This document shows positions 1 through 45,438 of a stretch of DNA of 45,438 nt, piece by piece. This DNA is from Fulvitalea axinellae (GTDB lineage Bacteria; Bacteroidota; Bacteroidia; Cytophagales; Cyclobacteriaceae). The stretch lies in NCBI RefSeq assembly GCF_036492835.1, contig NZ_AP025325.1, positions 1-45,438 of the forward strand. The letters are read 5' to 3'. Every line of letters begins with the position of its first letter. Positions within the stretch are counted from its first letter, which is position 1. Made by a program: the position numbers and the translations under genes. The notes below the pieces were generated by a model that was not told the DNA's origin, searched no databases, and saw only the letters and a program-made list of their open reading frames with translations.

Positions 1-199
1 AGAAGATATCAGGCATGTTACCAAGTATTTTTTTCAGTTTTTAAATCCTACGCATAAGCTGGAATTTATGAAAGATTACTCTTCTAACGAGGTTGATCTA
101 GATGGGTGGTATTATATGATCGACTTTTTTGGCCGGGCGGTTGTGGGATTCGGGTATTACCAGTTTATAAGCGCATTCAGAAAACTGGGGAAAGGGTAG
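1..199 (+). CDS. C-terminal end of the beta-helix repeat membrane protein (continues from the window end)
   Basis: Reading from base 2, the frame is open to TAG at 197-199. The frame of the gene starting at 43496 ends the window with two bases (AT) of a codon that base 1 (A) completes as ATA, so the same reading frame continues across the junction. The segment encodes the last ~65 residues. They are rich in aromatics and end in GFGYYQFISAFRKLGKG, a conserved-looking tail found at the end of membrane-associated pentapeptide-like proteins. There is no start codon or upstream signal of its own. See the 43496 entry for the rest. Confidence 0.85.
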   Translation, partial: EDIRHVTKYFFQFLNPTHKLEFMKDYSSNEVDLDGWYYMIDFFGRAVVGFGYYQFISAFRKLGKG

Positions 200-242
200 G
201 GATTTAGACTGTGAAAATTATCGGATGATCATTCTAGATCCA

Positions 243-462
243 GTGTAGCCAAAGAGGCGTTGCGGATGTGGTAAACGGAGGATCTTGAGGGGCTATTTCC
301 TGTTGATAAAATATAGCACGACCGTCGAAATCATTAATACGGTTAACGCGATTATCCCTATCCTGTGATAAGTTGACATATCCCCAAAGCCGTACCGGAT
401 AAGGTGATAGATTGAATAGGCTGACAGGAAAATGAATAACGCTACTATAGGCTTGCTAATGG
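243..462. repeat. 220-bp direct repeat, copy 1 (partner at 3708-3927)
   Basis: About 95% identical (roughly 11 mismatches over 220 positions, counted by eye) to 3708-3927, in the same orientation. Homology starts at GTGTAGCCAAAGA and stops abruptly after GCTTGCTAATGG. The two copies bracket the subtilase gene. The repeat contains most of a small membrane-protein gene, which is complete only in copy 2. Confidence 0.95.
293..462 (-). pseudogene. Truncated copy of the small two-helix membrane protein at 3758-3940
   Basis: The reverse strand encodes the same sequence as the 3758-3940 protein from about residue 5 to the end, including the segment around YHLIRYGFGDMSTYH. The homology ends at 462. 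Upstream of that, the frame has no ATG, GTG or TTG before a TGA stop (about 20 codons up), so the start codon is missing. It is probably a by-product of the duplication that made the 220-bp repeats. Confidence 0.7.
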
Positions 463-541
463 TTTCAGGGTTTTCATGTTTCTTCGGTTTTAATCTGATA
501 GATCAGGACCGGGGTGTTTTTCCCGGCCCCGATTACTTTGT

Positions 542-2923
542 TTATTTCTGGATCACGACCCGTTTGGTATTTGTTACTCCGTTAACTGTTATGCGCAGAT
601 AATAGGTCCCTTCCGGAAGCCCCAAGACAGGCAAGCTGATTTGTTCTTCAGACGTTTTCTCTTCCCTTAATTTAAACCCTTTTTCGCTTAACAGCTCTAC
701 GGTGGCCTGGCGGTTCCAGGGACCCGAAAGGCGGGCGGTTTGAGCCGTTGATTTTGTCGATGACGGATAGTTTATGTTTATATCGATCGATTGCCCTGTT
801 ACTGGGTTGGGATAAACTTGAAATGGTTCAAAACCACCGCCACCGTTATCACAGTCCTCTGCGGTGACAATAATAATACCTTCTTCTGTACCACAAGAGT
901 TAGTCGAGGTGACAGTTAGCTTGTACCACCCCGGTTCGCTTGCAGCCATTCTTAAGAGGTCTCCTGGCTTTGCATATTTTGTCACTCTCAGGTTTGAACT
1001 ATTCGAGACAAACTTATAGGTGCATCCTTCTATTGATTCCGGAAGTCTGTATTCTTGCCCAGAATGTCGGGAACAAATCACTGGGTTTATCTCGATAAAG
1101 CCAGAGGGCTTTCCAATCCAAATTTCTTTCCTGAACTTTATCCCGTGAATATTGGCTTGGACCCATCCGTAGTTTGAAGTTCCATTTTGAATTTTAACGG
1201 TACAGGAGGTTGTCCCGTTTCCGGAAACGAATTGGAATGTAGGGCTTACTGTCCAGACGATAGAGGAGTTTAATGTTGAAGGCAATCCCGTAAGGGTATA
1301 TGTGCCTCCAGTATGGCAGATAAGTTCTGGGCCCGTAATTTCGAGTTCCCTCTTTATGGCTTCCTCTACTGCTTTTACAGCATTCACTCTGCCATATCCC
1401 ATCTCATTATTCCAAGTGCCGTTAGGGTGCCCTGATGTTGTTTTATAGCTATAACTGCCTACTTTGTCAGACGTGTTTTCTAGAATTCGTCTTACTTCCT
1501 TGTGAGTCAAGTTTGGGTTCGCCGATAAGATTAATGCCACAGCCCCAGCCGCGTTAGGGCAAGCAGAAGATGTTCCGTTAAAATCTGACATATGATCTTC
1601 CGATCTATAACCGGAGGACCCTGAAATATCCGTTGTATAGATCTTAACTCCAGGCGCAACGACATCGAGTTTACTTCCATAGCAACTACCCCATTTGTTC
1701 TCACCATCACAGGAGGAGGGGGACTTTCGCTTATCACACATTGAGCTGGCGCCTACCGCAATGGCGTTGTCTGCGTATGCTGGGAAACTCACATCATTAT
1801 TGCTATTGCCCGATGAGAATAGAACAATGGCCCCTTTCCCGTTTCTGCCATTATTCACAGCATTATTAATGGCGTTATTGATGACACTGGAATATGGTCC
1901 TCCTCCGTAAGAATTGCTTAAAACATCCGCTCCGTTTTGCCAAGCCCAGTTAATTCCTTGAGCTATCCAGCTGTTACTAGTTACCCAAGCCCTTCTGCTA
2001 TCTCTTAAAGGATAGCCATTGGTGTATGCGATTCTTACAGGGATCACTTTTGCGTTATAAGCGACACCCGCTACACCTTCTCCATTATTTGCTACAGCGG
2101 CGACGATTCCCGCACAGGCGGTCCCATGCGCATCGTCATTCGCTTCATTAGGCGCGCCATTTGAACCGTTACCCGTAGCATCATATCCACTCAAAAGGTT
2201 GCTTGTCAAATCTGTATGGGACAAATCCACCCCCTCATCGATTACCGCCACTTTAATTCCTGCGCCTGTTTTGTATCGCCAAGCGAGATCTACATCCATA
2301 TCCGCATCTACGTTCCCTCCGAGATACCCTTGGTTATTGATGGACCATTGGTTAGGGAAGTAAGAATCATTGGTGTGCGGTTTAATCAGTCGGATAAAGT
2401 TTGGTTCCGCAAATTCTACCTGATCGTTCTTTTCGAGTTTGTCTATCAGTTCAAAAAGTTGGGTTGTTTGCAAATCAAGTTTCACGAGGTACAGATGTTC
2501 ATCAAACTGATCTGGTTCGTAGGTAAAAGATATGCCTTTCAACAGCTTAGACAAACTTCCTTTGTTTTTCAGTTTGATGTGCAACTCGCCTTTGGCTATT
2601 TGACGGGTCCCGTCCTTATAAATCAAAACGGGTTCTATTCTATTAGTCCCGGTTGTGGCTTTACTTCTTAAAGACTGAACATTACTACCGTTCAATGCTG
2701 ATATCTTTAACACTCCCGAATTATTAGACAATTTTTCAAAATTCATTTTTGAATTTGAATTTGCCCGAAGGGTTGACTTTTGGCTTGTGGCGAATTCCAC
2801 ATACACTTCCTCTTGGGAAACAGTAAACTCAATGTTTTTGCCTTGATGTCGATAGCCTAATTTCTCTTGGGCATATAAAGAAAAAGACCACGAAAAAAAC
2901 AAAACAAATAAAAAACTTCTCAT
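542..2923 (-). CDS. Secreted S8 subtilisin-like protease with T9SS sorting domain
   Basis: A 793-residue serine endopeptidase. The start used is the ATG at 2923, because it gives a clean signal peptide (MRSFLFVLFFSWSFSLYAQ). An ATG 12 codons upstream would put extra residues before it. Residues ~20-185 look like a propeptide. The peptidase S8 core follows, with catalytic Asp229 (VAVIDEGVD), His266 (DDAHGTACAG), oxyanion Asn373 (SSGN) and Ser452 (NGTSSACP). After the core come an Ig/PKD-like region opening with ITGPELICHTGG, a second beta domain, and a C-terminal type A sorting domain (FQVYPNPVTG to GTYYLRI...KRVVIQK). The sorting domain predicts export through the outer membrane by T9SS and surface attachment or release. 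Direct repeats of 220 bp flank the gene. It could feed peptides to the plasmid's SusCD importer, but this is an inference. Confidence 0.93.
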   Translation of the reverse strand: MRSFLFVLFFSWSFSLYAQEKLGYRHQGKNIEFTVSQEEVYVEFATSQKSTLRANSNSKMNFEKLSNNSGVLKISALNGSNVQSLRSKATTGTNRIEPVLIYKDGTRQIAKGELHIKLKNKGSLSKLLKGISFTYEPDQFDEHLYLVKLDLQTTQLFELIDKLEKNDQVEFAEPNFIRLIKPHTNDSYFPNQWSINNQGYLGGNVDADMDVDLAWRYKTGAGIKVAVIDEGVDLSHTDLTSNLLSGYDATGNGSNGAPNEANDDAHGTACAGIVAAVANNGEGVAGVAYNAKVIPVRIAYTNGYPLRDSRRAWVTSNSWIAQGINWAWQNGADVLSNSYGGGPYSSVINNAINNAVNNGRNGKGAIVLFSSGNSNNDVSFPAYADNAIAVGASSMCDKRKSPSSCDGENKWGSCYGSKLDVVAPGVKIYTTDISGSSGYRSEDHMSDFNGTSSACPNAAGAVALILSANPNLTHKEVRRILENTSDKVGSYSYKTTSGHPNGTWNNEMGYGRVNAVKAVEEAIKRELEITGPELICHTGGTYTLTGLPSTLNSSIVWTVSPTFQFVSGNGTTSCTVKIQNGTSNYGWVQANIHGIKFRKEIWIGKPSGFIEINPVICSRHSGQEYRLPESIEGCTYKFVSNSSNLRVTKYAKPGDLLRMAASEPGWYKLTVTSTNSCGTEEGIIIVTAEDCDNGGGGFEPFQVYPNPVTGQSIDININYPSSTKSTAQTARLSGPWNRQATVELLSEKGFKLREEKTSEEQISLPVLGLPEGTYYLRITVNGVTNTKRVVIQK

Positions 2924-2959
2924 AGCACATTTTTTTAATGAAAAAAAGATATAAAACAT

Positions 2960-3707
2960 ATGTATTTATGTGTTTTTTAAATAAAAAACAGCAACAAATG
3001 CATAGATAGAACAGAAGGGGATTAGGCTGAGTATGAATCTATAATCCACTTTAATAAACAAAACCTCTGCTTAATAAGCGGAAATAAATACTGTCTAGAG
3101 CATAGTTCCCACCTCCAAAAATTCAGACTGAACCCTTATATCTTCTCTACCAAATGGTGGATCAAAATGATGGGGTCTTGGTGTTTTAAGTTTGTTTCCG
3201 TTGTATATACTCCGTTAACACCCTCAGTCGTAAAATTGCCTTACACCCTAAAATTACCGACTTTGATATAGCATATCTTTCACTCTTGAGACGGAGAGAG
3301 AAATTCACTCTCATTGTAAGAAATCATAAGGGTAATGGATAAAAATATATATGATAGCGATTGTATCACATTATCAATGATGCTATTCCTTAACAAAGGA
3401 TTATAATTAAAAACAAATAAACAATATTATTGTGTAATTATTTAAAAATAAGCACGTAATAAGACAAATAAATCACACTGATTACTTAGCTAATAAAACT
3501 TAGGATGTTAGGTAATTAGTAACGGGATACTTACTCGATACGTAATGGTAAACAATATCAACAGAGAAAAATATGAGGCAATTTATCACCATAATGGAGG
3601 TGAGCATTAAGGGTGTTTGCAAATGCTTTTTTTGATGAGGTAAGCTTCGGATACATTGAAAAAGTGTGGGCGTATGAACAGCAAGAAAGATCCGTTTGTT
3701 TCTCTAG
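2960..3707. other. Gene-free AT-rich spacer upstream of the protease
   Basis: About 750 bp with no convincing ORF on either strand. It is AT-rich, especially at 3400-3500. It presumably holds the promoter of the subtilase, but no confident TTTG / TAnnTTTG pair could be fixed. No strong hairpin or repeat was seen before the 220-bp repeat begins at 3708. Confidence 0.6.
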
Positions 3708-3927
3708 GTGTAGCCAAAGAAGCGTTGCGGTTATGGTAAACGGAGGGTCTTGAGCGGCTATTTCCTGTTGATAAAATATAGCACGACCGTCGAAATCATT
3801 AATACGGTTAATGCGATCATCCCTATCCTATGGTAAGTTGACATATCCCCAAAGCCGTACCGGATAAGGTGATAGATTGAATAGGCTGACAGGAAAATGA
3901 ATAACGCTACTATAGGCTTGCTAATGG
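3708..3927. repeat. 220-bp direct repeat, copy 2 (partner at 243-462)
   Basis: Same orientation as copy 1 and about 95% identical by eye. This copy contains the small membrane protein ORF with its start codon just outside the repeat (3940), so it is the likelier parent. Its first part (AAGCGTTGCGGTTATGG) resembles the loop of the 10297-10339 hairpin, hinting at a wider repeat family. Confidence 0.95.
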
Positions 3928-3940
3928 AGTATTTCAGCAT
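3758..3940 (-). CDS. Small two-helix membrane protein, 60 aa
   Basis: It encodes MLKYSISKPIVALFIFLSAY followed by a short polar loop (residues ~24-38, containing a conserved-looking RYGFGDMSTYHR stretch), then a second hydrophobic helix and a C-terminal NRK. This gives two predicted inner-membrane helices. Family not recognised. A second, start-less copy lies at 293-462. The high conservation between copies (several differences are silent) mildly supports coding. Alone between the subtilase and a lipoprotein, it gives no contextual clue to function. Confidence 0.5.
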   Translation of the reverse strand: MLKYSISKPIVALFIFLSAYSIYHLIRYGFGDMSTYHRIGMIALTVLMISTVVLYFINRK

Positions 3941-4165
3941 TGTTATAAGTTTACGGTGAACTCCCTTTTAAAGTCTAGTCCAAAGAAATAGTTATATTTT
4001 CTTTCCGCAAGATTAATTCATGTAGTGCTCAGACAACCCAAGGGTTATTGTCACAACTTTCGGGGCGGAGGCCGGTATCAATCGAAACTTTCTACTTTGA
4101 TGAACCTTTTTGAAATACGTTTCATCCTCAAAACAAGGTTTTTACGAGCGTTTTAAAATTGTATA

Positions 4166-4627
4166 TCAACTGGTTAGGCATCTAATAAATTTGAAGTCAT
4201 TACGGGTGACTTTTCCGGATTCCACCGTTATCCTGTCATGGTTCCATCCGTGCTCGTCGAGATGTTCGTCCACATAAAGGACTATGTATTCACCGGCCTC
4301 CAGAGCTACAGCATATTCGCCTTTTTTGACTTGGGTGGCTACCGCTTGGCTCAGGACGTTTTTGATGGTTTGATAAGCGTCGACGGGGGATATGTCTTTG
4401 ATTGCTTCTTTGTAAGCGACGGCCGGGAAAAAATACAGTACGCCATCGTAAGGGGCAGTCTCTATTTTGGGCGGGGGCATGGAGTGGAAACAGTCACCGG
4501 CTCCATAGGTCGCCAATCCGTAAAATCCCGTTTCGAATTCGGGTTTGGCTATGTCGTTGTCGCTATCACATCCGAGCATTATCAGCGCCATTACGCCGAG
4601 GATCAGAGTTTGTTTTAGGGTTTTCAT
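4166..4627 (-). CDS. Putative lipoprotein, 153 aa
   Basis: The N-terminus MKTLKQTLILGVMALIMLGC is a lipoprotein signal with lipobox LMLGC. Cys20 is followed by DSDND, acidic residues typical of surface export of Bacteroidota lipoproteins. The rest is a compact acidic domain containing GAGDCFHSMPPP and an EAGEYIVLYVDEHLDEHGWN stretch, reminiscent of small beta-sandwich carrier-like domains. Family not recognised. Same strand as the DUF6252-like lipoprotein upstream (205 bp gap); the two may be co-transcribed. Confidence 0.75.
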   Translation of the reverse strand: MKTLKQTLILGVMALIMLGCDSDNDIAKPEFETGFYGLATYGAGDCFHSMPPPKIETAPYDGVLYFFPAVAYKEAIKDISPVDAYQTIKNVLSQAVATQVKKGEYAVALEAGEYIVLYVDEHLDEHGWNHDRITVESGKVTRNDFKFIRCLTS

Positions 4628-4832
4628 TTTAAGCTTATATCATAAGTAGTCCAAAGTAAATAGTAAAGCGTAAAGAGACTGCTCTGTAAAAAGCTAAAGC
4701 CATATAGACCAACAGGTTAAATCTTCAAGCATTCTTCCGAAACATAAACTATTTTACCGGATGTACTTAGTTAAAAATAACCGCTTATAGCGGAGTTAGA
4801 TTATCAAAAAACACTTGTCCAATACGAGCCAT

Positions 4833-5372
4833 TCAATCGGGCAATTGCCCGACAAGAGCCACGTCGAAACGGCCTTTGCGAACTTCTGCTTTTTCTCCAG
4901 AAGGATTAACGGCGTCGAATTCGAAGGTGCCAGAAAGGATTTCCTCTTTGTTGTCGAATCGGGTGATCTTTACACTTCCAGACAAAGAGGTGTCAGTAAC
5001 GTAGAGTCCTGTAGAACCCCAAGCAGGACGGGTCGGGTGGATACTGTAATCTGTCAGATGTTGGTCCGTCCCAAGGGAAAACACCCTCGTTCCGGATAAC
5101 AGGCTGTCATAGTTGATCCCCAAAACCACCACGCCGAATTTATCCCGGTCAATGTTTAAGCCCGTAATGTGTATCTCCCTTACCATGTCATGGTAATATT
5201 GCGCGTCTACCGACTTTTTGGTCAAGCCTCCCTTCACCCTAAACTCATCGCCGTTGATATAGCAACCGAAGGTGTTCTTACCATCGGTAGTGGGATCTGG
5301 GAATTCCTCATCATTGCAGGACACCGCCATAAGGAAAAGGGACAATAAGATATATGAAAGTGACTTTTTCAT
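4833..5372 (-). CDS. Lipoprotein resembling the DUF6252 family, 179 aa
   Basis: Lipobox MAVSC with Cys19 followed by NDEEFPD. The mature part begins NTFGCYINGDEFRVKGG and ends with ILSGTFEFDAVNPSG...VRKGRFDVALVGQ. That pattern (a new chain opening with a G-x-x-F strand and closing with GTFEF ... GRFD) is typical of DUF6252-like secreted beta-barrel proteins of Bacteroidota, whose function is unknown. The family call is from memory of the pattern, not a search. A type B palindromic element lies about 80 bp upstream of its start. Confidence 0.75.
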   Translation of the reverse strand: MKKSLSYILLSLFLMAVSCNDEEFPDPTTDGKNTFGCYINGDEFRVKGGLTKKSVDAQYYHDMVREIHITGLNIDRDKFGVVVLGINYDSLLSGTRVFSLGTDQHLTDYSIHPTRPAWGSTGLYVTDTSLSGSVKITRFDNKEEILSGTFEFDAVNPSGEKAEVRKGRFDVALVGQLPD

Positions 5373-5450
5373 ACTACTTCCTGTTCTTATTCCTTAACAA
5401 TTACACTCTTTTTTAACAAAAATCAACATAAATCCGTGGTGTTTTTTGCG

Positions 5451-5493
5451 GGACCATCCGCATGGGGAGACGGGGCATGCCCGTGTCTCTACG
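5451..5493. repeat. Type B palindromic element, copy B1
   Basis: Leader GGACCATCCGC, then GGGAGACGGGGCATGCCC and GTGTCTCTACG. The arms GAGAC/GTCTC flank a GGGCATGCCC palindrome. It lies between divergent genes (lipoprotein leftward, 5662 rightward). Confidence 0.85.
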
Positions 5494-5507
5494 TTGATCA
5501 TTGGTTT

Positions 5508-5572
5508 GGAGAGGCTGGAGCCTCTGTTTAGGGGGAATCACAAGGTCGGAACCTTGCGATGGCCGGGGTTTG
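5508..5572. repeat. Double-hairpin element, GAGGCTGGAGCCTC variant (type C1)
   Basis: First hairpin GAGAGGCTGGAGCCTCT, then TCACAAGGTCGGAACCTTGCGA, the same second hairpin found in the type A elements. A related copy is at 6238-6292. Confidence 0.8.
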
Positions 5573-5661
5573 TGCAATTCAAAAATGCGAAATCAAGAAG
5601 TTGTTAAACAACAATTTTTTAATGAAAATAAAATCAAAATTGCAGTAAAATACTTAGCCGA

Positions 5662-5997
5662 ATGATCGATTTAATTAAAACAGAAGTTCTTGATCAGGCA
5701 ATTAGTGATGATGATCTACAAGCCTATTCGAACTCTTCAATCCATGGAGCTGCAGATGTTTATTATAAGTATTTTCTAATTTTAGAATATTTTGGGTACA
5801 AAATAGACAATACTGCCTTGGAGGTATACTACAATAAGTATTACTGGTTTTTAAGACATCTAGTTCAGATGCAAAATTTGCAAGGGTATGACGCCGGTTT
5901 AGAACAACAAGAATTTATAATTTTAGAGGAAGGAGAAAGCTATGACGATATTAATTGGGATATCGTTGAGTCAATATCAAATAATTTAAAAACATGA
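5662..5997 (+). CDS. Hypothetical acidic protein, 111 aa (immunity-like size and composition)
   Basis: Starts at ATG 5662 (MIDLIKTEVLDQAISDDDL) and ends in a strongly acidic tail with DINWDIVESISNNLKT. No signal peptide or transmembrane segment. It is probably alpha-helical, with a Tyr-rich centre (YYKYFLILEYFGYKID). AT-rich compared with the neighbouring rep gene. The upstream AT-rich stretch carries the palindrome TTGTTAAACAACAA (about 5602-5615). Family not recognised; small acidic cytosolic proteins of this kind are often immunity or antitoxin proteins, but nothing here proves it. Confidence 0.6.
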   Translation: MIDLIKTEVLDQAISDDDLQAYSNSSIHGAADVYYKYFLILEYFGYKIDNTALEVYYNKYYWFLRHLVQMQNLQGYDAGLEQQEFIILEEGESYDDINWDIVESISNNLKT

Positions 5998-6237
5998 TAT
6001 AGTTTATATTTTCCTTTAGGTCAAGCATCCAGTGTCGAGACTCGGTTAGGGATCCCTTTCGTTTTTATTATTCGGGGTATTTTCATATAAATCACAGTTC
6101 TTGGGCAATTTTTTTTGCGTCGTGGTTCGGGATGCTGTATTCGGCCCTGTTTCGCGTTGTGACCGCGTGTTTTGGTTTTTGTTTGTCTCTGGGTGTTTTT
6201 GGGCTGTTTGCGCGTTGGAGGGGCGTTTCTGGACGTT

Positions 6238-6292
6238 TGGAGAGGTTTGAGTCTCTGTTTAGGAAGTATCATAAGGTTGAAACCTTGTGATA
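6238..6292. repeat. Double-hairpin element, type C2
   Basis: GGAGAGGTTTGAGTCTC followed by TCATAAGGTTGAAACCTTGTGA. Compared with C1, both stems are changed but pairing is largely kept (GGCTGGAGCC versus GGTTTGAGTC; CACAAGGT...CCTTGCG versus CATAAGGT...CCTTGTG). It is followed closely by the hairpin cluster upstream of the origin. Confidence 0.75.
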
Positions 6293-6340
6293 GTCTGTTT
6301 TCTTCCCGTTTTTTTTCGGTTTGAAAGGTAATCAGAAAAA

Positions 6341-6493
6341 GGGGGGTATTGGGGGGAATCCCCCTGATATAGGCGCAGGAGAGGAGGCTATGGCCGACGA
6401 GCCGGAGACGTGGACAGAAAGTGGCCTTAGCCGTTTTGTTTTTTGGCCACTTTCCCTTGAACAGACGGCGGGGGTTCGGGGGTAAGGCCCCCG
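6341..6493. other. Cluster of three strong stem-loops upstream of origin 1
   Basis: 6351-6364: GGGGGG-AAT-CCCCC. 6418-6453: AAAGTGGCC pairs perfectly with GGCCACTTT across an 18-nt loop. 6477-6493: CGGGGG-TAAGG-CCCCCG. No gene covers 6000-6650. They could be terminators, a structured RNA, or single-strand initiation signals near the origin; the sequence does not decide. A GCGCGTGCGCGC palindrome follows at about 6550, then an AT-rich run (6566-6600). Confidence 0.6.
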
Positions 6494-6654
6494 TGCGTTT
6501 CGGTTGAGTTGTGTAGGGATTTATTTGAAGGGTTAGGGTTGCCTGTACGCGCGTGCGCGCTATAGTTGTTTTTTTGTTTTATATGTTTTATTGTTTTCGG
6601 TGGTTGTAAGACGCTGTTTTACAGATTATTGTGAAGCTAAAGGTTAGACGAGAT

Positions 6655-6850
6655 ACGTTTAAAGTATAGGGATTGTACGTTTAAAGTATAGGGATTGTAC
6701 GTTTAAAGTATAGGGATTGTACGTCAACACAAACGAATTATTAAAAAAGAGCAACCTACATGCCGTTAAGGGTAAGGGATTGTACGTTAAAAGTGGGTAA
6801 AAAGCTTAAAAAATAGGGTAAATCGGATTGAAAGGTAAGGGATTGTACGT
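6655..6850 (+). other. Replication origin 1: iterons
   Basis: Three perfect tandem 22-bp units begin at 6655, 6677 and 6699, each starting ACGTTTAAAG and ending GGGATTGT. Two further core copies of TAAGGGATTGTACGT lie at about 6774-6786 and 6836-6850. Direct repeats of one helical-turn multiple immediately upstream of a Rep_3 initiator are the hallmark of theta-replicating iteron plasmids. The AT-rich block 6566-6600 (TTTTTTTGTTTTATATG) and 6731-6752 are candidate unwinding elements. No clear DnaA box was seen. Confidence 0.92.
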
Positions 6851-6857
6851 ATACTTG
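6827..6857 (+). promoter_or_regulatory. Putative rep promoter overlapping the last iteron
   Basis: ATTG at 6827-6830 and TATACTTG at 6850-6857, spaced 19 nt, approximate the Bacteroidota -33 (TTTG) and -7 (TAnnTTTG) elements. They lie 55 nt before the rep start. The spacer holds the fifth iteron core, so Rep binding there would repress its own gene. Confidence 0.4.
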
Positions 6858-6876
6858 GGGAAAGTTGGGTGAGGTG

Positions 6877-6883
6877 ACGTACA
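6877..6883 (-). promoter_or_regulatory. Inverted half-iteron (candidate Rep operator)
   Basis: ACGTACA is the reverse complement of TGTACGT, the core end of the iterons, and lies 30 nt before the rep start. Inverted iteron halves at rep promoters are bound by Rep dimers for autorepression in Rep_3 plasmids. The match is short. Confidence 0.4.
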
Positions 6884-6912
6884 TTTTCTACCCCTAAAAC
6901 CGAAGGAACCCC

Positions 6913-8118
6913 ATGATCAAGGAAGATACGGAAGTAGGCGAATACAGGGTGACGAAATCGAACAAGATTTTGCCCAGGAAGAAGGAGCCTTTTACGCTGA
7001 TCCAACAGCGGGCGATAGCGATAGCGATTAGCCAAATCCGGATTGAGGATACGGAGCTGAAGCCGCAGAAGGTGGAGATGCGCCGGGTGTTGGGCCTGGG
7101 GCCCGAGGAGAGTATGAGCGGGGCGCAGTATACGCGGACGAGGGAGTCGCTGATGCAGTTGACGAGGACGTCGATAGAGTATGTGCGGGATCCGAACGAT
7201 CCGGGGAGCGCTTTCCGGTCGGTGAACTTTATCAGCGAGGTGAACCGCGAGGAGAATTCGGCGTACGTGACGATTCATTTCGCACCGGCGGTGAAGGATT
7301 TTTTGTTGGGGCTAAGGAGCAATTTCACGAGTTATTCGCTGAAGTATGTCTATGACTTCCGGTCGACGTCGTCGCTGATCGTGTACGAGCTGTGCAAGCA
7401 GTATGAGCGCAAGGGCAAGCGTATAGTGTCGTTGGACCTGTTCAGGAAATATACGGTGGTGGAAGACAAGTATCCGAAGTTTTCGCAACTGAGGAAGTGG
7501 GTGATCGAGCCGGCGCTGAGGGATATCAACGAGCTTTCGGACATTAGGGTGGAATTGGAAACGAAGCGCAAGGGCCGTGCGGTGAATACGCTGATTTTTC
7601 ATATCAGGCCCGCGGCGGGTAGCCGGCCGTCCATAGCCGAGGAAGCGGAAAGGCCCAAACCGAAAAGGAAGGCGAAGCCCGTGGCCGTGGCTGAGCCGGA
7701 GCCGGTAGTTTTGGAGCCCGCTGAGGCCATGGAAGCGCCTGTGTGGGACGTGGACTTGCCGGAGGGGGAGAAAGCCTCTGAGGAGGCGCTGGAGAGAGCG
7801 AAAGACGCGTATGGCGAGTACTATGAGCGGAGCCGTACAGAGTGGCTGAGGAAGATTACGCGTGAGGATAAGGTGGCTTTTGCGGAGTACGCCCAGGATC
7901 CGGAAACGGAGGGGCATTGGCGGGACTTGTTGGCGAAGCTGAAGGCTGGCCCGGATATGGCGGATTGGAAGCGGTTCGCCGGTTTTGTGATTATGAGACG
8001 GGGGAACGAGAGGGAGAGGCGTTGGCTGGATATGGACCTGTATCTGGAGGATTGGCTGACGGAGGAAAGGGAGCCTGCGTTGGAGGATATTGTGGGGCAA
8101 CTGGTTGGGGATTTTTGA
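6913..8118 (+). CDS. rep: Rep_3 (RepB-like) plasmid replication initiator, 401 aa
   Basis: It binds the iterons at 6655-6850 and opens the origin. Residues ~20-225 show the two winged-helix domains of Rep_3 initiators: LTQQRAIAIAIS-like opening (FTLIQQRAIAIAISQI), TSIEYV and FISEVN strands, VKDFLLGLRSNFTSYSLKYVYDF, and the recognition region LRKWVIEPALRDINE with VELETKRKGRAV. The C-terminal ~175 residues are an acidic then helical extension, longer than the usual family length (about 230-330), of unknown role. AAGGAA lies 7 nt before the ATG. Visibly GC-richer than the cassette genes. It is one of two Rep_3 genes on this plasmid. Confidence 0.93.
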   Translation: MIKEDTEVGEYRVTKSNKILPRKKEPFTLIQQRAIAIAISQIRIEDTELKPQKVEMRRVLGLGPEESMSGAQYTRTRESLMQLTRTSIEYVRDPNDPGSAFRSVNFISEVNREENSAYVTIHFAPAVKDFLLGLRSNFTSYSLKYVYDFRSTSSLIVYELCKQYERKGKRIVSLDLFRKYTVVEDKYPKFSQLRKWVIEPALRDINELSDIRVELETKRKGRAVNTLIFHIRPAAGSRPSIAEEAERPKPKRKAKPVAVAEPEPVVLEPAEAMEAPVWDVDLPEGEKASEEALERAKDAYGEYYERSRTEWLRKITREDKVAFAEYAQDPETEGHWRDLLAKLKAGPDMADWKRFAGFVIMRRGNERERRWLDMDLYLEDWLTEEREPALEDIVGQLVGDF

Positions 8119-8142
8119 GTTTTTTTGGGTGTGATTGTGTGC

Positions 8143-8207
8143 TCATCCGTAGTGGCAGGTAAGAACCTGCCGGTAGGGGTGGTCACAAGGTCGGAACCTT
8201 GCGACGG
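8143..8207. repeat. Type A double-hairpin element, copy A1
   Basis: CATCCG leader, hairpin GGCAGGTAAGAACCTGCC (8154-8171), then TCACAAGGTCGGAACCTTGCGA (about 8183-8204). It starts 24 nt after the rep stop codon, a position suited to a transcript end. Confidence 0.9.
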
Positions 8208-8221
8208 CTTAGGCTATTTTG

Positions 8222-8785
8222 ATGAAGATGAGAAGATTACTAGAAGATATTAAAAAGCGGGAATTCACAACAGGGGCGAACTTCAGCTATAACCTTGACC
8301 GAGAATTCGAGCTTATATCTTCCAATCTCAATCTAATCCATCGGAAATACTTGGACGCAGACTTTACCCATTTTTTAGACAAAGGAAGGGTTGCCGTTCT
8401 GAATACCTTCAGTGGCGGAATTTTGTTTCTAAAAGCCCCTGAAGCCATCGAGAAAGTAACAATCGATTCACGAAGCCAGTCGAAGCATTTTCATGTGTCG
8501 GTTCTATTTATGTCCGAATCAAGACGGCCTGAGAACATTAAATACAAACCCGGTGCGGGGAAAGATGAGACTGTTCAATGGAGCGTTGAGTCGATATTCC
8601 CAAACTTCTTTGAATATCCGAGGGAGATCCAGAAGGCAATGCTTCTGATACTTGGGAGAATAGTAAAACGAATTTGCGAATACGGACGGACTAACTTCGC
8701 TTATATGAAAATTGAAAATGAGTTTGACATCGAGTTGCTCATTGACGGTCAGGTTGTGTCAGAAGTTCAAGTTGAACTAAATTGA
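8222..8785 (+). CDS. Hypothetical cytosolic protein, 187 aa
   Basis: The ATG at 8222 is preferred over an in-frame TTG one codon earlier. The protein has no signal or membrane helix. Features include a central KHFHVSVLFMSES strand, WSVESIFPNFFEYPREIQKAML and a C-terminal NEFDIELLIDGQVVSEVQ strand. Family not recognised. It sits between a type A element and the IS4-superfamily insertion, with no partner gene. Size, isolation and AT-leaning composition resemble the plasmid's other orphan, possibly immunity-like, genes. Confidence 0.6.
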   Translation: MKMRRLLEDIKKREFTTGANFSYNLDREFELISSNLNLIHRKYLDADFTHFLDKGRVAVLNTFSGGILFLKAPEAIEKVTIDSRSQSKHFHVSVLFMSESRRPENIKYKPGAGKDETVQWSVESIFPNFFEYPREIQKAMLLILGRIVKRICEYGRTNFAYMKIENEFDIELLIDGQVVSEVQVELN

Positions 8786-8878
8786 TATAATCAATCTCTT
8801 TCACCCATCGTAAGCTAGAGGACTTTTAGTTTGCTACAAACACCACTTTTCAAATACATATGCACCCTGACTTAATTA

Positions 8879-10072
8879 CTGAACTTTCGCTCTCCCTGCA
8901 TTTGGGAGAGCGATTCTTAATGAATATATTTCAGGCCGACCGCAAGGCGTCAAGTTCTTCCATGGCAGCCTTTATCATCTTCAAATACAATTTTGATTTT
9001 ATCGCAAAGTGATTCAGCTTCTCCTTAACCTTCAGTTTTTCCAGTTTTATGTAGGCGATCATGGAAGCGAAGATGTGGTTCAATTGGGTAATCTCCATCT
9101 TTGTGGGAGACTTGCCTAACATCGTGTTTTGCTTGAGCGACTTATGGAACTCCTCGACTTTCCACCGTTTTTGGTAGATCGCTACGATATCCTCGAAAGC
9201 CATGTTCTCCCCGTTGGTAACCAGCCATTGTTCCGCGGTCGACCGGTCCCTGTTTGTAAAGACTTGTTTGGCGAGCGTGACAGGAAAATCAACTCCCTTG
9301 ACCCACACCCGCTTCACTTGACCGCTTTCAATAGGCGCATCCGAAACGTGAATGAATTTGCCCTCGTTTTTGTCCTTTTCGCTCATTGCTATATTCCTGT
9401 TGCTCTTCAGCGGGCAAACGAAAACCTTCTTGAGCTTGTAATGAATATACTTCAGCGTATCGCTGGCGGTGAACCACGTATCGAAAAGAATGTACCTGAA
9501 AACCAGTTTGTTCAGAAAGTTTAGACGGTGTAAAACTTCCAGTACCATCTCATTTTTCGTTTTCTCGCTTTTACGCTTTTCCTTCCCGTTCTTGTCTATG
9601 TATTTCACCGTCTTGTGGACGATCTCATAAGCGACCGGACAGTTAACCGTTTGTCCTTCCACGGTATTGCTCAGAAGAAAGTTAAGGGAGTTGATCCCTT
9701 TGACCGCTTTGCCTACAGTATGGTCGAAATGATAAGCTACGATGTCGTTTTCCGAGGAATGAGGCTTGTGGACAATGCAATCGTCGATACTCAAAACCGC
9801 CTCTTCGCCCTCAATACTCCTGGCGAAAGACTTCACCTCTTTCCAAAAAGCCTTTTGGTCCATGTCCGGTTGCTTGAGGAGGTCGCTGAAATAATCATGG
9901 GGAATCTGATTGTCCAAAGATGCTGAGAGCCCTGTTGAGGTGGCTTGCCCTCGACTGGCAATAAGATAATCCGTGTATAATTCAAATCCGTCTCTCCTTT
10001 TCATTTTTCAAAAATCGGTCACTTATCATATAATTTCCAAAATTGCAATAGGAAAGGCGAGCGAAAGGTCAG
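8879..10072 (-). mobile_element. Complete IS4-superfamily insertion sequence, 1194 bp
   Basis: Terminal inverted repeats CTGAACTTTCGCTCTCC (8879-8895) and CTGACCTTTCGCTCGCC (reverse strand of 10056-10072) match at 15 of 17 positions. The 7-bp sequence TTAATTA lies directly outside both ends (8872-8878 and 10073-10079) as a target duplication. A single intact transposase fills the element. The perfect hairpin CGCTCTCCC/GGGAGAGCG at 8888-8912 overlaps the left repeat, downstream of the transposase stop. The insertion site is intergenic. Confidence 0.92.
8931..10004 (-). CDS. DDE transposase of the IS4 superfamily, 357 aa
   Basis: It cuts and joins the ends of the surrounding 1.2-kb element. 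Catalytic residues are visible as Asp (LSIDDCIVHKPHSS), Asp (LFDTWFTASDTLKY) and Glu in YQKRWKVEEFHKSLK. The last fits the Y-(2)-R-(3)-E-(6)-K signature of IS4-type transposases. The N-terminus MKRRDGFELYTDYLIASRGQ and the absence of stops indicate an intact gene. The subgroup (for example IS701-like) cannot be settled without a search. The start at 10004 lies 52 bp inside the right terminal repeat. Confidence 0.93.
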   Translation of the reverse strand: MKRRDGFELYTDYLIASRGQATSTGLSASLDNQIPHDYFSDLLKQPDMDQKAFWKEVKSFARSIEGEEAVLSIDDCIVHKPHSSENDIVAYHFDHTVGKAVKGINSLNFLLSNTVEGQTVNCPVAYEIVHKTVKYIDKNGKEKRKSEKTKNEMVLEVLHRLNFLNKLVFRYILFDTWFTASDTLKYIHYKLKKVFVCPLKSNRNIAMSEKDKNEGKFIHVSDAPIESGQVKRVWVKGVDFPVTLAKQVFTNRDRSTAEQWLVTNGENMAFEDIVAIYQKRWKVEEFHKSLKQNTMLGKSPTKMEITQLNHIFASMIAYIKLEKLKVKEKLNHFAIKSKLYLKMIKAAMEELDALRSA

Positions 10073-10079
10073 TTAATTA

Positions 10080-10459
10080 TCAACATTTAAAATGCAGTAT
10101 TCCGAAACCACTAACATTTTGCACTTAGCAAGCTCCGGTGTCACTTTTTATTCACTCTTGTTTTCTTTCAAAGGAGTTATGCGCTCTGCAATTGCTTTTC
10201 AATGGCGCTTATGAGTCGCTACGCTTAGTTCATGAGAACGCTTCGCTAGTTGAAAGATCAAAAAGTAACCAAAAAATCTCTCAAATACGGCTACAAATTT
10301 TTCTTCCATCCAAAAGCATTGCGGTTATGGAAGAAAAATAAAGGCCTGAAATTAGTTTTTTGGAACGCATTGGGGGGCAATAATGGAGCAGAACTGTAAA
10401 GCGATTAAAACAAGGGAAATTTTGTCCCAGTGCATAAACTAATCTCACACAATTTAAAA
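10080..10459. other. Gene-free stretch with a perfect 13-bp stem hairpin
   Basis: No credible ORF. At 10297-10339, ATTTTTCTTCCAT pairs perfectly with ATGGAAGAAAAAT around a 17-nt loop containing AAAAGCATTGCGGTTATGG-like sequence. That loop resembles part of the 220-bp repeats (AAGCGTTGCGGTTATGG). The hairpin could be a bidirectional terminator or a mobile palindrome. Confidence 0.6.
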
Positions 10460-11209
10460 ATGATACTTAAGACCAAAACCTGCGAATTCGAAATTGGAAT
10501 TAATGATAATATCCTTTTCCATGGCAAGCCAAAATTCAACCCCTACGGGCCGTGTGTTATCTTAAGTAATTACAATACCTATCAGGAAATCCATTTGGAC
10601 CCTAACGTTTTTGGGTCAATGAGATTTATGATGAGCGAAAACGATATTCTTACTTTTTCACAATCCAACGGTCTATTAAATGCTGTTGAGTTAGAGATCC
10701 CTTACAATGTTCAAATCATTGAAGATGCTTATGAACCCATATGTAAGCAGACAATCAATTTAGTCGCTCGACAGGACAAATCTTTTTTCTTAGAACAAGC
10801 CATATCCGTAAAGTATTTCACCTCTAATGATTTTATGTTATTCGAGTACGAAAATCACGGGAAACCATATGATACCCACCACTTGAAGCTGGTTGATGAT
10901 TTTTATACCGTCATTAATAGTAACACGATAATTGGGTGGGGCATTGAAAATTGCGGTAAATACTTATATGATTCGTACCGGAAAAACTATGACACTATTG
11001 AATCTGACAAAAGAACCCTAATCGTAGATTTCCTCTCCTTATATACTGAAGAAACATTTGAACTAATAGAGCATGGAGATAATAACGTGAAAGCGAAATT
11101 TTTAAAACTGCATGCAGAATCCAAAAAATTAAAAAGTAACGTAATGTGTGGGGTAATTGAAGATTGGTTAGATCTTGACCCCCACCATCACAAGCACCCA
11201 TGCCCGTGA
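10460..11209 (+). CDS. Hypothetical protein, 249 aa
   Basis: The ATG at 10460 (MILKTKTCEFEIGINDNILF) is preferred to an in-frame GTG ten codons upstream. No signal or membrane helix. The first half is beta-rich (FEIGINDNILFHGKPKF, CVILSNYNTYQEI). The second half is mixed alpha/beta and ends with EDWLDLDPHHHKHPCP, a His-rich tail. Family not recognised. It stands alone between the IS and a type A element; AT-rich relative to the rloAB genes that follow. An immunity-type role is possible but unproven. Confidence 0.6.
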   Translation: MILKTKTCEFEIGINDNILFHGKPKFNPYGPCVILSNYNTYQEIHLDPNVFGSMRFMMSENDILTFSQSNGLLNAVELEIPYNVQIIEDAYEPICKQTINLVARQDKSFFLEQAISVKYFTSNDFMLFEYENHGKPYDTHHLKLVDDFYTVINSNTIIGWGIENCGKYLYDSYRKNYDTIESDKRTLIVDFLSLYTEETFELIEHGDNNVKAKFLKLHAESKKLKSNVMCGVIEDWLDLDPHHHKHPCP

Positions 11210-11324
11210 TTTCTTTATCCGAGAGCTTCCAATCTTGCCCGGTCAGTTTTTTCAATCTAGATAATCTCGGAAGCTCGAAACAGCGGTGTTTATGATTTGG
11301 TGATCTGGGTGTGAGCATTGGGGC

Positions 11325-11397
11325 GGGACCATCCGCAGTGGCAGGTAGGAACCTGCCGGTTTGTTTGGTCACAAGGTCGGAACCTCGCGACGGCGGG
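11325..11397. repeat. Type A double-hairpin element, copy A2
   Basis: Full leader GGGACCATCCGCAGT, hairpin GGCAGGTAGGAACCTGCC, spacer TTTGTTTGG, then CACAAGGTCGGAACCTCGCGA (one arm base mutated) and CGGCGGG. It is about 100 bp upstream of rloA. Confidence 0.9.
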
Positions 11398-11501
11398 TAA
11401 GTGATTTGTTGCTTTAAAATTATTGTTATCAGATTTTAAGTTCCTTATTTGTTATTGTTTCGCGAATTCTATAGGTTAAATATGGAATAAGGCTTTTGTT
11501 G

Positions 11502-12851
11502 ATGATACGATATTTTAAGGTTCGGAATTATGGGTCGATCCGGGACGAGCGGGTTCTGGATATGGAGGCGACGGATGACGCGACGCTGGAGGACTACTAT
11601 TGTGTGACGGCGCGGGACGCGGAGAGGCGGGAGCCTGTGCGTCTGCTGAAGCTGGCGGTGCTTTACGGTCCGAACGCTTCGGGCAAGAGTACGGTGCTGG
11701 AGGCTTTGGAGGCTTTCCGGGATCTGCACCTTCAGCCCAACCAGAAGAAGCACGAGGAGATTGGGGTGTATAACCCTTTTCTTTTTGACGGGCGTTCGGG
11801 CGGCGAGCCTACGGAGCTGGAGCTTGATTTTTTTGTGAAGGACAGGGACAGCGGGGATTATGTGGAGTATCGGTACACGGTAAAATTCGACCGGAGGTAT
11901 ATCCTTGAGGAGCGGTTGCTGCATTGGCCCAACCACCGGGAGGCGGAGGTGTTTAGCCGGACGACGGATCTGGACGCAGAGCTGAGCCGGATAAGTTGGG
12001 GATCGACGGTGAAGGATGACCAGAAGTACAAGGACGGGCTGGAACTGCACACGATTCCGAACGTGACGGTATTGGGGGCTTACAGCGGCGTGAACGCGAG
12101 GATTGACGCTTTGGAGAAAGTGTCGGCGTGGATGCGGGAACGCTGGATGCCGGGCATTGGGCCCAAGACGCGTCTGTTTGAGTGGGCGAAAAGGCAGATC
12201 AGGAACGAGGAGGGCGGCAGGGCCATCCTGAGGGAGCTGATCAACAAGGCGGATTTTCATATCAACGATTTTGACGTGGTAGAGGAAGACGCGCCGACGG
12301 AGGCTCTGAAGAAGTTGCTGGACGCTTTTGGCCGGGAGGATGACCGGCGGGAGGGCATCAAGGACGCCAAGATGTTGAGGGCGGATTTTGAGCATACGGT
12401 CCGGCACCAGGGAGAGGAAAGGCGGTATACGCTAAGCGAGCGGCGGGAGTCGGGCGGCACGAGGCGATTTGTGGGCCTGGGGGCCGTGATCCAGAAGATG
12501 ATATTGGGCCATAGGGATTTGGCTACCATTGACGAGGTGGAGACGTCGTTGCACGTGGATCTGCTGAAGCATTATATCCTGGTGTTTTTGAGGAATACGG
12601 GCGAGAGCCAGCTGATCTGCACCACGCATGACGTGAGCCTATTGCGGGAGCGGGATATGCTACGGGAAGACGCGGTGTGGTTTACCGAAAAGCAGGATGA
12701 CGGGACGACGGACCTGTTTTGCCTGTCGGATTTTGACAGCAGGACTTTCCGGAAGGGGAGTTCGATATACAACGCCTATATGAACGGAAAGCTGGGGGCG
12801 AAGCCCAATCTGGGGTCGGCGCATATAGACAAAACGGGGCTCGATGACTAG
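11502..12851 (+). CDS. rloA: RloA/AbiLi-type AAA ATPase of an anti-phage pair, 449 aa
   Basis: ABC/SMC-like AAA_15/21 ATPase thought to sense infection and license its partner RloB; the lactococcal relative AbiLi works with AbiLii in abortive infection. The ATG at 11502 follows two in-frame TTGs and is the best start. The N-terminus is IRYFKVRNYGSIRDE, Walker A GPNASGKST at 56-64. Near the C-terminus are LATIDEVETSLHVDLL (Walker B) and ICTTHDVSLL (switch His). GC-rich like the rep and par genes. The last 8 nt overlap the rloB start, so the two are translationally coupled. Confidence 0.88.
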   Translation: MIRYFKVRNYGSIRDERVLDMEATDDATLEDYYCVTARDAERREPVRLLKLAVLYGPNASGKSTVLEALEAFRDLHLQPNQKKHEEIGVYNPFLFDGRSGGEPTELELDFFVKDRDSGDYVEYRYTVKFDRRYILEERLLHWPNHREAEVFSRTTDLDAELSRISWGSTVKDDQKYKDGLELHTIPNVTVLGAYSGVNARIDALEKVSAWMRERWMPGIGPKTRLFEWAKRQIRNEEGGRAILRELINKADFHINDFDVVEEDAPTEALKKLLDAFGREDDRREGIKDAKMLRADFEHTVRHQGEERRYTLSERRESGGTRRFVGLGAVIQKMILGHRDLATIDEVETSLHVDLLKHYILVFLRNTGESQLICTTHDVSLLRERDMLREDAVWFTEKQDDGTTDLFCLSDFDSRTFRKGSSIYNAYMNGKLGAKPNLGSAHIDKTGLDD

Positions 12852-13734
12852 GAAAGGACGCAAAACGAGACCGGTAAGGCAGGGCCTGAAGACGGCCAGC
12901 GTGGTGGGCGACGGCTTTACGGAGAAGATTTATTTTGACAAGCTCAAGGATTATGAGAAGCCCAAAGGGCTGAGCGTGGTGCCGGAGCTGCCGACGAAGG
13001 GTAAGGGCGGCTGGGACCGGGTGTTGTCGAAGGGCGAGGCGGAACTGTTTGACAAGGAGCGTGACTATGTTTACTGCGTCGTGGATTTGGATGTGGTGAG
13101 GAAGGACCGGGCTTGGGACAAATACCGCGGGCGCATTGCCGATATACGGGACCGCATAAGCCGGGCCAAGGCCGCGGGCGATACGGTGGGGGAGTTTCAT
13201 GTGTTGGAGTGTATGCCGTGTATCGAGCGCTGGTTTCTTTTGCATTACGAGTATTCGACCAAGGCGTTTGAGGACGGGGAGGCTTGCGAGAAGGAGCTGC
13301 GGAAGTATGTCAGGGATTATGAGAAGTCGCAGAGTTATCTGGAAAACGTGGGCGGTGGCGTGTACGCCAGGCTGAAGCCCGCACAACAGGATGGTTTCCG
13401 GAACGGTGACAGGCTGAAGGAGGCCGCCGTGGCCGAGGGCGGGGAGTCGTTTCCGGTATGTACGGTGCAGGAGGCTGTTCGGGGTATTTTGTTTTTCGGA
13501 TCGGCGGACCTGAGGGGGCTGCGGGTAAACGGCAGGCCGGCGGATTTGGAGCGTATGGAGTTTTGGAAGCAGTGGGAAGGCGAGGAGATCTCGGAGGACC
13601 GGATTTTGGCGCTGACGGAGAGTCCGGACGCCGGAACGTCGGTGAGTGTTTCGGGTGACGAGATCAGGGTCAGGGTTACGGCTATGGACGGGGTTACTGT
13701 CCGGGAGTGGTGCTTTGGGGTTCGGTGTTTTTAG
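12844..13734 (+). CDS. rloB: RloB/AbiLii-like TOPRIM-type partner protein, 296 aa
   Basis: Predicted effector of the RloAB pair. Motifs include GDGFTEKIYFDKL (the E of a TOPRIM-like first motif), YCVVDLDVV (DxD) and VLECMPCIERWFLLHYEYS (the family's C-x-x-x-W-x-L-L-H region). An N-terminal basic stretch MTRKGRKTRPVRQGLK is typical. The family usually runs about 200-230 residues; here ~85 residues follow the core (from about FFGSADLRGLRVNG to the end), a beta-rich extension not recognised. It overlaps rloA by 8 nt. Types B and A elements follow directly, probably at the transcript end. Confidence 0.85.
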   Translation: MTRKGRKTRPVRQGLKTASVVGDGFTEKIYFDKLKDYEKPKGLSVVPELPTKGKGGWDRVLSKGEAELFDKERDYVYCVVDLDVVRKDRAWDKYRGRIADIRDRISRAKAAGDTVGEFHVLECMPCIERWFLLHYEYSTKAFEDGEACEKELRKYVRDYEKSQSYLENVGGGVYARLKPAQQDGFRNGDRLKEAAVAEGGESFPVCTVQEAVRGILFFGSADLRGLRVNGRPADLERMEFWKQWEGEEISEDRILALTESPDAGTSVSVSGDEIRVRVTAMDGVTVREWCFGVRCF

Positions 13735-13782
13735 GGCTAGGGTGGTGGATTGTGTTACGGCCTTGTGTTATCATTGGAATGT

Positions 13783-13823
13783 GGCCATCCGCGAGGGGAG
13801 ACAAGGCATGCCATGTCTCTACG
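13783..13823. repeat. Type B palindromic element, copy B2
   Basis: GGCCATCCGCGAG leader, GGGAGACAAGGCATGCC and ATGTCTCTACGG. GAGACA pairs with TGTCTC around GGCATGCC. Type A copy A3 follows 18 bp later. Confidence 0.88.
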
Positions 13824-13841
13824 GGTTTTGGTAATCTGGGT

Positions 13842-13910
13842 GGGACCATCCGCGGTGGCAGGTAGGAACCTGCCGGTTTGTTTGGTCACAAGGTCAGAAC
13901 CTTGCGACAG
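13842..13910. repeat. Type A double-hairpin element, copy A3
   Basis: GGGACCATCCGCGGT leader, GGCAGGTAGGAACCTGCC, TTTGTTTGG, then CACAAGGTCAGAACCTTGCGA. In tandem with B2, downstream of rloB. Confidence 0.9.
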
Positions 13911-13955
13911 TGGGGAAGAAAACATGAAGGGGAATTCACATTATTAAAAAGTAAG

Positions 13956-14387
13956 ATGAAGAAATATCTAGCTAAAGATCGTTATATTTTTATAGGCTTC
14001 GGGATCATTTTTTTATACTTGATTGTGGCTCGTTTTGTCAATTATTATAGAATGCAACCAAGTGGAATAACAAAAGGGATTGCTTTAGAGAATGAAGGTT
14101 TACCTGATAGAGAGTCAGGTGTATATGTTTATACGGTAAATAAGGTCACATATAAGGCCTCTTGTATTATAAGATTAAAAAAGGACGCTCCATGTTTAGT
14201 GATTTATGGTAAAAGGTATCCGCATTTAAGCGTGATAGTACCATATCAGGACTTAGAGAATGATGAAATGGATAAGTTCCTGCGTAAATTTGATTTGTCG
14301 GATTATGTTTTAGTTCCGAGAAACTCAATTAATAACGCTGAGATGATTAGCTATATTAAGACCCCAAAAAAAGGCCAAGACAACTAA
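13956..14387 (+). CDS. Small membrane-anchored hypothetical protein, 143 aa
   Basis: The ATG at 13956 is preferred because it places the hydrophobic helix (YIFIGFGIIFLYLIVARFV) directly at the N-terminus. An upstream in-frame ATG would translate through the type A element. The rest is a polar domain with SGVYVYTVNKVTYKAS and CLVIYGKRYPHLSVIVP, likely periplasmic. It matches the general plan of several 20-30 kb cassette proteins (one N-terminal helix plus a small beta domain). Function unknown; an immunity-like role is an inference from resemblance only. Confidence 0.65.
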   Translation: MKKYLAKDRYIFIGFGIIFLYLIVARFVNYYRMQPSGITKGIALENEGLPDRESGVYVYTVNKVTYKASCIIRLKKDAPCLVIYGKRYPHLSVIVPYQDLENDEMDKFLRKFDLSDYVLVPRNSINNAEMISYIKTPKKGQDN

Positions 14388-14410
14388 TTGACTTGCTTGT
14401 TTTAAAAGAC

Positions 14411-14430
14411 AGTACCTTGCGACGGCGGGG
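14411..14430. repeat. Remnant of a type A element
   Basis: AGTACCTTGCGACGGCGGGG matches only the right end of the type A element (ACCTTGCGACGGCGGGG). The left part is missing. It lies between convergent genes. Confidence 0.6.
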
Positions 14431-14447
14431 GCTTACAATTATAATCA

Positions 14448-15152
14448 CTACGGATAACGCCCACTTGATATATCAATCTTATTTTGTTCATCATCATCAT
14501 TAGGGACTCCCAAATCAACACCTTTACTTTCAATCCAATGTATAATTCTCTTTTTAATTCTAGGCTTAACCTCGTTTTTTTTCAAAACATCTAACACTAA
14601 CTCTTTGGCGAGATAATGTTTTCCCAATGAAGTGTAAGCCAATGCTGTCCATATATCTACGGCATCACTTTTTAGATATTTATTAAGTAAAACTTTACAA
14701 TCTTCGAGATCAACCAATTCTTCAAAAAAAGGAATAAATACGTTCTTTATTTCTTTCGTTATTAATTCTATAAAGATGGCTATATCAGTGTTATTATTAA
14801 TAACGTATGATTTTAAAGTACCTAAAATTTCGTGCCCTCTACTACTAAATTGGCAATCAGATTCTTTAGGATTTTTAGGGGGTACCATTTCCTCAAGAAC
14901 ATCATCGGTATAAAACTCTGAGAAACTAAAATTATATGCCTCTGGGTAAAAGAGGCCAATATTTATACAATAGGAACAACTGAAAAGGTTGTCAGAAATA
15001 TAAAAGTTAAATTGACTTAATTGGATATTAAAGACCTTTACAAAGCCATTTTCTTTTTTTCGAAATGTATTTCCAGAAATATTAAATCCATTTTTCTTAA
15101 ATTCTTTCTTATAAATAGAAAAAATATTTTTCTTCAGCTCCGCTAAATTCAT
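14448..15152 (-). CDS. DUF4304-like protein, 234 aa
   Basis: The N-terminal pattern IYKKEFKKNGFNISGNTFRKK-like (x-F-KKNGF-x-F-x-K) followed by KVFNIQLSQFNF and INIGLF resembles DUF4304 domains, small proteins frequent in polymorphic-toxin immunity neighbourhoods. The C-terminal third is helical and may pack as a TPR-like hairpin (DIWTALAYTSLGKHYLAKEL). No signal peptide. Strongly AT-rich next to GC-rich parB, which suggests separate acquisition. Convergent with the 13956 gene. The family call is by pattern only. Confidence 0.65.
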   Translation of the reverse strand: MNLAELKKNIFSIYKKEFKKNGFNISGNTFRKKENGFVKVFNIQLSQFNFYISDNLFSCSYCINIGLFYPEAYNFSFSEFYTDDVLEEMVPPKNPKESDCQFSSRGHEILGTLKSYVINNNTDIAIFIELITKEIKNVFIPFFEELVDLEDCKVLLNKYLKSDAVDIWTALAYTSLGKHYLAKELVLDVLKKNEVKPRIKKRIIHWIESKGVDLGVPNDDDEQNKIDISSGRYP

Positions 15153-15378
15153 TTACGCTATTTTTTATAATGACTTTCTAAGTCTTGTAAACCCAACCGA
15201 TAAAATCGGTCTGAATCCAGACTTTATTTTGATTAGGAGGTGTTATGTTTAGTTTTAACCCGCCCTCAAAGTAAATATATTTCCCACCAGTTAAAACGGA
15301 GTCGCGTAAAATTCACAGACGCCTCCGGTTCCCGGAAGCAAGGCTATTGGTATAAGAAGAGGTAACTCTGGGGCTATA

Positions 15379-15450
15379 GACCATCCGCGAGGGCAGGTGG
15401 GAACCTGCCGATAGGGGTGGTCACAAGGTCGGAACCTTGCGACGGCGGGG
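15379..15450. repeat. Type A double-hairpin element, copy A4
   Basis: GACCATCCGCGAG leader, GGCAGGTGGGAACCTGCC, then TCACAAGGTCGGAACCTTGCGA and CGGCGGGG. A type B copy (B3) follows 13 bp on; both lie just past the 3' end of parB. Confidence 0.9.
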
Positions 15451-15463
15451 GTATCTTCCGTAT

Positions 15464-15493
15464 AGGGAGACAGGGTGGGCCCTGTCTCTACGG
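15464..15493. repeat. Type B palindromic element, copy B3 (variant centre)
   Basis: GGGAGACAGGGTGGGCCCTG then TCTCTACGG. The arms GAGACAGGG/CCCTGTCTC are kept, but the centre is TGGG instead of CATG, so the hairpin survives a changed loop. It is 11 bp past the parB stop. Confidence 0.8.
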
Positions 15494-15504
15494 TTCGTGG
15501 TTGG

Positions 15505-16431
15505 TTATTTTTCTACTCCTTTGACTACTTGGCCCAGTATCCATTTCAGGTCTGTTTTGCTGAAGCCTGACTTGAAGAGTTGGGCGGTGGCTTTTTCCAG
15601 TTGGCCGTGTAGGCGGTTGAGTTTGTCTATCTCTTTTGGCGTGAGGCTTTCGGATTCGAAGGTTTCCTTTACGGGGAGGTTCAGTGACGGGCTGGGCGAT
15701 CCGTCGCCTTTGTCGCCGGACTCCGTTGATATTGTTTCCGCTGAGGCGGGGAGGACTTCTTCGGCGGTCTTTTTGCCGGAGGCTACGGCCTGTATGTCGG
15801 CTTTTTTGATTTTGGACTGGCCGGTGAGGATCTTCTGTTTTTCTTCGGGACGGGTTTCGGCCAGGATGTCGACGCCTTTGGCGTAGTCGGCGTTGCGTTT
15901 TACGGTTTTGTCGGAGATGCCGTATTCTTTGGCGAGGACATCGGCCGTGGCGGTGGATTCAAATGGGACATTTTGTCCCGTTTGATTTTTGGAGGCGTTT
16001 TTATTGTCCGCGGGGGCGCCCACGCGTTTCTTTTCGATGAGGTAGCGCTGACCGATGAAGTAGGCGCGCTGCTCTTTGGTGATGTTGCGCCGGCCGAGCT
16101 GGTTGTTGATCATCCAGTGTTTTACGGCTTCGGTATCGGCGAACTCTACGGTGCGGATCTTGAAATCTATACCGAGGGAGCGGGCTATGCGGTAGCGGTT
16201 GTGGCCGTCGACGAGTACGTATCGGTCGTTGTCTTCCCAGACGATGAGGGGCTCGCGCACGCCGTCGCGGGCGATGTTTTCTTCCAGCTGTTCGGTCTCT
16301 TCGGCCGTGAGGGGGTGGATGAATTCTTCGAGCTCCTGCAGGACGGTGAGGTTGTCTTTGACGGAGGTGGTATTTCCGAAGATCGATTTCTGTGGTTTTT
16401 GGGCGAAGAAGCCTTTTTTGTTTTTGCTCAT
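15505..16431 (-). CDS. parB: ParB-family partition protein, 308 aa
   Basis: Centromere-binding partner of ParA in plasmid segregation. The N-terminal part has HPLTAEETEQLEENIARDG and PLIVWEDNDRYVLVDGHNRY (ParB/Sulfiredoxin-like CTPase fold, GHNRYRIA box), then a helix-turn-helix region (ADVLAKEYGISDKTVKRNADYA). The C-terminal part, after a linker with ESGDKGDGSPSPS, has a helical dimerisation-type end. It is the second gene of a parA-parB operon. No unambiguous parS was identified nearby. Confidence 0.88.
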   Translation of the reverse strand: MSKNKKGFFAQKPQKSIFGNTTSVKDNLTVLQELEEFIHPLTAEETEQLEENIARDGVREPLIVWEDNDRYVLVDGHNRYRIARSLGIDFKIRTVEFADTEAVKHWMINNQLGRRNITKEQRAYFIGQRYLIEKKRVGAPADNKNASKNQTGQNVPFESTATADVLAKEYGISDKTVKRNADYAKGVDILAETRPEEKQKILTGQSKIKKADIQAVASGKKTAEEVLPASAETISTESGDKGDGSPSPSLNLPVKETFESESLTPKEIDKLNRLHGQLEKATAQLFKSGFSKTDLKWILGQVVKGVEK

Positions 16432-16494
16432 CGGTGTTGGGGTTGCCTCGCTGGGCGTTTTGGACAGGGTGAAAAACGGAACGTTAAGCGGGGT

Positions 16495-16523
16495 GCGGAG
16501 ACAAGGCGTGCCATGTCTCTACG
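16495..16523. repeat. Type B palindromic element, copy B4, inside the par operon
   Basis: CGGAGACAAGGCGTGCC then ATGTCTCTACGG, lying in the 104-bp gap between parA (upstream) and parB. The GAGACA/TGTCTC stem is intact. An RNA hairpin here could tune the ParA:ParB ratio (inference). Confidence 0.85.
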
Positions 16524-16535
16524 GTGGCGTTGGGG

Positions 16536-17294
16536 TTAACGGGCTGGAACGGAGGCCAGTTCTTCGGCCAGGGCCATGTAGTCGGCGGCGCCGTTGGAGG
16601 TTTTGTCGTAGGTGAAGATGTCGGTCTGGTTGGAGTTTGACTCTTCCAGGGCGACGTTCTTGCGGATGAAGGCTTGGAAGAGGCGCACGCGGCCCTCGGT
16701 GGCTTCGCCGATGTAGTCGATGACGGACTTGTGGATGACGAGGCGCTTTTCGACGAGGGTGAAGACGATGCCTTCGACTTCGAGGTCGGGGTGGATCTCT
16801 TCGCGGACTTGCTCGACGATGCCCATGAGGCGTTGCAGGCCTTTCATGGCGAAGAAGCTGGGGGCGATGGTGATGATGACGGAATCTGAGGCCACCATGC
16901 CGTTTTGGGTGACGATGTTGAGCGAGGGCGGGCAGTCGATCAGGATGTAATCGTAGTTGTCTTTGACGGCGCGCAGGGCTTTGCGCAGGCGTCCGAAGCC
17001 GCCGATCTCGTTGTTGAGGCGCAGTTCGGCGTCGACGAGCTCAAGATCGGAGGGCGCCAGCCAGAGGTTTTCCGATATGGGTACCTGCGGAAGTTCGGCG
17101 CCTTCGAGCAGGGCGTGGACCACTTGCTCTTCGGGCTCTTCGTGGCCGAGGCCTTGGCTGAGGTTGCCTTGCGGATCGAGGTCTACCAAGAGCACTCGGT
17201 TGCCCAGCAGGGCGAGGGCTTTGCCGAGGTTGATGGTGGTGGTGGTCTTGGCCACGCCGCCTTTGTGGTTTATGATGGATATTATTTTCGCCAT
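16536..17294 (-). CDS. parA: ParA-family partition ATPase, 252 aa
   Basis: Walker-type ATPase that positions plasmid copies on the nucleoid. The start at 17294 gives MAKIISIINHKGGVAKTTTT. The deviant Walker A is KGGVAKTT (11-18), followed by VLLVDLDPQGNLSQGL (A') and YDYILIDCPPSLN-like Walker B (IDCPPSL). An in-frame ATG 16 codons upstream lacks the family start and is not used. It has no N-terminal DNA-binding domain (short type Ib/Soj-like). It is transcribed before parB and divergently from the TPR gene. Confidence 0.93.
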   Translation of the reverse strand: MAKIISIINHKGGVAKTTTTINLGKALALLGNRVLLVDLDPQGNLSQGLGHEEPEEQVVHALLEGAELPQVPISENLWLAPSDLELVDAELRLNNEIGGFGRLRKALRAVKDNYDYILIDCPPSLNIVTQNGMVASDSVIITIAPSFFAMKGLQRLMGIVEQVREEIHPDLEVEGIVFTLVEKRLVIHKSVIDYIGEATEGRVRLFQAFIRKNVALEESNSNQTDIFTYDKTSNGAADYMALAEELASVPAR

Positions 17295-17557
17295 GTGGGG
17301 AAGATCGTAAATTTTTGGGAGGGTTGGAAGGGCCGGGCCCACGGAATGCCCGGTAAAAAGGGGTATATTCGCTTAGGGATGATAAAAGGGTAAGTCCGGT
17401 TGGGTATTAGGTACTGAATTGATGGGCTTGAGGCCTTCTTGGGATCGGGATAGGGTGACTATTCTTTAATTGTTCCTTAAGGTTATTTTATTCACCGCCC
17501 GGTGAGGTTTGATTTGATTTTTTGGGAACGGCAAGGGCTATTTTTGACTGTTTTTTT
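17295..17557. other. Divergent intergenic region between parA and the TPR gene
   Basis: It contains the palindromes GGGCCGGGCCC (about 17329-17339) and CCTTAAGG (about 17474-17481), either of which could be a ParB or ParA site. There is no tandem repeat array and no gene. It must hold promoters for both genes; no clear consensus was fixed. Confidence 0.4.
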
Positions 17558-19684
17558 ATGGAAGCTGTAGCGACAAAGGATCATCTGGAAGAGATTAAGG
17601 AGCTGTTTAGGGAAGGGAAGCTGGAAGAGGCGGTGGAGTATGCTGTTGAGATTCCGGTAAGGGACAAGGTCTATCCGAATATTATAAGTTGGGTATCCGA
17701 AGAGAATGAGCGGAAGCCTAGCGCTAAGGGGTATGTTATATTAGCGCTCTCGCTAAACAGAGCAGGGAAGAATGAGGAGTGTATTGAAGTAACGAACCGG
17801 GCGATAGCAATAAATCCAGGGGAGGCAAAGGCTTATCATTTTCGAGGCCATGCCAAATACGACCTCGGGGATAAAGAAGGAGCCATAAAAGATTACGACG
17901 AGGCCATACGGATTGACCCAGAATACATCAATGCGTACAACAACAGGGGCAATGCCAAATACGAGATCGGGGATAAGGAAGGCGCAATAAGGGACTACAG
18001 CGAGGCTATACGGATTGACTCAGAATACGCCTATGCGTACTCCAATAGGGGCTTAGCCAAATCCGGACTCGGGGACAATGAGAGTGCCATAAAGGACTTC
18101 GACGAGGCTATACGAATTGACCCGAAATTCGCCGGAGCGTACTACAACAGGGGCTTAGCTAAATCCGAACTCGGGGACAAAGAGGGTGCCATTAGGGACT
18201 ACAACGAAGCTATACGGATTGACCAGGAATTCGCTGGATCGTACTACAACAGGGGCAACGCCAAATCCGAACTCGGGGACAAAGAGGGCGCCATAAAGGA
18301 CTACTGCGAAGCTATACGCGTTGACAAGGAATACGCCAATGCGTATTTCAACAGGGGCATTGTCAAATACGGATTAGAGGACAAGGAGGGAGCTGTAAAG
18401 GATTATAACGAAGTTATACGCATTGACAAGAAATACGCCAAAGCGTACTTCAACAGGGGCATAGCCAAATACGACCTCGAGGACAAGGAGGGGGCAATAA
18501 GCGACTACAATGAGGTCCTACATATTATCCCGAATAACATTATCCCTTATACAAACAAAGCATCTGTTCAAAAAGACCTCGAGGATTATGAAGGAGCAAG
18601 ATCTACCTATGAGATAGCTTTGGAAAGGGCGGAAATGGATATTTCAAAAAAAGCCGAAATACAGAATGAGATTCGGAACCTGAGTGACTTTATTCAATTC
18701 CCTTCCCTATATGATATCTATACGCAAATAGATTCGGTGAGAGCAAGCCTTGAAATTAATCCTGAGGAAAGTGAGCTTACGCATTACACTGGTTTGGGGA
18801 CAGGCAAGATTATCATTAGTCAGGAAAGTCAAGACAAAGAGGGAAAGAGAATTCGGGGTTCAAAATTACGGATGTCGGAGGGGGCTTTTTTGAACGATAC
18901 TTCGGAGGGGCATAAGCTGTTCGATTTTATTGACAAGGATACGGAATACAGGTTGAGGGGCGAGGGTATGAAGGAGACGTTTCAGCCGAAGCCTTTTATC
19001 GGGAGTTTTGTGCCCGCCAGCAAGCGTGATGACCTTACGCTGTGGCGGATGTACGGAAAGGAACGGCATACGGAGGGTATGGGATGCGCGATTACACTGA
19101 GGCGGGAAGAACTTGAGAAGGCAATCAATGATGCTTTATGTCCGGAAGCGCCACAGGAAAAGCGGGAGGCCTTGGAGGCGAAGCTGATAGATCAGGAGCG
19201 GTTGAAGAAGGAAGTCGGTTTTTATTATGTGGCGTATCTGACTGAGGACGATGGGGTGAGGGTGCCGGGGAACAAGGGTGAGGAAGATAATCTGGAAAAG
19301 CTTTTGGCCGAACTGAAGGGTAGTATATCCGATATTCTGAAGGAGGAGTACGGGGACGAGGAACGCCTGAAGGCGTTGCGGCTGTCACTGGAAAGGAAGC
19401 TGTTGGAGATCGCTTATCTGTTTAAGACTGACCAGTATGTGTATGAGCATGAGATCAGGATGATTTTGACGGGAACGGGGCTAACGAAGGTGGTGGAGAA
19501 GAATGACGGGCAGGGGCCCGGGCGGGTGTATACGGAGCTGGTGAATATACGGCCGTATATTACGAATATCACACTGGGCCCGAAGGTGGACAGGCCGGAG
19601 GAATGGGCTTCGTTTTTTCATTATGATCTGGCTGAGGAGGGGATTAGCGTGGATATTCAGTATTCGGTGTTGCCGTTTAAGTAG
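17558..19684 (+). CDS. TPR protein with C-terminal DUF2971 domain, 708 aa
   Basis: The ATG at 17558 (MEAVATKDHLEEIKELFREG) is preferred to an in-frame TTG 12 codons earlier. A divergent TPR (~60-90) is followed by seven near-identical 34-residue TPRs (NRG-AK-LGDKEGAI-DY-EAIRID type) and a degenerate eighth. From about residue 410, the sequence matches DUF2971 in pattern: LTHYTGLGTGKIII, LRMSEGAFLNDTSEGHKLF, SKRDDLTLWRMYGKE, GFYYVAYLTEDD, YEHEIRMIL and NITLGPKVDRPEEW. DUF2971 proteins have unknown activity and recur in defence islands; TPRs would provide a binding scaffold. No signal peptide, so cytosolic. It stands between parA and the orphan-gene array. Confidence 0.85.
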   Translation: MEAVATKDHLEEIKELFREGKLEEAVEYAVEIPVRDKVYPNIISWVSEENERKPSAKGYVILALSLNRAGKNEECIEVTNRAIAINPGEAKAYHFRGHAKYDLGDKEGAIKDYDEAIRIDPEYINAYNNRGNAKYEIGDKEGAIRDYSEAIRIDSEYAYAYSNRGLAKSGLGDNESAIKDFDEAIRIDPKFAGAYYNRGLAKSELGDKEGAIRDYNEAIRIDQEFAGSYYNRGNAKSELGDKEGAIKDYCEAIRVDKEYANAYFNRGIVKYGLEDKEGAVKDYNEVIRIDKKYAKAYFNRGIAKYDLEDKEGAISDYNEVLHIIPNNIIPYTNKASVQKDLEDYEGARSTYEIALERAEMDISKKAEIQNEIRNLSDFIQFPSLYDIYTQIDSVRASLEINPEESELTHYTGLGTGKIIISQESQDKEGKRIRGSKLRMSEGAFLNDTSEGHKLFDFIDKDTEYRLRGEGMKETFQPKPFIGSFVPASKRDDLTLWRMYGKERHTEGMGCAITLRREELEKAINDALCPEAPQEKREALEAKLIDQERLKKEVGFYYVAYLTEDDGVRVPGNKGEEDNLEKLLAELKGSISDILKEEYGDEERLKALRLSLERKLLEIAYLFKTDQYVYEHEIRMILTGTGLTKVVEKNDGQGPGRVYTELVNIRPYITNITLGPKVDRPEEWASFFHYDLAEEGISVDIQYSVLPFK
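17831..18544 (+). repeat. Seven tandem 102-bp coding repeats (TPR units)
   Basis: Units begin every 102 bp (17831, 17933, 18035 and so on), each encoding one 34-residue TPR. Adjacent units are close in DNA as well as protein (for example the runs around GGGGACAAAGAGGG), which suggests recent unit amplification and possible copy-number variation. Confidence 0.9.
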
Positions 19685-19844
19685 GTTGGGGGTTGTTTGT
19701 TTCACCCGAAAGGATGGGATAAAGCTTAATTTTGACATTATGTGTTTATACACTTTTTGAGACAGTAACAATGAAAAGAATACTAGGTAAAATCGTTGCA
19801 ACTACATTCAGTACTTTACTAATACTAATCGTCATATTTATATC

Positions 19845-21107
19845 CAGGGCTTGTTCATAAAGGTCTATCTATTAAAATATTGGTGAATAGAATTTATATC
19901 TGCTACGATCTCCTCTCGCATTTCATTCATATTTTCACCAGCGTTCCTTTGGATCAAAATATTCATTACAGCAGTCAAAATACATGAAACACTTTGCTGT
20001 ATACCAGAGACAAGGCTCCTTAACCCGTCCTCTCCGAAGTTCGTATCCCTCATATTATTGTTTGCCTCTACGGACCAGTGTCCCCTTACGGCGTTAGGCA
20101 AGTTGTATTGATCAATAAGACCGGTATTTATATTGCTGACGTAGTATGATGTCTCGCTTGATGTTTTTCCTGTTTTAACGACTTTACGGGTACGGTCTAC
20201 CCGTATGAAGCAGCTCATCCCCGTATTCGACCAGCGACGCTCCAAGCATCCCGTTTCCACCGGGTAGGTCCGGTATATTCTTGTTTCGATCCTGCCATGG
20301 CCCTTTTCGACGGTCTTTTTATAATCCAAACATTCTGATCTCCGCTCCATGTCTCGAAGGTCTTCACGGAGTATTTTCTGGTTCCCTTTTATTTGTGAAA
20401 GGTAGACGCCCCGTTTTCCATGGATTCCCTCCAGTAACCCGGAATTATTGTGAAGGGCATCCATCGTATAAGCCGTTCCCGAAAGACCGGATTGAGTTTC
20501 AAAATATTCGTCGACAATACCCCGCTCGGAGTCTTTGGTACCCGAATAGTAGCCTACAACCTTGCTGGTTTTATCTTCTTGCGCGGTAACCAGAACCACG
20601 CTTTCCCCGCGTTTGTCCCCTGAGGATTTGTCGATACTCCCCCGGAGTTCTTTACCGTCAATCGAAAACCATTGAAGAGCTTGCGGATCTATAGTTTCGT
20701 TTGCGTTAAAAGTGGTTTCAGCAACCGCCTTAAGTCCCTGTATATCTGTATCCTTCAGGATTCTTCGGAGTTGAACACGGCTCACACAACACTTACTTTT
20801 ACCACCTGTGAAATCCCGCCAATAATCGTGATCCCTTTTCATTGAGCGGTGAATCTGTGAGAAATTGAGTTTTCCTCCGCTCCTGAATACGGCAAGCATA
20901 AAGCACAGTACGACAAAAGCCAGTTCGTGCTTCTTCCCCTTGGCGTTCCTGTGGTCTACAAGGCTTAGTTGTAACTGGAGGTAGTATTGATTAATTTCGT
21001 TTTTTTGGGAGCTTATCCATCAACCGCAAGTTTGTTTGTGGTAATTCAAAATTGCAATTCATGGTGGTAAGCTCCTATTTTCTCAGACGCTTTATGAACA
21101 GGCCCTG
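19845..21107 (-). mobile_element. ISAs1-family insertion sequence, 1263 bp
   Basis: Ends are CAGGGCTTGTTCATAAAG (left) and CAGGGCCTGTTCATAAAG (right, reverse strand), 17 of 18 identical. Both flanks carry TATTTATATC (19835-19844 and 21108-21117), a 10-bp target duplication in the ISAs1 range. One transposase ORF on the minus strand fills the element. It interrupts a coding sequence. Confidence 0.93.
19865..20899 (-). CDS. ISAs1-family transposase (N-terminus possibly frameshifted)
   Basis: DDE transposase with WFSIDGKELRGSI (first Asp), YTMDALHNNSG (second Asp) and HWSVEANNNMRDTNFGEDG (Glu), the typical H-repeat/ISAs1 signature. From the ATG at 20899 it is 344 aa, shorter than the usual ~370-380. 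The frame stays open ~37 codons further upstream and encodes family-like sequence (SLVDHRNAKGKKHELAFVVL), but has no ATG. The only upstream ATG (21020, MDKLPKK) is in another frame, separated by a run of seven A. A frameshift in that run has probably truncated or inactivated the enzyme. Confidence 0.85.
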   Translation of the reverse strand: MLAVFRSGGKLNFSQIHRSMKRDHDYWRDFTGGKSKCCVSRVQLRRILKDTDIQGLKAVAETTFNANETIDPQALQWFSIDGKELRGSIDKSSGDKRGESVVLVTAQEDKTSKVVGYYSGTKDSERGIVDEYFETQSGLSGTAYTMDALHNNSGLLEGIHGKRGVYLSQIKGNQKILREDLRDMERRSECLDYKKTVEKGHGRIETRIYRTYPVETGCLERRWSNTGMSCFIRVDRTRKVVKTGKTSSETSYYVSNINTGLIDQYNLPNAVRGHWSVEANNNMRDTNFGEDGLRSLVSGIQQSVSCILTAVMNILIQRNAGENMNEMREEIVADINSIHQYFNR

Positions 21108-21695
21108 TATTTATATCTTTATCAGGGATATATATATAGAATATATTACATCTGTTTTGCAAAAAGAAGGGCATGTTGCGTCTTTCAGAATTGTAAATTT
21201 TGAACCTGGCAGATACCACCGGACAAACTATACTTATCGATATTCTGTAAATGGGAAAAATTATGATGTATGGATTGAAGGGCGGTCTAGCTTAGACAAT
21301 AGTATTGGATATGTCGCATACTTGCCTGAATTTCCATCCTACAGTTGTTTAATAAGACGAACATCAAAAACAGATGTCCATGATCTTCAACATGGGGGGG
21401 AATTTAAGTCTTTGTTTGGTGAACTTCATTCTTCAGATTCACACGTTCCCTTTGACAGCATTCCTTATAGTTGGCTAATGAATAGATGGGATATTAAAGG
21501 CACAAGCGATGAGTGATAGATCAGTTCTACTTGACAATAATAAAATCAGCACATCAAGTTTGTAATAACCATGTTTTTTGCGTTTAGGTAATGTTCTTTT
21601 ATACCAGAGACTAAGTTTCACTGCATTTGTCCTAATTCATTATTCAGATAAATGAGGAAACTTCAGTTCGTCAAAAACTAAGAAGCCCCAAAGAA

Positions 21696-22178
21696 ATGGC
21701 TAAACAAAATACGGATAGAAAGAGGGAAGTCATCAAACTTATCTCAACAATAATTTTACTTCTATTAAGCGTAAAATCTTTTGCTCAGGAAGCAGCTACC
21801 TTTTTTGATTCTATATACATTACCGATATCCAGCAAACCTCAAAACTTGGCTTAATTAGAAATTACTCTAATAAAGATGATGGTATAAAATCTAAAGTAT
21901 GGTTTATAGGGCATTGGGAAGATTCTTATAATAATTCTCACAAGGTGTTCACTTCATTCAATATATATGGTAATAAAGGGGTAAGCCGAGTTATTCTTTG
22001 CGGGAACAAAAGAATCATATGTTATCATGCTGACATGCCTGATTACCTTCCCGTTAAAATTATGAATAATAAATTCCTCTTTAATAAAGGGCCAGCCTTT
22101 GAATTAGAATCAACAGAATATCCTTTTTGTACTCCATATGGATGTTTTGAGATGAGTGGCTCAGAATATTATAACTAG
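21696..22178 (+). CDS. Hypothetical secreted or periplasmic protein, 160 aa
   Basis: A basic leader MAKQNTDRKREVIK precedes the hydrophobic stretch LISTIILLLLSVKSFAQEA, a signal peptide with likely cleavage after SFA or SFAQ. The mature part is beta-rich: SKVWFIGHWEDSYNNSH, SRVILCGNKRIICYHAD and TPYGCFEMSGSEYYN, with several Cys. Family not recognised. First intact gene after the ISAs1 insertion, in the run of same-strand small genes; a periplasmic immunity role is possible but unproven. Confidence 0.6.
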   Translation: MAKQNTDRKREVIKLISTIILLLLSVKSFAQEAATFFDSIYITDIQQTSKLGLIRNYSNKDDGIKSKVWFIGHWEDSYNNSHKVFTSFNIYGNKGVSRVILCGNKRIICYHADMPDYLPVKIMNNKFLFNKGPAFELESTEYPFCTPYGCFEMSGSEYYN

Positions 22179-22326
22179 GTGAAAATCCCAGCTCACCCTT
22201 TTCCGGCTTCTTGTTGATTCTTTATAGGAGTAGATATTTTTTTGTACGCAAAAGGAGATTCCAGACAGATTCAAGAAGTGTTGGCAAGGGTAGTAAAGGC
22301 GATAACAACTTTTAATCATCAGGCAT

Positions 22327-22695
22327 ATGAAAAAAAGAAACCGACCTGCGATCATTGCATTTTTAACGATGGCGATCATTTTCCCATTTCTTGTTAGATA
22401 CACCGATAACAAAAGGATGGAGGAGATACGGCGGTATAAATACATGAAATACGATAGGGGTTATTCTTTCACGGTTAGGGATGTTGAGTATGACCGAGGG
22501 TATACTAAGACAATCACAAGCGAAGACGATAGTATCTTGGTTATCTGCACTCCCTTGCGAAACCCCTTTGAGGAGGCCGATTCGGTGACAAAACAGGAGG
22601 GTTCATATAATCTAACTGTTCATCGAGGAACTCAAACATTGAATTATACTCTTCGCAACGAAGATAAAGTGGCGAAAGAGGCTTTGATCGAATAA
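22327..22695 (+). CDS. Small membrane-anchored protein, 122 aa (paralogue of 23494)
   Basis: MKKRNRPAIIAFLTMAIIFP is an uncleaved membrane anchor. It is followed by TDNKRMEEIRRYKYMKYDRG and a small beta domain with VEYDRGYTKTITSEDDSILVICTPLRNPF and SYNLTVHRG. The 23494 product shares the same order of motifs (K-x-YMxY, S-x-DSIL-x-x-CT, DSxxKxxxSYxLTV), so the two arose by an old duplication around the intervening 22733 gene. Function unknown. Confidence 0.7.
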   Translation: MKKRNRPAIIAFLTMAIIFPFLVRYTDNKRMEEIRRYKYMKYDRGYSFTVRDVEYDRGYTKTITSEDDSILVICTPLRNPFEEADSVTKQEGSYNLTVHRGTQTLNYTLRNEDKVAKEALIE

Positions 22696-22732
22696 TAGGA
22701 TTGAGTGTGGTCAATAATTATATATTCGAGTT

Positions 22733-23329
22733 ATGGAGGCCTTAAGGAGCATTATTGATTTACCTAATATTGATGGGTTAAGAAGAAATATGCAGGGGAT
22801 GGCTTTGCTTGACGCTGTGATAATGCCTGAATGGGAGCATCGGTATTTTTCCTTCGACGGTAATTGGTCTAAAGGCGAGATGATGGGGTCTGTAAGGGAT
22901 GGCCTTGGCGCTGAGTGCTTTATTCATTTTACGAAGTTTGGTGCGGTGGGTAAGGTTTTGTCGGGTCCGTCTTTGCCTAATGTCAGTGATATTCCAAAAA
23001 GGATTCCCGAGGGGTTTTCCGGTTTTGTCGATGAGCCCGCGTTTAATGTTTCCGAGGCTTCGTTTTTTTTCTGGAGAAGATACTCGGATGATTATTGGTC
23101 GGTTTATCCGGATAATCTAGATGAATACGATTGGTTGGGTACTCTTAAAAACGGCTGTCTTTCTTACCGGTTATGGGCTGAGTCTTATTATGAAAGATCT
23201 TTTCCGGCTAGGGTAGTGGAAAGTGTCTATAGCGGTCTGAGGGTTACCGAAGGGGATGTAGTCGAGTTGAATCCCGCAATACGCTTAGGTGATCTTCAGG
23301 ATGATATTTGTGGGATATTGGGGGGGTAG
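22733..23329 (+). CDS. Hypothetical protein of an immunity-like family, 198 aa
   Basis: Cytosolic. MPEWEHRYFSFDGNWSKGEM, MGSVRDGLGAECFIHFTKFG, FVDEPAFNVSEASFFFWRR and YRLWAESYYERSFP match, from memory, a recurrent ~200-residue family (RYYSFNSxW / MRNGxGD / EPAF...TFCIWRR / WAExYYER) seen beside polymorphic toxins and of unknown biochemical role. GC content is higher than in its two flanking paralogue genes, so it was probably inserted between them. The start at 22733 is the first in-frame ATG. Confidence 0.7.
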   Translation: MEALRSIIDLPNIDGLRRNMQGMALLDAVIMPEWEHRYFSFDGNWSKGEMMGSVRDGLGAECFIHFTKFGAVGKVLSGPSLPNVSDIPKRIPEGFSGFVDEPAFNVSEASFFFWRRYSDDYWSVYPDNLDEYDWLGTLKNGCLSYRLWAESYYERSFPARVVESVYSGLRVTEGDVVELNPAIRLGDLQDDICGILGG

Positions 23330-23493
23330 GTGTCTTGTGGGAAGATAGGGCATATCCGTGTCTCAAAACGAAAACGGGAACTATCAGTGCTGGTGCTTCA
23401 ATAGGAGTTGGTGTTGCCCAAACATTTTCATAGACCACTGATAAAGGAACGACAAAAGTCCTTAAAAAGTAACTATTTTCAACAACCCAACAT

Positions 23494-23871
23494 ATGAAGG
23501 TCAAAAAGAATATAATTAGCACACTGTTAGCCTTTTTGTCAATAGTCATAAGTTTACCAATCCTCATTCACTTTTCAGACAAAAAGAGAATAAAGAATTT
23601 AAAAAAATATCGATATATGGAATATGAAAATCAATATTCTATAAGGGTTAAAACTGTTTCGTTTGACCACGGATGGATTAAAGTCATCACTTCAAAAAAT
23701 GATAGTATATTGATGGCGTGTACAGTCTCTGGGAATCCTTTACAACAATTTGATTCTATACATAAACCTCAAGACTCATATGATCTAACCGTATTGAGAG
23801 ATGAGAGAAAGATTCGACTTACCCTCGAAGACCCAGCTAAATTGGCTCGTAACGTTGTTGGAAATCAGTAA
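23494..23871 (+). CDS. Small membrane-anchored protein, 125 aa (paralogue of 22327)
   Basis: Membrane anchor IISTLLAFLSIVISLPILIH, then DKKRIKNLKKYRYMEYENQ, SFDHGWIKVITSKNDSILMAC and QDSYDLTVLRDERKIRLTLE. Same length and motif order as the 22327 product, at roughly 35-40% identity by eye. Strongly AT-rich. Function unknown. A degenerate type B element (about 23336-23366) precedes it. Confidence 0.7.
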   Translation: MKVKKNIISTLLAFLSIVISLPILIHFSDKKRIKNLKKYRYMEYENQYSIRVKTVSFDHGWIKVITSKNDSILMACTVSGNPLQQFDSIHKPQDSYDLTVLRDERKIRLTLEDPAKLARNVVGNQ

Positions 23872-23900
23872 TTCCTCTGCTCGACTAAGTTTGTCGTCGG

Positions 23901-23950
23901 ACGTTTCCAGTTGTTTAGCCGGGAACTTACGCTGAGCGCATTGGCCTTTT
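23901..23950 (+). repeat. Cassette-boundary repeat, partial copy W
   Basis: ACGTTTCCAG through TTTAGCCGGGAACTTACGC and GCATTGGCCTTTTA parallels 29742-29790 (copy Y: CGTTTCCGG, CTAGCCGGGAACTTATCCC, GCATTGGCCTTTTA). Only the left half of the repeat is present here. Confidence 0.8.
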
Positions 23951-24000
23951 ATCTGTATAGGAAAGAGGAGCTGATTTTTTAGGGAGATTATCTTGTATTA

Positions 24001-24040
24001 CCATCCTAGTGGGGAGACAGGGCATGCCCGTGTCTGTACG
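24001..24040. repeat. Type B palindromic element, copy B5
   Basis: CCATCCTAGTG leader, GGGAGACAGGGCATGCCC and GTGTCTGTACG. It lies in a gene-free gap between cassettes, ~60 bp before the next start. Confidence 0.88.
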
Positions 24041-24098
24041 TGAGCCTAATTTGGGTGCTAGGTAGTAGTCATACTTTTAAGTAAACCTATACTTGGGA

Positions 24099-24356
24099 AT
24101 GAGATCAAAAATAAAATTTATACTAATCTTTATGGTCAGTTCTCTGGCGATCTACCTTGCAATAATGACGTATTTAGCGTTCAAATTTGCTTTAACGATA
24201 CCTGAAGCGGTGAAGGGTATTATGAATACCAAAGAAAGCTGGAGTAAAAGATCAAACAGTAACACAAACACATTTCCCTCAGATACTCTTTTACTCGATT
24301 CTTTAAACAGTATCAAGTATAATCGCAAGGAGAATGATGGGGATAGTATCCAATAG
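24099..24356 (+). CDS. Small membrane-anchored protein, 85 aa
   Basis: The ATG at 24099 (MRSKIKFILIFMVSSLAIYL) is preferred to a TTG two codons earlier. One N-terminal helix is followed by a short polar tail rich in Ser, Asn and Lys (KESWSKRSNSNTNTF). The tail has no clear fold. Family not recognised. It may be the remnant of a longer cassette gene. Confidence 0.45.
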   Translation: MRSKIKFILIFMVSSLAIYLAIMTYLAFKFALTIPEAVKGIMNTKESWSKRSNSNTNTFPSDTLLLDSLNSIKYNRKENDGDSIQ

Positions 24357-24463
24357 GTCGAGGGAGCATCTTTTAACGTTTTAAAGGGTGTATTGGATTC
24401 CCCAGTAAAGTTATAAAGTCGCATTTCTTTCGGCCAACCTTTTTAAGAAAAACACTTATACGT

Positions 24464-24817
24464 ATGCCTAATGTAGAAGATATTCAGAGTATATTTTTTA
24501 ATAAATTCAATATTGAAAAATTGAAAAAGTTAGCTACTGAAGCGTTAAAAGACCATGCATATGATTATGATTTTTTACAGGAGAATGGATTTAACGATGT
24601 ATCCAAATACAAGGGTGACACAAGGAAATTAGAGATAATATATAGAGGAATTACAATTCATTTTCGTGGAGATCTTATCCAAGGAAAACCTTTTTTCAGA
24701 ATCTTATATTCGATGATTGATCCGGCTACAAAATCGGAGTATTTCAGGTACGACCTAGAGTTTAATAATGAAGGAGATATTCTTGACGACTATTTTTACA
24801 TACCTAGTCTTGACTAG
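24464..24817 (+). CDS. Hypothetical cytosolic protein, 117 aa
   Basis: MPNVEDIQSIFFNKFNIEKL forms an amphipathic helix, then YRGITIHFRGDLIQGKPFFR and KSEYFRYDLEFNNEGDILDD, an alpha/beta layout of immunity-like size. No signal or membrane segment. Acidic C-terminus (DDYFYIPSLD). Family not recognised; an immunity role is an inference from context. Confidence 0.6.
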   Translation: MPNVEDIQSIFFNKFNIEKLKKLATEALKDHAYDYDFLQENGFNDVSKYKGDTRKLEIIYRGITIHFRGDLIQGKPFFRILYSMIDPATKSEYFRYDLEFNNEGDILDDYFYIPSLD

Positions 24818-24946
24818 GGCATTCGCCTAAGTCCAACTGAACCTAAGTGTTGGCTGTTTACGTCCCCTATCTGAAACCTAAGGCTAAGTGTATAGGCCTT
24901 TTAATCGTTAAAAAATGGGCAAAACGGTGTTTAACGAAATATTACT

Positions 24947-25471
24947 ATGAATACAAAAGAGTTTATAACGGCATTAATGGATCAATGCCCTGATATTGTA
25001 GGGGATATAGACTCCGAGAGGTATCAAATGTTGGAAATGGAGACGGAGATGTGGCGGGGAGAATTCCATGTTCCTTTTAAGAATAAGGACACTGATCCTA
25101 TACTTAATCTTGTCGCGAATATTAATCAGCGGTCTCCAATAATAGAACACTTGTCATTTTCGGATGATTACTTTTGCGTACTAGACCATTATCTGTTCGG
25201 GGGAATCATGGAAGACAGTTTAGGGATAGAGATCTCTACTGGAAAGATCAATCTACTTGAAATAAGTGATGGGCGCATTCTTTATTCTTGCGCAAAAGAC
25301 AGTGCCAGCTTCTTGGACGCCATTCTTCAATATACGGAGTATATATCACGACTAACACAAAGGGATATAGTTGATGAAGGTACTGAGCGCAAAAGCTATA
25401 TTAATAAGGCGACTGAGTTAGCGGGTGGGGACAGCTACTTACCTTTCTTTTCGTATTTGTTTTCTCTATAG
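24947..25471 (+). CDS. Hypothetical protein, possibly SUKH-like immunity, 174 aa
   Basis: Cytosolic. The central part LGIEISTGKINLLEISDGRI followed by SCAKDSASFLDAILQYTEYI resembles the tail of SUKH-type (SMI1/KNR4-related) immunity domains: an x-G-x-E-x-x-TG strand, then a helix that starts with a Ser and F-L. The N-terminal half (EMWRGEFHVPFKNKD) does not show the usual SUKH opening, so the call is weak. It is followed at once by a strong rho-independent terminator. Confidence 0.6.
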   Translation: MNTKEFITALMDQCPDIVGDIDSERYQMLEMETEMWRGEFHVPFKNKDTDPILNLVANINQRSPIIEHLSFSDDYFCVLDHYLFGGIMEDSLGIEISTGKINLLEISDGRILYSCAKDSASFLDAILQYTEYISRLTQRDIVDEGTERKSYINKATELAGGDSYLPFFSYLFSL

Positions 25472-25477
25472 AAAACA

Positions 25478-25506
25478 CTCTCTTTAGCGGAGAGAGGCAT
25501 TTTTTT
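25478..25506 (+). terminator. Rho-independent terminator
   Basis: Stem CTCTCT (25478-25483) and AGAGAG (25491-25496) around TTTAGCGG, then GCA and a run of seven T. It begins 7 nt after the stop of the 24947 gene and ends 2 nt before the earliest start of the next ORF. It isolates the two cassettes transcriptionally. Confidence 0.85.
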
Positions 25507-25526
25507 GTATGTTGAAAATTAGAAAT

Positions 25527-26183
25527 ATGAGTAAACTGAAAATCTTTTTTTTATCGGTTATAATCGTTTTTGTGGGCGGATGCCTATATGTATTGTCTAT
25601 TTTTGACTTTTTTAGACCCAAATATTTAAATAATAGATTCAAAACGGATGGGTTTCAAACAAGAATGTTGAAATACGTTCCGACGCAAAGAAATTGTCTA
25701 TTCCTGAAAAATCGAGATAACAGCGACGAATCAAGTTTTTTGTTGGAACTAAGGCCAACAGTCTCTTTTCATAGCGACTCAACTAAAACCATAAGGATAG
25801 GATATATACGGCCAGGATCTGATGGGGCTTCGGATAAAATTTCTTATGTCAAAATCCTTGGAAAGGAACGTAATACTGAAGAATATGTCGATATCACAAA
25901 AGATTTTTATGAACAGGAATTCCATTATACCTTAGATAGTACTCTAGAGCATTCAGGAACCAGTGTAGTTTCAAAGTATGGTTATGTTTCATTACCTAGT
26001 ATTGACTGGTATATAAATAAGTATAACAATAGAAGATTAATAGGAAATGTTACTCCACAAAGAGAAATATTATTGATATACACAGGTTCTTTGGAGATAA
26101 TGGATGTTAAAGTTGAGGTATTTAAAGAGCATTCTAATAAGGGCGATTCACTTATTTCCTCTTCTCCGGTTATGAGGCCCTGA
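25527..26183 (+). CDS. Hypothetical membrane-anchored protein or lipoprotein, 218 aa
   Basis: The ATG at 25527 gives MSKLKIFFLSVIIVFVGGCL, a hydrophobic N-terminus whose VGGC could also be a lipobox. An ATG 6 codons upstream (25509) would lie right behind the terminator. The exported part is beta-rich: ESSFLLELRPTVSFHSD, TIRIGYIRPGSDGASDK and REILLIYTGSLEIMDVKVEV. AT-rich. Family not recognised. Confidence 0.65.
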   Translation: MSKLKIFFLSVIIVFVGGCLYVLSIFDFFRPKYLNNRFKTDGFQTRMLKYVPTQRNCLFLKNRDNSDESSFLLELRPTVSFHSDSTKTIRIGYIRPGSDGASDKISYVKILGKERNTEEYVDITKDFYEQEFHYTLDSTLEHSGTSVVSKYGYVSLPSIDWYINKYNNRRLIGNVTPQREILLIYTGSLEIMDVKVEVFKEHSNKGDSLISSSPVMRP

Positions 26184-26196
26184 TAATCTATAACGA

Positions 26197-26604
26197 ATGA
26201 CAAATCTTGAGATGGAAAAGGGGTTGCCCCTTGATATGAAAGGGAACTACTGTCAGTTTGAGGACCGGGGTGAGGTTAGGTTTATTGAGATCTATACTTT
26301 AGAGTATGACATAAAGGAAGTTGAGTTTCTCAATAAGATTGGGGTGTATGAGGAGAGTAACACTTACTCTTTTATCCGTCTGTGTAAGGGGGATATTCCG
26401 AAAGGCACGAGATACATATACAAGCTTATGACGTATCTGAATGACAGTAAATCGGAAGACCTATGGACGTTTAATGAGGCGATTCATGAATATGAGGAAG
26501 TGGGGTTTACGACATCCGATGAGCTGTTTCTGTATTGCGAAGATAGGTGGGGTATCGGTAAACAGGATTTTACAGGATATAATGAGACGGACCTTCCGTA
26601 TTAG
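26197..26604 (+). CDS. Hypothetical acidic cytosolic protein, 135 aa
   Basis: Starts 13 nt after the previous stop at ATG 26197 (MTNLEMEKGLPLDMKGNYCQ). Contains GEVRFIEIYTLEYDIKEVEF, PKGTRYIYKLMTYLND and a C-terminal LFLYCEDRWGIGKQDF. Net acidic, no signal, immunity-like size. Family not recognised. A degenerate palindrome (GGGCAGG...GATGCCC) follows the stop. Confidence 0.6.
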   Translation: MTNLEMEKGLPLDMKGNYCQFEDRGEVRFIEIYTLEYDIKEVEFLNKIGVYEESNTYSFIRLCKGDIPKGTRYIYKLMTYLNDSKSEDLWTFNEAIHEYEEVGFTTSDELFLYCEDRWGIGKQDFTGYNETDLPY

Positions 26605-26693
26605 AGGGACGGGCAGGTGGCGGGATGCCCATATCCTCGCATTCCGTTTCTGAGGGTGACAATGGGTCTGGACGTACTTAACAGCGGAAAGGT

Positions 26694-27041
26694 ATGTATA
26701 AGTTTTATTTGGCCATATTAACGTTTATGTACGGGATTAGCTTGTTTTACCTTAGCGTGAATATCGACGCTTTTCCATGGTATGCTCATAGGCCTGACGG
26801 GTGGTACTTGTTAATCGAGTTTACTATTCCGAATACCTTTATTGGCTTGATCTTGTCTTCGCTGTTGATTCTTAGGAAGAAGATCCTCTTAGGTGGGCTA
26901 ATACTGGTTTATACCTGTTTAACTTTTTACACAGCGCTAACCAGAAGCAATTCGGAGCCTACGCTGTTTGTCCTCAACCTTGTGTTGGTGGCTTGTTTGT
27001 TTGTTTACACGCAAATCATTTACTCTAGAGGGAAAGGATAA
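26694..27041 (+). CDS. Four-helix integral membrane protein, 115 aa
   Basis: Hydrophobic segments at ~2-22 (FYLAILTFMYGISLFYLSV), ~42-60 (LIEFTIPNTFIGLILSSLLI), ~66-84 (LLGGLILVYTCLTFYTAL) and ~91-110 (LFVLNLVLVACLFVYTQIIY) predict four membrane passes. Compact four-helix proteins with this plan can be immunity proteins for membrane-active toxins, but no family was recognised. Confidence 0.65.
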   Translation: MYKFYLAILTFMYGISLFYLSVNIDAFPWYAHRPDGWYLLIEFTIPNTFIGLILSSLLILRKKILLGGLILVYTCLTFYTALTRSNSEPTLFVLNLVLVACLFVYTQIIYSRGKG

Positions 27042-27096
27042 ACTAGCGTTGCACTTATATGACTTTTTGTTTTTTATGGAGAGGGTAGGGGGCTGA

Positions 27097-27387
27097 ACCG
27101 CTGAGCCCATTGATAATGAAACAATAGAGAAAAATCAATTTATTACAGATGCTTTATCAGCATTACAAGATTTAATAAAGGACGGAACAATAGAAAGCGT
27201 CTATTATGAAAGGGATGGAACTAGATCAACTGCAAGAGATGAAGATAATAAGTTATATGACCGAAAGTTCACTAATGTTTATAAGATGAAGTTTAAGGAA
27301 ATAAAGTATGATAATAATGGTTTTTCTTTTGAGGGGAAATTATTATTGGAATATAAGGAACAAGATCGTTTAGATGACAATGATTAA
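27097..27387 (+). pseudogene. Start-less C-terminal fragment (candidate displaced toxin tip)
   Basis: The frame is open from just after a TGA at 27094-27096 to TAA at 27385-27387 and encodes 96 residues with a typical coding look (NQFITDALSALQDLIKDGTI, TNVYKMKFKEIKYDNNGFSF), ending EYKEQDRLDDND. There is no start codon until a Met ~65 residues in. The sequence GGGGGCTGAACC just before it recurs at 29140-29150. This is what a toxin tip cut off from its long N-terminal carrier would look like. The next ORF overlaps by 8 nt, like a toxin-immunity pair. Confidence 0.5.
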
Positions 27388-27514
27388 GGGCAAACACATA
27401 TTAATCATATTACTATCATTAATAGTAATATTTATAATTGCGTTATATTACTATATAGCAATTGGGCTCGGATCTACGTTACTTAAAATACTTAAGGGTA
27501 TTATAAATTACTAA
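27380..27514 (+). CDS. Single-helix membrane peptide, 44 aa
   Basis: ATG 27380 overlaps the end of the preceding fragment by 8 nt. It encodes MIKGKHILIILLSLIVIFII followed by ALYYYIAIGLG and a basic end (KILKGIIN). Almost entirely a membrane helix. The overlap suggests coupling to the preceding reading frame and hence the cognate small immunity or accessory protein. It is short, so it could also be chance. Confidence 0.45.
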   Translation: MIKGKHILIILLSLIVIFIIALYYYIAIGLGSTLLKILKGIINY

Positions 27515-27533
27515 TGCGGATCAAGGATAAGCA

Positions 27534-27680
27534 ATGATAAAACAATTCGTTTTTAATTTAAATAACCATACTTTAGATTTGTACAATCTAAAGCACCCCG
27601 CTCCTACCGGTTTACCTGTCGCCCGTTTCTGGCTAGAAAATCTGAAACTCACGCTGATCGAATTGGCCATTTGGCCGTAA
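27534..27680 (+). pseudogene. 48-codon ORF running into a boundary repeat
   Basis: AAGGA lies 6-7 nt before ATG 27534. It encodes MIKQFVFNLNNHTLDLYNLK, then enters boundary repeat copy X and stops at 27678-27680. The perfect inverted repeat CTTTAGATT/AATCTAAAG (27571-27593) lies within it. Probably the 5' end of a gene whose remainder was replaced by the repeat, or non-coding. Confidence 0.3.
27571..27593. repeat. Perfect 9-bp-stem palindrome
   Basis: CTTTAGATT, loop TGTAC, AATCTAAAG. No T-tract follows, so it is not a standard terminator; it could be a protein-binding site or a transcript end signal. Confidence 0.6.
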
Positions 27681-27784
27681 CGCAAGGGCTGTATCAATAA
27701 AAAATGGACGAAAAATCCAGTGTGTATGACATACCGTATTTTTTGCGTTTAGCGTTTTTTTTCAACAAGGACTATCCCCGGAAT
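27624..27784 (+). repeat. Cassette-boundary repeat, copy X
   Basis: CGTTTCTGGCTAG, GCTGATCGAATTGGCC, CGTAACGCAAGGGCTGTATC, AATAAAAAATGGA, a decayed hairpin AAAAATCC...GTATTTTTT, TTGCGTTT and TTCAACAAGGACTATCCCCG. The same order occurs at 29742-30025. A 47-codon ORF (27704-27847) runs through it but is not preserved in the other copies. Confidence 0.8.
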
Positions 27785-27867
27785 ACCGAAGGACTCATAT
27801 GCGCAAATGAATACATAGCACATAGAGAAGAGGAAGAAAGGAACTAGGCCTTCTGTTGTGGTCTAGC

Positions 27868-27912
27868 CACATAGCCGAAAATCGATTGTCCGATTAATAG
27901 GGGCCTGGACCA
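27868..27912 (+). repeat. Second boundary motif, copy 1
   Basis: CCACATAGCCGAAAATCGAT, TGTCCGATTAATAGGGG and CCTGGACCA. It is nearly identical to 29107-29151 and directly precedes a new cassette fragment, as there. Confidence 0.8.
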
Positions 27913-27931
27913 ATTTCAATCTTAAATCCTT

Positions 27932-28287
27932 ATGGAACGCAATATTCACAAAAGTGGAATGGTTGAATTCCCTCATACAGGCACCGAAGTTACTGGTTCA
28001 GGTACGGTGGGACAATATTCAATAAACAATACTGTGCTGTATGAATACTATAATAGAAATGATGTCACAACTGGAGTAGAAGACCATATCAAGGATACTA
28101 TACTAACAGTCAGTTCAATGCTTTAAGAAATAAACATTTTATAAATTCGATGTCAAGAAATGGCTTTTCAAGGGTGTTTGTAGCCCCATCGATAGTCAAT
28201 GATGTATCAACAACAGGTTCAACAATAAATATCATTGGAGATAATAAAGGGATACACGATAACCACTTACATTTCGATACAGACTAA
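27932..28287 (+). pseudogene. Frameshifted cassette gene
   Basis: From ATG 27932 the frame encodes MERNIHKSGMVEFPHTGTEV, then GQYSINNTVLYEYYNRNDVT, and stops at 28124-28126. A second frame, open across the overlap, continues with GYYTNSQFNALRNKHFINSM, SRNGFSRVFVAPSIVND and ends GDNKGIHDNHLHFDTD at 28285-28287. Both halves read like protein, so a single frameshift near 28080-28100 best explains them. The His-rich end (HDNHLHFD) could be catalytic in a toxin, but the family is not recognised. Confidence 0.5.
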
Positions 28288-28298
28288 CTAAATTTATT

Positions 28299-28868
28299 AT
28301 GCTAAAGAGATGGTCACTTTTATTTTTGTTTCAAGTAATAAGTCTTCCTGTTTTTTCTCAATTCCAATTAGGGTTACCTCTTTATGATGACTCTGATTCA
28401 TTTCACTTCTATTGTAAATATGGGGATATTAAAGTGAATGATAATGCGGTATTACTAGGTGACAAGGGCATATTTGAGGAGGTTAAGATCACCAGAAAAA
28501 GTAGATACGATTCATTATTACTCCACAAGAAAAATTTTCCAAGAAGGCTACAAATAAAACCTATTGGAACATTGATTACAACAAAAAGTAAAGAAAATTT
28601 CAGATTACTATTGAATTACGGAAAAAACACCTTAGATAAGGCATTATTTCGAAAACTAGAGAAGGCTGATCTTCATTTGACGAATTCAGATACAAAACCT
28701 ACAGATATAATTGATTTCTATGGCTTTGTATATACACTTTCTTTCACAAAGAATCCTGAAACTATAATTGTATACGATATAAACACTTTAACTAAAAAAG
28801 GTAAATCTAGTAGAACGATACTTTTGATGACTGGAAATACTATTCGAACTAGATTAAACTTATTTTAA
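28299..28868 (+). CDS. Hypothetical secreted or periplasmic protein, 189 aa
   Basis: The signal peptide MLKRWSLLFLFQVISLPVFS ends just before QFQLG. It starts 11 nt after the preceding pseudogene, as an immunity gene follows its toxin. The mature part is KYGDIKVNDNAVLLGDKGIF, RRLQIKPIGTLITTKSKENF and DIIDFYGFVYTLSFTKNPET. Strongly AT-rich. Family not recognised. Periplasmic location would suit immunity to a cell-envelope toxin (inference). Confidence 0.65.
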   Translation: MLKRWSLLFLFQVISLPVFSQFQLGLPLYDDSDSFHFYCKYGDIKVNDNAVLLGDKGIFEEVKITRKSRYDSLLLHKKNFPRRLQIKPIGTLITTKSKENFRLLLNYGKNTLDKALFRKLEKADLHLTNSDTKPTDIIDFYGFVYTLSFTKNPETIIVYDINTLTKKGKSSRTILLMTGNTIRTRLNLF

Positions 28869-29044
28869 AAACAACGAATGAAATACTTAACTAATATTTT
28901 ATTGAATCTCTTCCGATCGGCTAAGGTGTGCCGTGAAGCGACCGCCGGCATCCGCAAGGATGAAACAAGGTCGCATGCTGTATTCGAGATGGTGGCAGGC
29001 CTGCCAGAGTCGCCGTACAGGCGGAGGCTCCAAACCGCTCTATT

Positions 29045-29151
29045 TTGGCCGTAACGCAGGGGCTGTATCAAAAAAATGGATGGAAAATCCGGTGTGTTTG
29101 CATGCCCACATAGCCGAAAATCGATTGTCCGATTAATAGGGGGCTGAACCA
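29045..29151 (+). repeat. Boundary repeat, copy Z, joined to the second boundary motif
   Basis: TTGGCCGTAACGCAGGGGCT, GTATCAAAAAAATGGATGGA, AAATCCGGTGTG, then CCACATAGCCGAAAATCGAT and TGTCCGATTAATAGGGGG. Here the two boundary motifs that are ~90 bp apart at copy X are fused. GC-rich sequence at 28920-29040 before it resembles degenerate A/B elements (GGTGGCAGGCCTGCC). Confidence 0.75.
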
Positions 29152-29227
29152 AAAAGTAGTTGAACCTGGGTATAGCCATGAATTTGAAAAGGCACTAGGG
29201 AACACTGAGTTTATATGGAAAGATTGA
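29152..29227 (+). pseudogene. Short start-less coding fragment after the boundary motif
   Basis: In the frame that runs out of the boundary motif, the codons give KVVEPGYSHEFEKALGNTEF then IWKD and a TGA. This protein-like C-terminal end of ~25 residues lies just before the 29232 gene. It is consistent with the last residues of a lost toxin whose immunity gene follows. It is too short to be certain. Confidence 0.3.
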
Positions 29228-29231
29228 GGTT

Positions 29232-29735
29232 ATGATTCACAATATTGACAAGGACTTTGATATTATTCCTGAAAAAGGAATCGGTAATATAAGACTAGGG
29301 ACAAGCATTTATTATTTTCAAGAACTTTATGAAAAACAAAAAAAGGATCAATACATAGATATAAAACCTACTATAAACCCTAATTTAATTTATTTGACAG
29401 ATGTTGAATATTGTGACTTTGTGACATTTTCTTTTAATTGTAATGGTATTTTATCTATAATAACTCTGAAAAATGGGTATGAAGGGAAATTATGGGGCAC
29501 TATAACGTTGAATTCTCAAGTCAAAGACATATTTAACACTATTGATGTTAAAGAGTTTGAAATAGAAGATGGGTTTCTAGTTATAAATAACTATACAAAA
29601 CTTTATTTCTTTCTGGGTGAAGATGTTCCTGATTTCTCCGAATATCATGAAACTAAAGACTTAAAAATAAAAGAAATATTAATAATTGATAAAGAATTAC
29701 TATCTCACCGCCCCCCCGCTAACACAAGTATATAG
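29232..29735 (+). CDS. Hypothetical immunity-like cytosolic protein, 167 aa
   Basis: MIHNIDKDFDIIPEKGIGNI followed by LGTSIYYFQEL recalls the opening (I-x-P-x-x-GxGxIxLG) of several small beta-sheet immunity proteins. Then YCDFVTFSFNCNGILSIITL and YTKLYFFLGEDVPDFSEYHE. No signal peptide. The last ~10 residues (SHRPPANTSI) are encoded at the edge of boundary copy Y, so the natural C-terminus may have been replaced. AT-rich. Specific family not recognised. Confidence 0.65.
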   Translation: MIHNIDKDFDIIPEKGIGNIRLGTSIYYFQELYEKQKKDQYIDIKPTINPNLIYLTDVEYCDFVTFSFNCNGILSIITLKNGYEGKLWGTITLNSQVKDIFNTIDVKEFEIEDGFLVINNYTKLYFFLGEDVPDFSEYHETKDLKIKEILIIDKELLSHRPPANTSI

Positions 29736-29741
29736 GTCGGC

Positions 29742-30025
29742 CGTTTCCGGCTTCCTAGCCGGGAACTTATCCCGATCGCATTGGCCTTTTAGACGTAACG
29801 CAAGAACTGTATCAATAAAAAATAAATGGAAAATCCGATGTGCTTGGCATAGCGGATTTTTTGCGTTTTGGGGTATCCTAGGGTGATGCCCCAGGTTGAC
29901 GAATGTAAGACCTTCGGCCTATGTAATTTGTGGCGCTATCATCAGTTTGGGGCAGTTTTTTGACTTTTTAGCGTGAGGATGGTTTCAGTCCAATTTTTAT
30001 TGTTTCAACAAAGACTATCCCCGGA
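29742..30025 (+). repeat. Cassette-boundary repeat, copy Y (most complete)
   Basis: CGTTTCCGGCTTCCTAGCC, GGGAACTTATCCCGATCGCA, TTGGCCTTTTAGACGTAACG, CAAGAACTGTATCAATAAAA, a hairpin AAAATCCG...CGGATTTTTTGCG (29830-29863), then a ~140-bp insertion absent from copy X, and TTTCAACAAAGACTATCCCC. It marks the right end of the orphan-gene array. Confidence 0.8.
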
Positions 30026-30140
30026 AAGAACAGAAAAAAAGGGAGAAGAAAGGAGCCTTTACATTCGGCCGGGGGCCGGGGCTGTTTACTCACTTATGAT
30101 TATTTTGTAAATGTGTTCGTGAGCTCACTATCGCTCGGTT

Positions 30141-30253
30141 GGAGCGACGGAGGAGTGGATAATAGCTCCGGTTTCCGGACGTTCCCGTGGCGTTTTCTTC
30201 TCTTTTTCGTTTGTTTTTCGGCGGGGAGGGTTTCGCTACGAGTTTTTTTAGGG
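30141..30253. repeat. 113-bp direct repeat D, copy 1 (partner 38386-38498)
   Basis: Nearly identical (about 96%, a handful of mismatches by eye) to 38386-38498 in the same orientation, from GGAGCGACGGAGGAG to TTTTTTTAGGG. It contains GGAGC...GCTCC and CGTTTCCGG-type inverted arms. A type B element follows 37 bp later. The two copies bracket the whole SusCD operon. Confidence 0.93.
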
Positions 30254-30290
30254 GTGTTTCTATTCTTGTTTTTCCGATCTGTTTCTGTTT

Positions 30291-30330
30291 GACCATTCGC
30301 GTGTGAGACAGGGCATGCCCGTGTCTGTCC
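30291..30330. repeat. Type B palindromic element, copy B6
   Basis: GACCATTCGCGTG leader, GAGACAGGGCATGCCCGTGT and CTGTCC. It is just beyond the end of the SusCD operon and next to repeat D copy 1. Confidence 0.85.
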
Positions 30331-30426
30331 CTAAAAAATAATGAACGGATCAGGAAGAAAAAATCCGGAAAAATCCCTTTTTCCGGATGTAAAACCTTCT
30401 GATTAGATATGTAAAAAGGAGATTTT

Positions 30427-31320
30427 CTACTCAACTTCTTCTACTTCAAGCGTTTTTTCCCACCAAAGGGAACCGTCGCCCATGAACCTTTGTATTGTAT
30501 AGGGTTTCTTGTCTTCAGACAATTTGTAAACCCAACGGTCTTTTGTCTCTTCCTGTGAGTTTTTAGACGTCTTTTCCTCGATCATGTCAAAGGAGGCGAG
30601 GTTAACGTTAATTCGGTGGTTGAACCATTGCTTAACGACGTTGTGCTTAATAATATCCTGAATAGCGAAATTACCCGTACCGTATTTGAAGGTTTCCGAT
30701 GCTTTGAAGATATGTTTTTCGTCATCCCAATCGCTGGAAATCAGTCGGCCTTTATCATCATGTTTCCACACGATTGAGATTTCGTAAGTTCCCGCAGGTT
30801 TTTCATCACTATCTTTTTCTTCTCTTATAACCTGCCATTCTTTTACCTGCCCGTTCTCTATTTTCTGGGGTGTGTAGGTTGATTTCATAAATAACTTTTC
30901 TCCCCCGATATAAGTAAACAGGATGAGTGATTTAATCTGGTCATCATCGTAATTAAGCTCTAAACGTTCCTTGCTCCCATACGGGGTTTTGTGAATCCAG
31001 TGGGTAAGATTATCCTTCACGTCATATTCAAAAGTCTGCATACCTTCCCACTTGTGTTCCTTCATGACCACGGACATGTCGATACGTTCTATTAAGCCCT
31101 TGTCGTTGTAAGTGTAGGAGTCCACTTGCTCACGAGCTCTTACTTTGTCTACTATATTGACCTTCGTAAGTTTATAAAGCCCTTTGTCGCCATTGTTTTC
31201 ATCCGGAATATCAGGAGTTTCCGTATCGTCTTTTTCATCTAAGGGGACATCGTTATTATCGCAGGCGCTGAATGCGAAAAAGCTTAACATTAGCACGATT
31301 TTAAATCTCGTTTTCATCAT
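30427..31320 (-). CDS. Lipoprotein of the SusCD operon, ~297 aa
   Basis: Signal MKTRFKIVLMLSFFAFSACD with lipobox FSAC, Cys followed by DNNDV, so probably surface-exposed. An acidic linker (EKDDTETPDIPDENNGDKG) precedes repeated strands of the YD type: YTYNDKGLIERIDM, FEYDVKDNLTHWI, LNYDDDQIKSLILF and WKHDDKGRLISSDW. This is the fold of Bacteroidota YD-repeat/DUF4595-like lipoproteins. In the position normally held by SusE/F-type accessory binding proteins, 31 bp after susD. It probably helps capture the ligand. ATG 31320 or 31317 are equally possible. Confidence 0.82.
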   Translation of the reverse strand: MMKTRFKIVLMLSFFAFSACDNNDVPLDEKDDTETPDIPDENNGDKGLYKLTKVNIVDKVRAREQVDSYTYNDKGLIERIDMSVVMKEHKWEGMQTFEYDVKDNLTHWIHKTPYGSKERLELNYDDDQIKSLILFTYIGGEKLFMKSTYTPQKIENGQVKEWQVIREEKDSDEKPAGTYEISIVWKHDDKGRLISSDWDDEKHIFKASETFKYGTGNFAIQDIIKHNVVKQWFNHRINVNLASFDMIEEKTSKNSQEETKDRWVYKLSEDKKPYTIQRFMGDGSLWWEKTLEVEEVE

Positions 31321-31351
31321 AATTGTCTCTATTTATAAAAGTGTTAGTTGC

Positions 31352-32812
31352 TTAGTATGAGGGGTTCTGTATAACAGTCTGGTTCCCTGATTTGACGGAT
31401 TCCTCAGGGATTGGTAATATGTATTTGTCGGGGTTTATCGCAGCACTTTTTTCATCGTACACTTTAAAACCGGACTCGAAACCTCCGTCGATGTATGCGT
31501 ATCGGACCAAATCGAACCAACTTTCGCCGTTTTCAGTGCCCAGTTCCATCATTTTCTCTATCCGTATCGCTTCTAGAAGCTTTTTATTGGATATGTCAGA
31601 CGGGTAGGTATTGAAGCCGTCACTTCTAACAGAATGTGCGCCGGCTCTTTTTCGGATTAGATTAAGAGCCCACAAGGCATCTTGATATGTTTTTTTATGC
31701 GTTCTGGCATTAGCTTCCGCAAAAATCAAATATATCTCGGCCATACGCATGTGATAGGCTATCTCGTAGGGCGCTCTTTGGTATTTGTTATTGGTATTAA
31801 TTTCGGAGTTTGGCGATATGAAACTGATTCGGGTGGAGTCATATTTTATTACCTGATCATTGATTATCGCCCCTCCATTTTTCGCCAATTCTTGATAACG
31901 GTTAGATATTGAGCAGAAACTCCCTAACCAATACGCCGAAAGGCCCAATCCATGAATTTTATCACCGTATGCGCAAAACAAAGCCTCCTTATTATCAAAA
32001 ACATCAGGTGTTGTTAAATCGAATAGACTCTGGAAGTCGTTCAGTAAACCAAAGTTTTCGGATGCATGATCTATAACCTCTTTGGCCGTTTGAGATGCCT
32101 CCGAGAAGCTGCCTTTATATAATAATACTTTTGCTTTCAGTGACTTGGCGAAGGTCTGGTTAGCGAATATTTTTTTTCGCAGAATAGGCGCTTCAATTAT
32201 CGCGTCATTCAAGTCATTTAAAATGGCCTGATAAGTTTCCTCTACCGTACTTCTCGCTTTAGCGTCTTTGGTTCGGGTTGGCTCTAAGGTGATTACGATC
32301 CCGTATTTTGAGCTCGTATCGTAGTATTGCCCCCATAGTCGCAACAAATAGAAATGGGCCAAGGCTCGCATTGTTTTAGCTTCACCGAGGATTTCACGTT
32401 TTCTTTTCGGGTTAGAGAATTTATCTCCAGATAGAAGCGATACCTTTTCTATCACCCAATTCGCTCTGTTGATAATACTGTATAGAGAGAGGTATCCCCC
32501 TTCTATGGATTTCATCTCCTTGTTAGGCTTGTTCAATGCTAAAAACCTGCTTTCACCCGCTTCGCCTTGGCTGGCGGTTATGCCTAACAGGGATGGAATA
32601 ATCATGATGTCGGGCATCCCTGTTAACTTGCTGGATTGAGCCCATCCCGCATACACACCGGTTAGGGCTTGTTCGGCACTGGTCTGATCATGGATGGCAA
32701 ATTCTGCGTCCACTGAATATTTCGGCGAATAATCGTCAAGGTCTTTCACCAAGTCGCAAGAAGAGAGAATTATTGCCAAGCTGAATGTTAGGCTTGTATA
32801 AATCTTGAGCAT
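31352..32812 (-). CDS. susD: SusD/RagB-family outer-membrane lipoprotein, 486 aa
   Basis: Lid and ligand-binding partner of SusC. The signal ends in ILSSCDLVKDLDDY (lipobox SSC). SusD-like N-terminus with ALTGVYAGWAQ and a TPR core (EAKTMRALAHFYLLRLWGQY with GIVITLEPT). The C-terminal RagB region has AYHMRMAEIYLIFAEANART, ALWALNLIRKRAGAH, IRIEKMMELGTENGESWFDL and the final ILPIPEESVKSGNQTVIQNPSY. All expected blocks are present at normal length. It starts 7 nt after the susC stop. The substrate cannot be read from sequence. Confidence 0.95.
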   Translation of the reverse strand: MLKIYTSLTFSLAIILSSCDLVKDLDDYSPKYSVDAEFAIHDQTSAEQALTGVYAGWAQSSKLTGMPDIMIIPSLLGITASQGEAGESRFLALNKPNKEMKSIEGGYLSLYSIINRANWVIEKVSLLSGDKFSNPKRKREILGEAKTMRALAHFYLLRLWGQYYDTSSKYGIVITLEPTRTKDAKARSTVEETYQAILNDLNDAIIEAPILRKKIFANQTFAKSLKAKVLLYKGSFSEASQTAKEVIDHASENFGLLNDFQSLFDLTTPDVFDNKEALFCAYGDKIHGLGLSAYWLGSFCSISNRYQELAKNGGAIINDQVIKYDSTRISFISPNSEINTNNKYQRAPYEIAYHMRMAEIYLIFAEANARTHKKTYQDALWALNLIRKRAGAHSVRSDGFNTYPSDISNKKLLEAIRIEKMMELGTENGESWFDLVRYAYIDGGFESGFKVYDEKSAAINPDKYILPIPEESVKSGNQTVIQNPSY

Positions 32813-32819
32813 AATCGTA

Positions 32820-35800
32820 TCACATACTTAAATTGACGGAAAAAGAATAAGTCCGGACAAAGGGAAATGACAAGTCCGAATCAAGGGGCAAAGCCGTTCC
32901 GGTTCCGGCTCGGACGGGATCCAAGGATCGAGGGTCATTACCAGGATATTTTGACCAGACAAAGACATTATCAGCTTTTAATGCGATTCCGACATCCTTT
33001 ATCCATGAGTTGTTAAGCCATTTTTTCGGGATCCGATAACTGAGAAACAGCGTTTGAAGACTAAGGTATGAGGCGTCATATACTGTTTTAGAATTTATTT
33101 CCGAATTGGTAACAGAACCATGTTTGGCATATCTCGCCTGTTTATAGTCTGAAGTCCAAGAGTCGAAAATGTGATCCGATACGTTAGTATATTTATTAAG
33201 ACGGCTGGATACAGGATAAAATACCTTGCTGTTTCCGGTAACCCATTGCAAAACGCATGACAAAGAGAAGCCTTTGTATTTCAATGTGTTCTTCCAGGTT
33301 CCGTATATGTCAGGATTCATCTGTCCGAGAGTGGTTAGGTCGGCTTTGTTTATCTGACCGTCACCATTTAAATCTTTGTAAATATAGTCGCCTGGGTTGT
33401 TTAGGCTTTCGAAGTATCGACCGTTGGGGGCCTTAGCGTTCAAGGCGTCGATTTCGTCTCTTGTATTCGCTATTTTGATTACTTCATATCCGTTTATGCT
33501 TCCAATAGGTTTGTTCTCATGAATCACATTTTTTCCAAAAAGGGATTCACGACCACCTTGAAGGTCCTTTACCATATTCTGAACATGCGTCATGTTCATA
33601 CTCATAGACCATGATAATTTCTCATTCCGTAATATTGTCGCGCCCAGGGTAAGTTCCCATCCTTTGTCACTTACGGTCGCCAAGTTGGTATCGATATGAG
33701 AAAATCCGGATTCCAAGGGGATGGGTTTGAGTAGGATAATGCCTTCGGTGTACTTGAAGAACCGCACGGCTTCCAGTTTCAGTCGGCCTTCCCATAGTTC
33801 CATTTCCAAGGCCACATCCAATTGACGAGTGATTTCCCAACGAATGTCCTTGTTTGGAATGCCCGTTACTACGGTGCCGTTTTGGCCATAATAATATGAA
33901 TCGTTATGTTGGAGCGAGGCCATATAGGCCAAATGGTTGAAGGCTGGCAGGTTGTCATAACCCGTAAGGCCGGCGCTCGTCCTTATCTTAAGTTCGCTGA
34001 TCCAATCGATGGAGAAGAATTTTTCCTTTTGGACATTCCAGAGAAAAGCGCCGGAGGGGAATAACTCATATTGTAGGCCTCCATCAAATTTATTGGAACC
34101 GTCTCGGCGAAAGGTAACAGTAGCCAGATAACGGTCATCGTAAACGTAATTAAGCCTTCCAAAGACGGAATTCAATCCGCTTTCTATAGATTCATTTTCT
34201 CGGTTTAAGTTTATAATACCCTTACCTCCGTTTGTTGCGTCGGAATTCAGGGTATATTCATGACTTTCAATATTAATTAAATAACGGTCCCAGGATATTC
34301 CCGCCATTGCGTCAATGCGGTGTTTTTTATGTATCCATTTGGCCCCTATAATATTTGAAAATACTGTGTTCAGGCTTTTATTCCTTTGGCTGTAGAAAAT
34401 CGGTCTGGTCTCTACTCCATTGTGTTTTAATATGGCTTCAATTGAGGTACTGGGAGTAAACCTGCTGATCTGTTGGTTGTTGATGCCGATGCCGATATCC
34501 GTTTTTAGGTATAGGTATTTATTGAACAAAAACTTGGCGTACCCATGTGACATCATATCTATTGTAGACAGCTTGTTTCGAATATTACGGCTGGCACCTA
34601 GTGGATTTTGAATCAAAAAGCCATGAGACGGTTGTTTTGGTAATAAAGGAATAGAAGTGTATTCCCCTTCCTCGTCATAAACTCCCAGGTCTGGCCTAAA
34701 CTCCATCGCTTCTTTTAAGGAGCTTATTCCAGATCGAATTTCTTCAGAATGGTTGTAGGCTAATGTTATACCTGTCTGGATATATTTTGTGAGGTTGGCT
34801 TCTACTTTTGAACGCAGTCCGTACCTTTTAAAATTAGAATCTTTCAGAACGCCCGTTTGGTCAAGAAAATGACCGGAAAGCGAATAAGCGATATTTTGGG
34901 TACCACCGTCAAGGCTTAATGAATAATTGGTCAAAAGGGCGTTTTCATTTGTGATTTCCTTTGGCCAATCCGTGTTTTGGCCTCCGAAAAAGGACTCATC
35001 TACCTCGGAGTCCTCATACTCGAGCACATACTTTTTGTACTGAACCGCATCAAGACTCTTGGTGTTGTTTATTGGATTTTGTGCCGTAGAATTCAGGCCG
35101 AAACGCAAACGGGGGGCAGTTTTACTTCTTCCAGATTGAGTTGTGATGAGTACCACGCCTTTTGATGCCCTCGAGCCGTATATTCCCGCGGCAGAAGCGT
35201 CTTTGAGTATATCGACTCGTTCTATATCCGTTGGATTTAAGTTTGCGAGAGGGCTTTTCATTTGGCCTAACGTACCGGGGCCCAAGCCTTCGAAGCGAGG
35301 GCTCACATTAACGGGAACACCATCTATAACATATAACGGTTGATTATCTCCCCTCAAACCTTTAAAGCCACGAATGTTAATACCTGTCATGGTACCCGGG
35401 CTTCCCGTAGGCGACGCCACAAACACTCCGGAAAATTGCGTCTGAAGGGTTTCGCTGAATGATTTGTCTGAAAGTGACCATAAACGTTTGGGTTTTATGG
35501 AAGCAACAGACCCGGTAAGGTCCTTTTTCTTAACCCTTCCATATCCGACGACAATCAGCTCATCTAATTGAGTTACGTTTTCTTCCATCACTACAATTAA
35601 ACTTTCGGTTTTTTCCACATCGATTTCACGGGTGATGAAACCTATGCCCGAAAAGCGCAAAACTATTTTCCCTTTTTCGGAAACTTCTAAGGAGAACATC
35701 CCTTTAGAATCCGTGGCTGTACCAATATTTTGGCCTATCTGTACTACATTGACACCGGGAATCGGATTTCCAGAGACGTCCCTTACATACCCTTGTATAC

Positions 35801-36182
35801 GTCGATTTGCTTGATTTCCTTTGTCAGCGGTTTTTCTTCTAATAATTATCGTAGTGTCATCGACTACTTCAAACACACAGTCCGTAGGATCTAACACCTT
35901 TTGCAGAAGGTCTCCGACTTTCATTTTTTCTTCTGTGATAACGGGGCGAGGGGCATTTTCGAATAAGTCTGATCTGAATACAAAGAATAGAGGCGTCTGA
36001 TTCTGGATTATATTTATAATCTCATTCACGCTTGCTGTTCCCGTTTTCTTAATATCGATCGTATGCTCCAAGGGGTTGTTAATTCCTTGCGCATTGACGG
36101 AAAACGTTAACAAAACGGAATAGAGTAATAGAATCAGCCTTCCAATTCTAAATTGGATACGAAAGATGTTCTTGTCTTTCAT
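32820..36182 (-). CDS. susC: SusC/RagA-family TonB-dependent transporter with STN signalling domain, 1120 aa
   Basis: Active outer-membrane importer. Order: signal peptide (to NAQ, ~33), STN domain (~40-115, IDIKKTGTASVNEIINIIQN and VFEVVDDTTIIIR), CarboxypepD-like domain (~127-205, VSGNPIPGVNVVQIG), TonB box/plug (~215-330, LDELIVVGYGRVKKKDLTGS, INIRGFKGLRGDNQPLYVID), then a 22-strand barrel ending FVRTYSFSVNLSM. The STN domain is what FecA-type transducers use to contact a FecR anti-sigma factor; here fecR is the next gene upstream. So ligand uptake likely switches on its own operon. Length is normal; no frameshift seen. Confidence 0.96.
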   Translation of the reverse strand: MKDKNIFRIQFRIGRLILLLYSVLLTFSVNAQGINNPLEHTIDIKKTGTASVNEIINIIQNQTPLFFVFRSDLFENAPRPVITEEKMKVGDLLQKVLDPTDCVFEVVDDTTIIIRRKTADKGNQANRRIQGYVRDVSGNPIPGVNVVQIGQNIGTATDSKGMFSLEVSEKGKIVLRFSGIGFITREIDVEKTESLIVVMEENVTQLDELIVVGYGRVKKKDLTGSVASIKPKRLWSLSDKSFSETLQTQFSGVFVASPTGSPGTMTGINIRGFKGLRGDNQPLYVIDGVPVNVSPRFEGLGPGTLGQMKSPLANLNPTDIERVDILKDASAAGIYGSRASKGVVLITTQSGRSKTAPRLRFGLNSTAQNPINNTKSLDAVQYKKYVLEYEDSEVDESFFGGQNTDWPKEITNENALLTNYSLSLDGGTQNIAYSLSGHFLDQTGVLKDSNFKRYGLRSKVEANLTKYIQTGITLAYNHSEEIRSGISSLKEAMEFRPDLGVYDEEGEYTSIPLLPKQPSHGFLIQNPLGASRNIRNKLSTIDMMSHGYAKFLFNKYLYLKTDIGIGINNQQISRFTPSTSIEAILKHNGVETRPIFYSQRNKSLNTVFSNIIGAKWIHKKHRIDAMAGISWDRYLINIESHEYTLNSDATNGGKGIINLNRENESIESGLNSVFGRLNYVYDDRYLATVTFRRDGSNKFDGGLQYELFPSGAFLWNVQKEKFFSIDWISELKIRTSAGLTGYDNLPAFNHLAYMASLQHNDSYYYGQNGTVVTGIPNKDIRWEITRQLDVALEMELWEGRLKLEAVRFFKYTEGIILLKPIPLESGFSHIDTNLATVSDKGWELTLGATILRNEKLSWSMSMNMTHVQNMVKDLQGGRESLFGKNVIHENKPIGSINGYEVIKIANTRDEIDALNAKAPNGRYFESLNNPGDYIYKDLNGDGQINKADLTTLGQMNPDIYGTWKNTLKYKGFSLSCVLQWVTGNSKVFYPVSSRLNKYTNVSDHIFDSWTSDYKQARYAKHGSVTNSEINSKTVYDASYLSLQTLFLSYRIPKKWLNNSWIKDVGIALKADNVFVWSKYPGNDPRSLDPVRAGTGTALPLDSDLSFPFVRTYSFSVNLSM

Positions 36183-36225
36183 GATATGCCTTTCGTCTGG
36201 ATGTAGGGGGAAAGTTCCTCGAATC

Positions 36226-37344
36226 TTATTCTACGATAACCTCTTGACCTTTAATCCTAAATCGGACTTCGTTGGTCTTTTCCAGTACGCTTAGTATCGC
36301 GGTCATATTTTTATCCCTTTTAAACCTACCCGTGAATCTTATATCCTTCTTTGAAGCATCTTTGAAAACAAATTTCACATTATGCCACCTCTCCAAATCT
36401 CTAGTTATTGATGTTAACGGTTTATTCTTATATAATAGAACATCATCTTTCCAAGCCAATACTTCGGACAAGTCAATATCTTTATTGATTCTAAATGTAT
36501 TATTATTCGTTGAATATTGGATTTGCTCATTGGGGACAAGGTTCCTAAGATCATTACCGTTCCGCCATGTGATCCTCCCTTCAGTCAGAGTAGTTTTAAT
36601 CTCTTCCTCTTCAGGGTAAGACCTTATATTGAATTCTGTACCCAGTACTCGAACCGATTGTGACATTGTCGTAACGATAAAGGCTTTGCCCTGATTCAGG
36701 TGATTCGGGGACACGTCAAAGTAAGCCTCGCCATAAAGCAGTTGCACTTCCCTTTTGTCACCATTGAATTCTACAGGGTATTTTATCTTTGATGAGGCAT
36801 TCAGGTTCACCTCCGTACCATCGGGTAGAGTTAAGTTGAAGCGATTTCCCTTAGGCACCTCAAGCGTATTAAAACCTTTACCCTTTTTTTGAGAGTAGGC
36901 TAATGTGATCCCTGCTAATTTAGCCCTTTTGTTAGAGAAAGAAGACCCTTCAGATAAGGTAAATCTTTGGCCGGATTCTGTAGTTAGAATAGCTTGATCA
37001 AGATCGGGAACATTAACATACGCTATATCAGAGTTTGCGTTTGTTGTGAACGCCTTGTCGTTAAATGAATGGACAAGCCAAGCGAACAATAAAATACTGG
37101 CGGCGATAGCCTGCCATGGACGAATCCGTCTGAAAAGTGTTTGCTTACGATTCCGGGAGTCGAATGATTTCCAAGCCTTCAACCAATCCGTTTGTTTCGG
37201 TTTTTGATTCCCAATCGTTTGTTTTTCAAGACGATGGTAGTACTTCCTGTGATCTTCCGATTCTTGATACCATTGCTCAAATTCCGCTTCTTCAGTAGGT
37301 GTAGCCCGGCCGTATATCTTTTTTATCAGTAACTGATATTCCAT
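36226..37344 (-). CDS. FecR-family anti-sigma factor, 372 aa
   Basis: Inner-membrane regulator linking SusC to the ECF sigma. The N-terminal cytosolic domain (FEQWYQESEDHRKYYHRLEK) is followed by one membrane helix (~77-94, WQAIAASILLFAWLVHSF). The FecR domain (~165-260) has VPKGNRFNLTLPDGTEVNLN, YPVEFNGDKREVQLLYGEAY, VRVLGTEFNIRSYPEEEEIK and TTLTEGRITW; a C-terminal DUF4974 (from ~300) contains PLTSITRDLERWHNVKFVF. Lies 94 bp after the sigma gene and 43 bp before susC, in one operon. Confidence 0.95.
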   Translation of the reverse strand: MEYQLLIKKIYGRATPTEEAEFEQWYQESEDHRKYYHRLEKQTIGNQKPKQTDWLKAWKSFDSRNRKQTLFRRIRPWQAIAASILLFAWLVHSFNDKAFTTNANSDIAYVNVPDLDQAILTTESGQRFTLSEGSSFSNKRAKLAGITLAYSQKKGKGFNTLEVPKGNRFNLTLPDGTEVNLNASSKIKYPVEFNGDKREVQLLYGEAYFDVSPNHLNQGKAFIVTTMSQSVRVLGTEFNIRSYPEEEEIKTTLTEGRITWRNGNDLRNLVPNEQIQYSTNNNTFRINKDIDLSEVLAWKDDVLLYKNKPLTSITRDLERWHNVKFVFKDASKKDIRFTGRFKRDKNMTAILSVLEKTNEVRFRIKGQEVIVE

Positions 37345-37438
37345 GTTGGTCTTCTCCTTTTGGGCTATGACCCTAAAAGGTGAAAAATGGGTGACAACAT
37401 TTTAAGTATTTTTTAAAAAGATGAGATTTATGCTCAGA

Positions 37439-37999
37439 TTAAAGCGCTAGTATGCATAATAGAGGAAGGAAATGTTCGCCTGATATTTTTTCTTTCGCCC
37501 TCTTTAATTGGGTCTTTACCGTATTTTCAGATATGCCTAGCTCCTCCGCAATTTCTTTGTATTTGTAATCATAAACGAATCGAAGCTTCATGATTTCTTT
37601 CATTTTTTCGGGAAAGGAATTCAAGACTTCCATCAGTTGGGATTCTTTTTTGTTTTTTGCTTCGGAGTCAAATGAGTGTGTCTGCATGTTCCATAGCTCT
37701 GTACGCCTCTCCAAAGTTTCAAGATCGGTGATACCGTCTATGATCTTTAGTTTTTTTAGAACTTTAAACGAACGGTTACGCGTCATCCTGAAAAGATAAG
37801 CCTCCAGGGAGCTTCGAATATCCAAACTTCCGCCTTCTTTCCATAGATAAAGGAACATCTCTTGCACAAGATCTTCGCTTTGATCTCTATCCGCCAAGAA
37901 CCTTTCAGCATATAAAACCAAAGGTTCGTAATAGCGCTCAAACAGAAAACGATAGGCGCTCCTATCCCTCTGTTTCAATTTTGCTTTTATATCTTCCAT
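37439..37999 (-). CDS. ECF RNA polymerase sigma factor, 186 aa
   Basis: Directs transcription of the SusCD operon when released by FecR. Region 2 is AYRFLFERYYEPLVLYAERF to DQSEDLVQEMFLYLWKE. Region 4 (~125-172) has FPEKMKEIMKLRFVYDYKYK, EIAEELGISENTVKTQLKRA. The last residues (HFLPLLCILAL) are hydrophobic as in many Bacteroidota ECF sigmas. It heads a five-gene operon, so it probably includes itself in the feedback. The hairpin CCTTGAGCCTGCAAGG sits at its 5' leader (38011-38026). Confidence 0.95.
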   Translation of the reverse strand: MEDIKAKLKQRDRSAYRFLFERYYEPLVLYAERFLADRDQSEDLVQEMFLYLWKEGGSLDIRSSLEAYLFRMTRNRSFKVLKKLKIIDGITDLETLERRTELWNMQTHSFDSEAKNKKESQLMEVLNSFPEKMKEIMKLRFVYDYKYKEIAEELGISENTVKTQLKRAKEKISGEHFLPLLCILAL

Positions 38000-38385
38000 T
38001 TGCTTAACCCTTGCAGGCTCAAGGACTTTTTTTTCTTAAAGGGGAAGGCAATTTATAGAAATTAATTATTTATCATATTTTTTCATCTACAAGACTGTGA
38101 AGTAAACGTTGGAATGGTCTTAAAAAGTGTTGCTGCTCATGGTTTATAGTAAAAAAAGTGGGTTAGGGTGAATAAGATTGGTATGAGGTAATTGAAATGT
38201 TGATAGTATAAGTGTGACATTGGTGTGAAAAATAGGGTATACGCTATCTCAACCTATGATGTATTCACTGGATAATTTGTTGGGAAGCATGAAATGTGTT
38301 TAATATCAATCATTTGGAGGCTGGGAATTAATGTCTTTTACTCTAGATTCTTTACTCAAAAGCGGGGTGGTGGTCGGGGATGTTA
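38000..38385. other. Upstream region of the sigma operon, no gene
   Basis: AT-rich non-coding. On the minus strand TAAATTGC (about 38044-38054) weakly resembles the -7 element, without a good -33 partner. A 19-bp string GGGGTGGTGGTCGGGGATG at about 38364-38382 recurs at 38614-38632, on either side of the second D repeat. Confidence 0.5.
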
Positions 38386-38498
38386 GGAGCGACGGAGGAG
38401 CGGATAATAGCTCCGGTTTCCGGACGTTCCCGTGGCGTTTTCTTCTCTTTTTCGTTTGTTTTTCGGCGGGGTAGGTTTCGCTACGCGGTTTTTTAGGG
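38386..38498. repeat. 113-bp direct repeat D, copy 2
   Basis: Same orientation as 30141-30253. Begins GGAGCGACGGAGGAG, includes ATAGCTCCGGTTTCCGG, and ends TTTTTTAGGG. Type B copy B7 follows 20 bp later, so the repeat plus B element unit is itself duplicated around the operon. Confidence 0.93.
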
Positions 38499-38518
38499 AC
38501 GTTAAAATCATTGTGTTA

Positions 38519-38559
38519 CCATCCTCGTGGAGAGACAGGGCATGCCCGTGTCTGTACGT
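38519..38559. repeat. Type B palindromic element, copy B7
   Basis: CCATCCTCGTG leader, GAGAGACAGGGCATGCCC and GTGTCTGTACG. It stands between repeat D copy 2 and the GC-rich non-coding block. Confidence 0.88.
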
Positions 38560-39370
38560 TTTTTCCGGCCCTGTAGGCCGGGTTATTGTCTTTCGGGCCC
38601 TATGGCCCTTTTGGGGTGGTGGTCGGGGATGCGGACGGGCTTCGCTTTTGCGAAGGCCCTTGGCGGCGTCAGCCGCGCGAGCCGCCTGCGAGCGGAGGGA
38701 GGGTGGCGGCCGGAGAGCCCGGAGCTTGCGGAGGGTGTGGCCGGCCTTGTTTGTCCGTTTCCGGAGTATTGCGGAGGAACGGACAAACACGAGGCGACCT
38801 ACCTGCCGGAGGCTTTTCATTGTAATCGCCGATGCCCGACCGACTACGCAGGCGAGCCTAACTCTGGCGCTGGCTGGGCCGGTGGCGGGGCGGTATGGAG
38901 TGACCGGCCTGTAGCGACGGTAGGAGCGGAAGGGCAAGGGAACGTAATGCCGACAGGCCACCGGAACAGGGGGAAGCGCCGTGAGGAGGAGGGCCCGGAA
39001 AGCGGGAAGCGTGACGGCTTGGAGCGGAAGGGAGGTGGCCAGGCCGGAACCTGGATGTAGGGTGTATCACCAGGCTGGAGCCCGGCGATGGCCCGGGTTT
39101 TTCCGGGCCTGAGGCGGGCGGCGCTTGATATGGCCTACGCGTATTTTTTTGGATTGGCCACCGTAGCGTAGCGACACCCGTAGGGCGGCTTGCCTGCCGG
39201 AGTGACGTTAGGAGCGGAGGCTGGGAAGGCGAGCCGGCGCGATTGCCGCTCCGGGCTTGACGACGAACACCGATGGGCCTGTTGTCTCAACTGGGGGAAT
39301 TGTGGGATACGGGACGTGGGGTGTCGTTGTTTTTTTGGAGACGGTTGGTTTTGGGTTTAAGATCAATGTG
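38560..39370. other. GC-rich block of ~800 bp without a convincing gene
   Basis: Strikingly GC-rich against the adjacent operon. Open frames occur on both strands but have no start context, no domain pattern and Arg/Pro/Gly-biased composition, so they are treated as chance. Visible structures: GGGCC-CTAT-GGCCC (about 38598-38611), and a strong stem in which TTTGTCCGTT (38750-38759) pairs with AACGGACAAA (38778-38787). GGAGCGGA-like strings recur at 38396, 38926 and 39211. It may be a structured RNA or decayed repeat DNA. Confidence 0.5.
39067..39097. repeat. Divergent second-hairpin element
   Basis: TCACCAGGCTGGAGCCCGGC then GATGGCCCGGG. It parallels TCACAAGGTCGGAACCTTGC-GATGGCCGGGG at 5539-5570, with both arms of the stem changed together (AAGGT/ACCTT to CAGGCT/AGCCCG), so the hairpin is mostly kept. 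Confidence 0.6.
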
Positions 39371-39385
39371 TTATTAATCCAGGTG

Positions 39386-39459
39386 GGGCCATCCGCAGGT
39401 GGCAGGTAGGAACCTGCCGGTAAGGGTTGTCACAAGGTCGGAACCTTGCGACGGCGGGG
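39386..39459. repeat. Type A double-hairpin element, copy A5
   Basis: GGGGCCATCCGCAGGT leader, GGCAGGTAGGAACCTGCC, then GTCACAAGGTCGGAACCTTG, CGACGGCGGGG. About 85 bp past the 3' end of the second rep gene. Confidence 0.9.
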
Positions 39460-39544
39460 CTTTCCCTTTGGACTGTACCGGGGTGTTTGTGTCTGAGATT
39501 GGGCTAGGGTAAATAGGCGCCGAAATATTGGACCTCAGGTATGG

Positions 39545-40816
39545 TTAGACGCTGGTTTTGGCCTTGCGGGCTATATGGCCGGCCAGGCCTTGTTGTAGGG
39601 TCAGGCCGTCTTGGTTATTTAGGGTTATGATGGCTTGTTCTTTTTTGGCGTTGAGGAGGGCGCCTTTGGCTCCTCCGTCTTTGATTGTTTGTTCGTGAGT
39701 TCCGGGGATGAGGTCGGCGACGTCGTATTTCGCCATTATGTGTTTGCGTTCGGTATCCCAACCGGCGATATGGCGCCGGATGTCCTCTTCCTGCTGGAGT
39801 TTGCTGGCTTGTTGGGAGTTCGGTTCGGCCGGCCGGGCTTTTTTGCTTTGGGCCTCTTTCCATTCTTCCTGGAGCCATCCGTGTTTCAACCCGGTGGCGA
39901 TGTACGCGCCGGGATTGTTGATTCCCTGTTTCTTGGAGTACCGTTCCTTGGCCCAAGCTTTCATTTCCTGCATATCGGCCGTTTGGATATCGGAGGAATG
40001 GCCTTGGGCCGTTTGGCGGTCTGTCGTATGGCCGTGGGACGATGGGCGGAGGGCCGTTCCGTATTCGGCCGTTTGGGTATGGAGCGTTTTGGGAAGGACT
40101 GTTTTGTCAGCGACGATTTTGGTTTGGGGCTTCGGCTTTATGTTGAATTCTATATCGTGTACGCTATGTCCCTTGCGCCTTTCGACGGTGGTGACAGTGA
40201 TGTCGGTCTTTTCGTTTATCTCTTCTATGGCAGGAGTCAGGACACAGCGTTTGAATTCTTTGTATTGGGGGTATTTGTTTTCGGTCATGGTGAGGGTCCG
40301 CAGGCCTTGGAGTGTCATTTTCCGTTTTCCGATACGGAGATATTGCCTGCAGATATCGTATATCTTGAAGGAGTGGTGGCGACGGAAGTTCATGATGTTG
40401 AGCAAGCTGTAGCTGGTGAACTCCCGGTCGAATTTCATGTAATAGTCTTCGAGGTCGGGGTTGAAGGCTATTTGGAATTCGGAGGAGTTGAGTACGGCCA
40501 CGCCGGTGAGGAGGTTATATTTGTGCCATACGCCGTGGGCTTGCACTTCGATGGTCAGGTTTAGGAGATTGGACAGCGATTGCCTGATCAGGCGGGCGAA
40601 GGACCTGTCGTCGGGGTTGGGCCTGATTTCATCTACGGAGACGGTGATTCTGTGCTGTTGGGACCGGTGAGCCTTGGTCATGGCATAGGCGAGCAGAGTG
40701 TTTTGGGCCGGGGAAAGTATATGGAATCTAGAGTTAGTGATCACGCAATTGTTTTTTGTTATTTTTTGTATTTTCATTAGCGTTATTTGTCGTTTTGTTC
40801 TCTTTTTTTTACTCAT
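39545..40816 (-). CDS. rep: Second Rep_3 replication initiator, ~423 aa
   Basis: Independent iteron-binding initiator. The two winged-helix domains cover residues ~15-240: NSRFHILSPAQNTLLAYAMT, NPDDRSFARLIRQSLSNLLN, FDREFTSYSLLNIMNFRRHH, SFKIYDICRQYLRIGK, then EFKRCVLTPAIEEINEKTDI. The C-terminal ~180 residues are an extension with a His/Gln/Thr-rich linker (HGHTTDRQTAQGHSSDIQTA) and NNPGAYIATGLKHGW, a short helical block. It differs clearly from the 6913 initiator and faces its own iterons. The start at 40816 (MSKKKRTKRQ) or the ATG 13 codons later (MKIQKITKNN) are both possible. Confidence 0.92.
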   Translation of the reverse strand: MSKKKRTKRQITLMKIQKITKNNCVITNSRFHILSPAQNTLLAYAMTKAHRSQQHRITVSVDEIRPNPDDRSFARLIRQSLSNLLNLTIEVQAHGVWHKYNLLTGVAVLNSSEFQIAFNPDLEDYYMKFDREFTSYSLLNIMNFRRHHSFKIYDICRQYLRIGKRKMTLQGLRTLTMTENKYPQYKEFKRCVLTPAIEEINEKTDITVTTVERRKGHSVHDIEFNIKPKPQTKIVADKTVLPKTLHTQTAEYGTALRPSSHGHTTDRQTAQGHSSDIQTADMQEMKAWAKERYSKKQGINNPGAYIATGLKHGWLQEEWKEAQSKKARPAEPNSQQASKLQQEEDIRRHIAGWDTERKHIMAKYDVADLIPGTHEQTIKDGGAKGALLNAKKEQAIITLNNQDGLTLQQGLAGHIARKAKTSV

Positions 40817-40856
40817 GATCGTCTTTGTCTGTTACAATATTAAACAATTCATTGTT

Positions 40857-40980
40857 GGTGTAAAAAGCGCCGTTTTGGACTACACCTTGGGGGGGTGAGA
40901 TCTACACCTTTTGGTTCTGACGATTACACCTTGGGAGAAGGTTACTACACCTTTTGGTATGAAGTCTACACCTTTACCGT
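40857..40980 (-). other. Replication origin 2: iterons and inverted half-site
   Basis: TACACCTT occurs five times in the same orientation at 40881, 40903, 40925, 40946 and 40967, spaced 22, 22, 21 and 21 bp. Beyond the octamer, the units alternate between TTGGG and TTTTGG forms. TTGGTGTAA at 40856-40864 is the inverted core (TTACACCAA), located between the iterons and the rep start, where an autoregulatory operator is expected. The core is unrelated to the origin 1 iterons (GGGATTGTACGT), so the two Reps should not cross-recognise. Confidence 0.92.
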
Positions 40981-41079
40981 TTGGGCCGGTTGAGGGTCAG
41001 GGGGTTAGGCTTAACGAAACCTTTAAAACTCATTAAAAATAAGGAAACACAACACGGGTACGGTCCGGTATTTTTGGGT

Positions 41080-41140
41080 TTTGGTGTGTGTATTTATAAT
41101 TTTTATATTTTATCAATCGATTAATATAGTACAAAAATAA
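41080..41140. other. AT-rich candidate unwinding element of origin 2
   Basis: Starting near GTATTTATAATTTTTATATT and continuing through TTATCAATCGATTAATATAG, ~60 bp is almost pure A/T, about 100 bp beyond the last iteron. It fits a DNA unwinding element by position and composition. No DnaA box was recognised. Confidence 0.45.
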
Positions 41141-41518
41141 GCTAAGTTAGTGTCGGTAAAAGATTTGTATAGCTGGAAACTATCCAGCCAAATAATCCGA
41201 ACGTGACCGTCCAATTGTGCGGACAGAGCAAGTCTGCCCCTAATTCTTGTTTAGGTGCAGGGGCGGGACTATCAAAAGGCGACACATGTACGGCATGTCT
41301 CAGAAGTTCAAGGGGGTGCCCGGAGCCGTTCTTTGTATTTTTAGGTTTTTGCACTTTTGGAGTTCAAAATCTATAATTTCAATAAATTTTTAAAATTTAT
41401 AACAAAACACATTTTCAAATTGTATTAATGACTAAGCTATCCCGATTAGCATTTAGGCTGTATAACAGCAGTTATGTTAAGCTGACCTTAGAACCAGTGT
41501 CCAAAAAAACGAGGGCCG

Positions 41519-41734
41519 ATGGAAGAAGCGACTTTTTACGGGATGATTTTCAAGCTGATCGCGGGGGTTATGGGAGTGGCCCTGATGCTTGTAAGTTATT
41601 TGGCAAAAGAGATGATAAATGAGGTTAAGTGCGGCCTCAGGGAAGTCGTGAAACTGAGGCTTTCGGTGGCGAGGATCGAGCAAAAGGTTTTCGGAAATGG
41701 ACAAAAACCGGAAGAAAGAGTCAATCAGGATTAA
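41519..41734 (+). CDS. Small single-helix membrane protein, 71 aa (holin/XhlA-like layout)
   Basis: MEEATFYGMIFKLIAGVMGV followed by ALMLVSYLAKEMINEVK gives one membrane helix, and then a basic coiled-coil-like tail (LREVVKLRLSVARIEQKVFG). The order helix plus short charged coiled coil resembles haemolysin XhlA or phage-holin-type proteins, but no phage genes are nearby. It precedes the 41755 gene by 20 bp, probably as an operon. Confidence 0.6.
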   Translation: MEEATFYGMIFKLIAGVMGVALMLVSYLAKEMINEVKCGLREVVKLRLSVARIEQKVFGNGQKPEERVNQD

Positions 41735-41754
41735 TCACCCAAATTTTATAACTT

Positions 41755-42162
41755 ATGTCAGATATCAAAACTAAGCTTCAGGAGCAGTTGACCGCGAAGA
41801 AGAACAACACGGTGGACCTCACGGAGATCAAGCAACAGTACATCGCGCGGGCGCAGGCGGAGAAGTCGGACCTGGAAGAGGAGAAGACGGCTTTGGAGAC
41901 AATTGTGTCGGCGCTGATGTCGGTGAAGGACACGAACCCGGAGGCGGCGGATATTATTGACCGTTATAACCAGCGCGTGTTGTTCCGTGATTCGAGGATC
42001 TCGGAGATGACGGCGGTGTCGGCGTTGACGGTTGACAATTTCGAGGACCAGGCGCCGACGGCGAGCCCGAGCTTGTGGGAGGACTACCAGGAGCGCGTGG
42101 CGAGGGAGAACGCGAAGGTGCCGGCGTATGACGAGGTGTTGGGCATCTTGGAGACGCTTTAA
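41755..42162 (+). CDS. Hypothetical coiled-coil protein, 135 aa
   Basis: MSDIKTKLQEQLTAKKNNTV then a long charged helix (QQYIARAQAEKSDLEEEKTA, LETIVSALMSVKD) and a Pro/Ser linker (EDQAPTASPSLWEDY) with a final helix. No signal or membrane segment. GC-rich codon use like the rep and par backbone, which suggests a long-resident backbone gene. Family not recognised. Confidence 0.65.
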   Translation: MSDIKTKLQEQLTAKKNNTVDLTEIKQQYIARAQAEKSDLEEEKTALETIVSALMSVKDTNPEAADIIDRYNQRVLFRDSRISEMTAVSALTVDNFEDQAPTASPSLWEDYQERVARENAKVPAYDEVLGILETL

Positions 42163-42438
42163 GGCGTTGTCTGTATTCGGTTGCCTTTCGGCGCTTTATC
42201 GGGGAGCGTTGTGAAAGGCGGTAGTAGGCGGGCGGTTTCGTCCGCCGAATTTTTTTGGTATACGTGAGTGGGGTGGATCTTAGAAACCCCAAATACCCGT
42301 AAGGCACTGGACTGGAGCCTATCGCCAGCCCTATTAATTTCGGAATTGGAATCCCTGAATGGGCGGTTTCGGTATTTGGCGGTGTGGGTTGGCTTGTGTA
42401 TCTTATATCTTCGGTAGGGTCAGGTTTTTGCGGTAGAG
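42163..42438. other. Spacer without a gene
   Basis: About 275 bp, GC-mixed. GGCGGTAGTAGGCGGGCGGT around 42217-42236 is repetitive; no strong hairpin, no complete A or B element and no convincing ORF were seen. Confidence 0.5.
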
Positions 42439-42891
42439 TTGTTTGTGTCTGTTGTCGGCGGTCTGGCGATCGCTTTTTATGTTTTGTCCATGGGTATAAT
42501 TCGTTTGGAGGAGTTCGTTTGGCTTGGCAGGCTGGACGGGGCCAGGGTTTATATGTTGGCGGGGATAGGTCCGCAGGAGGATTTGGATACGCCGGAGAAG
42601 CGCGGGCGGGTGCTTGAGGTGATCCGTGAGACGGCGGACGAGCTGTCGGCGATGGCTAAGGACTGCAGGGCCGATACCGTTAGGCGCTTTGTGGACGCGT
42701 GTCCGGTGAGCCTGTCGATCCTGTGCGGGAATAAGCGTACGGAGGCGAAGGTCCGGTATTTCGACGATTTGTTGGAGGAGTATGACGTGGAAACGCGTGA
42801 GCGGATATCGACGAGGGCGGGGGTTATGGCTATGGAGTTGGGGAGGGTTGACGGCGAGGAGGGAGCCGCGCCGGAAGAAATCCATCCGTAA
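42439..42891 (+). CDS. Hypothetical membrane-anchored protein, up to 150 aa
   Basis: A TTG start at 42439 would include the hydrophobic helix FVSVVGGLAIAFYVLSMGII. The first ATG (42490, MGIIRLEEFVWLGRLDG) would drop it; the sequence does not settle the choice. The rest is helical: PEKRGRVLEVIRETADELSA, VRRFVDACPVSLSILCGNKR and YFDDLLEEYDVETRERISTR. GC-rich. Family not recognised. Same strand as its neighbours. Confidence 0.5.
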   Translation: MFVSVVGGLAIAFYVLSMGIIRLEEFVWLGRLDGARVYMLAGIGPQEDLDTPEKRGRVLEVIRETADELSAMAKDCRADTVRRFVDACPVSLSILCGNKRTEAKVRYFDDLLEEYDVETRERISTRAGVMAMELGRVDGEEGAAPEEIHP

Positions 42892-42941
42892 CGTGGAAGG
42901 AATCGCATAATTCATCATTTTTAAGGTCTTTTGGGATACAT

Positions 42942-43235
42942 ATGGAGGACCGTGACAAATTATTAAAATGGGAAAGATTCTGTGGCCGTTTAAGGGTAGG
43001 CGATCGGGTAACAGGCAGAGTTTTCAAGCATGAGCCCTACGGTGTTTATGTCGACATAGGAGAAGATTTTTACGGGATCGTATTGGTCCCGATGATTCGG
43101 AAGGAGCCCCGGATTCGGGTTGAGGAATATCCTGCCATCGGGTCCAGTGTTACGGCGGTTATCCTGGCTTTCTCTCCGAACAGGGAGATGGAATACAGTT
43201 ATGTCAGCCTGAGTATGAAGGATATTGACGGTTAG
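42942..43235 (+). CDS. Single S1 RNA-binding domain protein, 97 aa
   Basis: Almost the whole chain is one OB-fold S1 domain: LRVGDRVTGRVFKHEPYGVY followed by VDIGEDFYGIVLVPMI, then SSVTAVILAFSPNREMEYSY and VSLSMKDIDG. This matches the S1 pattern (x-G-x-V-x-G-x-V ... G-V-x-V-D-I-G ... G-x-V) and suggests RNA or ssDNA binding. Proteins with a lone S1 domain occur as small regulators; the target is unknown. 50 bp after the preceding gene; type B copy B8 begins 26 bp after the stop. Confidence 0.75.
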   Translation: MEDRDKLLKWERFCGRLRVGDRVTGRVFKHEPYGVYVDIGEDFYGIVLVPMIRKEPRIRVEEYPAIGSSVTAVILAFSPNREMEYSYVSLSMKDIDG

Positions 43236-43261
43236 GGAATTGGAATGTGAAAATTTTTGTG

Positions 43262-43303
43262 TGACCATTCGTGAGGGAGACAAGGCATGCCATGTCTCTA
43301 CGG
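43262..43303. repeat. Type B palindromic element, copy B8
   Basis: TGACCATTCGTGAG leader, GGGAGACAAGGCATGCC and ATGTCTCTACGG. Directly downstream of the S1 gene; likely part of its transcript end. Confidence 0.88.
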
Positions 43304-43495
43304 TTTTTTGGGGTCGAAGATAGGCCTATGATGATGCACCAGTCGTGTTTATTCAGGATATTCAACCGTTGATGGTTTGAAAGGGATTGGATAGAATCCG
43401 CCTGTATCGTTAGATCTTTTTTGGTAGTGACTAAATACCGATATTGGTTTGATGATGGGGAGGGTGGAAGGGGGATATGCTTACGACTTTTAACT

Positions 43496-45438
43496 ATGGA
43501 TACAGCTCAAACAGCAACAGATAAGTTGACTGATTTTTCGGGAGAAATTGGGGATTACAGGGACGGAAACCGGGTAGTCTTTGACCATCTTCGACTGGTT
43601 GGATCAAGTGTAAATATAATGTTATCGAAATCTATTGATGGTGTTCAGTCTGTCGAATTTAAAAACTGTCGTTTTGAGCGCAAAATAAGTTATTCTCAAC
43701 TTGTTAGTTGGCTTCCGAATAAAGAATGTAAGCTTCGGTTTATCGAATCTGTATTTCAAAGTGAACTTTACTTAGGAGATGCAAATTCAGGTTATTTTGA
43801 AACATGTCATTTTAAGGATGTTGTTCATTTTGATTATGGGGATTTTAGTGAAGATGGGACTACAATAGTAAAGTCAACATTCGATAAATCAATTAAGATT
43901 AATGCCCAGCAGGTAAAGAATGTTCAGCTTAAAGGAAACACTTTTGAAGCTCCGTTTGAATTAAGTTCCGTGATTGGTTCTCAAGTGGAAGCCGATGAAA
44001 CGATATTGGAGCTATCCGAATCAAACTTCAATAATACTGTTCTGTTCAATAATAACTACCACAATCATAGTAGGTTTACTGAATGCTTATTTAGGAAAAG
44101 TGTTGAGTTAGAAAAGGGAAAATTTGACCCTGAGAATATCGACTTATCCCGATCGACCTTTAAGAGTGATATTACCATAAAGGTTAAGAAAGTGGAAATC
44201 AGGGGAGCTACCTTTAAAAAGTTCCCTACTGTCTCTAATGATAAATTTTCAATAATGAACCTATCTGGTTGCGAATCAGAGGGGCCATCAGGGAAAGAAT
44301 TTAGAAGTGTATTCGAGGAGACTGTAAACTTAGATACCCTATCATCTAATAAGGTAACGATTGAACTCGTTTCCTGCGATTTTCAGGAAGGCTTTGATTG
44401 GAAAAGAGGTAACAACATAAGTTTAGATTTATCGAAAAGCAAGATTGAAAAAAAGGCGAATTTCAATAATGCCAAATTTAGCAATGCTTGCTTTGACCAT
44501 GCTCATTTTATGGTCGAATGCGACTTTAAAGAAGCGACCTTTACAGGTTATACAGATTTTGTAAATACAAACTTTGAAAAGGGGGTATCGTTTCAATCTT
44601 CCCATTTTAAACGAGAGGATGTAAATGTACGTGGTGTTAATTCTATATATAAAGGCGAAGTTAATTTCTCGAACTGCGTATTTGGACAAGCTGAAGTATC
44701 CAAAGATGACTTTTCAAACTCTTTCCGAGAAACCAATTTCGGGAATAACAAAGAGGCTATAAAAGTCCGGTTTCGTCAGGCTACATTTAAGGGGAAAACC
44801 GATTTTGAGAATACTCGCTTCACCGAATTGGCGGATTTTTACCAAGCGAAGTTTTTCGAGCCCGTGATTTTCCTCAAGACCGATTTTTTGGAATCGATTG
44901 TATTCTCAAGAACTATATTCCGGAAAAACGTATTGTTTACATATTCGACGTTTAAAGCGGTAAGTATTTTTCGGCACACCCGTTTTGAAATGGGACTGGA
45001 CCTTTCACTGGCGAATATTACGGGAACCCTTTCTTTTTTTAATGTGGAGATCACCCCATTTGAGTCAGACTCACCCAAAGACTATGATCAAGCGGTGGAA
45101 AAGGATGCGGTTATACCATATGTGAACCAGCGGGAGACTTTCCGGATCTTGAAGGATACGTTGTTGAGTCAAAATAACCGGATTGATTCACTGCATTTTA
45201 GGAAGTTGGAGATGATTGCGTACAACAAGGAACTTCCGAAAATGAGGCCTAATCAGTGGGGGGAGAGGGTGATTAATTTTATGAATCGCTGGTCGAACAA
45301 CTATGGGAGTTCTTGGAGGCGGGCGCTTGCTTTTATCTTTGTTTCTGGCGCTTTATTTTTCTTTCTTCTCGTTTGGCTAGGACTAGGCTTTGAGCCTTGG
45401 AAGTACACTTGGGGTTGGACTTCAATGGCCTCTTTAAT
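43496..45438 (+). CDS. Beta-helix (pentapeptide-like) repeat membrane protein, 713 aa, split by the window ends
   Basis: The frame is open from ATG 43496 to the last base and continues from base 2 to the stop at 197-199 when the sequence is closed into a circle. Residues ~40-510 contain many loosely repeated strands of the type F-x-x-x-x-F (SVEFKNCRFERKI, KSTFDKSIKIN, RSTFKSDITIK, NFNNAKFSNACFDHAHF, TDFVNTNFEKGVSF, VNFSNCVFGQAEV, ADFYQAKFFEPVIF), forming a right-handed beta-helix akin to pentapeptide repeats but irregular. Then comes a helical linker (QRETFRILKDTLLSQNNRID), one strong membrane helix near residue 611 (LAFIFVSGALFFFLLVWLGL) and an aromatic tail. It probably displays a repeat scaffold at the inner membrane. 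Function unknown. AT-rich. Confidence 0.88.
   Translation, partial: MDTAQTATDKLTDFSGEIGDYRDGNRVVFDHLRLVGSSVNIMLSKSIDGVQSVEFKNCRFERKISYSQLVSWLPNKECKLRFIESVFQSELYLGDANSGYFETCHFKDVVHFDYGDFSEDGTTIVKSTFDKSIKINAQQVKNVQLKGNTFEAPFELSSVIGSQVEADETILELSESNFNNTVLFNNNYHNHSRFTECLFRKSVELEKGKFDPENIDLSRSTFKSDITIKVKKVEIRGATFKKFPTVSNDKFSIMNLSGCESEGPSGKEFRSVFEETVNLDTLSSNKVTIELVSCDFQEGFDWKRGNNISLDLSKSKIEKKANFNNAKFSNACFDHAHFMVECDFKEATFTGYTDFVNTNFEKGVSFQSSHFKREDVNVRGVNSIYKGEVNFSNCVFGQAEVSKDDFSNSFRETNFGNNKEAIKVRFRQATFKGKTDFENTRFTELADFYQAKFFEPVIFLKTDFLESIVFSRTIFRKNVLFTYSTFKAVSIFRHTRFEMGLDLSLANITGTLSFFNVEITPFESDSPKDYDQAVEKDAVIPYVNQRETFRILKDTLLSQNNRIDSLHFRKLEMIAYNKELPKMRPNQWGERVINFMNRWSNNYGSSWRRALAFIFVSGALFFFLLVWLGLGFEPWKYTWGWTSMASL

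Follow-up and report, generated by a model that had tools for sequence, protein, structure and literature searches.

Small immunity-like genes and broken presumed toxin remnants in a plasmid array of Fulvitalea axinellae

What kind of locus is a row of small, co-oriented, immunity-like genes, interspersed with broken reading frames, on a plasmid that carries no full toxin gene? We addressed this question in the window, the whole 45,438-nt stretch of contig NZ_AP025325.1 that was analysed. The replicon is a small plasmid, probably from a marine bacterium. Its array is probably a heterogeneous polyimmunity locus that arose from Rhs-type toxin/immunity cassettes and was left by toxin erosion. As such it would be a known kind of gene cluster, an orphan immunity row, whose toxins are gone or seemingly reduced to stubs, and the remnants offer a hint of how such a cluster was built.

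Extent and gene content of the array

The array consists of 12 intact + strand ORFs of 85–224 aa between 21696 and 29735, a 13th small gene split by an IS element, and three broken fragments, each directly 5' of a small ORF. GC content across the region is 33–41%. The split gene, the IS and the intact ORFs are as follows.

19771–19844, + strand: first array gene, 5' part (N-terminal hydrophobic stretch), ATG at 19771; cut by the IS, left end 19845
19845–21107, − strand: IS element, DDE transposase at 19865–20899; 10-bp target duplication; splits the first array gene
21108–21516, + strand: first array gene, 3' part, weakly DUF3592-like (PF12158, E 0.025, below cut-off)
21696–22178, + strand: immunity-like protein with signal or anchor helix, 160 aa; no family above cut-off
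22327–22695, + strand: membrane-anchored immunity-like protein; paralogue of 23494, relative in an Aureibacter array
22733–23329, + strand: predicted immunity protein, cytosolic and acidic, 198 aa; relatives follow a polymorphic toxin type 10 gene and an Rhs/PT-HINT gene
23494–23871, + strand: membrane-anchored immunity-like protein; paralogue of 22327, relative in an Aureibacter array
24099–24356, + strand: small single-helix protein, 85 aa (ORF, hydropathy)
24464–24817, + strand: predicted cytosolic acidic immunity protein, 117 aa; distant relative directly after a full-length Rhs toxin
24947–25471, + strand: cytosolic acidic immunity-like protein, 174 aa; relative search empty
25509–26183, + strand: anchored immunity-like protein, 224 aa; relative search empty
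26197–26604, + strand: cytosolic acidic immunity-like protein, 135 aa; no credible relative
26694–27041, + strand: four-helix membrane protein, immunity-like, 115 aa; relative search empty
28299–28868, + strand: protein with signal-like N-terminus, immunity-like, 189 aa; relative search empty
29232–29735, + strand: cytosolic acidic immunity-like protein, 167 aa; relative search empty

The + strand of 21120–29735 holds 11 ATG ORFs of at least 100 aa, whereas 300 dinucleotide shuffles averaged 0.08 and never exceeded 1; on the − strand there are two (shuffle mean 0.17, maximum 2). The row of small + strand genes described in the initial annotation is therefore real. Gaps between neighbouring intact genes from 21696 to 27041 are 13–227 nt, and they are wider where fragments and repeats sit. 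The mixture of protein types that had been described was also borne out. Five products (22733, 24464, 24947, 26197 and 29232) have a pI of 4.4–4.9 and no hydrophobic helix, five (21696, 22327, 23494, 24099 and 25509) have a single helix close to the N-terminus by hydropathy, and that of 26694 has four; the signal-like start of 28299, which falls below the hydropathy cut-off, was judged by eye. The genes had been called unrelated in sequence, which does not hold for 22327 and 23494: these are paralogues (38–39% identical), and not all array genes are therefore unrelated.

The IS that splits the first gene recurs at least 13 times elsewhere in the genome (of 82 initial candidates, 40 were scored), and copies also interrupt array genes on contigs C9, C10 and C12 of the same genome. 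Its transposase reached E 0.0027 against PF01609, below the family cut-off. The 3' part of the split gene had no match in plasmids.

Relatives beside polymorphic toxins

No Pfam or NCBIfam family scored above cut-off for the scanned array genes, and PADLOC gave no match among the seven scanned with it. Judged by gene neighbourhoods in other bacteria, the immunity reading is supported for four of the 12 intact genes, in three families whose relatives lie directly after, or are arrayed with, polymorphic toxins. The product of 22733 is 39% identical over 193 aa to that of a Leptospira noguchii plasmid gene located 5 nt after a gene annotated as 'polymorphic toxin type 10', and a relative in Streptomyces follows a gene for an Rhs-core/PT-HINT protein by 108 nt. 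Seven of the nine relatives inspected had no annotated polymorphic toxin directly upstream. 22733 points to a family of putative immunity proteins that has no Pfam or NCBIfam match and whose links to polymorphic toxins come from two other phyla.

For 24464, the relative (27% over 113 aa) is encoded in another genome, where its gene follows that of a 2442-aa Rhs-type toxin by 2 nt. This link is weak (E 8.4e-5), that genome being the sole other match among 345; the gene had no match in plasmids, and a comparison of its predicted fold gave no telling structural match. The relative of 22327 and 23494, on Aureibacter pAT1, is not directly after a toxin; a severed Rhs tip is located 0.9 kb downstream of it, with one gene between.

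The immunity array proposed by the initial annotation is thus backed for these four genes, and the other eight are without a known relative. Searches with 24947, 25509, 26197, 26694, 28299 and 29232 returned no credible relative, and 21696 and 24099 had none in the family libraries and fetched loci, with which alone they were compared. We infer that these eight are also immunity genes.

Broken fragments, repeats and sister contigs

The fragments, repeats and 3' flank of the array are as follows.

23886–23957, + strand: repeat A, partial copy without the hairpin part (repeat comparison)
27097–27387, + strand: start-less toxin-tail-like fragment, 96 codons; no Pfam match
27374–27514, + strand: single-helix ORF, 46 aa, overlapping the stop of the first fragment; doubtful as a gene
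27618–27783, + strand: repeat A, conserved 3' flank, hairpin imperfect (repeat comparison)
27867–27913, + strand: repeat B, directly before the second fragment (27926)
27926–28287, + strand: frameshifted toxin-tail-like fragment, two overlapping frames; ends 11 nt 5' of the next gene
29044–29106, + strand: repeat A, partial (repeat comparison)
29106–29152, + strand: repeat B, 96% identical to 27867–27913, directly before the third fragment
29153–29227, + strand: toxin-tail-like remnant, 24 codons; stop 4 nt 5' of the next ATG
29736–29868, + strand: repeat A, clear hairpin; begins directly after the stop of the last gene
30003–30328, + strand: common 3' flank, 69–80% identical to contigs C9, C10, C11 and C13

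The distances from fragment stop to next ATG are −14, +11 and +4 nt, compared with −71 to 108 nt in eight hand-picked pairs; the −14 nt is the spacing to the doubtful 46-aa ORF at 27374. Start-less or frameshifted fragments before small ORFs had been reported in the initial annotation and were confirmed, with this ORF as the neighbour of the first. They had also been called severed toxin tips, for which a match to toxin C-termini was the proposed check. None of the three matched a toxin by sequence (the family scan covered the first two, the third being too short), so this check did not bear the identification out. Position, spacing and the sister contigs suggest that they are toxin tails all the same.

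The window contig gave no Rhs core match at E 0.001 or at E 0.01, in agreement with the earlier statement that the plasmid has no carrier gene, and the Rhs core end motif is accordingly absent before the window fragments. A check of the host genome, which had been proposed, found three full Rhs genes on contig C8. A single slot, bounded by a DprA-like gene on one side and the common 3' flank on the other, differs among small contigs: C10 carries a broken tip with a small gene, C11 a 20-codon core stub with a gene, and C13 a gene alone. The Rhs core end motif was seen on C10, and the stub on C11 is a remnant of it. Immunity-like genes end at the common flank on C9, C10, C11, C12 and C13, of which only C9 and C12 look extended. 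We infer that C8, C10, C11 and C13 represent stages of one loss process.

Repeat A occupies four places in the array, two of them partial, and repeat B two. Repeat A also occurs 33 and 38 nt after the downstream genes of two of the C8 Rhs genes, and on contig C6, away from Rhs. The ORF at 27704–27847 consists mostly of repeat.

Origin of the array and comparison with known systems

In the polyimmunity reading, toxin/immunity cassettes would enter a recombination slot; the toxin part would then be truncated or deleted, leaving the downstream immunity gene open. Through repeated events, immunity genes for different toxins and different cell compartments could come to lie in a row. These events are perhaps aided by homology in the conserved 3' flank, which may be what drives array assembly. 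The array genes would be expressed and protective, and the cell would most likely make their products to survive toxins delivered by rivals; the array is probably kept for defence.

A passive graveyard, in which displaced cassettes decay without selection and expression is gone, we consider unlikely. All five presumed toxin remnants (three in the window, one each on C10 and C11) are broken, the same IS cuts array genes on three sister contigs, and neither of two promoter consensuses scanned was in excess, although such scans cover Bacteroidota poorly. Neutral decay should, however, strike toxin and immunity parts alike, yet 12 ORFs of 85–224 aa are intact and every remnant is broken. With 12 of the window's 13 small genes of at least 85 aa intact, the pattern fits a retained bank, one of the two options originally offered, better than a graveyard, without proving it. 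The description of this bank as mobile and transferable was not upheld: among 29 non-array window ORFs scanned against Pfam, a set above the smaller ORFs, there was no relaxase, transfer gene or site-specific recombinase, and two were transposases.

It is very unlikely that these are small plasmid genes (lipoproteins, membrane proteins) with nothing in common but their strand: the empty family and PADLOC scans and the eight genes without relatives would suit this, but in other bacteria three of the families have links to polymorphic toxins, and sister contigs carry the same kind of genes with the same flank at the end. An rAID-type array is likewise very unlikely: co-oriented short genes of ~100–300 codons and intergenic repeats are two of three features named in PMC12247911, but no tyrosine recombinase was among the 29 ORFs scanned and repeat A occurs also after Rhs genes and on C6.

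Within the polyimmunity reading, we tentatively entertain the plasmid family as a distributed immunity store, in which a fixed slot takes Rhs cassettes and loses the toxin while antidotes pile up. It is possible, to the same limited degree, that these antidotes span several co-resident plasmids, apart from the replicon with the full Rhs toxins.

As outlined in the sections of Zhang et al. (2012, PMC3482391) that describe them, heterogeneous polyimmunity loci are tandem, co-oriented rows of four or more structurally unrelated immunity genes, with small intergenic distances and uninterrupted by toxin genes or cassettes; there is usually one per organism, and ~13% have more. The window array resembles them in its tandem, co-oriented and mostly unrelated immunity-like genes, four of the 12 being toxin-linked, and in the lack of a full toxin, the presumed reserve against rivals' toxins and its occurrence in Bacteroidetes. 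It differs from that description in keeping broken presumed toxin remnants between genes, in its gaps of 13–227 nt up to 27041 and in that one genome has flank-ended immunity-like genes on five contigs; no recombinase was seen beside it. The orphan cdiA-CT/cdiI and rhs modules, as presented by Poole et al. (2011, PMC3150448), pair a start-less toxin C-terminal fragment with an immunity gene, an arrangement that the window's toxin-tail-like fragments fit in position and spacing; IS interruptions are described there too. Those orphans sit 3' of the main toxin gene cluster, whereas the present genome has its complete Rhs genes on a different contig and its fragments are short or broken. With rAID, as far as the account in PMC12247911 extends, the array shares a row of short co-oriented orphan immunity-like genes with intergenic repeats; it differs in that no tyrosine recombinase was found among the 29 non-array window ORFs scanned with Pfam, and in its links, which are to polymorphic toxins of Rhs or other type and not to gut T6SS effectors. 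For rAID, the same account calls the origin of such orphan immunity rows unclear and a matter of active research. The present genome combines complete toxins, one broken tip, a stub of the core and solitary immunity-like genes in loci with related flanks, and the possible steps can therefore be compared directly.

The array and its replicon

Contig C12, with 45,438 of the 7,394,227 bases that the genome holds on 15 contigs, was taken as a plasmid because it contains genes for two Rep3 initiators, one ParA-like and one ParB-like protein. The best-ranked plasmid matches to one of the Rep genes were in Aureibacter and Persicobacter, of the host's family. Contigs C6 and C8–C13 were taken as plasmids on the basis of size and context. 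C15 measured exactly 10,000 bases in the data used and may be cut, since in the host's family, according to the excerpt of PMC10645730, the smallest plasmids span 13.7–25.9 kb and carry rRNA operons.

Between 21696 and 29735, 12 intact ORFs of 85–224 aa and one 46-aa ORF lie on the + strand. The + strand of 21120–29735 contained 11 ORFs that start with ATG and reach 100 aa or more, against a mean of 0.08 and a maximum of 1 in 300 shuffles; the – strand contained two (shuffle mean 0.17, maximum 2). Two of the genes, 22327 and 23494 (named, as all array genes here, by start position), are paralogues. The first array gene is split by an IS at 19845–21107 with a 10-bp target duplication. The genome has at least 13 further copies of this IS, a count based on the 40 candidates scored out of 82, and small genes on C9 and C10 are cut by it, likewise with 10-bp duplications.

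Directly upstream of the array, 17522–19684 encodes a 720-aa TPR protein with a further C-terminal region and no PADLOC match. An AAA_21 ATPase and RloB-like pair at 11496–13734 scores as an AbiLi/AbiLii abortive-infection system. Short palindromic interspersed repeats of GAGACAGGGCATGCCCGTGTCTC type occur at 5446–5494, 23993–24041, 30284–30332 and 38511–38559 and in many places on C9–C13; a second palindromic type, AGGT..GAACCTGCC, occurs at other window positions.

Relatives of the array genes beside toxins

Relatives of 22733 (22733–23329) are present in 19 plasmid records. The best of them (39% over 193 aa) is carried by a plasmid of Leptospira noguchii and begins 5 nt past a gene with the annotation 'polymorphic toxin type 10'. 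That of Streptomyces sp. NBC_00841 begins 108 nt past a protein that combines an Rhs core with a PT-HINT domain; seven of the nine relatives examined had no annotated polymorphic toxin directly upstream. Pfam contains models of both Imm27 and Imm53, and 22733 matched nothing in Pfam at E 1. Ntox10 is listed with Imm27 and Imm53 in the excerpt of Zhang et al. (PMC3482391).

A relative of 24464 (24464–24817) was found in one genome besides its own among 345 (G179; E 8.4e-5, 27% over 113 aa), 2 nt past the stop codon of a toxin of 2442 aa that contains SpvB, TcdB-middle and Rhs core domains. By eye, more Rhs core stubs follow downstream. The predicted structure of 24464 gave no support for the toxin link. 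The paralogues 22327 and 23494 share one relative, found on Aureibacter tunicatorum plasmid pAT1 and, apparently the same, in G010, the sole genome besides their own among 39. On pAT1 it belongs to a series of small genes; a severed Rhs tip of 279 aa lies 0.9 kb further downstream, beyond one intervening gene.

A second Aureibacter plasmid, pAT2 (NZ_AP025307.1 157609–179064; 2610–24065 of the fetched locus), bears a tandem twofold unit, its first copy after a full Rhs gene. The unit comprises an Rhs tip, a downstream gene, a helix-turn-helix regulator, a CHC2 zinc-finger protein and a pair of tyrosine recombinases, an arrangement suggestive of an integrating element with the tip cassette as cargo.

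The array genes without a relative number eight of 12. No credible relative was found for 29232 in 149 genomes of the family and 355 of the phylum, for 24947 and 26197 in 355 phylum genomes each, or for 28299 in 193 genomes (own genome counted throughout), nor in plasmid searches with 24947, 25509, 26197, 26694, 28299 and 21112–21513. For 21696 and 24099 the search covered the family libraries and fetched loci.

Toxin-tail-like fragments, repeats and sister contigs

Three broken toxin-tail-like pieces lie inside the array, each directly before a small ORF.

27097–27387, + strand: fragment 1, 96 codons, no start
27926–28287, + strand: fragment 2, two overlapping frames
29153–29227, + strand: fragment 3, 24 codons

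The distances from fragment end to next ATG are –14, 11 and 4 nt, respectively, although what follows fragment 1 is only the ORF of 46 aa. The stop-to-ATG distance in eight toxin/immunity pairs of our choosing, from this and other genomes, is –71 to 108 nt. Fragments 2 and 3 are preceded by a 47-nt repeat (27867–27913 and 29106–29152), the two copies 96% alike. The ending of fragment 2 may resemble zinc-peptidase motifs. No credible match to any of the three fragments was found in the fetched Rhs loci, none in Pfam for two fragment pieces, and none for a piece of fragment 2 in 195 further genomes from the phylum.

Searching with an Rhs core query gave no match on C12. The same query hit three full genes on C8, whereas C10 yielded a broken tip and C11 a stub of 20 codons (E 6.8e-4). 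On C10, a DprA-like gene is followed by an Rhs core end, a tip with an internal stop and a small gene that the IS interrupts; on C11, by ~20 codons of Rhs core and a ~345-aa ORF with a lipoprotein-like start; on C13, by a single small ORF, and no trace of Rhs was seen there. C9 holds several groups of immunity-like ORFs, including a pentapeptide-repeat protein. A flank matching window positions 30003–30328 at 69–80% is present on all four of these contigs; the DprA-like gene is absent from the window. When the array genes were compared with the whole of C8–C11 and C13, with parts of C6 and C14 and with 10,000 bases of C15, no credible protein match appeared beyond repeat or IS-edge sequence and one 29-aa stub of 22733 on C6.

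A further repeat follows each of the C8 Rhs loci: at two of them it lies 33 and 38 nt past the gene downstream of Rhs, and at the third 183 nt past the Rhs stop, with no intervening ORF of at least 80 aa. In the window it lies 0, 14 and 103 nt past array genes (copies include 27618–27783 and 29736–29868). Folded locally, the repeat gives a hairpin with one A-rich and one T-rich arm that looks like a terminator and is clear to our reading in eight of 11 copies; a simple terminator scan did not return it. The repeat also occurs on C6, close to a gene with an eCIS core and elsewhere, and is therefore not confined to Rhs loci. The C6 gene with the eCIS core domain, near repeat copies (5804–7960 of its fetched locus), is possibly a contractile-injection effector.

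Proposed cassette replacement and known systems

The simplest account of the array is the cassette replacement that Zhang et al. (PMC3482391) describe for toxin tips, in which a new tip/immunity cassette displaces its predecessor's tip but leaves the earlier immunity gene behind as a remnant. In the window the tips seem to have been lost as well, so that the immunity genes would persist on plasmids without a carrier toxin; conserved flanks could allow their exchange between plasmids. Given what orphan immunity genes are known to do, according to excerpts of PMC12247911 and PMC3150448, we infer that the array would protect against rivals' toxins.

Membership among recombinase-associated rows of orphan immunity genes (rAID) fails, as no recombinase was found among the 29 window ORFs scanned. 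Judged by titles and abstract starts among the matches listed, the literature on Rhs or orphan immunity with plasmids and on the host's genera showed no such array in the host's family, which is a limit of the search and not proof of absence. Compared with the heterogeneous polyimmunity locus as the excerpt of PMC3482391 presents it, the window locus appears to work alike, but differs in its presumed toxin remnants, in the spread of its kind over several contigs and in lacking a recombinase among the ORFs scanned.
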